Part shown: positions 1 through 64,000 of the stretch, one piece after another | Layout: each line of letters opens with the position of its first letter | Numbering within the stretch: the stretch's first letter is position 1 | DNA from: Lentinus brumalis | Lineage: Eukaryota; Basidiomycota; Agaricomycetes; Polyporales; Polyporaceae | Length of the DNA stretch: 64,000 nt | NCBI GenBank assembly: GCA_001792895.1 | Contig: MARA01000047.1 | Coordinates: 186,001-250,000, forward strand | Direction of reading: 5' to 3' | Program-made: the position numbers and the translations under genes | The notes under the pieces: generated by a model | The model's input: the letters and a program-made list of their open reading frames with translations, nothing else | Told to the model about the DNA's origin: nothing | The model's database searches: none

Positions 1-1631
1 GAGGCTCGGGAGGGCGGTGTCGTCTGCGGCCTTGCTGGAGGAGTGGCGCGAGACGGGCGGCGAGGAACGGGCGGGCGGCATGGCAGGCTGGGGGACTTGG
101 GGAGCAGCCGGTGCGGCGGGGGAGGAGTATATAAGAGAGCGGGAAGGCACGCGACGAGGATCTGCGAGCTTATACGTAGCCGGGGCAGGAGACGCCGCCT
201 GTGGCCGGTTTGGAAATAGACAGGGATTGTCCAGAGGGAGATCTTCGCCTGGCTTCCCTTCCGACCGCCAGCGGGCCCCAATTCCAACGGATCCCCAGAC
301 CCATGGCCATGTCCCCGGCAGGACAAGCACGCACGCACGCATGGGGCGCCCGGCCGGGCTCGTTCCTCGGCCAGATGCCCATCGACGACGATTTCCGAAT
401 TCATATTCATTCTGCACGTCGCTGGTGGCGTCGTCCACACACGGGCTGCGCGCGGACGTACGTGATTCGCGCTGGATGCGATGCGCGCATGCCGGGAGCG
501 TCGACGCGGGCAGCCACATTCGCATGCAATTGTCTGCGAACGGAGGCTGAGAGCGGGAGAGAGAGACTGAGAGCAGGATCGCGGGTCGTGCAGCGAATCG
601 ACCGCTGATCTGCGCCCGGTCCGCCGGAGTGTTCCTCCCGGATGCGGGGTACGCCACGCCGACGATCTGAGCGCACATCGCCCGCGCATCTCGCCAGCCC
701 GACCCTCTCCGCTCCGTTCATCCCTCCGAGTCGCTCTCTGCGTACGACGACGGCGTTGGTCCCTCGTCGACGTCTCCAAGGGCGCGCCTTCCGAGCCCCG
801 ACCCGGTCTCGCGCATCCATGTCCATGGCCGATCTGACAATCCCCTCGCCCCCGCTCTCCCGGCGGTCTCGCTGGCAACCGCAAATTCGCTCCCTCCAGG
901 CGATCCCTGCACTCCGGCGGCACTCGTCTTCGCCTGCGTCTCCCTCTCCCGCTCCCGCTCCCGAACAGCGTGCAGCGAACGCACAGTCCATGCTTGTGGC
1001 GGCCGCATCCATGTCTCCCAACCACTCAGCCACGCTTCCCGAGTCCCCGCAAGCCTCAGCCTCAGCATGGACCCCTCGGGCACCTGGCAACCCCGACTGT
1101 CCATATGCATGTACCTGTCTGCGGCTCTGTCTCTATCTCTGTCTCTGTCTTGTACCTGTACCTGGCACTGAGGCGTAGGCGTAGGCGTAAGTAGCAGGCT
1201 TCCAGGCCACCCCGCCTGCAAGCATCGCGCATGACGAAACGCGCCCTTTACGCAAAAGGGACTGCCCTGAGCGACGACACCCACTGACGTCGTCACGCCC
1301 TCGCCCTCGCTCTGGAGCTTGTCAATATTGTCATATCGTCGACCTTCCCGGATTCGCGCGACTTGCATCTCGCTGATTCCCCCGATCGGAGCCGGACACG
1401 ACCCTCGCCCGTGCCGGGAAGGGGCTCGTTCGCAGTTCGCAGTTCGGAGTTCGCAGTTCGGAGTCTGCTCGCAGCCTGCTGTCGCCCTGTGAGACCGGCC
1501 GGCGCGTTACATGTTCCATGTTCCATGTTGCTGTTTACATCTTACATCTTACATCTCACATCTTACACGGTACCCGTTCGACTGGCGACTGGCGACTGGA
1601 GTTTACGACGCCTCACTAGTACCGAGTACTA

Positions 1632-1682
1632 TGACTGACCGACTGACTGACTGATTGACTGATTGACTGACTGACTGACTGA
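1632..1682. repeat. GACT/GATT tetranucleotide microsatellite
   Basis: About twelve units of GACT with a few GATT variants run without interruption. It is simple sequence with no sign of coding. Confidence 0.85.
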
Positions 1683-1772
1683 GGCTCGGACCGAGACTAG
1701 CAAGCACTCGCCGCCTCCTCGACGTTCACCGCCTCCTGCTCAGAACCTGGCTCCCGCACGTCATCCGATGCA

Positions 1773-1810
1773 CGTTTCTCGTTTCCCGTTTCTCGTCTCT
1801 CGTTTCTCGA
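1773..1810. repeat. CGTTTCTC-type short tandem repeat
   Basis: Four to five imperfect copies of an 8-bp pyrimidine-rich unit (CGTTTCTC/CGTTTCCC) in tandem. Confidence 0.75.
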
Positions 1811-1913
1811 TGCACGGAGGACCTGGACGACCCAAACCCCAAACCCGGAAGACGCACCCCCATATCCGACCGACGCCGGCCTGCCCGCCACGCGGATCTA
1901 GGGACCAGACCGC

Positions 1914-1960
1914 GATACACGATACACACGATACACGATACAGGATACAGGATACACGAT
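1914..1960. repeat. GATACAC/GATACAG short tandem repeat
   Basis: Six copies of a 7-8 bp unit, GATACAC or GATACAG, in tandem. Confidence 0.85.
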
Positions 1961-2170
1961 CTGCGCGCCCTCGAATCCCCGTTCTCAGATTCCAAACCCA
2001 GCACCCAGCACCCAGCACCCCGCACTGAACAAAGTTCAGCTCAGCTCACGGGGCACGCCCAAGCTCCGCGAGCCCCGCCCGACCATCATACATGTGCAGG
2101 TGTGTTCCTGATTTGCCCTCGAGCTCGCTTCCCCGCCCGGGGTGCCTGCCTGCCTGCGTGCCTGCGTGCC

Positions 2171-2197
2171 GTGTCAGTGTCAGTGTCAGTGTCAATG
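2171..2197. repeat. GTGTCA hexanucleotide repeat
   Basis: Four tandem copies of GTGTCA, the last variant, in an otherwise GC-rich non-coding stretch. Confidence 0.8.
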
Positions 2198-3265
2198 AGA
2201 CTTGAAGCTTGAGACGCGGGCGGGCAGGACGCCGGGTTACGTACGTGTGCGGCGACGTCGTCGTCGTCTCTGGACCGCAGACTGCAGGCCTCAGGACACT
2301 TGCGATTTGCTTCCTGCGATTTGCGTCCTGCAAGTTGCGTCCTGCGGTTTGCGGTTTGCGCACGTTATCGCACGCACTGGCAGGGTATTAGGGTATCTAT
2401 CTCGTTGTGCTGCTCGAACCTCGAGCCTCGAGCGCCGGAATGGCATCCCACGCACAAGCTCACTGGTGAGTGGCGACCGGTGACCAGGGCCCAGGGCCGC
2501 CGCTGCCGCTGCCGCCGACTCGGACGCAGCATCGCTACATCGCTGGAGCAAGCAAGCAAACGATGACATATCCGGATTCCGAGTCGTGCTGCGTCCCGGG
2601 GCAGGATCGCGCCGACGCGGCGCTGTGGTCCTGTGCTTCAGCCTTCCAGGACCCACGCTCATGCTGGCATGCTGGTATGCTGGCACGGGCGGGCGTACGT
2701 TGGGGCGAGCTCGGAGCGGGGCAATTCACTGCCAGTTGCCAGTGCCGGCGGCGGCGCACTCTCTTCTGGCCACGCGGTCTTCCTGGAACGCTGGAACGCT
2801 GGAGTCCGAGACCTTAGGCCTTAGATCTTAGACCTTAGACTTCTCTGCCTCGTTTTGGCCGGAGCTCGACGACACTGACGAACCGGGGAAGTTCGCGGCA
2901 CATCGACAGGCCGTGCGTGCATGTGCATGTGCGGTCGGATTGTGGGCGCATGCGAAGAGAATCGAGCGGCGAGCGGCGATTCGGGGAGCAAGGGCGTGGG
3001 CATGGAGAGCGGCGAGCAGAGATCAGGCCTCAGGGATCACCCCGACGTCGATGTCGATGTGCGTACGCCGATCCGTGCGATACATCGTCGACGTCCGGGG
3101 TGTGGTCGATCGGACGTATGCAGTGCGTCAATCATCCCGTCCATCCCGTCCATCCCTGCTGTGTCCCGCTCTGCGGCTGCTTTCTAATCGTGTCTGATCC
3201 TCAGAGTCTCAGACTCAGAGCTTCAGCACGGAGATACCTAGGTACCTAGGCGCGGTTGTCTCTTC

Positions 3266-3340
3266 CACGACCATATCTACGACCACGACCACGACCACAT
3301 TCACGACCACATCCACGACCACATCCGCATCCGCATCCGA
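3266..3340. repeat. CACGAC/CACATC hexanucleotide repeat tract
   Basis: About twelve imperfect 6-bp units (CACGAC, CACATC, CGCATC) run in tandem. The period is a multiple of three, so long frames open across it on both strands; these are not credible genes. Confidence 0.8.
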
Positions 3341-6300
3341 AGACGGCACGTCCACCTGGTGCCACTGTGTGGACGGGTCGCGCCGTCGGAGGCGCGGACG
3401 GACACAGAACACAGGGCACAAGATACAGGACAGAGGGAAGCGCGGAAGAGGGTTTGATCGCAGGTAGGGCACGTCACAGATCGAGAGACAGGTTTCGTGC
3501 ATAACATACGTACCACGAATCCGCTCATCCGTCCTTCTATCCAGATTCCAGATATACATACATATACTTACGCAAGTCAAGACCTTCTCCAGCTCGAAGC
3601 TCGTCCGTGTACGTATGCTATACGTATAGGTATAGTACACGGTTCATCGTCGTCCAGGGTCCTTCTTCTCGTGCACTCCGACCGCGTTCGAACTGTTCAT
3701 CCTCTTCCTGCCGCCCCAAATTGAATATTGAATCCCCACCAGGGCTCAGGCTGGGGCGCACCATGCCGCAGCGAAGATACCCCCCAGACCGCAGAACACG
3801 CCGCACCGCATACAACCAGCCAGCCAGTCCCAATCGCAATCCCAATCAAGAGTGGATGGACTCAGGAAGAACCGCGACCCTAGCCCTGCGTGAGAACCCG
3901 GGAGGGGATTGTCGCGCACGAGACCGCAGGTTAGCGTTAGCGTTCGGATTCGCTCGACGCTGATCGGCGGTGGGCTCAGGTCTGGCCAGTGATATGTATA
4001 TTGATAAGCCGCACTGAGTCACCGCTGACGAGTGTGGGTTGCGGGCGGGGATCCTCGTCTTCGCGCGTCGTCCGTTTTGGTCCTCAGGCTCGGAGGCCAT
4101 TCGTGCAGAGTGGATATCTGGATGGTGAGGATTGCGGCGCTCATGGCTCACCCAGAGCCTCTGAGCATCGAGCCATGCCCCGATCCAATCAATCCCAGTG
4201 TCAGTCGCGGTGCAGCTCCGACTGGCATGGCGGAATGCATGCATGATGCTGCGCCGGGGCCCCAGATTCGAGTGGACCCGGACAATTGACCGCAGCTACC
4301 GCACGCTTCCTCGTAACTCGTAACGTACAGTTTCGATCGGCGGCGAAGGATGACGCCGTCTCAGCTCAGCTTCTGCACCCGTGCGGGAAGGGCGGGGACG
4401 GGGTCACGGAAGGCTGGGAAGCTTCGAGGTTCGAGGTTCTGGCGTGTCTGTGTCTGCGTACAACAGCGAATGCGATTACTCTGACTCGAGCCTTGAAGCT
4501 TGAGGTCTGGACGCGTCCGTGCCCGGGAGCTGTTGTGTCGGTAATGAGTAACGAGTGACGAGTGACGAATGATGTCCGTGGACTAGTCTCAGAGTACACT
4601 GACTGCGAGAAAAAGCCAGACTGCGCCTGCCCCTTCCCCCTCATATCAATTCGACCTCTTTCCGGCCGTCGACGATCATGGCATATCAACCTATGACCGC
4701 TCCCCTTCCGGCAAACACCCAGCAATCGCGCTACACACTCATCGAATCCGATGCTCAGACTCAGGCTCAGACTCGCACTCGAGATCGGCGTTATGGAACG
4801 TACCCTCGGCCGCTCGAGCTGGGCAAGGGCTCCGAGTCGAACTTGTTCGAACGCCAATCCGTTCACACAAGAACTACTAGTACTACACATGGAGCGGAGA
4901 TGCTCTGATTCGCGGGAGGGACGGACAGACGGACACTCTGCACACGCAAGTACCCGCAGAGCCTCGGATCGGCGCCTTGTGCCCGGGCAGCGCACGTCCC
5001 GGGCTCTTCTGTGTGGGCGTCCTTGGGAAACTAAGCGGGTTATCCACCGTTCGCCATTCGCCATTCGCCATTCGCCCGCTAAATGAACGTCTGTCTGGTG
5101 TCTGGGCAGGGGAAATTGGAAAGAGGGTAGACCGGAGGTAGAAGCAACTCGGAGGCCGGAGGACGGGAGGCACGGGGCACGAGGCTGGGGTGAGCACTCA
5201 CCGGCGTATAATGAAACTAAGTATCCAGCGTGCACCCGTATCGCCATACCCGCTGCGACCTGCGGCCTGCGGGACCTGGGCCTGCATGTCCGAGCCGCCA
5301 GATCGTCGGAAGGGGCTCGATGGACGGATAATCGCCGCGACGCTCATATAAGTAAGTACTCTACAGTACCCGACTCGCGAGAACCCCTCGCGTCGGGACT
5401 TCACTGGGCTAGAAGCTAGATATCATAGCGAAGACCCGAATGAAAGTACTATATTACTTTCTGATCAATCGCGTACTCTGAGTCCGTAAAGTAAGTACTA
5501 AGAACACGCACTGGTACCATGGCCACCCACGCACGGACCACGCACAGAACACTGACACGGAGCACCCGCTTCGCGGCCGTCGATCGGATGTGTGCAATGT
5601 GCATGAGTTCATGAGTTCATGAATGCACGGAAGGATTTGCGTGACGCACCATTTACGTTTAGCGCAGACGCGCGCACACGGTCGGTCCTCGGACGTCCGC
5701 TCGGCTACTGCAGGCTACTGTCGACCGACCCTTCTGAAGTCTCTACATGGCTCCTGTAGGCTGGAAGCCGTCTATATCTCCCTACACCCCTTCCTCGTCC
5801 CGCCACTGTGGAGTGGGGACGGACGGACGCAGATCGTCCTCGATCGTCGCTTCCGGCCTGGGCTGCGGGCGTACTCTGCTGGTATGTGTAAGTAATGTGG
5901 TTGCGGTTGTGGTTGTGGATGGCGTATGCGGGGTGCACGTCGGCCGGTGTGTGGACGTCGCCGACGAATGACGAATGGAGATGACGATCCCTCCCGCGAA
6001 GACGAAGACGCAGGCGAATGCGAGGTTCGAACGGGGTGCGTTCAAGTTCAAGTTGGCGTCCCGGATGGGCAGTAATCCCGAGTGGCACTGGCACTGGTAC
6101 TGGACTCGGACGCCGGGTGCGATGTCGGACTCGATTGTGTCGTGACCGCGGACTTGTGGCAGGTGGAAGAGCTTAGACTCAGAGAACGCTGTCGGCGAGC
6201 TCGAGTGCTTCTGCAAGATGAGCGTGGGTGTTCCAACTTCCCGTGAACGTACCAGTACCGACATGGACAGACGACTCACGACTCACGAGGCGCAGCGGCG

Positions 6301-7230
6301 AAACTGGAAGATGTGCGTTGGCGTCCCGAATAGGCGTTGTTAGTATGTGGATTGTGTCACCTGTGGGAGAGAACGGTGCTGATGGTGAAAGCAAAGCGTG
6401 GATGCGAAGATTGGAGATACGGACGAAAGAGGCACGAGGAGGGAACCGCAATGTATGTAGGCGCGGAAGTGGACAAGGAGAAGGAGAAGGAGAATATAGC
6501 ACACAGAACACAGAAGACGGAACGTACAGAAGACGAAACGTACAGAAGACGAAACACAGAAGCCAGAAGACAGAAGACACACCGGCGGTGCGAGGAAACG
6601 AGCAGAAGCGTGCAATGTGCACAGACCCTCCGCGAATGGTCTATCGCGCCACCCGAGCCACGGCGCCGGGAGAGCTCGAGGGAAGTGGCAAATGGCAACT
6701 CGCAACTCGCAACTCGCAAGACAGTGACGCAAGACACAAGCTGGGAAAGCGGGGGCAGAGCGGGAGGACGCGCTTCTTCCGTCGACATCGGCGGAATGCC
6801 CGGGCGAGGATCAGGCTCAGGCATCTGCAAGCGCAAGTCACGGTAAATCCTGTGCTGCTGCCCGGTCCGGAGTGATTCGGATATGCGAGGGCGCGAAGGA
6901 GCGACTATGTAGGCCTACGCTTAGGGATCGCTACTTAGCGTCGTGCGCACGCGTCGCTGTCGACTCGGGATTGCGTCCCTGCATACTTGCTCGGGAGGTG
7001 CAGGCGCAGGCAAGGAGAGGCCTCTCTTGCGCGTACGCGTAAGTAATTGAGTACCCGGCTCGCCTACACCAACTTGCTGTTCGCTCCTCGCTCCTCGCGG
7101 CGCTGCTTATCTCGACAACGGACGCGAGGCGAGGCGGGAGCTTGACAAGTATGAGTAACTCAGAGGGACTCCGCGAGGCAGGTCTAGGTCCAGGTCTTCG
7201 CGGGAGATCACCCCAAGAACGCGACGAAGC

Positions 7231-7262
7231 CGATACGGATTCGGATTCGGATTCAGATTCGG
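7231..7262. repeat. GGATTC hexanucleotide repeat
   Basis: Five near-identical copies of GGATTC/AGATTC in tandem. Confidence 0.8.
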
Positions 7263-10200
7263 TGTACAGTCGGCCACTCGATCGGTATGGGACCGGGACG
7301 TGTTGGGGCACTCGGGAGTCGGGAGGGGCAAAGCTCAGTCGCCTCCGGTCGTCGGAGGCTCGAGGATCTGAGCTCGAGCGCGCGGAGGGAGGGATGGACG
7401 TCGACGGTCGCCTGCGCTCGGTACGTGGAGGACGGACGATGGTAGATGATAGATGGACGATGGTACATACATAGAGGGCGAGAGCCGAATACTGAGTGGT
7501 AGCTGTGGCGATGGATCATGCATCAATGCATCATGCACATGGATGGACACGTCGATGGATTGCCCGGAAGATCGCCTGCGTCGGGGTCGGGAGGCGAGTA
7601 GTGACTGGCGACTGGCGACCAGTAAGGCATGGACGGCTTGCCTGCGAGCGCGTTCCTCGACCTGGATGTTCACGTTCGCGTTCGCGTTCAATTCAAGCAT
7701 CGAACCTCAGAACGCGATGGAATGTGCTTGGGGCCTTGTGGCCGCGGGCGTGGATCCTGGGACGGCTCATGGTGCGAGTGCGGACCCAGTGCGGACCCTG
7801 CAGCAGCCAGGTCGGACCACTGACACTGACAGGCAGGTGCCCCCAGCGGACCACGTTCCATACCGCACGTCCAGGTCCGGGGTGGTACCGGTCCCAAGTA
7901 GAGTACAGTACTGACAGCGTCGTCGACGTCCCATACAAACTGTGTACGCGGCGGCAGGATCGGCAGGTCAGACAAGGTGCATCGCGGGTGCGTTGAGTGC
8001 AGCGCCGGGCCGCAGAAAGGCGAGGTCCGCATCCCAGATTCCCTTTCACGCACACGCTAATCCGCGGTGTCGTCGCTTGACAGTACTACTTGACACTTGA
8101 CACTGCTGACAGCTGCGGGGTACCTTCGCAGCCTCGCCCTGGGACGCTGACGTCGTCTGGGGCCGGAAATACCACCGCCATGCGCTGTTGAGTTGGTGGG
8201 ACCGTGCAGACTGCAGACTGCATGGCCAGCCCGCTGGAATGATCGTCGGACGTCCTCCTGGCCCTCAGACTGGTCACGAGCCGCCGAGCAGTGGACGTTG
8301 GTGTCCCGATGAGGCGGGGCACATACATACCCGGGGATGCCGGGCGGGGTGCGCACTAGGGCCGCGAGGGTGACAGGCGTGGCAGGGCAGCGGTTCAATG
8401 CCAGCGGCGCGACAGGCTGGAGGAGGGCGCGATAGGCGAGAGAACCGTGAACGGCGCATGTGCATGATCGATGATCCTCCCGCTGTCGGGCAGAGTTAGG
8501 GTTGCCGGGGGCGTCGAGGCGATCGCAGGACCCCCGGTGGGGAGGGGATCGCGGGGTGCGGCTCGCGATGCGAAGCTTGAGGGGAGCATCACCGAATCGC
8601 CAGAGAGACGAAACAAACGCGGGGGTCGTTGGACGGCGCTGGCCAGACGGATGTGAGAAGGACGTTGCTGGTTACGGGACGCGAGGGGCAGGGAGGGGAC
8701 GCCGCCGCCGCCACGGTGGACCAGCGAGGGGCGGCGAGGCGCGTGATGCGAGCTGGGGAGGTCGTTCTCGCCATCCCGGGTACCTGCGTTCGCATGCTAT
8801 CTGTGAGGCGTGTAGTGCAGAGCGTCAGCGCGCTGCATCTGGGGCGTCGTCGTGGTCGCAAGCAGACCAGCAGACGCAGGATCCCATGCCGGACGCCCGA
8901 GGATGGGATCGCCGCCCGGCACGGCGATCTACATGTTCCCCGGGCGGTCCTGGATCTCAGATCTCTCCCAGCGGCCGGGGCCCGGCCTCGGGCGACTTCC
9001 GAATTTGACAGGATGTGGGCGCCACGTCTGCAACTCCGCGACTCTTGCGCCGCTCCTCTTCGGCCTCTCCGACTCCTCTGCCGCAGCAACCCCGGCCACA
9101 GAACCCAAATCTCCTGCATCTTGCCACTCACCGAGGGGCTCTGCTCATGTCCTTTCTTGTGCTCTGATCTGCGCCGTTCACCCTTTCGGATGCGGCGCTA
9201 CGAGCCTGAGTTCTTAGTCAATTCGGTACCACGAGCGACATCCTGCTTACCACACTCGCGGCGGGCCTCCCTGGCTTTCTCAGCACTCCTTCGTACCGCC
9301 GCTGCAGATGCACGCGCCGCGCCGCGATGCACGCCCAATCCCGCACGTACGCACGTACGCCTCCTCCGCTCGCCGACCGGAACTCCGCTCGAAAGCCAAC
9401 AATGGTTATCTCCTGCGCCTGCGCATACAGAACGCCTCTCTGGGCCCTTGGCTTCTCCCGACTCCCCGTCGGAGCGACGGGCGAACTATGTGTGAGCTGC
9501 GTGCGTGGATTCTCACCCTCCGGTGGACCGTGCAAAATTTTGGCGTGCTGACTGACACAACTGGTCAGGCGGTACCCCCGTACGCGAGCGGGATATCCCC
9601 GTTTGACGCTACGTCCGAACCGTGCAGCGTATGCGTTACCGGAAAACGGTGAGTACTTCGGGGTCTCTCGCCGTACAATCGTCGTTCTGCTTACCCATTG
9701 AACCCGGGTATGTTATGTAGCGTCGCCGGTCGGGTACTGCACCGGGAGCTGACAGCGTTCGCCGACCTCCGACTGCCGAGCCCGTGTGTTGATCCTCCTC
9801 GATGCCGTCGAGCGTCGTCCGAGGAGCGTCCCGCCGACCGGGGAGGATGCCTCGTTATCAGATTCATGGGTAGCTCGGTTGAGCCGACCTGGTTCTTTGT
9901 CACTGTGAGCGTACCCACATCCGCGCCGTGGGTCCAAAATGCCTCAAGTTCAAGTCGATGGCGCTCGGTGTACGTTCGGTGCTGTCTCAGTCTTCTCCAG
10001 AGGAACGCGGCTGGGCCAATACACAGCAGTGTTGTGCCGATGCACATGCGGTCGGCGTCGACTATTGTCGACTTGTCGACTGTTGAATGTGTCGACAGTG
10101 GAGGAGCAGGTCGACCTGCACTCTCTCACGGCTGGCCAACTCTCAGGCACGCCATATGATTGGCTGTAGATTAGTCGCGAACGTGTTCAATCCAATCTTA

Positions 10201-10358
10201 TCTTCGTCCTGCCTCGCCATGCACTGACACCGACTTTCCTATTACTTACTTAGCTTCATCGATGGCTCGTGTTGCTCGTTCGTTCTCCGCGTGTACTTCG
10301 TGTACTTATAGTGTCTGCGACGGTCAATCCATGCAGACCATCGCTACTCGCCCCCACT

Positions 10359-10613
10359 ATGACCGATACTGCTCTGTACACTGAGACAGTCCTAGCCTAC
10401 AACAACAAAAGATCTTGGTTCCGACTTCAGTGCTACGACCATCCCGGATACGTCGACCGCCGGGAATACGCGTACGATGGTGCAGATAAGGTAAAGGTGT
10501 GGTGCAAGGCTTGTTTCAAGCAGCGCGTTGCGGCGGAGCAGGCTGAGGACGCACGGAGCGGCCGACCAGCTAGGGAGACCAGAGCGCGATTTTTGGTGTA
10601 TAGCCTTCCTTAG
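10359..10613 (+). CDS. Doubtful short protein with a Cys-His-Cys-Cys cluster
   Basis: From an ATG at 10,359 the frame encodes about 84 residues. It contains W-F-R-L-Q-C, then H-P, and 20 residues on K-V-W-C-K-A-C-F, so one Cys-His pair and one CxxC could bind zinc. I have seen similar short N-terminal modules in poorly characterised basidiomycete proteins, some linked to hAT-like transposons, but cannot name the family. The last fifteen or so residues look non-coding and the true 3' end may be a missed donor site. No partner exon is convincing downstream. It may be a gene fragment. An earlier in-frame start at 10,269 adds only unremarkable sequence. Confidence 0.3.
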   Translation: MTDTALYTETVLAYNNKRSWFRLQCYDHPGYVDRREYAYDGADKVKVWCKACFKQRVAAEQAEDARSGRPARETRARFLVYSLP

Positions 10614-13600
10614 TACCTTTATGTAACTGACATGTATTCACTACGTCGTTATTTTGTGGCTTCAAGGTCGACAAACTCGGTCGCATCGCACTCCGAGCTG
10701 CATGAGCGCTTCTATTTACCGGATTAGGCAACAGTCGCCGCCGATGTCTGCTTGGACATGGTATATCTTCATTGATTCGAGAGCGAGTTGCACCATTTTC
10801 CCCTCAGAACGTTCTTATTGGTCTCACATACGAGTTCATGCGTTTGGATTTGCTAAGCAATCAATGCCCCGCCTTCCTGAGGCTACTCGTCCTTCCGCTT
10901 CCATGAGCGCTTAGCTGGGCCCCGAAAAGGGGCGAAGGTTGACCTCTCCCGTGGGAAGGTGCACTGTGCACCGCGTCGCCTGTTCGCGTCCACCTGCCAA
11001 CTTGCCAACTCTGCCAACAGTTGTGTCGACCGGCACAACACTGATACACAGAGCAGGTCGTCCGGGAGAACTGTACGCCGCCGGGTTCTCGACGCCTCAT
11101 GGGCACTGGGAACGCGGCGATCTCAGCTGGAAGTCAGGCCGCAGGCCTCACGTCACGGCGCCCGCCGGAAGCCAGAAGGCAAGAAGGCCAGAAGGCGGGA
11201 TAACGCTGTACCTCCACCTCCACCTACGCATCACCCATACACATCACGGACGGGGTGCAGAGCACCCCAAGGCAAGGTGAGTATCTCCGTCGTTGTCACT
11301 GTAACGAGAGGACTGACGGGTGAGTCGATCATCCCTCGTACTAGTACCAGTACAGTATGCGCTGCGGACGCGGACGCGGACTATGATATGATGAACGGCT
11401 GCGTCGTGCGGACTGCGTGGAACGTGCAAGCGCGTGTTCGGAGAGGACCAGGCGGCACGCTAATCCACTTGGACCACACGTACACCGGATACGGCGGCTG
11501 CGTCCAGGTGAGCGTGGATAGCATGTACATATGTCCTGCGAGTCACCGTTCTTAATCTACTTGCTCGCAGCTACGCGCCGGGGAGGCCGTGGATGGTGCA
11601 GTGGCAGGCGGGCTGTACTCGTACAGTCCGGGACCGTGGTCTACGCCAGATGATGCGTCCATCACTCATCTTGCCGTCCTGGCGCGTCTGCGCCATAAGT
11701 AGGGCCCCGTCCCGTCCTGCTGCCCCACGCTGAGAGCAAACGACGAAGACAATACACTTTTACAGGAACCTCCCGAGTCCCGGCACCCCGCAGTCAATGT
11801 CATGCGGCGACGTCTTCAGTCTTCACGTCAGGACTCAGCGCGCGACTCGCAGGCGGGACAGAGATCATTGGCCGGACTCATCACAAGCCCCGGACTCTGC
11901 TGCGCGGATTGGCAAGGTGGGCATACGCGCGGTACTGTAGTCACCGTGTCTCGAGACTGACTGACTCGATGCGAAGCAGCTCACGCATGCGCTGCGAACG
12001 CTACTTATGGTATGCACGACTCGACATACATATGTTCAAGTTCCCCCCGTCCCGCGGACTTGGGAACAAGAGCAAGTCGCGTTGCGTTCTCCGCGACGAC
12101 CAGACTGGACAGGTACTTACTCTACAGTACGAGTACATGCCTCCGGAGCACACAGACATGCACCGACCCCGGACATGGCGGCTGCACAGCCCGAGGTGAG
12201 CCCACGCTCCTTGGATCTTGGATAAAGTAGCTTGGCCTGCACGACTGACATTTCGGACATGGGGTGAGGTGCGCCCGGGCCCGTTTCCAGCGTATGCGTC
12301 GGGGTCGAGCCATCGGTGGAGATGCGCACCGGGGTCCGCGCTTCGTGACCCAGGTGGCGAAGATTAGCCTATCGGGGACTTGCACACCCAGGCTGCGCGA
12401 AGGTCTTTCGAAGGGACGTCATATGGCAGTGGCATGCTCTGCACGGGCGAACGGCGGCGAACGGGAGCTCTTGAGGCTCGTAGCGCACATCCCGGATAGC
12501 ATGGCTGGTGTATGGATTCAGGTGAGTGTATACGCCTTTGTCATCGTACCTTCTTGTTCTTGTCGTTGGTGTTGTTGACGTGTCCCGCTGGCAGTCATGC
12601 GCTCCGATGAGCACCGCACGCGCACATGCATGCAAATCATCTGTGTCGACGGTGAATTCCGAGTCGTACACCCCATGGATGCGCTAAGTACTCACTGAAC
12701 GTCCTCCGCAAAGGCATCTGCCCTCCGAGGACTTTCGAAGGTCGAGCCCCATCGGACTTTGCGTGCGGCGCTTTATCGACGACTCGCGGCAGGAGCCTCT
12801 TAGCGCGCATGGTCGGCGACCGCCGTGCTGCGCCGTGATGCCTGCAGTCAGCGTTAACCCACGCTGCGCTCCCGCCACGCTCCCGCCCTGCACTGGTCCC
12901 TGGGTGCAAGGACCCCCGACCTTGCTGCGAGGACGCGGCGCCACGATTCCCTCGCCCTCAGCTGGCAGGCCTGGCGGCTCGAATATGTTGGGCAAGACTC
13001 GGACACGGTCAAGACTCAGTGCCGAAGATTGCTCGAAGTTAGGAGCGGATGGAGGTCTGGAGGCGATGTAGCGTACAGTACGTGTCTCGCACCTCTGATG
13101 ACCAGTCGACTCGCTCTGACGTGACGAGTGTGCAGTCAGCTCCTCAGCTGCGGCCGCTGCACCTTCGGCGTTGTGGCGTCCCGTGTGCGAGAGACTGCTT
13201 GCTATCGCACAGGTGGGCATCCGTTTGCGGGTGTCGCTGATATGCCACTGGTCTTGGTCAAGGCTGAACATCAACCATTCCCAGATCCTGTTGTATCGCC
13301 ACGAAGCCGCGAACGTTGAGTTGGTCGGGTCGAGCGAGGCGATCCGGATCACGCACGGTGCGAACTCAGTTGAGTGCTACGCTCGGACCCAATCCACGTC
13401 GGAGAGCGTCCGCCCCTCGAGTCTCCTCTGACTTCGGAGCGACCGTCGGTGTATACGGTGCGCATCTATGCTCTTTCAGGCCCGTTACGAAGTTTGACGT
13501 GACGGGTGCTGACCGCCCTTCCAGCGCCCACGGCCGTCACGGTCGGGCTCACTTGCACCCGCCGCCTCCCATCCCTCGCTGTGGCTTTCGGGACGCAGCG

Positions 13601-16600
13601 CCCCCGCCGCCGATGTCTTGGGCGTGTACTTCGACGACATTAGACCTCTCCGGTACGGTATGGTGCAGCCTCGCCCATCCGAGTGTTCGTCGTCTGACTG
13701 TCCGGTCAGCAGGAAGGAGACCGCACGGGCGGCGCACCTTATGGCGGTCATGGTGGGCGCATTGGATCCACACCTTCGCCGTGATGCCTAGTCCTTCCAC
13801 ACGCACAGTGCGCGAAACAAAGTCGCCAGGCGCATCACCAGTCCAGACTCCATATTTCCATTGCACCCAGTTGGCAACTTGCAAGTCTTCCCACTGGTGA
13901 ATCCATCGTCGGCCGTGCGCGCTCAGTACGTCTCCGCTCGTCTGATCCAGAGAGGCTGATGTCTGACTCACGTAACCGCGCCGGTGCAGCATTCGCAATG
14001 CGGCCTCGTCTTAGGTAGGCGGCGAGTCCGACGTGCTCGGCGTCCTGCGCTTGGCGGCGCCTTTCACAGGCGCGCTTGAACTTCGTCGCCCTCGAAAACG
14101 ACGAATATCCGCATCGTACGCCGTCGACTCCGCCGCTCGCTACGGAGCAATTGTGCAACCCGGGGGTGTCTCAGGTAGCCCCAACATCGCGCTCGAAGGT
14201 GGACACGGGACCGTTCCTTTACCGCAGCACCGTTGTGGGCGAGACGCTGCTCTAGCTGGTGCCTACCAGCACGATGCTCGGGGGTGGCAGTCCGGAGTGT
14301 AGTGTCTCCGAGTCGGAGACGTGCCGTCAAGTCGCTCTGCCCGCGTGGGTCGCTGTTGTTGTTTCAGCCAGCTGTGTTTTCCCCTCGAGATCACGGACAG
14401 GATACTCTGGAGAGATGCTGTCGGATCGTACGCTTATTGCGAATTTCGACCAAGTACTCAGAGGAGATGCAGTCTTCGTTTGCTAGAAATGCTACGTCAA
14501 GTTTAAACAAATGGTACGAGTCCCGCGTGTGCCGGTTGGACCGTTGCTCATGACGTTACCTCTTCCCTATCTCCCAGCCGCCCTTAAGCCACCCCAAACG
14601 ATCAGCGGGACACCAGATGGTTCACGGGTGTTATTGCATCCCCTCAAATAAATGCGGCTGTCTCGGGTGCAATATGTCCTTGTCTTCGAGCGTACCGATA
14701 GAGCTCTGAGCCGTAAATCCGTGCTGCGTCGACGCTGATCATCGACTGGCATGAAACGCCACCAATACATACCTCACGTCAGGTTGCGGCATCAATCCTC
14801 TCAGCCGTGGAAGATCAATGAATAGTCACGACATGCGCCACTTCACAAGTCCATTTTCAATTTACAAGCTGAGCTCCTGACCTCCGCGAGTGGTATGTAA
14901 TATCACAATTCGTGATTGGACTCATTTGCCTGACATCGGCTAGAGGCTAGAGGCTAGAGGCTGTCAAAGCCCTGACTTCGGCGCGGGATTGTATACGTAT
15001 CGATGGCGTCGCTTGCCCATTGATTGCGTAGGGACGTAGGGAGACAGTCCTGTCCTCGCGAGCTTCTCCGACAAGCCTTCCGCGCCACCATGTATCACGG
15101 CTCCCGGGCTGCATTCGGGCGTTCACCGCTGCGCAGGTGGGTCAAGTGACATTGGGCCGCATGCTCACCTCCACATCGATCCTCCGACCTATCTAGAAGC
15201 GCCTCCGGTACGCTCCGGAGCTCGTCTGGTCCTGGCTACGTACTCGACTAGCCCGAACCCCTAGCGGTTGTGGCTTCAGGTGCCACTCAACCTGAAACTG
15301 GCTCCATGGACTAGCCGAACTCGTCTGCTCACCAACGTCCATCAGTACAGCACTGGACGTCCACACAGCAGCAGGTGCTACGGTTCTCGGATCGGCTGCC
15401 GCGGGGGTCGAACATACGCGCACCGGAGAAATGCTCCGTAAACCATTACCCGGTAGTAAGTAAACGCCTTTTTTGCTCTATACCTTCCCGCTGCCCTTTA
15501 TCCACGGCCCCACCTTGTGTATTAATACCCGGGACGGTTTACAGCTCCCAGGACATGTGCCATGCATGCTCTCAATAGAATGAGCGGAGGTGACGGGATA
15601 GTATGTCGTCACCAACCCTGACGATCGCCTCTGCGAAGAGCGGCGGACATGGCGTGGCTGACACGTCCTCGCGAATCCTTGTCATTTGTCTCTCAGTCAC
15701 AGTGTACGCATGGAACACTGCCTGACGTGTTGTCATTCACAGTACTCGCCACTCTTCCTCGTCTTGATCGCCTCCAGTCCCCTCCTGGTACCGGCACGGC
15801 TATCCGTCTGGTCGGCCCTCCCAGTACTTTGCGTCCCTGCAATGTCCGACATCCACGAGAAATCCGGGGTGATCACGCCGGGGAATATGCCGTGGAAGCT
15901 CGGGACCGTCATATCTCCGATCCGCGACGTCTGTCGACGGTCGTCGACGCTCAACGCGATGGGACCGCGAGGTGAGTGCTATCATGTTCGGTCTCTGGCA
16001 TCGTGCGCATCGTCTCTGCCCCAGCGTGGGTGTTCAGAACACGAGCGCACTGTCAACGTGTACTGGGTTTCCTAGGAGCTCTCCCGACAGCCGTGGACAT
16101 ATCGTGATGGTATCCAACAACTGTCTCGGGGTGTCCCCGGCTGCGCGAGCACTGTTCCTTCGGATTGAGCGCGAAGGCATCCGCTGGCATTGATGGACTT
16201 CGTTCTTGTTCTGGAGGAATCTTTCGGTACTCGCCGTGGATTCGAGGTTCTGTTCTGACTGGGTGGAGCATTGCATTGCGTCGCTGCGGATGCCTCGGAC
16301 GTGAGAAGGACGTTAGGGAAACATCACGTCTTCCGATGCATTCTTCTACAGCGGAGGTACGCGAAGTACCCTAGATCGCAGTGTCATGTACCTTGACGGC
16401 CCCCGTGGAAGGCGAGGTCGCCAGAAGTGTCTCGGTTTTCTTCTCTTTTTCCGGTACTCTCAACCATTTTACTGGCAGTAGAAGGAGTGAAGAGCATCTA
16501 TCTTTTCAGCAATCTGGTGGCTGCGTTCTGACTTGCTAAGGAAAGACCCGGCGCGGGCGTTCTCTCTGTTCACGCCAACAGCTCTGGTGAAACATGCTGC

Positions 16601-19600
16601 GTCTTAGCCAGCGGCATGCGTGCTCAGGTTCCCATGTCAGCTGCTGCAGTTGCTGGCATCTCCCAGGCCTGCTGGGACCGTATGTGCTACGAATACACAG
16701 GGTGGCCTTGAACTTGTGGATGTCACGAAAGTGACGAACTCGGCGCGCCAATGGGCTTCTCCGATTCCGCTTACTCTCGGGTCCTCTCACGGAGGTCGTC
16801 TATCCGCTTGAGCGTAAACAATCATGCTAATCCTGTACTCGTGCTACAAGGGAGCGAAGACCTATAACGCGTCACACCTGACGGTCACTTTATCCGGGAA
16901 TCTTCATACGTGGGGTATGATCTATCCCATCGACGAGATGCCAGGCAACTTTGATGCTGACATGTTGTGCCAACGGAGCATTCCGAATGCGCGCTGCGTA
17001 CCACTGACAGCATCAATCTCCGTACCCCATCTTCCCCGCTAGATGTACCTGTGTGCAGAAGTAGGAGGACCAAGCACCGCCTTCACCGACTGGAGCACAG
17101 TCGAGAGCGAGGGGAGAAACAGATTGTCGTGAACAAGATAGGTCATGGTATGATTCAATTCATAATTTAGTGACCTGTTACGGTCCCAACTCTGCACTGT
17201 TCATGACTCGCTTAGTCCGTGGCTGTGGCGGTCGAGCCTCGAAATGTCGAGAGAACCATTGACATGACAGGTCTTCCATCCCGCAATCTTCCTGGCGGCT
17301 GAGTACGCGTGTCAGCGGGGTGTGCGGATATGCCAGCGAGTAAGATAATTGCGTACGCACGAGAGCGTCTAAGCTGAACCCACTCTAGATCGTCATGCAC
17401 AGTCTGGAAGCCTACTGCGAGAAGTTTGCGCACGTCTAAGAGCTGTCGAGCCAGGTCGTACAGTTCTCTTTGAGAAGTAAACCATCGAAGAGCGAGCAGC
17501 TCACATCCGGTGTGTTGTTACACGATCATACCGATAGCGTTCTTCCATAGGGCCGTACCTCCTAGATGATGACAGTCCGCGGAAGGTCTTCCCGGTCGGG
17601 TGACTTTCACCGGAAACAATGTGTCGGCGCCTCGCGCTGGCTTCATGCCCGAGTTGCTGGTAGACGTCCTCAGGAACCTTGTCTTGCGGTACGCGGCGCA
17701 TCTAGGGGCGTACTACCTCCTCTCTCGCATGTCTACCGGGAACGTGGGACCCGGCATTTGCGATTAGCCCAAGTGCTGTATTGCTTTACAAATCTCTTTA
17801 CCCTTCGCAATCCCACGTTGGAGTGATCTTCCATGCTCAGATGCAGGATGTACATAGAAGGCGCGGACTTTGGGAGGCTCTGGTAGACTTCGACCGCTCC
17901 GGTCGCGTCATGTCAGCGGCATGGCTCTTACCAACTGGCATCGCAGGATGAGTCAACGACGCATGCGAGGTCTCGCAGGGGTTCTACTGCCGGTTGTCTC
18001 AGATTCTCTGGCATCTAGAGTGTACCCCGCTCCCGAGATACGTGGAGGATTGCATCAGCAGCGGGTAGCGGGCGGCGGCGCTTTGAACCCTATTTCTCGC
18101 ACATGGGACTCAACCATCCTGCTATAGCCGTCGGTGGGGCAGGTACATCGAAAGCACCACACCGCCTCCACCACCTGAATGAATTGCATGGCTATCTTCG
18201 AATTTTGAGCGAACAGGATGGTCCAGAGCGTCAGTAGCCGGCTGCAGATGTCGGTGGCAATATGGAAATTAAAAATATTCTGTATCATCGGGGAGTGTCA
18301 GACGTTGGAATTGAAGCGAGAGTGTGCGCACATTGAGAGTACATACATGAGGTCAGGTTGGAGAAGAGGTTCCTCAATCGATCTTGTGAGTCTCCCCTCT
18401 GCCGCTGACCGGCCGGCGGCGAGAGTGGCGGCTGAGAGACAACGACCGCATGCACGGTCGCTGTAGATACAAGCCTGACTACCTGTCCTTGGTTCAGTCG
18501 AGCAGATTCGTCGTTAACACGCTGAGCAGTCGACGGTCAACTTGGACTTTACGCTTGTTTGGGATAAGATGCTCGTGCTGCGGAGAACATAGTCGCACTG
18601 CCACCCATATCCGTCGCATACAACTCCGCTAGGCGCTGGTACACAAGTCAGAATCTGCCAGCGAAGATACTGCATCGCCCCGTAAGGTTTCTTCATGCCA
18701 CACAACAGGGATTACCACTCAACTCGTGGCATGATATACGACGGGCGAGGGGATCACACGCACGTACGAGTCCTCGCTTGACTAAGTACTTCAGTACAAT
18801 CCTGATACGCAGGGCAAGGATCCATACTTAGATCGACTCGACATCTGAACGTGAACAAGCGGGAACGCAGAAATCGTACCTGAGATTCTGGGGTCAATCA
18901 ACGTCATCACAAACACATGGCTGGAGGGTCTTTCTCTACGTCTGCGTGCACTACCAGACAGAATTCCCATGTCAAGACGTGGACATCGGACGGCTTCACG
19001 GGGTTGTCCTGTCAACTCAGTACATCTGGACTGACATATCCACTTGGCCACTCAGAGCTGGAGTGCTACAAATGTACGTTCGTGATCACCATGTGATGCG
19101 ATGCAACCCGAAATGCCTCCGTACTTTTGACGCACGCAATGCACCCTTCTTCATTTTGCAGTGCGTCTGTCTCTTCTGTTCGCTATCGCCTGCATAGATT
19201 TCAATCAATATCAACTTGAAATACGCTAGAGTTACCTCAATACCGGCCATTTCGCAAAGATCCCCTCACCGACCACTCTCCCCGGTGCATGTGTCTCTTC
19301 TGTTCGCTACCGCTTGCACTTACTGAGAGAACAATTGACTCTATCGAGGCCATCATAATACCACCATGTCATTTCCGATCTCCGGGCACACAGCAGGCTC
19401 AGGATCATCTCACCAAATCTCGCATGCAAACACTGCCGACGAGGTCGCCGCGGCTCCTGAAGATGTCGGATGGCGCTGAGCCGCTTGGCTCGTAGAGCGC
19501 ACTTTGGTCACCACTTCTACATACATCCGAGGCCAAGCTGAATCTTAACAGACAGTGAGTGCCTGCGCATTGTCATATCGCCGGGCTACATCGACCGTGC

Positions 19601-21530
19601 ACTTGCGTGCATTCCTTCCGCCCAGTCCGGGCGACACGTTCACATGAGCCGGCATATCGCGCCGCTACTTCCTCTTTGCAGTCGTTTTCAGCGTCATAGA
19701 AAAGAATCGTTCCAATCCGCACCCGGGCCTTAGTCAAAGTTGGAGACCTTCTAGGATCGGTAGTGGACCGCCCTTGAGGAGTTCAACATCGCCCCTCATG
19801 TCCTCCGCCGACTGAAATCCCCGATGCTCTGACTGTCTTCTAGGTACATCCAGAAGGTAATCGCTCTTCACTCTCGGGCACGGGCCGTGCTCATCGCAGA
19901 GAGGCTGTGCCTGACGCGCAATAGTGACGTCTCGGCCTGATACTGTCGAATGGGACCTTCTACAGGTTGAAGCAGAAATCTTCCACCCTGCCGCAATCCT
20001 AGCAATAATATGTCCCCAACACAGAACTTTCCATCCGCAGTGGATATCCGCGATAGACGCTTTGCGTACATAGGACTGCTCCGGAACGGCCGCAGGAGCT
20101 ACACATGTGGATGGGTCTTCATGACTGATACGTTCCGATGTCTCCGCTGGACGAACGTATATACACTATGGTCAGTCTCCTTCTATCGACTCAGCACCCC
20201 GATAGCGATCTCATTACCCTGACATCCCCTCCTCTAAGCTCTCCGCTCTTCCGGAGTCCCGACTTACACCCTCACCGCCCTATCACGCCATGTCTGTTAC
20301 TGCGGCATCGGACCCTTCGCAAGGAACTCCAGGCCAATCATTCTCTCGCAACGCTCGATGCCCCTGTCGGAGAAATCGTCTCTACCGACCTAACAATGTT
20401 CTACTGAACCCGAGGCGCAGATGGTGGGCGGTGCACCCGCGCCCTTCCTCCCTAATTGCCTCAATTTCAAACCCTGGGCGGAGATCCGGGACTGTACGGG
20501 CAGGAGCAGCCTAGTAGCCGACGGCATATCCTCATCTGGAGCAATCCTCCCCGCACGACCATGTGCTATTGTGGTCGGAGCGCCTCGCCCGCCCGCCCGC
20601 CCGTTGTGGTTCCAGATTCGTGCGACGGACCCAAGAAGCAGCGAATGCAGTGCCTTGGTTATCTACGCTGTAGCCTGTCCGTCTTGCTCGTGAACCGCAC
20701 AAAGCGAGACAATATCATATTCGGTATCCTACGGCTTACATTGATTCGCGTGAGCGGTGTTCCTATGTTGACCGTGACAAGTTAACAACCCTCCAATGGA
20801 TATCACGCATCGCGGGCATGAGTTCGACGGCATGTAGCTAGAAGTTTGAGTCCAAAGTTATGGACCCGAGGAGGTCGTAGTCATCAGATAGATGGATGCA
20901 AGTGCGGTATTGCGAAGCTAGTCAATCTGCTGTTCGTCGAAGTCCCTAGCCCACATGCATGATACATCGAGCTTCTCAAACTCCACCGAATCCCCCAAGC
21001 TATCCGCAGTCCGGATGGACGGACAGGTCAACCTCTATACGGGGTCATCCGGCCGTCTTTGTGGCGCTGCACGGTTGACGAACAACGTGCAACTCCGGTG
21101 CAATCTTGAGATATCCTCTCGTAAGATTCGAGATCGCATCCCAAACAGAGAACAAGGACAATCAATGCATTTGATTTCAAAGCGATTGCGATACAGCAGG
21201 AATAGACAAGTAGCGGTACATAGACGACGGCGAGAGCGACGGCATGGTGGTGCGAGACTCGAGCGAAGATCCAAAAGCTCACAGCAAGACATATAGCAGC
21301 GATCTGGAAAGCGGCGGAAGACGAGCGCGACTATAACTTAGTACCAGATACAACTGGAACGACTAGCAGGCAAGGACCAGGAGAAGTACCGGTAAGAGAC
21401 TAGAGCCACGAAACAGCCCACGCGAGAATATGATATGGTGTGGTTTTTGCTCACACTTGCCTAGCCGAGAACGGCCGGGCGAAGTCTGGAAGGGGCGTCG
21501 TCCGTGGGAGCAGGAGCGCCGGCGCCGTCC
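10614..21530. other. Gene-poor interval, nothing recognised
   Basis: I see no protein domain, no RNA gene and no clear transposon core in this 11 kb. A GTGAGC...CGCAG intron could join 11,395-11,506 to 11,570-11,702 on the + strand into a small open frame, but the product resembles nothing I know. A CTAGAGG triplication lies at 14,940-14,962. Base composition is more balanced than in the first 9.6 kb. Old, degraded repeats are likely but not demonstrable by eye. Confidence 0.5.
14940..14962. repeat. CTAGAGG short tandem repeat
   Basis: Three exact copies of CTAGAGG in tandem, followed by CTG. Confidence 0.8.
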
Positions 21531-22770
21531 TCAGCGGTGCCTCGGCGAGAAAATATGGCTGCCCGAGGATCCCTGCTGGAATGCTGGGCGTAGCGCCATC
21601 GGCGCCTGGTCGCAGCTGCACCCAGGCACTGTGCACGAGCGAGGACGCGAGCCAGAAGCAGACCGATCGCGATCGCGCGCGCCGGCGGGCGGGAAGTCGT
21701 TCGATTGCGAGCGGGTGCGGCCCTGTTGTGAGAGCTGATGCACGCGGTGCTCGTCTGGGAACGCGCCGGACACGGCGACGTCTGAGCGATCATCGCTGTC
21801 GGAGAAGGAGGAGTGGGAAGAGGTCGAGGGCGAGCTCTGTGTGCGATAATAGGGGTGGGGCGGGTCTGGGGTGCGGTAGTATGTGGGCGGGTATTGGGGC
21901 ATCTGGGGAGGTCCGCCCGCAGCCTCGCGATGGTTGCGGTAATGCCTGCGCATGTTCGAGTTGACGCTGAATCGACGTGTGCAACCCGGGAACGGACACT
22001 CGAAGGCTGGAATGAACTATCAGGATCGGCCTCAGGCAGAGAGGAGCTCGGTTGACTTACGCTGCGCCCCCGTGTGGGAATTCATGTGGATCGCCAGGCT
22101 GCTGGGACGGTTGAACCGTCGGTGACAGATACCACAGCCATGTCTGCGGTCATCGTCGGGCGGGCATTCGTCCGGGGACAGGACGTAGGTCGGCAGGTCG
22201 AGAGCGGCCAGTGCTGGGTGGGAGGAGTGAGCGCACGAGGAACCCGCGTATGCCCCCACAGGAGCCTGCACGGGCAATGCGGCGTTGTGGCGAGCGGGCA
22301 GATGATTAGCGAATGCGTTCCCCGCGATGCGCTGGGAGTGGTCTGGGCCGAGGCTTCCTGCGCTGGGATTCCGAGCAAGGGGGTAGGGCTCTGCGCGGTA
22401 GGATGCGCGGGGAGAAGTATCCGGAGAGACACGGACACTGCGCGGAGCGGAGGATCGAGAAGGTCCCTGGTGATTCTGCCCGCCATGAACACCGTGGGCC
22501 TGTTCATAGGACGTTGTTCAGCACGCCGCCGTCGATTAGAGAGAACTGCTCACCTCGAATAGCGGTCGTGTGGCGTCGCGAGGAGCGAAGGGGGCTTGGT
22601 GCGCCTCAGTGGGCTGAAGTCGCAGCCTCTCGAAACGGACATCTGGATACCAAGACAATAAGCCTGAGACACGAGGGTTCATGTATACGTGTGGGCGACG
22701 ACGCACCAGGGAACATGTCCTGAATGCTCGGGAGCGTCGGACGGTCTAGCTGGTTGGACGACTCGGGCAT
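21531..22770 (-). CDS. C2H2 zinc-finger transcription factor, two fingers
   Basis: Likely a nuclear DNA-binding regulator of about 355 residues. Four exons read cleanly: 22,770-22,707, 22,642-22,554, 22,499-22,061 and 22,006-21,531, with introns of 64, 54 and 54 nt that all keep phase. The start at 22,770 gives an N-terminus with L-P-S-I-Q-D-M-F-P, a short motif typical of this basidiomycete family. Two adjacent fingers lie at about residues 174-227: C-x2-C-x12-H-x3-H (CGICHRRF...HMNSH), a TGAQPFE linker, then C-x4-C-x12-H-x3-H (CPFPGCTRRF...HYRNH). The second intron-exon join falls in the linker. The rest is low-complexity, rich in Ser, Pro, Arg and Asp. The family is expanded in Agaricomycetes, and some members affect fruiting; the targets of this one are unknown. 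No frameshifts or stops were found. Confidence 0.9.
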
Positions 22771-22870
22771 GTTGAGAGAGTAGCAAGGGAGTAGGTGGGC
22801 GCAGAGGAGAGCGACTTCGGGGGCAGGGATGCACGAAGAGCTTGAATGGCGCGCCCGAGGAGAAGCGAGG

Positions 22871-22877
22871 TTATATA
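22871..22877 (-). promoter_or_regulatory. TATA box of the C2H2 gene
   Basis: On the minus strand the sequence reads GTATATAAC about 100 nt upstream of the start codon at 22,770. This is the only TATA-like element nearby and the spacing suits a fungal promoter with a short 5' leader. Confidence 0.5.
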
Positions 22878-25800
22878 CGGAATACTACGCAGAGCCGCTT
22901 TCTGCAGAACATCAATTGTGTGGATCAGCCATCACGAGCGTCCCGAAAGAAGGTCCCGCAGCCTACCCCGGTCTGTGTGTTTGCCTATAATCGACAGCGG
23001 CCCATCCAACCCCGGACAGCACCCACGAATACATCGTGAGAACGTCGTCCGATGCGCATCCCCCGCAGAAGAACAGCAGATGTGTGGCACCAGCTCTTGT
23101 TCTCGCTAAGGAAAGTCGGTCAAATGGGCAACGACGGGATGTTGCCACGACTTGCGGGCTGTGGAACGCTGATGTGGTGCTCCTGGCGCTGAGAACGTTC
23201 TACCTTCCTAGATTTGCAGGAAACAGGGGAGGGATTCGCAGCGCTGGCCGGGTGTGAGCGGTGAAGGGACGACCATGAGGTGCCCTTATTGAGATATTAC
23301 GAGAGAATCTTGAGAGCGCATCCGGACCGAACCCTGGCCGGAACTATTATCGTTCGCACTAGTCGATGATTCACTCCGAATAAGCTTCGATTCATGCCTG
23401 ATGCACCGGTCGAGAATCATGGTATGTATGTGGGTCAGTATCAACCTCCTCCGTATTCGCCACTCAGCGGCTCACCATGATTTGCCCGTCGGCGGTCGCA
23501 GCGGCCCGCAGTGTGGGAGTCATTCGGGCCAGAAGCCGCCCGAGGCGCATACTGCGGTGCAGCCCATGTACCTCTTGAAGCGATGGAGCAGCCTAGAGGG
23601 ACAAGAAGGCGAGCAATGACCGACTTCAACGGATGATACCAGCGACGGGTTGTTCTCCTGTCGAAAAGGGTCGAGTGAAAGCGCTTCGGAAGGCCACTTT
23701 CTTGGCGAAGTCGAACACAGCATCATCGCATAGCATCATCGCCGAAGCCGTGCGCGCGGGATGGGAAGCAATGGGGGGCGATTGTTCACTGAGATTGAGT
23801 TTCCCGAGTGCTGTTCAATCATCAGCCATCGTCATCATGAACGCGGCGTACATTGACTTACAAGCATCTGTTGAGACCCATACGGCGGTGGCCCGCGGGC
23901 GGGGTATGGCAGTCCCATGCAGAGGACGCCGCTGCCGGGCATGGGGGCAGCAAAGAAAACTAGCCAGCCAGACCGTGTCAGCCCGGCGATGCGCATGTGA
24001 CAGATGCGACTCTCACCGGCTACTATTCAAGTGCCCGTGTGCGCGTCTCCACCGTTGTCGTCTGCTCTCCGCCCGCCGACTCCCTGCTTCGGAGACGCTG
24101 CTCCTCTTGATTCTCCCGATGTCGGAGGGTTCTATGGGCTGCGCAATGCGCGAGTACGTACCACATATTGAATGGAGAGCTGGAGAGAAGGGCCGCAGAC
24201 GTGATAGGTCCAGCGATCGGCCAGTTACTTCAGGCGCGCCGTGTCGATGGAGCAGCCCACATACCTCATGCACAGCGACGCCGTGTGCGAATCCTGCACT
24301 CACGCCTGCACTGCGACCCGCGTTAACATCGGAAGAAGTACATAGCCGGCATAGCGCAGTACGGGGTGCACTTCACGGCAGAAGCTAGCCAGCAGCGGGC
24401 ACAACCGAAGGGCATCCCCGCGAATGAGATGCGAAGGCGTCGGGACGCCGCTGTGTCGAGTGCGATACGCACCGAACGTGCTCGGCCCCTATGACGGAGT
24501 AGAATGTCTTGAACTAGACTGCTAGCCCTTCTGATTGAACGCGTTCATCAAAATTAGACTCCTAGTAGTCCAAGCGATGACAGTGCGCACTCGCCTGCCG
24601 AACCCAAAGGCTGTGGGATCTGTCAGAGTGTCATCATGGCGGATAGAAGAGCGAAGTTGGGAACTTGACGAGCTCGCATCGCTATATCGTGTAGCCCCAG
24701 AGAAAGGAGGCCAGGAGCTATGTCTGTTCAGGAACCCCGGTACCACTGGAGGAGCGCGATCGGTCGAGCGATCAGGTGGAGCTATGTCAACTACTCGTTC
24801 CGTTCCCGCTCGTATCCCCGCACTCACAGTCGTGTGTAGAGCGAACCACTTATCGACCGTTTTCCGGGGGAACTGCTCCTCCGATTGCACATCCTGCGGT
24901 CGATTTGTCTCCCGGAGACCGCTCGACTTTCTGGAGCGGTCGGGAAAGAACACATCAAGATGTACCGCGCGAGCGTTCGGATACTGCGGCGTACCAGATT
25001 TTACCGCCCTCAGTCGCTTGTGGTTGGTTGGCAACACGGCGCTGGGCGCAGATCTAACGATGCTTCCGAGGCAAACGATCAGGAATACAGTAATGCTGCA
25101 ACAAGTCCGCAACATGACAGCAGCTGGGGCGCCGTGTAGTAAGCCGTCAATCGGGACATATATCACGCACGTTCACACACCTCCTCTTCAGATACTTCTG
25201 ATTCTACACACAGATGGGTTTTCATAACAGAATGGATACGTCTGGTGAGTCTCCTGGCGGTGGGCGATCCCGGGGCGTTTGAAGTGACCAGCGCGCAGAA
25301 TGCTGCCAGCGGTTGTCCAGCACGCCTGTGCTGTCCGTAGCAGCTTGAGCTACGGTGAAAAAAAGAACCAGATAACGCGTACACGCCGGCGCATGGAATG
25401 TATGCGCGCATGCGGTTCGGAAGGAGGTCTCGGCGGTCGAGGAGGTGGTGGTCGAAAAGCAACCGTCACAGAAAATGATAGGCGGGATTTCCGCGCCCGG
25501 TAACCATTCAAGATACCGGTTCCCACGGATACAATCCACATCAGCGACGATCATTAAACGCCCCTTATAACTTCACAAATCTTGCCATGTCGTCAAGTTT
25601 AGCGAGACAGACAGAAGACAAGCAAGTGAGTGCCAGAGGTTGTCGCCGGTAAGCACTGCAACATGAAGCTGAAGAGTTTCCACTGAAGATGCGATTGTAT
25701 GCCGGTATGTTACCCGCTTGCGTGTACCTCGATCTCGTCGGACATCGAGAACTTTTTAGGCAGACGCGGAATGAAGCACCGGAGGTTTACAATGCGGAAA

Positions 25801-28800
25801 CATTGTGGAAACAAGGCGACGAATGCCCGGACTAGCTCGCCCATAGAGCGAGAAACGGCATCATCATCTGGGCGTCGGCATTAGCGGGAAGAGGACGAGC
25901 GACACCGGCTTCCCGAACGCATGCGGGCCCAGTTCCGCCTCCACCCGAGCCGTCGAAAGTGAAAAATCAGCTAGCAGCCGCGGTACCAGGTACGTTATGA
26001 CGCCACCTACATAGAGGACGGCGACTGTGGTTGGGGTCCAGGCGCAATGACTCAATCGCGACGAGAACGCGTGCGCCTGCATTCGCCTTGGTCATACCCA
26101 CGACACGGAAACACGAGGCAGAAGCCTGTACTCGATCACAATAACCTCCGAGACTCCTAAAGCAGCGTGGCGACTATCCGTGTGTCGGCGTTTGCAGTTC
26201 CGATATCGCAGTCGTTGTGCGGCCGAGCGAAGGAACTGTGCTTTCCAGATCGCATTCCGAGTGTCAGAGCCTCGGGAGCGTCCTGGAAGGCGTCGGCCCT
26301 TAGGCACAAGCAGCATTGAGTGCCCTCTTCCATTCCGGATCCTGCCGGGTAGAGGAGGGCAAGACGATCGTATCACTGAGAGGACCGCACGGAAGACTAG
26401 GGTAGCCGGGGGGTGACCGGTGACCCTCAGTCCCGCTAGATGCTGCACGGGAAAGTGGGGTACTTTGCCGCGCCGCAGGCGGTGTTCGAGAGACTGGGTG
26501 TACGTTTCACCACGATGGTTGCTCGGAACGAAGTCAATGCGAGACGAGATGCGGTGCATCTCGTCGCTTCTATCGCCGGTCTCGCGCTTCAATACTGTAA
26601 AGGACAGCGAGGAATACATATTCACGCGGACTTGCGGTAAACACCGGGATCTCAGTCTCCTCTTCATGCGAGGCTGTACGGCGGCTCTTGCGATGGTCCT
26701 CGAGGCGGATAGAACTGCGCGCACCAGTGAGGGCTTTGACGCAGATAGGCGACCCGCCCTTCGGGGCCGTGGCTCCGTACGATTCTACTCCCCAAACCTG
26801 TCTGCAATGCCACCCTGAAACGCAGGATGGATCGGATTCTGCGCCGAACTCACCTGATTGGAGCTGAGTATGGTTAGAGGTACGCGGTAACCAGCAGACT
26901 CATCAACGGATTATTGATGATCCTTTTGAGTCACTGACAGAGTCGCTCGCTCAAGAGCTGAGTGCACGGCGATTTGGTACCGCCATGCCCGTTTTCTTCC
27001 GATGGAAAACCCTCAGTCGAGTGGGATAGGGTGGCCGACGTGGCCGTCGCGCAGGCCCGGCGGAGCATCGGGCGAAATCCTGCAGCGCAGCAGTTTCCGA
27101 TTCCTGCAGCGATGTGTTGTTGACACAGCGCGCTCAGCACTTCCTTTAGACCTCCAAGTTCAAGAACGACCACTGACCATCTGCCAAGTTGAAGAAGATT
27201 GCGAGCCTTGACTCGGAGGTATTTGTTGCGGCTGTTGATGGAGATAATCATGCCGCTAGATACTGAGTACTGGATGCCGGCGTGTGGGCGCCACAAGACT
27301 GAGCTCACTGCCTGCTCACTGGGGTTCAAGCTCAGGCTGTGCGACGGGCGAGGCCGGCCGTGACTCTGTTACCGAATGTCACCCGCGCCTGACAAGAGTT
27401 CTGTGGCGGCGGCCGGCTGCAGTGCGACCCAAACTCTCGTCCCGGACGGAATCTCGTCTGTCGCTCACATGCTCTGGGTCTCCGCGACGTGAAATCTTCC
27501 GTGAACATGGTCCCCCACATATCCCTTCCCTGAGCCTGGACTTGTCGTGACCCCCTACACCCGTTCGTGAACTCTGCCAGCTACTCACACAGCATCCGAG
27601 AAGGACAGTGCGTCGCCGTCGTCGTCTGCAGGGCAGGCAGAAAACCGACTGTCTGCTGGCGAAGTAACACATAGGCCAGTGTCTCTCAATTTGTGAGCTC
27701 GGTCACCTGCTAATACTTACGCATCCCGTCAAAACTATATCGTCTTGATTATAGTACATCTCTCACCCACGTTGTCTCACCAAGGCAGACATCGGGCGGG
27801 CCTCTTGAAGATGGGGGTAACACCCACGCACTGGCTGACATCTGGTCAGTCTCACCCCTGTCGCTACGTTCTTCCATTCACTGCCCCGGGTACTAGGCTC
27901 GAGCCACACCTATCAGATGCAGTTCGCCGCCGCCTCCTCCTTGCGAGCTCGAAGCAGTGCGCACAGGGTATAGAAGCCTCGTACGTATTTTCTATATCAT
28001 GCGGGCTCTTGTGTTCATCAGACCATAGCATAGTTGCGACCGATCATGATATAGCATTTGAAATCGCAACTTTGCTGGGTCCGCCGGCTCCACGTTCAAG
28101 GATCGAGGATGTACACGACCACAGCTCTCTGGATTTCGAAATTCTGATGAACATACTCGCTATCTACCATCGAGCCCGTGCCGAAGAAGTGCCGCCGGTG
28201 AACCCACACAGTGGCGGTATCCTGCGCTCCTTTTCGCTCGCCTGTCCAACCCGCACCCACAGCTCTCTGGAGAACGAATGGGCATGCTCACATCTGACGT
28301 CGCATCCGCTCCTATATCCCGAAGAAGTGCCGCTTCCCTGCGGCACTCTGGCGACATATTCTGTGCCAATGTAGGCTCACCATCCGCGACGGTCTTGCGT
28401 CGAGTTTCATCTGGTATGTACCTCGTCCCGCTCGCTCGCTCTCCGTCGGCTCATGCTCGAGGCTGCCTACTGTAGGATTCTTGCGAAGCGTAGTACCCTA
28501 CTTACGTGCGAACCGAATCGCTGGGTGTGTTCATTATGCCGGTACTGTATGCGGCGGACCGCGCGGATACCATGTGTCACAAATGCCTAGACTGCGGGGA
28601 GTTATTCGACAGGCCGAAGTTCAGTCCATGTGAATATGCGCACAGGTGCCACAGGTACGACCGCTCTATTTACGGCGCAACATACATACATGCTTACTAG
28701 TCCCTCTGCCCTTTCTTTCGACCGCCAATCATCGGTCCAGCTCAAGAGGAGTTGGCGTTCGCTGCTCTTGCTACTGTCCGACGGATGGATGGTCCATGCA

Positions 28801-30088
28801 AAATTTGAAATCCTGGAACTCAAGGGGCTGTGATATCGAAAGATGTCGCTTCGTCTCTTTGGGCATGCTGCCCGGAGATGACGGTCGACTTCATTCTGGT
28901 GCCTTTCAGCTCGCCGTCTCTCGCGCGTGAGAGCGAGTCGCATGCACTCACGTCAGAATCTCGTCGCAGCCGAACAAGACTTCCTCCCGGTCGCAGACAA
29001 CTGGTCAGCAGGACGTGCGTCGAATTCTGGACGCCAAAGTGATCATAATTTCCGAAGTTGCGGGAAGGTACGAGATGCCGACTACACTACCCGCTCTAAT
29101 AATTCATCACCCTTCTATTCCAAGGCCTGACCTGTATGTAGACGGCGAAAGCCAAGCTCCTCCTATGCTCTCACAGGTGCCCGCGCGCCGATCATGCGCG
29201 CATCCTACGATAGCAAACATACGGACAGAGCTTCACGCGGAAGATCGTCGCGCCTGCATGCACGGAGCCCCACGCATTTGGACTCCTCAATTCAAAATTG
29301 CCGTTATACTTCGCGCCGGTGAGTGTGATTCTCGCTATCGACGCTATCCGAGCACTTCGCGATTCGGCGCTGATGGCGTATGTAAAGCACCCGAAGGTCC
29401 TTCTGCGAGAGCGTCCTCACCGCAGCCGGGCTTCTCGACGCGTCATGGGACTGATTGGCTCCCGCGTTGCGTCGCAGAAGCACTTGTGTGCTATTTGCGC
29501 CACCTCGCCGCTGGCGGGATGCTGCAGTGGTCACTATTCGAACTGGTGCTCTCACGAGGAGCCCGTAGGTTAGGAATGTCCAGCAGGAAGCGACCTGCGA
29601 CCGCAAGTGAGGTCTCTCGGGCTACTGGTCAACACGATTCGCGTGTGGTCGTTCTTCAACGCGCTCATCGAATTCACATAGGGCACCCACTGATGGGCCC
29701 GGGCGTAACGAGGGCGGCGGAGACACCGCGGCTTCCGCGCAGAAGACACCGAAGGCGACCGCTTCGCTGCTCGGGCGGTGTTCCTCGCGCCGACAGCGAG
29801 ACTGCAGGGATAGCGCCACTCTGGAGAAAGTGCGTTTCTCTTTTGTCGGCAGGCACCCTCCCTCGATATCACGGCTTTGGGCTGATGGAAGTCTAGCGAT
29901 GGTCTTAACGCCTCCTTTGTGACAGTACTCTTTCTTCGGTTCAAGACGAAACTGATTGTGACGTGGGGGAGACGAGCCAGATCGAATATGAAGATGGCAC
30001 CCGCGACCACCTCAGCTCCGCAACCCGGTGAGTGGCATATACGAACCCATGTGTGGATCTCGCCGACTGCTGACTGCAGGGGTGCAAG
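22878..30088. other. Gene-poor interval, nothing convincing
   Basis: No conserved domain could be recognised on either strand. The only hint is at 28,570-28,652 (+), where a short frame reads M-C-H-K-C-L-D-C-G-E-L-F-D-R-P and then E-Y-A-H-R-C-H before a possible GTACGA donor. It resembles half of a C2H2 finger but has no supporting exon. Long open frames around 24.5-25.2 kb and 29.0-29.9 kb overlap others on the opposite strand and have no recognisable content. Confidence 0.5.
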
Positions 30089-31488
30089 ATGAGCCAATCT
30101 ATCACTGTGTCGGACTTTCAGAGCTCCGACGAACCATGGTCTGGCATCCTCAAATTCGAAACGGGCGCGGAGATTATGGGCTTCATCCTATTGACGCTCT
30201 GTTCAGATTCAGACTCGCGCCTCTCTGTGCTCGAGGGGTTCCACTTCTCCACCGGTGTCCTCGCGAGCTCCGTCGCGGAGATGCTGCAGGCGTTCATCCT
30301 CCGCTTCTCCCTCACCATGAACGTCACGCATCTGATAATGGACTACGCGGAGGAATTCTTCGGATCATCTTCCGGGCTGGCAGAGGCCTTCGCTGCGCTC
30401 AAGACCATCAAGTGCGTCAAAATCCATGACGTTGGCATCCACGGAGATCTCTTTCTCCGGAAGACTCGCTCGTGCTTCGTCTCCGCAGACCTCACTATGG
30501 CCACCGTCTTCGACCAGCATCCTCGCTGTCTCCGATCACCGCTGAGCGCAGGCCGGCGAGTGTCCGTACGGAACCTCATCGTCCTCATGCGCGGTGCCCA
30601 GAACGACCTGGTGGAGCTTACAGCATCGGGGTGTCGAACACTGCACCCGGACGACAGCGAATGCTGCCACATATATCCCAATGTTCGTACCTTGGACCTG
30701 CAGGACAACGATCTCCCCGTCACGGCTCAATACGCGCATGCGTTCCCCAATATCTCGAAGCTTTGGGTTGAGACATCTCTGGACCTTCTGTCCGCTCTCG
30801 CAGTCAGCAAGACAGACTCAGTCACTAAGCACAGGTCGCGCAATCGGGACCAGCAGCTGAAGACCGGAACATGGAAGGCCCTCGATGCATGCCATGCGCC
30901 ACTCCTCGACCACTTCATGCTCTGCCTCATCTGCCCCGTGAAGGAGCTCCACGTCTTCGGCCCTTACATGAATCCCGACATGCTGTACCAGGTGCTCAAG
31001 ACTACGCGACCATCGGCTCTGAGTCTGCGAGGCTTCTTCTTGGACGACCTCGCTACCCGACGGTTCGCGAAGCTCCTCCGTCAGCCGTGCTCCGTGAACC
31101 TCAAGCGCTTGGAGCTATGCATATGCATCAAGTCAGCGGATGTCGATGTCGCAGGAAATCTGGTGAGTACTGCTCAACGTTCTCGCCAGGCTACGCTCTA
31201 ATCTGCGTATTCTAGGACCAGTTACTCTCCGCGCTACCCCCCTTGAAGATCGGCTCGTTGTATGTGTCTATCAGCTGCTTCTTCCCGAAGAGGTCGAAGA
31301 GCGCGGGAAGGCGCGACGAGGAGTCCAAGGACGAAGCTGAGCATTACCTCAAGGACCTCAGCTTGGAAGTGCTGACAGCCGGACTTCAAGCGGACATTCC
31401 ATCCTTGGAGAGGGTGTCTCTGACACTGGAGGGGCATCCACACCGTCCGCGTACGAAGATGGTTATTGGTGCAATTTTGGAAGGCTAG
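30089..31488 (+). CDS. LRR-like protein of the basidiomycete F-box family, F-box not visible
   Basis: Two exons (30,089-31,162 and 31,216-31,488) joined by a 53-nt GTGAGT...CTAG intron give about 448 residues. The sequence has spaced leucine-rich stretches and matches the layout of the paralogue 0.5 kb downstream, for example Y-P-N-V-R-T-L-D-L against Y-P-R-M-H-T-L-S-L, followed in both by A-F-P-N. Such proteins usually select substrates for SCF ubiquitin ligases through their LRR-like part. Here no F-box is seen at the N-terminus. Either it has been lost or it lies in an upstream exon; a candidate 52-nt intron at 30,028-30,079 does not join in frame. The start at 30,089 is the first ATG of the conserved frame. 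Function beyond the family is unknown. Confidence 0.75.
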
Positions 31489-32001
31489 CGAGGCGGACTC
31501 GAAGGAATCGCAGAGCCTGTAGTCATTCGTGCTTTGTGCAGTATGTCCCTTCATTCCAGCAGTCAATATGCATGTAATCCACATTTTTCTGTTCGCGAGG
31601 AGTGGCAGCTGTTTGGTGGGGAAAGGTGACAATATTTGGCAATCTCCTTCCCAGCATTGCACGTGCGTCAAGATTCGGCTCCGGAGTCAATGATCCGCCC
31701 AATATCCGCTTTGACTTGGCTTGGTCCGCTCCTTTGTTGTGCCGCGTTGGACGCGGTATTGTTCAAGTAGTGCTCGTCGGCTTACAGTCAAATTTTCGCC
31801 AAGACCGTTCTTGTGAGTGCCCACATCATTCAGCGTGCATTATACTGAAGACGACAACGAATCCTTTCGACTAACAGGTGGCCAGCGTGGGCTTGCTGGC
31901 TTCCCACGTCCCCTACTCTGGATGCTTCTCGTTGTTCAGCAGTGAGCCATTACTTCCTGTTCCGGCCTTGTGTGCGGTTATTGATGCGATCTCGTCTGCA
32001 G
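31489..32001. other. Spacer between the two F-box/LRR paralogues
   Basis: About 0.5 kb with no supportable gene. It presumably holds the 3' end of the upstream gene and the promoter of the next one. No clear TATA box was seen. Confidence 0.5.
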
Positions 32002-33460
32002 ATGTCGTTGAGGCTGCCGTTCGACGTGCTAGTCGTGATCCAAAGCGTCGCTGATCAAGCAACCATCGGGAGGATGCTGCAGTGCTGTCGCTATTTGAAG
32101 GCCACAGGGGAGTGGTTCATCTTGAGGGATGTACGGCTCACCTCCAGCAATGTCCTCGAGGGATTTGTGGGATACATGCTATCGAACCACGTCTCGCGTC
32201 TCCCGCTCCTTCACGGACTTCGCCTGGAGATGACGCCCCCTCCGAGCGTGCCCCGCGACAGTCTCAGGGAACTCTTCATCAAGCTTCGGACCGGCTCGAA
32301 GCTCGTTAGGTTGAGCATCCACCACCCGGAGGAGCTTTTGCAACGACATGCGGGCCTCTCGAGCGCCATAGCTGCGTTGACCAGCCTGCAACACCTCGAG
32401 CTATGGAATGCTGGGCCCACAACTGTCGGCATGCTGCATGCCATGCGCTCGAAACTCGTCGGAGTGAATCTCCATATGGGGAGCGGGGGGCCACACAGCT
32501 TGCCAGATGTCATTCAGCTCTTTCGCGGCTCTCAAAACACGCTAGAAGAGATGACGGTCACCCGTCCGGGTCCTACGACGTCGCACCCGCTTGGCGAATC
32601 CAATGCCACTACGTTCACGTTGTGCTACCCACGCATGCACACACTCTCCCTCATCGAACCGACTTACTCGCTCTACACAGCAGACTACATACGGGCGTTC
32701 CCCAACCTGCGTTCCTTGGCCATACTGGACCCCCATGAGTATCCGCTCCGTGACCCGAATAGGCCGCCTAGCAACACGGACCCATACAAGACGTGGCCGT
32801 CCTTGCGTTACGTGGAGGGTTCTGTCAAGATGCTATACGGTCTTGCGCTTCCCTGTCATGTCCCCACTATCGACATTCACGACTTCGACTACGTGCCGCA
32901 GGTGGACTTGCTTCGCGTCGTGGTCGCAGATGCCCGACCGGTCCATCTGAAGTTGAGCGTCCTCAGTGCGAAGCGGTGCAAGGGTGTCTACGTTACTGCT
33001 CTTGAACAGATGGAACTGCCACATTTGCGAGCTCTTTCGTTGACTGTCGTGCTGATGTGTGAAGACACGAACCTGGATGTGAAACTATGGTTGGTGAGTG
33101 ACGTTCCGCGTCGCCTATCGGGGTCTCCGTGCGCTGACCTGCCTATAGAAGGGTATTCTCCGCATTCCGAAAACGCTCATGTTATCCGCCTTCGAACTGC
33201 ACATCGACTGTTCACAACTGTACTCGGAGAGGCGGTGCTTACATAGCTATTTGCTGGACTGTCCGGCAGAGAGATACCCGCGGCCAAGCCTTCTCCCGGT
33301 AGAGAGACAGCTGAGATCGCTCAGCATGCGTTCTGTGGTGAAGCGGGTGCGGGAGAGGGCCCCGCAAGTTGAGAGGGTCGTGGCTCGTGTCAGCGGGCAT
33401 GATGGAGGAAGTCGCTCCTGCGCAACCGTTGGAGCGTGCGTTCCATGGGCAAATATGTGA
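32002..33460 (+). CDS. F-box-like / leucine-rich repeat protein
   Basis: Two exons (32,002-33,093 and 33,149-33,460, 55-nt GTGAGT...ATAG intron, phase kept) encode about 467 residues. Residues 3-45 look like a degenerate F-box: L-R-L-P-F-D-V-L, then a helix ending R-M-L-Q-C-C-R-Y-L and W-F-I-L-R-D-V. The rest is a series of irregular leucine-rich strands such as T-S-L-Q-H-L-E-L-W and P-N-L-R-S-L-A-I-L. By family knowledge it would act as the substrate-recognition subunit of an SCF ubiquitin ligase; the substrate is unknown. The frame is open further upstream to 31,942, but I prefer the ATG at 32,002 because the F-box begins at once. It is a tandem paralogue of the preceding gene. No breaks were seen. 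Confidence 0.8.
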
Positions 33461-34187
33461 TGGACTTGAACTTGAGATATTGTATTCGTAGGTCATACAG
33501 AGAGGTTCGCCGGTAATTGGTAGGGTTCCCTGTTCTTGTGCGGAAAATGATTATATTCTGGTCATCCAGTTCTGCAGATAAGCGTTAATAATCTGAGATT
33601 AATCATAGCCTGGTTGAGTCGAGGTGCAATGCACAGGCTCTGAATGTTTGCGGCCTTCACGTAGTAGATAGCCTCGATGCTGTGAGGACGTCACCGGCCA
33701 TATCGGGCGCAGCGTCACGCTCGTAAATCAACGTAGCACATGAATCTACTATCTGCAGAGTGACATGACACTGACAGTACGCGTAGTGAAGACTTCAGTG
33801 GCCAAAAGCGCGAGTCTCACAGGCATTTGCGATGATGACTTGAGGTCCGGAGCCGGTCAGTGCTTCGAAAGAGCGAGGTTCTCCCACAAGTCCGATTGAC
33901 ATGCAAGTTCCGTTTCTCGTGCAATAATCGGACACGCAACCTCGAGCGTCGCAGCTATGGGTGTCAGATTCGTCAGGTCCCATGTTGGGCTACAACGTCC
34001 CGGATCATGATGCTTCCCCTTCGTATCCGCGATACACCTGACCGAGGGTCTGAGCTGCAACAGAGCTTGCCAATCCTCATAAGCGGTAACGGGAACAGGC
34101 TTGGCGTCTTCATTCCAAGCGACGCAGAAGCAGAAGCCCTTGCCGTATATCAGCGGCGGTGAAATGGAGGACGTGTACAGTACTCAC
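33461..34187. other. Intergenic, nothing recognised
   Basis: About 0.7 kb with no conserved coding signal on either strand and no obvious repeat. Confidence 0.5.
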
Positions 34188-34440
34188 GTTCGCCCACCTC
34201 ATCCACGAGCACAATCGGCGGCCGCATCTGCTTCAGCGCAGCGGGGTTGTCAGACGAAAAATTAAGAGTCCGTCCTCAAGTGAATACGTAGTGTAAGCAA
34301 AGTGTAAGAGGCCACGGATGAGGCGAAATGACTCACAGACAAAGCATACAGATGAGAGTCGGTCATGCACTGTTTGCCAGAGAGGGTATACGAGGACGAG
34401 TTCGAAGAGTTGTTTCGAGTAGACCTCGTACGCCGCTGAT
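34188..34440 (-). pseudogene. Relic of the YPxW family gene found at 36.1-37.3 kb
   Basis: Three short pieces match the fuller copy 2 kb away but do not form one gene. Near 34,440-34,380 one frame reads Y-E-V-Y-S-K-Q-L-F-E-L then Y-P-L-W, matching Y-V-V-Y-A-K-Q-L-F-G-C then Y-P-I-W. A second frame reads T-D-S-H-L-Y-A-L-S before a GTGAGT donor, matching S-D-T-H-L-Y-D-L-F. At about 34,250-34,188 a third piece, A-A-L-K-Q-M-R-P-P-I-V-L-V-D-E, matches A-A-L-A-E-M-K-P-P-V-V-F-V-D-D and ends at another GTGAGT. The middle of the protein is gone and the N- and C-terminal pieces are in different frames, so this is an internally deleted, non-functional copy. Confidence 0.6.
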
Positions 34441-35179
34441 CGCCCGTCGTTGTCAGTGGGCCGCCACCGGTGGCGCCGAGCTGTGAATCTTGTCAGCCAT
34501 AGTCTGCAATACGTTCAGAAGGAGCGCTACCGGTGTTGAGTTATGAAACGCGTGGCGAGATTTGAAAGCTGGCGGGTGATCTCGCGGTGTGTGGCCGTGT
34601 TCAATGCGGTCTCGTCAGTCCACGACTCTTCGGCGGCTGTCGCAGCAATACTGGCTTGGGAAGTTTGAGATTTGGGAGAGGGAGAGGCAGGTGCTGAATA
34701 AAGAATGAGGAGCATGTATATGAGGGACTGAAAGACTCACTCTTACACGGCTCGCAGCGGGAGGACCAGCGCTTGCAATAGCTCCGACATGGTCATGATC
34801 CCTAAGAGGCGTACATGATGCTGCCGGCGAATGCTTGGCTGGAGAGCTCACCAACGCATCGTCGTCCGTCTTTCTCCCTGGAGGACTACCGGCCGCCACA
34901 CCGCTGCAGCCTGCCACGCCGAGGATCCAGACCGCTGCGCATACGTAGGCATACGTCACAGCAGTGTATATTCAGTGAGGAGACTGAGGTCAACATTAAA
35001 GACGTGATTATGATAGTGACGCTTTAACTGACCTGACCTGAGCCCGTACTAGGCAGCCAAATCCGTAGTCGCGAAGGGGTGGAAGAGGTTGGGGAAGAGG
35101 TGGCATAGCCGTATTCGGAAGTCAACGCGCTTGAGCCACTGGCAACATCAGTAAACCGCCAAATTTATTAGTCGACTTA
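34441..35179. other. Former promoter side of the relic; no intact gene
   Basis: The minus strand at 34,790-34,745 encodes M-S-E-L-L-Q-A-L-V and then a TAA. The same stretch recurs upstream of the fuller copy (about 37,650-37,603), where the ATG is AAG. The match covers roughly 75 bp and probably reflects duplication of the 5' region. Otherwise nothing is recognised. Confidence 0.45.
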
Positions 35180-35395
35180 CAGCTGTTATCATATCGATAG
35201 AGACTTCGCTACACCTACGTAAAGATGTTCGGCAGAGGCGGACCATGAAAAAAGGTACCACGAATCCAACTCAGTCTGGGCGGCGTCCTCGCGTAGGTTC
35301 GCTAGAGAGCGGACTCAAAATGTTGATGAAGTCCGACCTCTTCCGAACATCTTTACATAGGTGTCTCGAAGTCTCTATCGATATGATAACAGCTG
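35180..35395. mobile_element. Short MITE with about 65-bp terminal inverted repeats, TA-flanked
   Basis: The left arm (35,180-35,244) begins CAGCTGTTATCATATCGATA and reappears inverted in the right arm (35,331-35,395) with only a few mismatches. The arms are separated by about 86 bp of unrelated sequence and the whole is flanked by TA on each side. A non-coding element of about 216 bp with long TIRs and a TA duplication fits a Tc1/mariner-type MITE. Because the terminal bases are themselves palindromic, the TA could be part of the repeat rather than a target duplication. Confidence 0.75.
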
Positions 35396-36117
35396 TAGAT
35401 CATCTTCGCACAACTTGGAAGGCCGTTAAGAGCCCTAAGAGAGGCGCTTATGGCCTGTGGCTGTGTCCTCCCAAGTGACCCCAAAGTCAAGTTTCAGTTG
35501 CACCTTTCGTTCTCGCTCAAATCATGTCCGTTTGCCTTGCGAGTTTATGGGCACGGCAACCACATGTGCAGGTATGATCTCTTCAAATTTGAGAGAGAAC
35601 GGGTGAGGGGGCGTGGCGATATCGCCGGCGCTAGAATTCTGCTAATTACAGCTAAGACGTTTAAGTTGGCTAATAAATATCGTGAAGTTCTGATGAATTC
35701 CCGCCCAGTTCCCGCCGACGCCCGAGTCCGTCCACTTCCACGCATCTCACTTAGGTAGATATCCTTGGCTTGAGTCGAGCGCACCCCTTACCAGTAGTTT
35801 TCAAGTGGCACAATGCAGGAAGATGGTGTTCGATGCGAAGAAGTCCCAGTCATCACGGTCACTTACAGCGGCCAAACTTGCGGGTTCTCTTACACTCCCG
35901 AGCACTGTTCTATTCATACAGCAAGACACAGATACTATAATTGCAATACTCTATGGCATATGCAGCGCTCAAGGGAGAGTGTTATGCGCGCACTATTGCC
36001 AGAATTGCGTCAGAACACGAGTCATGTAGAGAGGATGTCAGGATCTTACCTCTGATTCTCAGCAGCGTCGTCTTCCTCGTCATTGATTGATCCATCTTGC
36101 TACTTGAAGAGCAGCTA
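35396..36117. other. Intergenic, nothing recognised
   Basis: No convincing coding exon or repeat was seen in this 0.7 kb. Confidence 0.4.
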
Positions 36118-37290
36118 CTACTTAGTGGGTCTGAAGTCAGCTGATGGTTCGTCAGACTCGAACATATTACAATATGACGCGCCTTCTCTCTGATCGTCCA
36201 CGAACACAACTGGCGGCTTCATTTCGGCCAACGCAGCCCGGATATCGACGGGTACTACCTCTCCGTCCTAGCAGCACGATAAGCACAGTACAAGTACGGG
36301 AAGAAGGAGATCATAAGCTCACAAAGAGATCATAGAGGTGCGTGTCACTCGCAATCGCGATCTTGGGTTGAGTCTTGTCCTGCATCCCCTTGAGGCGATC
36401 TGACATAATAGATGTGTGGTGAGGCGCACCTTAAACCGATACTCCAAGATATAATCCAGAAGATCGTTCACGGGGTCGTACATCTGTCGAAGGAAGACCC
36501 GTGTCAAAGCTATGGAACGTCACCATGAAAGACGCACCGATGCGACGGTTCCCTCTACATCTCCATCCTTTTGGTGGGCCTCTTGATCCTTCATCCTGAA
36601 GTAGTTTATAAACAGAGTTTGGTCCTTCAGACTGACCTGGTTGGAAGCCATCCAAGCCTGGTCGCCCTGCACGCCGAAGTGGCTCCGGAATGCGCCACGA
36701 CCACATTCGGATGTCTTGACGATGCCCGAGATGAACAGCAGAGGTACTTCGTCCAGGTCCAGGTCGTTGCTATCGAGAAAGGCGTTCCATCGCTGGAAAT
36801 TGGCCCTCATGTAAGCTACGAAGCTCCTGGAAGGGTGTATCTGCAAGCGATCGACCGGAGGGGCGAAGGATGAGAACGCGCTTCCAGCGGGAGCGGCAGA
36901 CCGATCCAGCGTGGGGGACATGCCAAGTCGAGTCGGTGATATGGCAGTCGAGTCTGATCCGCCGCCACCTTGGACCTGTACGTACTTGACACTGCGGTCC
37001 ACAAGCGTAATCCTGCCCACCTCCTCCTGCTGCAACTCCACCTGAAAAGGCTCGTAGTTGTACGGTAACCCGTGGATATGCGACGGGTCGTCGTCAAGCA
37101 AAGTGGTGTTGAAGACGCGGTGAAAACCACCTTGGAAGTAGTAACCAACGTCGCCGATTTGGATATCATGCCTGTCCCCAGACTTTGGGAACCATATAGG
37201 GTACCCAAGGCGGCAGCCGAACAGTTGCTTGGCGTAGACTACGTAATCCACGTCGTCTGGTTTCGGCTCGCAGTTGTTGTCCTCTGTCAT
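36118..37290 (-). CDS. Unnamed basidiomycete protein with a YPIWFP-type N-terminal module, possibly decaying
   Basis: The first exon (37,290-36,538) encodes 251 residues starting M-T-E-D-N-N-C. It carries Y-A-K-Q-L-F-G-C-R-L-G-Y-P-I-W-F-P and I-Q-I-G-D-V-G-Y-Y-F, a module I know from many uncharacterised Agaricomycete proteins. A 54-nt intron leads to 36,483-36,430 (D-P-V-N-D-L-L-D-Y-I-L-E-Y). The next conserved piece (K-I-A-I-A-S-D-T-H-L-Y-D-L-F, ending 36,323) is in a frame no canonical splice can reach: the only candidate intron (36,429-36,400) is 30 nt and leaves the wrong phase. A normal 55-nt intron then joins the last exon (36,267-36,118), which holds K-P-P-V-V-F-V-D-D. Either a small indel has broken the gene near 36,400-36,430 or the model is incomplete. 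Function unknown. A 5' UTR intron (37,436-37,380) is likely. Confidence 0.55.
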
Positions 37291-37600
37291 GCTACCCAGG
37301 CGGCGCACTGACGACACCAGCGCGGTTGCCAGCACAGTCACTGCACGCAAGATCGTCAGTACCACAAATTTCTTCGATCTGTACGACACGAAGCGACGGA
37401 TAGACAGTAGTTAGTCACTCTGTGATAAGTACTTACCCTTGTTCAAGTTATGCTTTGTGTTGTGTTTCACTGCAGTCTTGTCATTCAACGATACGAGGGC
37501 GGGCTTTCAAGTGGCGGTACATACTTTCAATATCTGAATGAGGGAGAAGTCGAAGGGAGAATGGGCGGGAATGGTGATGGGTGAGAGGACACGACTCACT

Positions 37601-37608
37601 CTTATATA
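37601..37608 (-). promoter_or_regulatory. TATA box upstream of the YPIWFP-family gene
   Basis: The minus strand reads CCTATATAAGAG about 310 nt upstream of the ATG at 37,290, which fits a leader containing an intron. The homologous position upstream of the 34.2-kb relic reads GTGTAAGAG, so the box is lost there. Confidence 0.5.
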
Positions 37609-37704
37609 GGCCGGTGGCGGACCAGCGCCTGTAGCAATTCGGACTTGTCAGGATCCCTACGAGGCAAGAGGCATCCATCGAGAACGTCCGGGGGACTAGG
37701 AATT

Positions 37705-37722
37705 CTCTCCACGGAGAGCTCC
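37705..37722 (+). repeat. Left inverted end motif of the older KDZ element
   Basis: An 18-bp string, CTCTCCACGGAGAGCTCC, matches the reverse complement of 61,063-61,080 exactly. It is itself partly palindromic, which weakens the case a little. Confidence 0.5.
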
Positions 37723-37935
37723 ACGGAGGGCTCCATGGAGAGCCACGCGTGTCCGTCACAGCTGGGTCACAAGTGACTGACGCGCCGCCCCCGTGACCGT
37801 CCGTGCTCTCCGCCCTCCTCCCGCCGTCACGACGCTTTGGCCGCCACTCGTCGGCGACCTTCTGCACGCCATCATGGCCCGCACGCATCGCTCCTCGCTT
37901 AACTCCCTTCCACCACCACACGCCACTCGACCAGC

Positions 37936-38280
37936 ATGAATCTCCTCGAGCTCAACCACCTCCTCACCACGCACCCGAGGTCAACAAGCTTCTTCCTACT
38001 TGGAACGACCTTGTCCAATTCTGCGACCTCGTTTGGTGGCTGAAGGCTGAAATATTGGCCTCACGACCGCCGGGAGACGCCACTGCGCCACCCGCCCTGC
38101 CTGCACACGTTGGAGGATTCCTCGGCACTGTGTTCTCCCTCCCCATCGGAGATATCAAGCGGTTATGGGTCGTTCTTCGAGAGCTTGCCTGGGAGGACGA
38201 GAAGTCCGGTACTCTGCAGCAGCGCCGCGCGCACGCGCTGCTGCTGTTCTTCCTCAAGTATGGCAAGGAGTACGACCTAT
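37936..38280 (+). pseudogene. CxC5/CxC6-type KDZ transposase, 5' part, cut off by a transposon insertion
   Basis: This is the N-terminal exon of a KDZ transposase whose remainder begins at 54,889. From the ATG at 37,936 (M-N-L-L-E-L-N-H-L-L) the reading shifts at the CCC run 37,974-37,976: one extra base there joins it to the conserved frame N-K-L-L-P-T-W-N-D-L-V-Q-F ... I-K-R-L-W-V-V-L-R-E-L-A-W ... F-L-K-Y-G-K-E-Y-D-L. This matches the N-terminal domain that precedes CxC5 in fungal KDZ proteins. The exon stops in the middle of a codon at 38,280, precisely at the 8-bp target CGACCTAT of the inserted element. The continuing open frame to 38,405 is transposon sequence. Confidence 0.8.
38273..38280 (+). 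repeat. Target site duplication, left copy (CGACCTAT)
   Basis: Identical 8 bp occur immediately right of the insert at 54,828-54,835. In the uninterrupted gene this octamer ends the first exon, and the intron donor GTACGT follows it directly. Confidence 0.9.
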
Positions 38281-38312
38281 CACATACTGACAGTAGAATG
38301 TTACTGGGTTGT

Positions 38313-38350
38313 TGTCCCACCGGTGGACATTATACGCAGGTATTGCAGAG
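38313..38350 (+). repeat. Left terminal inverted repeat block of the younger element
   Basis: It contains TGTCCCACCGGTGGACATT (38,313-38,331) and TTGCAGAGG (38,342-38,350), which recur inverted at the right end with nearly equal distances to the target duplication. Confidence 0.65.
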
Positions 38351-39390
38351 GGCCCGGTACCAGCCGGTGAGCACGGAATACAGGCCGCGTCTTGTCGGCC
38401 GGTAGGTCGGACTACGGGTGTCCGGCGAACGGTGTTCTGACGCACTGTGGGGTGTGGTAAGAGGCTGTTGGCGGTCTGTACCTGGCGTGTAGCCTGTTCG
38501 AGGGTCCGGTTAATCGCGAATTGACATGCGGGCACGGCGATCGTGCTCCTATGGTTGACGCGGGTTCAGAGTTTCGTTCTAGAACCAGAACCATGCAGGG
38601 CAGGTGCTTATGATCCCGTAGAGGACCGGTGGGTGCGGTGTCTCGACGGACCCAGCGGGAAACAGTTCTCAATCTTAGATATCTGCCAGTGCATCATCTC
38701 GGCGAACACCTCACCGGCAACTGTGACCTGCGAGTACGCTGGGAAGGTATATATTGGGACCTAGGTCATGAATGGTTGATGAAAGCAGGGATGATCCCCG
38801 CTCTGCCTGCACAGCTACGGCATATGTTTGTCAACCTGTCAGTAATTGTCCAGGGGTCTGCTAGAGCTTCTGAGCGACACACAATTCAGATATTTGGGCA
38901 TATCAGAGCCCAGAACGCAGGAACCCCTTTGCTAAAATTTGGGAGGATCGACAATATGGTTGAGATGCATCTTCCACTCAGTCTAGCAACCATGCGAGGC
39001 TGTTCCCGTGTCTTCCGCGACTTTTATTGAAGACACACATTAGCCGAGTTTACTCACCGGCCGGTAGCGACACCGGGGCTACTGACCATGCAGCAATGCG
39101 CTGCGGCTCAATATGTCCCATTCTTTGGAGACTACATGCGTCAGGCTCTTGCACGCAGGGAATGCGGGTTCCGAGCATGTCTGATATTTACCGCTGCAGT
39201 CCGTAATATCCACTTACCTTCACACCGGCCGTCAGTGGTGATACATACGTACGCATACCGGCCGGTCGCGCAAAATAGAACATGTGGCTCATCGGCCGGT
39301 AGCATGAACTATATCGCGGCACATAGCATTCAGTTCATGAAGGGAATGAATCGGCCACATCATTGTTTATAGCGGCAGATATGAACTAAC
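38351..39390. other. Left subterminal region with CGGCCGGT motifs
   Basis: No gene is supportable in this 1 kb. CGGCCGGT or ACCGGCCGGT occurs at 38,395, 39,056, 39,257 and 39,293. At 39,250-39,264 the 15-mer TACGCATACCGGCCG is the exact reverse complement of the core of the 33-bp repeats at the right end. These look like subterminal protein-binding sites. Confidence 0.6.
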
Positions 39391-40550
39391 CTAGTCCTCC
39401 TCAGCGGACGAATCTCCTGCGCTCCTTACCGGCGAACCGGGTCCGTGCCCCAGCGGCATAGTGCGGCCGACCAGGGGCGGAGCCAAGTCGTCGGACGATG
39501 AACTGTAGCTGGTGGACGGCGAGGACACGGCATCGGCGTAATTCGTCGCTCCTGAGTGAATAACGAGCGGCGCATGTTGGTCCACGTCCGAAGCGTCTGC
39601 CGAGCCTGATAACATGGATGAGGAGGACGATTCGGCGTAGTGGGCGGTGCGACGGTGCGGGCCGGGGGATGAGAGGGGGGAGCGCTCTTCGGGGAATGTA
39701 GCTGCAGCGGATAGTGCCACGAGTGGAGCCAGATACGGCGAGGATTGCGTCGAATCGTCTGTGAAGCGTGCAAGGTCGTCCTCATCAGATGATAGAGTAT
39801 ACAGAGAATTGCCGACCAACGGCGGTTGGATATCGACCTCGTCAGAGCTATCGCCGCTCTCCGACGCATCATATCCTCCTGGCGACGCCGGACGCGCTTG
39901 GCTATGAAGCAGCGGTGCATCATATGGCTCCTGTTCGGAGCCAGATACGCTATCCAGCGACGACTCTGGCCGGCTATAAACTGCTTCATCATCGGAAGAC
40001 ATGGCAAACGGCTCCTCATAGGCTTCCCGGTCTGCTGCGTCCGTGCTGACTAAGGGTGCGGCCCATTTGGCGGACGGAGAGGATGATGCAACAGAGGCGC
40101 GTTCCGCATCACCCAGATTGCGGAGGTAGGATGGTGCGTCTGTCACAGGAGGTGTCGCCAGCGATAGTCCCTGAGGAACATTGTAAGCCATGCATCCATA
40201 CAGAGAGCACGATGAGCATTGTACTAGTACCTGGATGGGCCGGGACAGTATGCGCAATGCGGCCGTCTCGCCGCGCGGGGCAGACTCCTGGCTGGACGGC
40301 ATAGAGTAGGTTCCACTTCGTTGAGGGGAGATGCCGTGCTGTCCCACAAGGAAGCTGACTTGCGAAACCTCGGGAGATGGAGAGCGAATGCGGACACGGC
40401 GGATTGGACGGCTAGATTCCCCGGCTGCAAAGCGCGTGTCAGCAATCGTACAATACGCCATGGCGTAATACAATTACCAAACCAGACAGGATCGGATGAT
40501 GCCCGAGGCCGTTTGGGCAGATACTCGAAGTGACCTACAATTGAAGACAT
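39391..40550 (-). CDS. Acidic Ser/Asp-rich protein with repeated PLV motifs (transposon cargo)
   Basis: Three exons (40,550-40,478, 40,424-40,231, 40,170-39,391) give about 348 residues. The first intron (53 nt, GTAATT...TTTGCAG) is needed for frame; the second (60 nt, GTACTA...CCTCAG) keeps frame whether or not it is removed. The protein starts M-S-S-I-V-G-H-F-E-Y-L. After a short basic part (R-R-V-R-I-R-S-P-S-P) it becomes very rich in Ser and Asp, with six spaced motifs of the type A/P-P-L-V/L (A-P-L-V, D-A-P-L-L, Q-P-P-L-V, A-P-L-V, A-P-L-V, A-P-P-L-V). No enzyme domain, signal peptide or membrane segment is visible. A disordered nuclear or scaffolding factor is a guess. It is transcribed away from the Cys-cluster gene and has no frame breaks. 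Confidence 0.65.
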
Positions 40551-40849
40551 GTTAGCACCTGCAGTGCGCCGGTGTAATAACGGCTCACATCTACCCCTGC
40601 GCATTGTGGAAGGAATCGCGCGGAAGGGGCTCTTGTGGTCTTGTGCTCAAGCATGCATTGCTGGTGGGCAGATCTCCGAGATATCGGGCTCATCGGAGCA
40701 TGCTGCGCTGCAGCGTGGCAAACGGCCGCCGCCGCGCGCGTGCCTCCGGCGAGGCATGCACCGTTCCCCGCACCCTGCGTCCTCTTCTCCGAGCTTCTTC
40801 TCCCGCCTCTCTGTTGCTGTACTCGCACTCTGTGTCTATCTATCATTCT
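40551..40849. promoter_or_regulatory. Divergent promoter region between the acidic protein and Cys-cluster genes
   Basis: A 299-bp interval lies between two divergent start codons (40,550 minus, 40,850 plus) and presumably drives both genes. No clear TATA box was found. Confidence 0.5.
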
Positions 40850-43800
40850 ATGGCTACCCACACATCCTCCAAGACTAAGCCGGTCCCTCTCCCGGAGCCT
40901 ACGGAGACGCAAATCGCGGAGGCCAGTCTCTACGCTTCGGAGCTTCACTATGGCTACTACGAACGACCGAAGATTGGCAATCCGCTGCGCGGACGATGGG
41001 AGAAGTACTACAAGAAGAAGATAGTCAAACTTTGTATGTTGCTTGCCCAAGCTCAATTCACTGATCTTCCCCGATCGCTCTCGCCTGCGCATACCAGTCC
41101 AACGCTGTCGTGCTTGGAGTCCGCCCGGACATTGACTTCGAGGCTATACACCCTGACGGCGCAAAGTATCCCGCAGTAGATCCTCCTCCGACCGTTCCCC
41201 GCCTTGCCTACAAACCGACCAGACGGGGGCAAGTTCGCCTCGACTTCAATCCAGCTCCGTACAGCGGCTGGTGGAAGAGGTCGAAATCATGTGAGTAGAA
41301 GCATCCCCGTACGTCTTTCGTCCGGTCGCATGATGCAGTATCGTCTAGCAGCCGCGTCGAGAGCTACGCCAGCCACTGACTCCACGGATGCCGCCCCGTC
41401 AGGCAAGACTCCTGCTGCTACGCTACACAAAGCCCCGGCGAAGCTCATAGGACGCTCCCAGGAAGCCGGGAAGGGAGCGTCCTCTGCGGAGAGAACTCGT
41501 AAGGGGAAGGCCCGAGAGACGGCCACTGTGTCCTCTGCAAGCCCTGGCCCTTCCACGGCGGACGTCTCGCAAGAGGAGGGCGAGCATACCGGAGGTGCGT
41601 CGCGGGGCCGCGGCTCAGGGCGGGTTACGCGAGCATCCTCGAGAGCACCCTCCATGCCGCCGCCCGAGGAGAAGTCCCGCGAGCCCTCTGCAACGTCCGC
41701 AAGCAAGCGGCGAAAGACGAGCGATGCCCATGACGGCCCAATCAAGAAAGCGAAGCGTTATGACATCCCGGAGGAGCCCGACTTCGCCGAGGAATCTATC
41801 CGGCCTGGCTGGCTGCTTCACGTACGTCTCCCGCTGCGATAATCCGTATCGGGGCTGACATCGCCGCCGCAGCCTGATCCCTGTGAGAGGTGCCAGAGTT
41901 CGAGCGCAAACCCGGAGAGCAAGTGCTACTACAGCCCATTCGCCGGGGCCGTATGTCACTGGTGCAGCAAGAACAAGGCGAAGTGCACGCACTCCATCCC
42001 CCCTCTTGGAAAGAACAAACTCCTCGCGGGTTACTTGACGTGGAGGTACGTGAAGCAAACCGAGGACCCCAAGACTTACGGTGATCCTGTCGATCCTGCC
42101 ACCGTCGTCAAGCTTTTCAAGGAGGCCGGCGTACCCTCGTGGTTCAAGGAGCAGTTCGATGCAGCCACTGACTATGACCGCGGTGACCCCGACTACACTC
42201 CAGATCTCCAGCCGTCTTTGGCCAGTCGTCGCCGGAGCAAGAAGTCGCAGAGAGGCGCATCGCCAGCGCAGGCTCCGCCACCTCCTACCCAACGCACACG
42301 CGGAAAGGGACGGTCGATGTCAGTGGCTTCAAGCGATGCTGGTACCGCCATGGATGTCGATGCTGCGTCGGATGTAGCACCTTCGGGTTCAGATGGCTCG
42401 GGACGCCATGGTCAGATGGAGGTTGCGAGGGACGTGCCCAGCGACACTGATACACCGAGGCTGGGGGATGCCTTGCAGAGCAGCGGTGGACTTGAAGCTA
42501 TGTACCGGATGCGCTCGACTCCCATCACTCCCGGGGGAAACGCAGGAGCAGCGCGGGCCAATGCCACACCACGTCTGGCTGCCAGCGAGCAGCGGATGAT
42601 CCCACCAGAGATTGCAGGTGCGTTCCCCATAGCACGAAATGTGTTCCGCGGTGCTAACGGCTCGCACGAACACGGTAGATTCCTGGCGTTCGATAACATC
42701 ACGGCTGTCACCTCCCAGCACGCGCGCGCATGCGCCGGACGATGTCGGACAGCCGACGACCCTCACGGAGTACATCGCGCTCCGTCACCCCATCCCCGCC
42801 GCCGCTCCAAGAGCTCCCGGAGACATCGGAATACCTCCACAGGCCCATCGCCCCCGGACGCCGCCAGGATCCATATTCCGGGTCGGGCGTGAGACTCGGG
42901 AGTTTGTTGATCGCTACTCCCGCGATGCATGGCATCTGGAGGCCGTAACAATGCACATGAACCTCGTCCACAACATGCTGATAGAGCTGCGCACACGGCT
43001 CGGTGCTCGTCGCGATGCACTGGGAACGCGGGTCTCTCTGGGAGATTCACCTACGGACGCGGTGGAGGAGCTCGTCGCCCATGCTGAGGGCATCATAGAC
43101 GACTCTGGACTCATTGGCGATGCACTCGGCGGCCTACTCGACGTTCTCACGGACGTCTTTCACTCGCTGCGGCTGGTCATTCCCGCCTCAGGCTACGGCG
43201 CGCCCCTGGTCGAGCTCTTGGATACACTGCACCAGCTTCGTGCATTGTACTCGGAGAGCTGGGAGAAGTACGATGCGGTGCATCGCTCACTCGATCCGCT
43301 CTGGGATGAGGTCCGGCGAGTGGCTGCCATCGGCCAGACACTCTCCGCACGATGTGACGCCCTACCGGATGATTGTACTGCTGCGGTGGAGCCTTTACTG
43401 CGTGAGTACAACGCCGCCATCGGGCTGCAATTGGCGGAGCTGCGCGAGGGGATAGCGCAGCCATTAGGGCGCATCATTGCGGTGCTCGAGGGGCAGGGAG
43501 ACATAACGGAGGATCGAGCGATCGCCATTCGCTCGGCGATCCAGGACGTGGTGCACGCGTTCGCCGGCTCTCGGATGGATATCGACACTGCTTCTCCGCC
43601 CGCTAGCCCTGTCCCACCGCCGATCCAGGCTGTCGCAGTCGTTGGCACTGCGCTGTCCGATTCCGTCGTAGGTCCAACCATGCCGTCAGTCGATGACTGC
43701 CTTGCGGCTCTGGCGTCGCTCTCCATCCGCGTCGATGCTCTTGAGAAGGATGCGTTGGACAGCAAACCCACCGCTGCGACAAGTACGCCCTCCTCCGACA

Positions 43801-44057
43801 TCAACTTGCAGGTGTACCTTGACAAGATAGGACTTACTGCTGACGTTCTGGAAAGCCTGATCGAAATGGCGAACGCGGAGGACGAGGACGAGGACGAGGA
43901 GGCGGACGATGCCGAGAATGAGGACGCGCAGGACGCGGAGGAGGATGCAGCTGTTGAGCAGCAGTCGGAGGAGGAGGGAGAAATATCGCCGGTTCTTTCG
44001 GGCAGAGCCCCAGGTCGCACAAGGAGCGGTCAGTCAGGACCCCGTGGTATTCGGTAG
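40850..44057 (+). CDS. Large Cys-cluster nuclear protein with acidic tail (transposon cargo)
   Basis: Coding pieces lie at 40,850-41,033, 41,098-41,290, 41,339-41,821, 41,873-42,674 and 42,719-44,057. In order they encode a short N-terminus (M-A-T-H-T-S-S-K), V-V-L-G-V-R-P-D-I-D-F, a basic Ser/Ala-rich linker, then R-P-G-W-L-L-H and a cysteine cluster: C-E-R-C, K-C, C-H-W-C and K-C about 35 residues long, suggestive of a fungal Zn-binding DNA-contact motif. A second disordered linker leads to a long helical region and a very acidic E/D tail ending at 44,057. One base seems missing in the C5 run 42,851-42,855; adding it joins the last two frames. The first two splice sites look canonical but do not keep phase, so the 5' model is uncertain. 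Role unknown; possibly chromatin or target recognition for the element. Confidence 0.65.
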
Positions 44058-44118
44058 CGGACATCAGGTTTGACTTGCGGGATAATACATTTCTACTGAA
44101 CTATGAAATGGAATACAA

Positions 44119-47100
44119 CTAGCCGCGTCGCTTGCCCTTAGTGTGCCTTGCCTTCTTCTTGGCTGGACTCTGTGGGGATCGCTGCACCTGCGGTACACGG
44201 CTGCGGCTGCGCGTGCGGGGCACCGGTGCATTCGCCGCAGCCTCGGCGAGCTGCCTACGGGTGCGCGGTTCAACCTGCGTCGTGGGTAGTGCCGATACGG
44301 CCGTACTGCGAGCGCGCTTTCGCTGACCAGGGCCAGTGCTGCTGCTGCTCGCTGGTGCATTCACAGCAGAGGTACTTGGCATAGGCAAGTCTCGAGCGGC
44401 GGTCACAACGGCTGAACCGCTACGCAGTGTCTCCTCAATGAACTGCGCGTCCTCTTCATCCTCGTCAGCATCATCGTCCGCCGCCGGCGTGTGTTCACGA
44501 GTCTGCATAGTACTTGCAGTCATAGGTGCTCCATTGGCCGACCCTGAGGTAGACGTCAGCTCGGTGAGTGTGCTCTCGGAGAACGGCCCATGTGCATAGC
44601 TCAGAGGGGTGGCAGGACCCGCATCCACGTCCATAGGTGATTCGGCGCCGTCGTGGGATGCGTCGGATGGTGCAGCGGTAGCCTGAGGGGATGGGGAGCG
44701 TGGCGGGGTGGTGCCCGGAGGCGTGGTGGGCGAGCTCCATCCGGAGTAGGTGGTAGCAGCGTCCGCAACACCTGTTACAAGGAGGGGAGCAATGCCTGCG
44801 GAGAGTGATGAGTCCGAGGAGTCCCCGCTCTCGCTGCTATCGGAGCCATGCACGGAGCGGGCATCCTGCTGTCCGGTGGTGTGCATAGGACTAGCCAGGA
44901 TGATCGGACCACCGGTGAACTGTCTGATGTCGGACGGGGTACTGCTGTGATCACAGCCTGCGAGGCGAGGGGAGGATGGTGGCACGCAGCTGGTACCTTG
45001 AGCCTGCTGTGCGGGCAGGAAGGGCATACCCTCCTGCGGCTCCGCTGCGTCCTGAATTGCCGCGACAGCTCGGCGAGGCATTGGCTTGTGAAACGCACGG
45101 CTACAGGCATCCAGGAGAGAATCCGACATGGACATGAGTAGGTTACTGCCTGCGAAGTAAGGCGGATACTCGTCGGGCATGTTCTCATCATCCTCGATCT
45201 CCGTGACAAGGATGATATCTCGGAGCAGCAGTCCCATTGCTAGGCAGTAACCCTGAATCGCTCCGGCGGATGCACCGAGCCGTACACCGTTGCTGAGATA
45301 CTCCTGTAGTGCCGAGAGGTACTTGCGGTCCTGATGTACATCGATTGGTGTGAACGCCGTCCGATGTGTCCACGAAGCCCACGAAGCGTAGGGCCCAGTT
45401 GCAGGCACTGTGGTACGAATCTACAAGCAGGGTAAGCATGTGTACTATGTTGAAATCATCGCCGAGGGACATACCTTCTCCGATGCACGTTCAAGCATGG
45501 ATAGATACGCCGCATGACTCGTCACCTGGCTCAGAAACAGCCACCGCTCATCGGGCGTCGTGGAAAACGCTGCGGGAGCTCGGAGGACACCAGTAAGGTT
45601 GAGCCGGGGAGACGGCTGTCTGCGCACCCGTGGTGGTGTTCGCTTCAACTTCGGTTTCTTCGATGGTCCAGCAGCCGCAGGAAGCCCATCAAAGAAGTCG
45701 TCGCTACCCTCCACAAGCTCGTCCTCTTCCTGAAAACCAAGCTCCTCCGGGTCATCGTCGCCTGAATCTGACTTGGAGAACGCAGCGCACGTGAGATCAA
45801 CGTACTCTTCACGGCCATCGGTATACTGCGCCTCGTCCGACTCCTCACCAGCCGCAACACGCTTGCCCTTGCCCTTCCTTCTCTTCCCCAATTTCTGCGA
45901 CTTGCTGGCAGCCTTCTCTGCTCTCTCCGCATCGTTCGCCGCCTTCTTCTCCGCACGCTCCCGAGCCTTACGCTCCTTCTCCGCTGCCTTGCGAGCCTTT
46001 GGCGACGTTGCCGACGTGGACGGCACCGACGGCTTGGAAGTGGCGGACCGCTTGGAGATGGCTGATGGCTTTGAAGACGCCTCAGGGAGGGGGCTCCGAG
46101 CAGGGCTGGTTGTGGTGGCTTTGCGGGCATTCGGAGGATATACTGGACGTTTCTTACGCGCGGGAGGCGGAGGGGAGGTGGGGCGAGCATCATATGTAGC
46201 CTTATGAAACTTCCAGTTGGGGTTTTTGCCGGTACAGTACTGGCGAAAGCGGAAGTAACGAGGTGCGCTGCCGTCAGAAGGGTGCTCCATAGCTATGACA
46301 TGGCGGAAGAAAGTAATGAGGTCTTCCTCCGCGATATGACTAGGGTCGGTGAAGCGGAAGCCAACGGGAAGCATGCCGTCTTCGAAGAACTTGTCTTGGT
46401 GAGCACGCAGAGCGGCCCATGGGACGAACGCAACCTGAAAGCCTCTAGCGCAACCTGTTTATAAATTCGACGCACGTTCAATCGGAGTCGTAGGGATACA
46501 AAGGCGTGTACGTGTACTGACTGTAGTGATTACGCATATACTGGCGGAACACGTCAATCCGCTGCAGATACGAGAACGCCCGCCCGCTGTCATCTCCAAC
46601 AAGAATTGGCGTGCCATCGTCATACTCCTCGAATGCAAACTCCACGGGGACACGGCGCGTTGTCTCGGGAGCCGGCTGCTCCGCGGAATCGGCGTCGGGA
46701 AGGATCCAAGGCTGGAAGAACTTCCTGAAAGTCCTCCGTAGCTCGCGGTCCCAGTCATTGCTGTCGGTGTATTCGGGCCGTCGAGCCTCTCCCTTTTCAG
46801 CGCGCTCGTTGATCAGCTCGGACGTATCATAGCTATTGCAACATGGGTCAGTGGGATATATGTAAGGAGAGTGGAGGGTGCACGTACCGAATGCCCTGGG
46901 GATCGTCTTCGCCGTTCGGGCATAGACCGTATATGATGATTGGCATGCGGCACTGCTCCCAGAACAGCGTGGTTGTGGTGCGCATCCATGAGATTGCGCG
47001 TCGATGGGCAATACTATCTGAGAATGAGATTCAACGAAACAGAGTGAAGGGAGACTGGGGACATACGATGGGGGGAGAGCGACATCGGGGCCCTCGCGGT

Positions 47101-47600
47101 TCCACTGCAGTGCCTTCTCCTCATATGCTTCACGTTCCTCGTCGGTCAGCGAGCGCCATAGCTCACGGCGACAGGCGTTCCATGTCGGGAGGGAGTGCTC
47201 AGCAGAGGTAGGACGCTCTGCGACGGCAGCCTTGATCTCATCGCGGTGCAGGACTTCGTACACGCTTTCCCCCTTGTACGCCCGGTTGACGCGCAGGGGC
47301 AGACGAGCCTTCTTGGCCTGGGACCGATTATTGAACCAGTTGCGGACCTTCTGAGCACACACAATACGTCAACATGTAGTGTGCAAGATGAGGAAGCTCG
47401 TGACGCACCCCGCATAGTGATTCCAAGCACAGCTTGTACTCAGGGCTCTCCGACTCTTGGATCCCGCGCTCGGAGAGAAGATGACGAGCGCACACCTCGA
47501 CGAAAGAGTCCTTCTCCTTGTTGGGCGTGGTACGGTACGCAGCTTGACGAGGTTCGAGGTACGACTCCTCGTTCTCCGGAAGCCGAGTGGGACGAACCAT
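44119..47600 (-). CDS. Homeodomain-like nuclear protein, about 1,064 residues (transposon cargo)
   Basis: Six exons fit perfectly: 47,600-47,409, 47,350-47,067, 47,013-46,888, 46,832-46,522, 46,454-45,475 and 45,420-44,119, with introns of 53-67 nt, all in phase. Residues about 25-80 resemble a homeodomain, ending in the recognition-helix pattern K-V-R-N-W-F-N-N-R-S-Q-A-K-K; the W-F-x-N-x-R core is the hallmark. A helical segment with R-R-E-L-W-R-S-L-T-D-E-E-R follows. The middle contains a long Lys/Glu/Ala-rich coiled-coil-like stretch and acidic patches; the C-terminus is Ser/Pro-rich and ends in a basic K-K-K-A-R-H-T-K-G-K-R-R, probably a nuclear signal. It likely binds DNA, perhaps the element's own repeats. 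It is divergent from the TET gene and convergent with the Cys-cluster gene (61 bp apart). No breaks: the best-preserved gene of the element. Confidence 0.8.
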
Positions 47601-47865
47601 AGCGTGAAGAGTGAGAGGGTGTCACAAGGCAGATAGCGGGAGGGGAAAACCTGAGAGGTAGCAAGTCTCCGACGCATACTTATGGGCGATCGGCCGGTGA
47701 ACCACAACAGGCAAGTGCCGCCCGGGCCGGCTTTCCGTGCACAATTTCCATGCTGTGCTCTTATCGCATTTGGCCTCCCATGCAGCACGACCTTCGCACT
47801 TGTGTCTTTCAACACCCCCTCACCACTGGTCACATTTGAGTCTTGACTTTTCTCTACCTCACTCC
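47601..47865. promoter_or_regulatory. Bidirectional promoter shared by the homeodomain-like and TET/JBP genes
   Basis: The interval of 265 bp separates divergent start codons at 47,600 (-) and 47,866 (+). It contains one CGGCCGGT at 47,691-47,698, the core of the motif repeated at the element's ends, so a protein that binds the ends might also regulate these genes. This is inference from motif sharing. Confidence 0.5.
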
Positions 47866-49195
47866 ATGACGACTCCCATTGAAGACTCAATATTACCGAC
47901 GACCAGTGCTCAGACGGTCGTCTACATGGAGGCCTTGTACAACCACACCCTTGCTATCGCGCAACAGTCGGGCATCTTCCGGGCCCGCTATACTGTCCCT
48001 GAGCCCCGCCGACCATGTCTGATGACCTTAGACGTGACTGCCAAGAGGCCGTGAAGGTCCTCGTGCGTGCAGTTCAGACTAAGTGTGCGTACCCTCGTGC
48101 TCTGCGCAAGATTCGTGCTCACAACAATATCAGACGCAGTGACCTGGGATGCCCATCGATACGCGGATCATGTGGGAAGAGCTGCAGTGCTAAATATCCC
48201 CGAAGAAGACAAACGGCTGCTGCGATACCCACCGCTTGTTCCAGTTGGGGAGATCACCGCGGGCGACCGTTATTACGGTCTCATCGACCATCCAGCGATA
48301 ATCACTGACTGCCACGGTAACATCATGCTCTGGTCCCTGCCCCACATTCTTTCCGAGGCCAGGCAGGTCCGTATCTCAAAATCTGAGTCAGATGGAGCGT
48401 ATCAATTACTAACGGGGTATTCAGCAAACCATCCTCGAGGCTACCCGGCATGTCGAGGGCCGTCTGGTGACCCAGGAGGATCCGGAGAATGGAACGCCAG
48501 GCCAGAAGTGGCGCAGCTCCGACCGGTTCTTTACAGATGGCCACCAGTGGTCATCTGGGATCACGTACTTCTCCGCCGGCTGGTTTGCGCAAGGGCAGAA
48601 GGTGCGTGGTAGTGCACGGTGATCGCACTGAGTGCTTGGAGCTGACTGATATGTCTGATAGGGAGACAATTGCCGGCCACGCTCCACAGACTTCGTCCGT
48701 CTTCCAGAGGGCAAAGCCTGGATGGCCGCCATGGAGGAGACCGGCGGACTGCTCGATGGTATCCTGGCTATTGCACACCCTGCGCAATACAAGGCAGGTG
48801 TGGCCGTCCGAGAACGCCTCGCCGAACGTCTCCCAGACCTTCGAGAACACATCAAGCTATGGCCCACGGTGTTCAACGCGGCGCAAGTCTCGGTGAACCG
48901 CATGAGTATCCACCATCGGGACGCCACCGGACGCCCCGGCTGGCTTGACATGCTCCTCACCCTCGGGAGCTACGGTGAGCATGGTGTTATGGTCTTCCGC
49001 AACATCGGGGCTACCGTACCATTCGATGCCGGCTCAGTTGTTCTTGCGAACTCGCGTGTGGTCACACATGCAGTCCCGCAGGTTCCGGCGGATCGTATCG
49101 CCTATGCGCTTTTTATGGTGGACACCGTGCATGAGTGGGTTCGAGTAGAAGACCCCGGATGGTCCAAAGAGGCTGACCGCCGAAGCCTCAAATAG
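47866..49195 (+). CDS. TET/JBP-type 2-oxoglutarate/Fe(II) dioxygenase (5-methylcytosine oxidase family)
   Basis: Enzymes of this family oxidise 5-methylcytosine (or thymine in JBP) in DNA using Fe(II) and 2-oxoglutarate; this one would act in the nucleus. Exons 47,866-48,084, 48,134-48,366, 48,425-48,601 and 48,662-49,195 (introns 49, 58 and 60 nt) give about 387 residues. The C-terminal double-st​randed beta-helix shows the iron site H-R-D in S-I-H-H-R-D-A-T-G, the segment G-W-L-D-M-L-L-T-L-G, the distal His in V-V-T-H-A-V-P and the 2-oxoglutarate-binding Arg in D-R-I-A-Y-A-L-F-M. One base is missing in the C4 run 48,004-48,007; with it the N-terminus joins in frame and every splice keeps phase. 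Without it the protein ends before the catalytic domain. TET/JBP genes riding on KDZ transposons are known in basidiomycetes. Activity is not shown by sequence alone. Confidence 0.85.
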
Positions 49196-49312
49196 ATCGG
49201 CAGAGTATCATATGTATATAGTTTCCGCCGCTCCCTATCATGTACCCCGGGCCCTCCAGATACTGTTGAATCCTACCCCGACCGTCTCGCCTACCCTGTC
49301 TATATCATCACG
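49196..49312. promoter_or_regulatory. Short spacer and promoter of the KDZ transposase
   Basis: 117 bp between the TET/JBP stop and the transposase ATG, with a TATA-like TATATAG around 49,214-49,220 about 95 nt upstream of the start. Confidence 0.4.
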
Positions 49313-52300
49313 ATGGGACACCGCTCTCGGAAAGACTTCATCGGCACACGAGTGGAGGTCCGCGCCGCCGTCAAGAAAAGCCGGAAAGGTGTTCGGGTTC
49401 GGGCAAAGCTCGTTCGGGAGAACATCGCCCAGGCCGCCACTGTGGCCACGGCCTCCTCGTCCGCCACAACTGCTGCATCCCAGCCTCCGCTACCTCCATC
49501 CAAGCCCAATACCCCGCTCGGCGATTGCGACTCGGCTGACCAGTATAACGACTACACTGCGGCCAAAGATGCGGAAGCCCGGAGAACAAAGGTAAATTCA
49601 TCCACAGCATTTGTACTGTTCCGCCAAGATTCATGCGCCATACCGGTAGTCTCAGCACGAGTACCAGGCCGAATTCCTAAACCTGCGAGACGAATACCTC
49701 TCCGCCCTCCTAGCTGCGGAATCCCTTCCCACAGACGGCACAGCGTCATGCGGGCATGCACCGGCGTGGCGCTGTCTCTCCTGCCATGGCCGGCCAACGT
49801 TCTGTGCGCCGTGCTGCTTTGATGCGCACAAGGCGCAACCGCTCCATCGCGTCGAGTACTGGCAAGGGGCATTCTTCCAGCCCGGCTGGCTGCGGCAGGT
49901 AGGGGTGCATGTGCACGGCGGCCACGGCGGGCTTCCCTGTCCAAGCCTTGTCCGGTACATGGCCCCGGTCTCCATGTACACGAATAGTGTTTCAGCAACT
50001 CTCGAGAACCCTGTCGAGGAGTCGGAGGAGCTAGAGACACCATATCTTGAAGAGGAGGTTCTTTCGGACTGTGATGATGAAGACGCCGGCCTGTTTGGCT
50101 CATACTCGGGCGATGGCGATGGTGGCGACGATGGCGAGATCCGAATTGCAGACCTTCCCCGGATGGAAGATGCAGTGCCGCAGGTCCCCGGCGCATTTGA
50201 TGCTATGCCCAGCTTCCCTGCATTCGCCGCCACTCGCATGATCGTCGTGGTGGATACGGACGGTGTACACGAACTCCCCTTCACATTCTGCTCTTGTTCC
50301 GAAGCCCCACGCGAGGATCTGCAGCTTCTCTCGCTGGGATTATACCCTGCCACCAAGGCCCGGACGCGCACTGTATTCACCTTCCGACTACTGGATTCGT
50401 TCTCGCTTGCAAACCGGGAATGCAACACGTCAGCTCGTAACTTCTACAACAGCATCAGGCGGACTACCAACAGTGCGTTTCCGCATGTTGTCCCGGTATG
50501 TGTTCACCGCTATCATTCCATCAGTCGTCATCCGCTGACCGCTCGAGCTGCAGGATCGGTATCGGGAGCTCCTGCGCGTGTCGCGTCAGTGGCGAAACTT
50601 GAAAATGCGCAAGTGGGCCGGCTTCGGCCATCGCAATACGCCGGTCGGACCGGGCGAGCTTGCAGTCAAGTGCCCCGCCTGTCCGCAACCTGGAATCAAC
50701 CTCCCGGACGGTTGGGAGACGGACCCACAGCGGTATGTTACAAATTGCTTCTGTCTGCAGCCGGTTACTCATGCATTACCCAGGTGGAAGTACACGCGCG
50801 GTGTCGTCCTTGATGGCAACTTCTCCGCACAACACCGGCCTATGAAACGGCCGGAGAAGGACGTTCGCCTCGCTGACGGTCAAGCGTTTACGGTCGCCGA
50901 TGGCCCGTACAAGCAACACTTGAAGACGGGGAAGGAATACCGAGAGGTACGCCATGCGTGCGCCTCGCCCGGATGCGCCGCTGACCAACACGCATGAGTA
51001 GCCGACAACCTGTAATGAGCACCGCGCTGTGCTCAATGCTGCGGTAAGCCGGGGGAAATACGAAGCCACGGGGATTGGTGCGGCGGCGTGTTCCCGACAT
51101 GGGTTCTTTCAGCCGCATGCATGCGTCGACTTTCAACTCGGCGAACGGTATGTCTATCTGTCCACCAACGCCCGCCCAGAAGAAACGCTGATATATTGTA
51201 TAGGCAGCTTAACATGGACTACATCCTGAATTGGATCTTAGCCTTCCTTAACGGTCTCACCACCGTCCTCCTCCTCTACGACATCATGTGCCAGTACTAC
51301 ACCCGGCTTCACGAACGATTCCAGAAAAGCCCCGGGCTTCAGATGCCCCGGGCCTCAAGTTCCTCCGCGGCATCGGACAATTCCATGTCCACGGCCACCT
51401 TACCCGGTGCTTCCCCGGTTCTCACTGAACTTCCTCCGAGGCGTCGGGGTTCAAGACGGCGAAATCATCGAGACGCTGTGGAACAAGATCAATGGCATTG
51501 CGGGAAGCACGCGGGGAATGGGTTCTGCACATCGGCATGAGCTCATTGATGATCGAATGAACGACTCAAATTGGATGAAGCTCACACGGATTGGTGAGTA
51601 TTGAAATGTTCATTAGCGGTCCGCAACATGATGCTGACGGCGTATAAATACATAGTTCCCCTGCTGATGCGCCGCTGGAAGCGCGTACTCGCCCAACACG
51701 ACCGCGCAATTTCCGCACTGGACGAACTGTCCGGCAATGCTACTGACGCCGAACTGGCAGCTTGGAGGGCTGCCGCCAACGCGGCGCACGAGGCGAGGGA
51801 CAACGACGTGGCCGCAATGGACTTGTATGACGTCCACACAAAGCCCGGTAAGTATCCTGCAAATTTCACAGGCTCCTCGCTTATGCGCACAAGCAGCACC
51901 TACGCAGAAGGAGGTTCAAGAGGCCCTCTTGCGTCAGGAGCTTCAGGAACACGACATCAACGCAGGCGGAGCAAGTAGCTGGATTAGTACTGGACTTCGC
52001 CTTGAAGAGCGCAAGTGAGTCTCCTGCGTTTCTCCTTCGCTCGTCGTGCACTCATGCAAACTGCACCCACCAGACTGTCAGTAGCGTATGCGGCGCGACA
52101 GCTAGATGCGAATGCGACCGACACTGCACGAATCGAACTAGCGGACTCACGGCTCAAGCTCGCAAAGGCCATCCGGGTATTCCATGCTGCCGGCCGGACC
52201 CACATTGGGTCGGGATCCATGTCCGAAGATACCGACGATCCAATGCTCGTCGGCGAAGAATGGGATGGGCTCGCCCAACAGGCGGCGGCGGCGGCGGGGA

Positions 52301-53118
52301 GGAACACCGACGTTCTTCAGCCGGAGCACCAGGCCTTAGCTCTCCCATCGACCTTGGGGCTGCCCTACCTAAAGTCAGTGAAGCTCATGCACCTCGTCGA
52401 CAAGGAACTGCAGTTGCGGCAGGGACAAATGAACGACAGCCTCCAAGGAGTTCGTACCGGAATCGGATACAAATCCATGGTCTTCCGGAAGAAGGTTCGC
52501 GAGGCGACGTCAACACGGGAGAAGCTGCGCAGCTTCGACGAGGTCCACATCATAGACGACACCATCCGCAAGCACGTTCGTGTGTACATGCAAGCACGGC
52601 AGGCATGCCTGCGTCTGTACGACACTAACACGCCGGACGGCGCCGCGGCGCAGACTGCATTCCTCGGTACATACCGTATCATCACTAAGGACGACCTCAC
52701 CGCCAGCACGACCGTACTAGAGGCATTTACGCCGGGCCTCCGCAACAGGCACGATGCGTGGTTCTGGGGAGCTGGCAACGGCGATGGGCAGGATGCAGAG
52801 TGGTTGCGTGAATGTGAGTACATGCCGAAACGGCGCGGGCAAAGGACTGACCATCTACTATCAGTCCGGCGATCACTCTGGCTACGGGCACTCGAGCGCA
52901 AGGAGCGTTGGGTGGAAGAGCGGTCGCTCGTCCCGTTTGAGATGGAGTGTACGGTGCGGTTCTTTCAGCATAGGGCGCAGGAGTGGGAGGGCTGGGGTGC
53001 AGCTGGTGTTACGCCGGGACATGCGGCGTATGCACGCCGCCAGGCGGACATGTGGCGGCGATTGGCCCAGCATGCGCAGACATCGTTCGCCCAGGTCCTG
53101 GCTACATCGGCCGCTTAG
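49313..53118 (+). CDS. CxC2-type KDZ transposase (two frame breaks)
   Basis: This should cut and rejoin the element's ends. Nine exons: 49,313-49,591, 49,656-50,495, 50,554-50,732, 50,784-50,946, 51,002-51,147, 51,204-51,593, 51,656-51,847, 51,894-52,014 and 52,074-53,118, about 1,118 residues. The CxC2 cluster (W-R-C-L-S-C-H-G-R-P ... F-C-A-P-C-C ... H-R-V-E-Y-W) is in exon 2. The RNase H-like core follows: D in V-V-L-D-G-N-F, D in L-L-Y-D-I-M-C-Q-Y, Glu in V-Q-D-G-E-I-I-E-T-L-W, plus F-H-V-H-G-H and M-N-D-S-N-W. A C-terminal helical part holds R-T-G-I-G-Y-K-S. Within exon 6 one base is missing at each of two C4 runs (51,346-51,349 and 51,413-51,416); as written, translation ends at 51,540. 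With both bases all splice phases agree and no other break exists. Confidence 0.9.
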
Positions 53119-53756
53119 GTGAATTCGAAGTGACGTATTGATCCGATGTTCGGCGAATATACTACAGATTGCGACTCATCGCCGGTATGCCGGGGAAGCA
53201 TGGCATACATCGACGACGAGGATCCTGGGGCCATGCTAAGTATCGCCGGGCGCACGCAGGTACACGAGGTAATCTACTGTACTCCGAAAGCCGCCAGTGA
53301 GCATCCGCGCAGGGAATCTGTCCGTGAACACCGTACTTCGCAAGGCCGATATATATCGGGCAATCACTGAATGCGGGAATCCAATACTTGCTATAGGTGA
53401 GTTTACCGGAGTACGACAGTGTGCTGCCAGTCGTTTGTAAGGGCCCAATAGCACCCCGGCACTGAGCGCCGCTCAATAGGCCCTGAGACGATATATGGCG
53501 TATGGAAAGACGGGTTGTATCTACCCCACCTTCGGATTTTCTAGAGGCGGATATGGGGAACAGGTTGGTCGACGAATGAATGTTGATCGGCCGGCGAACT
53601 CAATAGTATGTCACTGTATACGTAGCTTTCTGCAGGGTGCAGCATCTCGCTGAGAGCGATGTCAAGGAATGCTCGGCCGACCCTTGGAACGGCCGGTATG
53701 CCTGTGCAGGGATGTCAGCAAGCAGGCAGCAGGCTTGACGACGTACGTGAGTGAAC
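53119..53756. other. Right subterminal region before the repeat array
   Basis: No gene is supportable. Scattered CGGCCGG-type motifs occur (about 53,590 and 53,690), spaced more widely than in the following array. Confidence 0.55.
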
Positions 53757-54410
53757 AGCCGGTGTGCTTAGCCTGGGGAATCCCTTAACGGCTGGTATGC
53801 GGAGCTATAAATGTTGTTGAGCCGCCGATATGTATCGCCAGTGACGTGAGCGTACGGCCGGTGTGCTGAGCCTACTAAATGTTCTAACGGCCGGTGTGCT
53901 GAGCCTACGAAATGTTCGAACGGCCGGTATGCGTAGGAGAGGATGCCATCGAGCGGCCGGTGTGCGTAGCCATGGATGGTCGGAAGCGGCCGGTATGCGT
54001 AGCCAGAGATTGCAGCGGGCGGCCGGTATGCGTAGGAGAGGATGCCATCGAGCGGCCGGTGTGCGTAGCCATGGATGGTCGGAAGCGGCCGGTATGCGTA
54101 GCCAGAGATTGCAGCGGGCGGCCGGTATGCGTAGGAGAGGATGCCATCGAGCGGCCGGTGTGCGTAGCCATGGATGGTCGGAAGCGGCCGGTATGCGTAG
54201 CCAGAGATTGCAGCGGGCGGCCGGTATGCGTAGGAGAGGATGCCATCGAGCGGCCGGTGTGCGTAGCCATGGATGGTTGGAAGCGGCCGGTATGCGTAGC
54301 CAGAGATTGCAGAGAGCGGCCGGTAAGCGTAGCCAGAAAGTGGAGAGAGTGGCCGATAAGCGTAGCTAGAAATTGGAGCGAGCGGCCGGTAAGCGTTGCT
54401 GGCAATTAAG
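53757..54410 (+). repeat. 33-bp tandem repeat array, about 20 monomers, with a 99-bp higher-order unit
   Basis: Each monomer begins with CGGCCGGTATGCGTAG or a close variant, at exact 33-bp steps (53,855, 53,888, 53,921, 53,954 and so on). From 53,921 four copies of a three-monomer, 99-bp unit are almost identical. Because 33 is a multiple of three, open frames of 165-224 residues run along it on both strands (for example repeats of Y-A-Y-R-P-L); these are by-products, not genes. The position next to the element's right end and the matching inverted 15-mer at the left end suggest subterminal binding sites. Confidence 0.85.
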
Positions 54411-54758
54411 AAGCAGTGGTCGGGGAGGTGTGTAATTGACACCCTCTGTAGGTCCTACTGTCAGATCCCATGCAGCGCAGCTTTACATGAATCAGGGCAG
54501 GCGCAATCCACCGGTATAGCCCCATGTCCTACCGGCCCGCTACAGCAATGCCATACATTCAGGCAGAGACTCCAGAGCACGCACCGTGGCCTTTGACGAA
54601 GATATTACGGGTACCCAGAGTGCGCATCCCATGTGGCTACTACAATCATACTACAGCACTGTTATCAGTGTACCTCGGCATGCAAGACACCTGTGAATAC
54701 CGACCGACCGGCCGGCGTGCCGTCCACTGTACCACAACCCTACCGGCCGGGCCCGGTT
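54411..54758. other. Right terminal segment of the younger element
   Basis: About 350 bp between the repeat array and the terminal repeat block. It holds further CGGCCGG motifs (around 54,708 and 54,745) and no gene. Confidence 0.55.
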
Positions 54759-54797
54759 CCTCTGCAACCTACCGGGTGAATGGCCTCCGGTGGAACA
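54759..54797 (-). repeat. Right terminal inverted repeat block of the younger element
   Basis: Read on the minus strand it gives TGTTCCACCGGAGGCCATT (54,797-54,779) and TTGCAGAGG (54,767-54,759), matching the left block with three differences in the first part and none in the second. Confidence 0.65.
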
Positions 54798-54827
54798 GCA
54801 ATATTGGGGATCTTTATGACATAGGCT

Positions 54828-54835
54828 CGACCTAT
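54828..54835 (+). repeat. Target site duplication, right copy (CGACCTAT)
   Basis: Identical to 38,273-38,280. It is followed at once by GTACGT, the intron donor of the interrupted transposase gene. Confidence 0.9.
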
Positions 54836-56766
54836 GTACGTATCACTGCTGCGAAGTATATCCCAAAGGACTAACCGCACCCTTACAGGCTTCTATAACT
54901 TGCGCCCTCCGACACGCATATGCTCGGACCCCAGATGCACGAAGAAACGCTCTCGTCTTGTGGACGATAGCTATGGTGTGAAGGCGTCCGTGCTCGGGGA
55001 GGCACGGTCACACGACGTGATGATATTCACGCGCGACTTAGGCCCGGTCCCAGCGAAGGCAACGTCGCTGTACTGCCGTGGTACGTGCATGACACGCCGC
55101 TCATCGTTGTCGTCGCTGATCTATTTGCGCAGGTTGCCACACGCGGTACTATCACAACTACTTCGTGCACGACCAAGCGTCTACTCGGACGTACTACGCA
55201 GGCACTGTCCCCCATTCATACAAATCGCGCAACACTTCTATATAGCCAGCGACGTATGCGAAGATATCGCAAACTCGATGGTCCTGTCATGGTGCGTCGT
55301 ATGCACTGCTTAGTGGTCTGTACTCACATATTGATTCAGGACATCTGCGACCAACGCAGCGGAGATCTACAACCTCGCCGAACGTCCAGATGAACTCGCC
55401 GCTGAACTCCAGCTGGACTCGAAGCTGTCGAAGCAGCTGTCTACGGAGCAAGCCTGGGATGCTTTCTTCACGTACTCGCTCCTCCTCCATCACGAGGAGT
55501 ATGGTACGGCCCTGGCACTCGACCACAACGCGCCGACACACGCAGAGCGCCTTCGCCCAGCGCTGCAAGCTCGGAACATCTTGATGGTTGGGCCGGGCCA
55601 GGAGGAGTGGTCGCATGCCTGTGACCTATGTTGCTGGGTCCATGAGAATGACCACGGCGAGACAGGTGCGTCGTATTATATTGCTCATATCCGCGACTAC
55701 ACTGACACACAAATAGTTGCTGTACGATCTGTCGTGACTGACGGCGTGACGGTCGGACATCCATGCTGCGGCTGCCATGATTGCAAGGAGCCGATTATCC
55801 GCAAGAAGGGCGCGCGGTACTGTGCAAAGCATGCTCACCTGGAGCTCAAGTGCTCAGTCGTCGAGTGCAGCGAGCTCGCTGAGGTGGGATTCAAGACATG
55901 CTCCGCCCCGTCGCACCGGTCCGTCGAGACCCACTATCAACTGAAAGGCAAGGCTATGTTCCAGCTGCGGGAACGATGGAACGAGTGAACGAATCGCGTG
56001 GTCATATTGGCACTCACCCGCAGCCGTTCACTACAAGCACCGTTCCAGCAGCAGCCGGCACAGATGCGGAGGAGTTCGGGATGTTCGACGACGGTGAGAT
56101 CGAGTGTGAGGAGAAGTCCTCTGACGGCAACCGCAAGGTGAAGGCCTTACTCGGGCGTCGACATACGCACAATGAAGAGCTGTGCGTATGTTCATGCGGT
56201 GTTGTGCTTGGCCGCGCGACCTTCTTTGGCTCAGAGGCCGTCAACGGTGTCCTAGTAAGTCGTAATTCTCTTGGTGCAATAGCGTACTTACTTGCTCCCT
56301 CCCTCAGCAATTCTGGCGTGTTCTCTTCCCAACCAAGAGATCCCAGCCCCAGGTCCACTGGCACGACCAGAATTGCCGACTTCGTCTCATGCTCAACAAC
56401 AAGGACCAGGCGACACGTGATTTCTTCGCGCACTGTGCGCTGCCAGTGGACGTGTTCCACTTCAAGTGCAAGCACAAGGCAACCGACGTCGAGTGCAACC
56501 TACACTGTAACCCATACAACTGGCCGGAGTTGCACACCCCAGACGGCAAGTGGCGCTTCAATTCGTCGGCTGCCGAGCAAACAAACGCATGGTTCTGCAA
56601 GTACCACGCCATCGTACGTGAGATGGACGTAGATAGGTACAATTTTTTTCTTGACGAGATGATCAAACGGCGGAACCGTTTGACAGTCCAGAAACTCCGC
56701 GAGAAGGGGCATCACCCTTATCGCATTCCACGTGACTTCCTTCTCCAGAACAACGACGATGCGTAG
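54836..56766 (+). pseudogene. CxC5/CxC6-type KDZ transposase, 3' part, separated from its first exon
   Basis: The segment opens with the intron (54,836-54,888) that followed the first exon before insertion. Exons 54,889-55,080, 55,133-55,291, 55,340-55,665, 55,717-56,254 and 56,308-56,766 follow. Content: the CxC5 part (R-P-P-T-R-I-C-S-D-P-R-C, L-Y-C-R-G-C-H-T-R-Y-Y-H-N-Y), F-I-Q-I-A-Q-H-F-Y-I, the CxC6 part (P-C-C-G-C-H-D-C-K-E-P, Y-C-A-K-H, T-C-S-A-P-S-H), then G-K-A-M-F-Q-L and the catalytic-side region with V-H-W-H-D-Q-N-C and V-D-V-F-H-F-K-C-K-H. Two single bases are missing: in the C5 run 55,209-55,213 and near the GGG at 55,969-55,971. With these and the one in exon 1, all phases close to a protein of about 673 residues. 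Cut off from its start, it cannot make full-length protein. Confidence 0.85.
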
Positions 56767-57239
56767 GCTTGCGAGCAGTGCGAGCAGTGTATGTATGCAC
56801 ACAGGTAGCTCATATGTGCATCCACAAGTGCAGGGGAATATGAGGAGGCCGTCAGCTCCTCGACCTCAACAACTTGATCACACTGTTGTTATGCATGTAC
56901 TTATGGAACTAGTAAGTAATGTCTACTTACCCGTCAATAGGCGCCGAACCGACCGTCTGACGGTGAGACCTCTGCAGGGTGGGGCATTAATTGCTAAGAG
57001 AGACTGACTTCACCACGCGGTAGGGTAGGTAATGAGCTACCACTCTAGGGTAAAACTCTCCAACTTTATAGAAATTTGGAGACATGAGAGAGGGACGAAG
57101 ATGCTGGTGACTTACGAACTTTGTACGGTGCTGAAGAGGTGATATTATAGTTGAGTAAGTAAAGTAAGTACAACGATAGTTAAGAAGTAAGTATGACAAT
57201 AGTTACGGCAATAGTGATACTGTAACTTCAGTCCTGAGT
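56767..57239. other. Spacer between the convergent genes of the older element
   Basis: 473 bp between two stop codons. AT-richer than the surroundings with several TAAGTA/AGTAAG repeats at 57,140-57,200; presumably both 3' ends. No gene. Confidence 0.5.
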
Positions 57240-60200
57240 CTACTCGTCATCAGACATAAGCTCGTATACCTCGCGGCCGTCTTCGTCCACCCTCTTGACG
57301 AAGCCTCTCATCTCGTCCGACACTGTGAGAAGCATAGGAGGGACAGCCCCTGCCTCTGCCTCCTCCTCCACTTTGATTGTCGGCAAAGCCAAAGGACTTG
57401 GAGAGTCCTCGATCAGGATAGGAGACTCCGGCCACTGTGGACCCAAGACATCTCTGGGTACCTCGACGTCCTCCAGCTTGACAGCAGTCACCACTTGTTG
57501 AGGCCCCAAGGTCGCCGCGGCCGTAGTCTCGGAGCTGCGATTCTTCGGCACAGGCCGAGGACGTGGGCGAGGAGGGGGAAAGAGAGACACTCCTGCTGAG
57601 GAGCAAGTCGAGCAACGCTCGTGTGTAATGGCTTCAAGGCGGGCCAGGTGAGTCCTGACTTCATGCGCGGCCATTAGGACGGGAAGACCCTCTGATGCGG
57701 CTTCGATGTCGGGGTCGTAGTCCTCAGCAGGAAAAACGGCCTTGCCGTGCTTGTGACTTGCCCGGAGGACGTCGAGCGCGCTCTCCAAATCGCAGTTGCG
57801 ATCATCTCCGATGAGGCGAGCGGTGAGCTCCGGGAGGAGAACATCTGCGATGATGGTGTCGGTGTCGAGACCATGAGTGAGGACACGAGAGCAATCGAGC
57901 GCATGCTTGAAAAGGCGGATCAGAACCTCCAATATGATTTGGTAACCCTTCTCGCCATAGCTGCGCAAACTCGTTAGCATGTCGTGAGGTCTCTAGACAA
58001 AGTACTCACTAGCCTGCCGTAGCGTTTTGCATGTTCATGAATCTCGAGCGTACCCCTGCGTTAGGCTTGTATGTCTTCTGTACATCGACAAAGATAGGAT
58101 TGGAGTGAGGATTGCGAAGAACCTCTATGAGGGCAGGTAGGATGGACAGGATCCGTGCGGGCAGACGAACGAAGTCCAGGTCAACCGGGTACAACTCAGA
58201 ACCCGCAGTCTGCGCTTGACGTGCAAGCAAAGAGAGCCGTTGGTGCGCAGAGCAGTAGGGGATAAAATGGTTCGCAAATTCGCCATAGTTCATGGGCTCA
58301 CGGTGTGCTGGGTTCTCGTCCAACGCGTCTGGGTAGGACATCGTGAAGAGCTTCTGGCGCTGTGCAACCAGGGTGGTCGGAAGCAACTCCGGCATCCTCA
58401 GGTCGCAGAACTCGCACAGTGGAGGAATAGAGAGACCTACGGCCTCATCAACGTCGGCATCCGGATCGTCCTCCAACTCAGCAAGCTCCTCTGCTGCCAA
58501 GCTCACCTCATGCTCGTCCTGGTCTGCACGCGACACCTGCTTGGGGGGCTCGGAGGAGGGTGGACGTGTCGATGGATCGGGCTCGGGTTCAAGATATTCC
58601 AGATCATCGTGGGTAGCGGGAGGTCCGACAGCAGTGAGTGTGGGCGAGCATCTGGGCAGAGAAGCTGGAGAGGATGTGGAAGCGGAGGGAAGCTTGGGGA
58701 CCACAGAGCTTGAAGCGGACAGGTTTGGAGGAGGTGAGAGGCTAGTGTTGTCCTCGTCAGAGCTCAACGAGAGCTCTCCACCTGCCTGGAGCGCAGCGAT
58801 GAACAAAGACCAGCTGCCTTTGGGCTCGTTGCCATACTCTAGAAACCGCTCACGAAGAGCTGCGGGTGCTTCACGAAGTTGCAGGCGGTGCTGGTAGAAC
58901 GTCCCGTTCACATACTTCAGACCGAATACTTTGTTGAACGCTTCGGGAGTTGTCTTGACCTTGCGTGCCTCAATAAGAGTGTCCATCGCATCGAAACCAC
59001 ACTTGAGCTGGCTGACAGTGAAGCCGAAGGGGAATTCTGGTTTCATACGGCTCCGCGACGCTGTGCCCTGTACGATAGTGCCATGTGTCCTCGAGGCTGC
59101 TCGGGAGCCTGACATGTTCGATGGTCTGGCAGCAGGAGAGCTGGCGCAAGGCCTCGGGGGTGTCTGAGCGGAGAAGTCAGGAGGTCAGTACACATAGCGC
59201 TATACAGGACAGGTACGTACTTGACGCAAGGCCACCGGTGTGCTCGATGTCTGCTGGGTGGGGACATTCTCAAGCTTCTCTGTGCGAGCAGTCTTTCGGC
59301 GAGGACCGTCAAGCTCTGATTGAGCAGGCCGCTTACGCATGTGGCCTGTCAACTCAAGTTCAAGCTCGCTGTCGAGGTCGACGCAGTCAGAGTCGGACCA
59401 GACCACATCTATGTTGCCGCAGAAGAGACGGATGAAGAGCCGGGGTGGGTTATCATTGCTTCGTCGTGCGGAGGTGATCTCGAGGGATGTCTGCGCGCTC
59501 TGCATGGTCCAATACCGCTGAGGGAGCTGAGCCGAGTTGAGAACCTCGACAACAGTATTGCTGTCAAAGTTCAAATGCTTGACGAGATACGGAACTTTGA
59601 GGAGTTCGACATGGGGAAAGGTTTCGACCTCGACATTGAGGCGGACTGGAGGCTTTCCGGCCTGTGTGTTCCTCAGCATGAGCACTAGAACATCGGCCGG
59701 GAAGACATCGACAATGAACGAGGACTCACAGTATGCCAGACTAACAGGAGCACCGTGCGGAGACGTGCTTGAGCGAGCTCCTGCACACTCCTCTTCACAT
59801 TGCGTACGTCTGCCCGCTGGTTATGAGCACCGTTATGAGCGGTTGCCCAGATTGGACCGATCGGCATTGAGAGCCCCGGCTTAGGGCCACGCTGGGTCGG
59901 CGGGCGCGCAGGTGCTGTCGCTGTGCTGCCAACAGTGGGAGCAGTGACGTGAAGCGACACAGACCCGGACGGCAATGAAGGCGTAGGAGGGGGTGGAGCA
60001 GGGGCAGGAGGTGCAGATGATGACGAAGGTGACGGCAGGGCGTCGGAGCGGGCGGCAGAAGTGCTTGGAAGAACCCGAGGAGGCGAGACAGGAGGAGGAG
60101 GTACCGCGCGAGCTGACTGAGCGGCGAGGATGAGACTTTGCAGGGAATGGATCTGCTGAAGTGCTGTGGCATCGAGGGACTGCGGCGTGCTTGGGAGGCG

Positions 60201-60796
60201 GTTATGGATAACCGGGCCATAGTCTGCAATGTTGCCAGCAAACTCCCCTTCATAACCCCATGTAGCGTGCTCCGAGCAGGCGAAACGCGGCGTGCGAGTG
60301 CGAGCTGCATCAGCGGAGGCCTGGATACAGTGTGGTTTGCAGTACCGACTGACACATGAGGAGTTGCACTTCAGCGGTTGACCGCCCTTCTTTTGAGTGC
60401 ACCCACCCGGCCATTGGCAGCGGTCGCCGATGTCGCTACGGAAGAATGGGATGGGGGGCGCCAGATGCAGCTCAGCACCCTCAGGTGTCAGTTGGGCAGG
60501 ATGTGCGAGGGGATTTCCAAGCCGGTCGATGTGTCGGTGAAGAAATCTCTTCGCATCATTAAAAGCAAAGGATGGGGTGTAAGTCTGCGTCCAATGACAG
60601 TTCTTATCGATGCACTAAGCAGGTGTCAGCATAAGTAAGTCTCGGACGAGTGACATAGACATACCCGAAGGCAGATCATGCCTCGCTTCTCTAAGGCTTT
60701 TGACCCGTGGTGTACTCTCCATTGAACAGGCCCGTCGCACTTGCCGCAGTATGTCGCATACTGTGTGATTATTGGATCGACAACGAGTGGCAGCAT
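57240..60796 (-). CDS. Cys-rich GRF-finger-like protein of the older KDZ element
   Basis: The ATG at 60,796 starts M-L-P-L-V-V-D-P. Exon 1 (60,796-60,665) and exon 2 (from 60,614) join to a GRF-like zinc finger, residues about 15-58: Y-C-G-K-C-D-G, then R-G-M-I-C-L-R-C, N-C-H-W-T-Q. A second Cys cluster follows (C-Q-W-P-G-G-C, K-C-N-S-S-C, Y-C-K-P-H-C), then Pro-rich linkers. The 3' half is firm: exon ending 59,221, exon 59,163-58,010 and exon 57,960-57,240, with introns of 57 and 49 nt in phase. It carries C-E-F-C-D-L-R-M-P-E-L, G-Y-Y-G-E-K-G-Y and an acidic tail. Between about 59,830 and 59,720 the frame shifts in the sense of one missing base and I could not explain it by an intron. Such proteins recur in Agaricomycete repeats; a DNA-binding role is inferred only. 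Confidence 0.65.
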
Positions 60797-60868
60797 CGGG
60801 GTAGAGGACTTGCAGTAGCGGGACTTGGTCGCATCACCGAGACTCCAGAATATATGATAGCAGAAGAC

Positions 60869-60916
60869 TGTGGCCGACGCTTTGACAGACATCGTGCAGC
60901 CAAAGCGTCGGCCACA
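60869..60916. repeat. Perfect 16-bp inverted repeat (hairpin)
   Basis: TGTGGCCGACGCTTTG at 60,869-60,884 pairs exactly with 60,901-60,916 across a 16-nt loop. It lies about 75 bp upstream of the Cys-rich gene's start and near the older element's right end. Part of the arm recurs at the left end (37,831-37,848). Confidence 0.8.
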
Positions 60917-61062
60917 TTTCGTGGTCAAAGCGATGGGCGGGAAGCCCAAGCGGTGGCGGGCAAAGCGTTGAGCGCAGTGGCGGGACGTCGGGCGAGGCGT
61001 TACGGGAGTGGCTCTGGGCGTGACTTCACAGACGCTGAGATTGGTGGCGTGGAGTTTCCGCC

Positions 61063-61080
61063 GGAGCTCTCCGTGGAGAG
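61063..61080 (-). repeat. Right inverted end motif of the older KDZ element
   Basis: The reverse complement of this 18-mer equals 37,705-37,722 exactly. Confidence 0.5.
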
Positions 61081-61982
61081 CGCTCCCCGTGGGTCGGACA
61101 CTCTGCGTCCATCATGCTTCATGTGTATACCTATCAGCAGCGCTAAGCTGATATATATCATGGCAAGTCGCCAGCGCACCATCGCGACGAAAAGCGGGTG
61201 GCTGATCGCCACACCGTCGTTGCCAGACCTCCTGACGGAGACGAGACTTGAGCATTGGAGCGCCTCATAGACGCCACAGCTAGTCCTGGTAACGAATCAG
61301 ACATCCAACTATATGTGAACACTCACCGCCAATGATCAGGATTCAGCATGGACGATCGGCCAGCAGCCTCGGGCTTGAGGGAAGACCTGCCCCACTGGCA
61401 GTAGGTGAGCTCAAGCGCAAAGATGTAGGGTTAGTCCATTCAGCTTCAAAAGCAAGCGACCACGTCAGCAACGCGTCTGAATACTTGGGGCGTGAATTCT
61501 CCATGCAAGGACGGAAGGAGGAGGCGAACGAATTCAGCGCGATCGGAAAGCCGACTGTAGGCGCTCGACATAGCCACATTGCGTTATCTAATAAATCTGT
61601 TCTCTGTTATCTTATCAGATACCATGTTTCAAGACCGGGACTTGAAGCTTTGAAGTTTAACTTCAACAGATTTAACACTGTACTCACGTTAAAAGCTCAC
61701 TGTGCTGGTTCGACCGAATCCCTGAGATTGTGCATGTGAGGGAGTCCGGAATTAATACGACACGTACTTGATGTAAAGGCGGCGATTACTTAGTAAAGTA
61801 CTTAATCTGGCGGTAGGCGCTCAGATGGAATGTACTTATGTCGAAGGATTGGCCACTACGATTCACACCACCTCCTTCCCACCTCATCCATAACCCTTCC
61901 ATTCGCAATCTGTCCTCAGCGTTCGCTTTCACTTTCACAGTGTAATTTGCAGTGTGACCCAGGCTCGTCGGTCGTAGCGAAG

Positions 61983-64000
61983 ATGAACGATGCTCAATTT
62001 AAAACCATTTACGGGAAGATGATACAGAATCCGAAGGGGGTCGGTGAGTTCACTACCTCCACGTACGCCGGCTCTGACCTCCACGTGTGCCGGTTCTATC
62101 GGGTTGTTAGGTGCTTGCCGCAGCTCGCAAGGGATCACCACCACACATGATGGTCCTAGCCAACACTTGGAGCGATCCTGCAGCGAACATTCCCTACCCG
62201 GATGCTTTGGACGTCTTTCTCGTGCACCTCCAGGAGGACAGGGTACCGAGCACCATGACAGCAAAATTTTCCGACCCTCCCAACCTGGCGTTCACCGCGA
62301 TGCTCGGTATCAGCAAGATGGGCGAAATCTTGCCCGAGGACGGCCCTCAGGTGCAACGTATCGTAGAAGCATGGCCGGGTATCTACAAGTGGAGCGTTTA
62401 CATCTTTTCATCGCGCATCGAAGGACTCGACAAGATGGAGACACGAAGACGCACCACCCTCGACATCCTCTCTGCGTTCTGGTACTGCATCTGCTTCCGG
62501 GACGTCATCCGCGCCCGGATGATACAGACCCCTGCGACGATCGAGATGGCGACCCGGCTCTGGCTCGAAGAGAACGACGGCCCGCATCAAAAGCGCATCG
62601 ACATCCCCGTTGGAACGTGTCTCTTCGGGTGTCTGCTCCGGGAGGCGGGCGCAGAGCAGCTGGACCGCGTCTTGAAGGTCGTCGGCGGGAAGGCAACAGA
62701 GGTGGCGAAGCTCGCCATCATGCGCCTGCAACGCACCCTGAAGGGCCCGGAATACCACTCTAACCATATATCGATGCATATCGACCTCGTCAACTCCCTT
62801 TCGAGACCTCGGGACCACCCGCTCCGCCACGCGCTGCTGAGTGCGAACGTTATCTGGGTCATCTCCGGCGCCCTCGTCAAAATCTCGGTCCTCATAAACA
62901 CCACGCGCAACCCGGGATACATGGACCCGATGCTGGGAGGCTTCGGCTACCTGCGCAACTGTCTAGAGTCGACGGACGGCTTTACCTGGGTGACACAGGC
63001 TATCGACGCCGGTTTCCTGCAGGCGTACTGCGACTGCAGTCCCTGCTTCGCCGACCTACCGCACGAAGAGTATCAAATGATCGAGGATCTGATGTCGAGG
63101 ATTCTGCCGCCATATCTTGTCTACCGTTCCGTCGTTGAGGCCGCGGACTCTGCTCTGAAGAAAATCGAGCGCGGGGCACAGAAAGAGCGTATAGAACGCA
63201 GCAGAGTCAGGGTCCCGTGGGCGAGGTTCGCTCAGCTGGTCCACGACCGCGCACGCATCGTGAAAGCAGCGGAGGAGGCGAAGGGCACCCAGATCACTTG
63301 CGACAACATGAAGGTGCGTTCTCAGTCGTAGCCGCCGGGGGACCATACTGAAACGTCCTCTGCAGTGCCAGAAGATCCGGACGAAGCAAGAGGTGCGGCG
63401 GTGCTCGGCGTGCCTGACCACGTTCTACTGCTCGAAGGCAAGCTTAGTACTTCTGTCTGCATCGAACATCTGTTGACAGCACCAGGAGTGTCAAGAGGCC
63501 GCGTGGAAGGAGGGCGACCACAAGACCATGTGCAAGCTCAAGCAACGCGCCCGACTCGGTGAGCGTTTATGACGAGGTCTGGAGCTCGTGGCTGAGTGTT
63601 TGCAGAGGGCCACGCGGACAACGTCTCGAAGCGCGACTACCAGTTCCTGCACTACTTGGCCATGTTCGACTCGCGCATGCACATCGGCGAGCTCCGACGC
63701 GCCGCGGCGCACGACTTCCCGAACACACCGCTCACGGAGCTTGTCGTCCTGATCGACCAGTCTGTCGTGCCACCGAAGTATGGCGTGAAGGAGCTCAAGG
63801 CGTACACGCTCAACGACCACGTCGTGATTTCAGAGAACGAAGAGGCGCGGAACAGAGCCCTGATCGAGAAGGCGCAGGCGCACCCGGACAAGTACACGAT
63901 CGTCGACATGACAATTGCGGGGGGCGACGCGCTCAACAAGGTCATGACCCTTGCGACAGGCGGTTTCTGGTCCCTCGACTCGGCGGTACCGCATGCGACG
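61983..64000 (+). CDS. MYND-type zinc-finger protein, 3' end beyond the window
   Basis: Exons 61,983-62,043, 62,124-63,313, 63,366-63,437, 63,486-63,558 and 63,606 to beyond 64,000 all join in phase. After a short first exon (M-N-D-A-Q-F-K-T-I-Y) comes a helical region of about 400 residues without known domain, then the MYND finger at about residues 418-460: C-Q-K-I-R-T-K-Q-E-V-R-R-C-S-A-C, F-Y-C-S-K-E-C-Q-E-A-A-W, H-K-T-M-C. MYND fingers bind two zinc ions and usually mediate protein contacts, often in transcription regulators. The intron inside the finger (63,438-63,485) has a GC donor (AAG|GCAAGC) and ends CACCAG; this exact cut is required to restore the finger's E-C-Q. The remaining 131 residues look well conserved in style and run off the window. 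No frame breaks. Role unknown. Confidence 0.85.

Follow-up and report, generated by a model that had tools for sequence, protein, structure and literature searches.

The stretch of Lentinus brumalis DNA analysed here (the window; 64,000 nucleotides, with positions counted from its first letter) contains a CxC5/CxC6 gene whose first exon is separated from the other five by a segment that has four genes of its own (Table 1).

Table 1. Coordinates of the outer gene, the insert and the features of the insert within the window.
Feature	Position	Strand	Remarks
Outer gene exon 1	37936..38280	+	One frame break near 37.98 kb; runs into insert, stop at 38403
Left target-site duplication copy, CGACCTAT	38273..38280	+	Final 8 nt of outer exon 1; checked against contiguous C109 paralog
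Inserted TET+ CxC2-KDZ transposon	38281..54827	+	16,547 bp; based on octamer pair, inverted-repeat score and domains
Left subterminal imperfect inverted repeat	38309..38422	+	Begins 28 nt inside left end
Accessory gene A	41654..44122	+	714 aa in home-made model
Accessory gene B	44891..47600	-	705 aa in home-made model
TET/JBP oxygenase gene	48134..49195	+	5' exons uncertain; core open stretch 48662-49192
CxC2-KDZ transposase gene	49316..53118	+	Multi-exon
Tandem array, ~33-bp units (99-bp higher order) with CGGCCGGTA	53854..54396	+
Right subterminal imperfect inverted repeat	54686..54801	-	Stops 26 nt inside right end
Right target-site duplication copy, CGACCTAT	54828..54835	+	Intron donor GTACGT directly 3'
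Outer gene exon 2 (CxC5)	54889..55080	+
Outer gene exon 3 (CxC5)	55133..55291	+	One frame break
Outer gene exon 4	55340..55665	+
Outer gene exon 5 (CxC6)	55717..56254	+	One frame break
Outer gene exon 6 and stop	56308..56766	+

Joining the flanks of the segment gives an outer gene with five introns, each 48-53 nt in length and bounded by GT..AG. The initial annotation described the joined gene as a CxC5/CxC6 KDZ transposase interrupted in its first exon and restored with every splice in phase. The interruption does lie in that exon, at its end, the donor GTACGT directly follows the right octamer, the CxC5 and CxC6 domains are present, and the junctions are in phase; however, exons 1, 3 and 5 are not open throughout, and the KDZ assignment found no support (see below). 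An empty site, for which the same annotation proposed a search, exists in uninterrupted form on contig C109, where exon 1 is contiguous with intron 1 and both donor and phase are as in the outer gene. The C109 gene has five introns of 48-55 nt and, once its own hAT-like insert is set aside, an open product of 678 aa, to which the joined outer protein is 66% identical. C109 is an empty paralogous site and not an allele; the assembly search for an allelic empty site found none, as the left flank matched itself alone.

The two copies of CGACCTAT lie exactly where they had been reported. The match is exactly 8 nt long, and the adjacent bases mismatch on either side. A scan of the 64-kb window detected a third copy on the + strand at 15185 and none on the - strand; since approx. 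one copy per strand is expected in 64 kb, the third copy is compatible with chance. Among 403 exact 8-mer pairs from the two flanking ranges scanned, the CGACCTAT pair has the top inverted-repeat score (41; pairs lying outside both repeat arms reach 16 at most). In particular, none of 500 random control pairs, each made of two 300-nt stretches drawn from positions 1-36,000 of the window, reached the score of 41 obtained just inside the octamers; their maximum was 24. The octamers and this score support the previously proposed ends, 38,281 and 54,827, which give the insert 5'-CA..CT-3' termini. The nested insertion is real. The proposed age order, with the inner element younger than the outer gene, is likewise supported. 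Very probably, a TET-carrying CxC2-type KDZ transposon entered the 3' end of exon 1 of the CxC5/CxC6 gene through an 8-bp staggered cut, though the duplication may be of 7 bp with one additional base that matches by chance. One insertion, together with its evident empty paralogous site, fixes the ends of this large element to within approx. one base.

The two inverted-repeat arms are identical in 82 of 118 aligned columns. They are subterminal: the outermost 30 nt of the insert pair no better than shuffled sequence, as 768 of 1000 shuffles equalled or bettered their score. The non-coding ends are also rich in CGGCCGGTA, since all 14 copies on the + strand are found there, together with two of the three copies of its reverse complement (the third lies outside, at 34887); counting both strands, the two ends hold 16 of 17 copies. 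The tandem array near the right end is a candidate for transposase-binding subterminal repeats.

The outer gene is a member of a repeated CxC5/CxC6 family. Iyer et al. 2014 (PNAS) is said to be the founding paper of KDZ. The chance that the outer gene represents a separate transposase type, as the sole gene of its own transposon, is slightly short of even. In the accessible text of a study of Pleurotus ostreatus (PMC7641404), the number of CxC5/CxC6 regions is given as 44 to nearly 60. Their ORFs measure 660 and 739 aa, and the longer one lies within a 6.8-kb insert by which poMSH4 is disrupted; however, the authors connect this insert with a Copia retrotransposon rather than with its own transposase. 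The genome of L. brumalis has 14 CxC6 loci, three of identical score, and the C-terminal part of the outer protein contains invariant D, H, and E residues in four aligned sequences, although the protein has no Pfam transposase domain. Moreover, an 18-nt perfect inverted match surrounds the outer gene (37705-37722 / 61063-61080); a match of this kind was found in 2 of 180 control block pairs, but no direct repeat of at least 5 nt occurs within 15 nt outside it, and C109 has nothing comparable. The outer gene and C109 have no flanks in common that would reveal ends of the outer element.

It is rather unlikely that the outer gene encodes a KDZ transposase; this would place one KDZ subfamily inside another. 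Pfam naming ties CxC5 and CxC6 to KDZ transposases, and the best profile alignment pairs HDQNC/YDIMCQ, FHFKCKH/FHVHGH, and AEQ-N-W/GE-ETLW in the same order (KDZ motifs given second). However, at E<=1 the outer protein matches CxC5 and CxC6 alone in Pfam, with no match to PF18758, and no solved structure matches it at the same threshold. Comparison with a profile of 24 KDZ transposases was non-significant (hhalign probability 0.2-0.7%), and at least 3 of 60 shuffles of its columns scored higher than the 18.3 obtained; the C-terminal part alone scored 19.8 against KDZ and 16.4 against an unrelated control alignment, neither of which is significant. Among the KDZ matches listed for this genome (93 positions, approx. 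one per locus, out of 159 matches), one lies within 3 kb of 71 of 72 CxC2 loci but of none of 14 CxC6 loci; these counts use 72 of 75 CxC2 and 14 of 15 CxC6 matches, as second parts of split matches were dropped. Since the outer gene shows no KDZ domain and CxC2 but not CxC6 loci are KDZ-adjacent, the earlier description of a KDZ element inside a KDZ element is not supported. CxC5/CxC6 is likewise separate from KDZ in P. ostreatus, as far as the accessible text goes (PMC7641404).

Inside the insert, the TET, CxC2, and KDZ domains are all present, in agreement with the CxC2-KDZ identity and TET cargo assigned earlier. The TET/JBP gene matches Pfam Tet_JBP (3.4e-10), and its product matches PDB structures 8jkk (5e-19) and 7vpn (CcTet; 5.7e-19), with which the HxD motif and the distal H align; the protein, encoded inside the element, is thus a predicted oxygenase. 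The inner transposase combines an N-terminal CxC2 cysteine cluster (4.3e-23) with a PF18758 KDZ domain at 51242-51601 (5.7e-13). The two genes may be one fused gene: the home-made gene model joined them and was split manually, and Tet_JBP and CxC2 occur in one predicted protein in 5 of the 90 proteins listed (P0010, P0017, P0020, P0069, and P0096). Accessory gene A is suggested to start earlier than modelled because conserved sequence extends upstream, from approx. 40556. Accessory protein B gives weak GTF2I/HMG-like hints. The predicted fold of one of its homologs is of low confidence (mean pLDDT 50.7), and its best matches, GTF2I domains, have E values of 0.22 and weaker, with none at E<=0.001.

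The gene block is also found, in conserved order and orientation, in a diverged relative on C45 that has a whole KDZ domain (PF18758 4-217 of 217; 1.2e-41). At the DNA level, the insert and C45 share internal matches of 65-77% identity, the longest at 72%. It is very unlikely that the block consists of two elements, a TET-KDZ element and a separate cargo element: although accessory gene B lies on the opposite strand and none of the 7,993 candidates scored is a homolog of protein A at E<=0.001, C45 has the same four genes arranged alike, and five of six protein B homologs agree in species and contig size with a CxC2 match from the transposase search.

No other DNA copy of the insert with either end was found in the assembly. 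The left end matched itself alone, and the right end matched nothing but itself and its own internal tandem repeat; elsewhere, the KDZ core has short DNA matches of 67-74% and a repetitive stretch near 43.9 kb has short matches of 77-85%. Because no second copy shares the ends, these rest on one insertion. The C45 relative is enclosed by inverted repeats of 1,737 bp, next to which no duplication occurs, and its ends were found neither by similarity nor by duplication and could not be matched to those of the insert. C1 and C81, members of a multi-copy TET family, were considered as independent insertions that could provide element ends and were rejected: they are 99.95% identical over 3,946 nt, and because this identity runs through the expected right end, they appear to be duplicated contig segments.

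Reading frames are broken in both the inner and outer genes. The frame of the outer ATG at 37936 meets a stop after 35 codons, and hand comparison with C109 places one single-base break in each of outer exons 1, 3, and 5. The initial annotation credited the insert with a complete gene set; all four genes are present, but the KDZ core of the transposase has two single-base breaks, near 51.33 and 51.41 kb. In nine non-independent comparisons, near-identical segments elsewhere in the assembly differ by 18 gap openings versus 5 substitutions; therefore, the breaks are likelier assembly indels than decay and are probably assembly errors. An assembly chimera, in which two unrelated segments happened to overlap at the octamer and were fused there, would fit these many small indels and the lack of a second copy of either end but is extremely improbable, since the joined outer gene resumes after 16.5 kb in the right phase and with the structure of its paralog, the inverted repeat is nearly symmetric inside the octamers, and a direct repeat would be unexpected at the exact gene interruption.

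Elements of this kind are already known, but the ends and additional genes of this one can be seen with unusual clarity. The earlier statement that bounded TET-bearing KDZ elements are rarely seen is outdated, as the accessible text of Kojima 2025 (PMC12730594) presents many bounded TET+ transposons, among them TET+ Kyakuja of Agaricomycotina, including Polyporales. Like these, the insert combines a KDZ transposase and a TET/JBP gene in one element; a word search of that text found no counterparts of genes A and B in KDZ elements. By their description there, the two Laccaria Kyakuja families lack TIRs, carry 5'-CA..TG-3' at their termini, and are flanked by 7-bp duplications, in contrast to the 8-bp duplication, 5'-CA..CT-3' termini, and subterminal inverted repeats of the insert. 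Cryptococcus KDZ1, KDZ2, and KDZ3 are more similar in this respect, with TIRs of 139-241 bp, stated as terminal, and duplications of 8 bp (KDZ1) or 4-8 bp (KDZ2, KDZ3); however, they have CxC1 instead of CxC2, are approx. 9-11 kb long, and, unlike the insert, are presented without mention of a TET gene in the accessible text (PMC12810828). An 8-bp duplication is shared with Zisupton, Dileera, and Cryptococcus KDZ1; the inverted repeats of Zisupton and Cryptococcus KDZ are terminal and those of the insert are subterminal and imperfect. The Pleurotus case of the poMSH4 insert resembles the outer gene in that the CxC5/CxC6 protein is of similar length (660-739 aa), repeated in the genome, and not KDZ-adjacent; in the accessible account, CxC5/CxC6 is part of the inserting fragment there (PMC7641404), whereas the outer gene here is the insertion target.

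In the proposed mechanism, a staggered 8-bp cut at the 3'-terminal 8 nt of exon 1 duplicated CGACCTAT and split the outer gene into exon 1, which now runs into the insert as far as the stop at 38403, and exons 2-6. The KDZ transposase may recognise the CGGCCGG-rich subterminal repeats, accessory protein B could be a DNA-binding partner, and the TET enzyme might relieve the silencing of the element's genes or ends by oxidising the 5-methylcytosine that the element carries. In its full form, the proposal holds that TET+ CxC2 elements of polypores make up a KDZ lineage of four genes, two of them for accessory proteins that are inherited with the rest. Protein B would then bring TET to CpG-rich subterminal repeats, the CGGCCGG arrays, and the element would in this way demethylate the sites to which its transposase binds. 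The outer CxC5/CxC6 gene would encode a transposase of a separate type, one that is undescribed and wrongly carries the KDZ name. Taken jointly, these statements are doubtful. Through the Pfam names, annotations would otherwise inherit a KDZ label for CxC5/CxC6; treating the two as separate, in line with the Pleurotus data, corrects this. The findings also suggest that the TET module may exceed TET and transposase, with two extra genes, at least one of which is kept with the transposase in other Polyporales. With its defined ends, the insert offers a system in which to study whether the TET enzyme of a transposon acts on the ends of the element that encodes it.

A TET-bearing CxC2-KDZ transposon of 16,547 bp splits a CxC5/CxC6 gene after its first exon, and since the transposon is nested inside this outer gene, its insertion is the younger event, in agreement with the age order proposed in the initial annotation; an absolute date is not possible from a single copy. 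The octamer CGACCTAT was confirmed at both ends of the insert. Because chance predicts about one occurrence of an 8-mer on each strand of a 64-kb stretch, the repeat alone is weak evidence (a further copy lies at 15185), and the weight of the pair rests on its position. The 403 exact 8-mer pairs with members in approx. 36.9-40.5 kb and 53.1-57.0 kb were each scored for the inverted repeat immediately internal to them, and the highest score, 41, fell to the CGACCTAT pair. The pairs ranked 2 to 5 (30, 18, 18, and 17) are all located in the repeat arms of the CGACCTAT pair or overlap them, and the best pair outside both arms scored 16. Moreover, in a control set of 500 pairs of 300-nt stretches drawn at random from window positions 1-36,000, the maximum was 24.

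The arms, identical in 82 of 118 aligned columns, are subterminal: the outermost 30 nt of the insert hold no inverted repeat (768 of 1000 shuffles score at least as high). All 14 plus-strand copies of CGGCCGGTA in the window lie in the non-coding ends of the insert, the left end holding 3 and the right end 11; of three reverse-complement copies, each insert end has one and the third lies outside. The CpG observed/expected ratio is 1.03-1.06 in the interior and ends of the element versus 1.07 in the rest of the window, and reaches 1.27 in the tandem array; thus, CpG loss is not apparent.

Coordinates of features in and related to the insert (window positions unless another contig is named)
Feature	Position	Remark
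Octamer CGACCTAT, left	38273-38280
Octamer CGACCTAT, right	54828-54835
Left inverted-repeat arm	38309-38422	begins 28 nt from left end
Right inverted-repeat arm	54686-54801	begins 26 nt from right end
Tet_JBP domain	48662-49192	Pfam domain of insert
CxC2 domain	49650-50810	Pfam domain of insert
KDZ domain	51242-51601	Pfam domain of insert
Tandem array, right end of insert	53854-54396	holds most right-end CGGCCGGTA sites
18-nt inverted match	37705-37722, 61063-61080	flanks outer gene
hAT-like element	C109:69784-74658	splits paralog of outer gene
C45 inverted repeats	3972-5708, 24025-25761 of joined stretch	reverse-complement positions

TET-bearing Kyakuja elements are described from five orders including Polyporales (Kojima 2025, PMC12730594); duplications of 7 bp, CA..TG termini, and a lack of terminal inverted repeats are given there for two Laccaria families. 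In contrast to these two families, the insert has CA..CT termini, subterminal inverted repeats, and an 8-bp duplication. Cryptococcus KDZ elements are described with terminal inverted repeats of 139-241 bp and duplications of 8 bp in KDZ1 and 4-8 bp in KDZ2 and KDZ3 (PMC12810828); the insert shares the 8-bp duplication with KDZ1, whereas its inverted repeats are subterminal.

An empty paralogous site, which the initial annotation had proposed to seek, was found by searching the host assembly (G000, 53.4 Mb, 136 contigs), in which the window is C79:186001-250000, with the right flank. In this paralog, on contig C109, exons 1 and 2 are uninterrupted, and the GTACGT donor agrees in position and phase with that of the window gene minus the insert. 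Its own insert set aside, the C109 gene encodes 678 amino acids in six exons, separated by five introns of 48-55 nt. The window gene likewise has five introns (48-53 nt), and its product after joining shares 66% identity with the C109 protein. The site is that of a paralog, not an allele; as the left flank has no second DNA match in the genome, no insert-free allele was found in the assembly. The C109 paralog is itself split by a hAT-like element of approx. 4.86 kb that has terminal inverted repeats, TAGGGACGGACACGA, and is bordered by an 8-bp duplication, TGCTACTA; inside it lies a piece with a putative hAT-type C-terminal motif.

Of the joined outer gene as initially described, the donor and splice phase stand, but not all exons are open, with one frame break each in exons 1, 3, and 5; from the ATG at 37936, a stop follows in frame after 35 codons. 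The inner transposase has two breaks in the KDZ core, where a diverged TET-KDZ relative on contig C45 is open. Near-identical segments elsewhere in the assembly differ by 18 gap openings versus 5 substitutions (nine non-independent comparisons), and the gaps are small and often lie beside G or C runs. This pattern is a sign of uncorrected long-read indels. Because such segments differ mainly by gaps, the frame breaks are not read as decay; nor do we claim that the outer gene or the inner transposase is intact.

The initial annotation had taken the outer gene, too, for a KDZ transposase, which our data do not support. At E≤1, Pfam finds CxC5 (1.1e-33), CxC6 (6.3e-22), and no third family in the joined protein, and solved structures give no match at E≤1. 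Against a profile of 24 CxC2-KDZ transposases, the best alignment places D, H, and E motifs opposite each other in sequence order; however, probabilities are 0.2-0.7%, and in one of the comparisons no fewer than 3 of 60 column shuffles gave a higher score. Among the KDZ matches listed for the genome, one lies within 3 kb of 71/72 CxC2 loci versus 0/14 CxC6 loci, and within 10 kb of 2/14 CxC6 loci, one being the nested insert itself. In Pleurotus ostreatus, intact KDZ transposons are described as preceded by CxC2, never by CxC5/CxC6 (PMC7641404). On the strength of these domain, profile, and locus data, the inner element is a KDZ transposon and the outer gene is called only a CxC5/CxC6 gene. 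A perfect 18-nt inverted match flanking the outer gene is not taken for the end of an outer element, since no flanking direct repeat of at least 5 nt was found and a comparable match was seen in 2 of 180 control block pairs.

The Tet_JBP, CxC2, and KDZ domains all lie inside the insert, as expected for the CxC2 KDZ element with TET initially described. Among solved structures, 8jkk (5e-19) and 7vpn (CcTet, 5.7e-19) match its TET protein, and the HxD and the distal H are aligned. TET and transposase are either two separate genes or one fused gene: a home-made gene finder predicts fusion, and 5 of 90 database relatives of the transposase have Tet_JBP and CxC2 annotated in one protein. Genome-wide, Tet_JBP gives 29 matches, of which 20 exceed the cut-off; at least 13 of these 20 lie less than 20 kb from a contig end, and several matches are in near-identical segments. 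On contig C83, approx. 17 kb separate a TET match from the following CxC2 match (38102, 55184), possibly owing to another insertion; where this contig starts, a pair with equal scores is 2 kb apart. The C45 relative is enclosed by two inverted repeats of 1,737 bp that share 99.8% identity; repeats included, the whole spans 21.8 kb, and no flanking duplication was found around it.

Upstream of TET and transposase, the same gene finder predicts two accessory genes, A on the plus and B on the minus strand, and the C45 relative has all four genes in the same order and orientation. Word searches of the text of PMC12730594 alone gave no mention of extra genes in KDZ elements; a third protein is mentioned there for TET-bearing Harbinger families. 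Protein A has no homologs at E≤0.001. Protein B has six; the predicted model of one is poor (mean pLDDT, 50.7), with weak GTF2I/HMG-like matches. Polyporus arcularius supplies the nearest relative of the transposase (62% identity, 100% query cover), and Ganoderma, Daedaleopsis, and others come next; the host is therefore likely to be a basidiomycete of polypore-like type. The sixth protein B homolog has no CxC2 partner among the transposase-search hits. The five named ones lie on contigs equal in species and size to those of CxC2-domain hits (P. arcularius, 73,489; Daedaleopsis nitida, 756,242; G. sinense, 86,974; Ganoderma leucocontextum, 296,058 and 68,457), and in G. sinense the two locus tags are two apart. 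This pairing suggests that gene B travels with the CxC2-KDZ transposase lineage.
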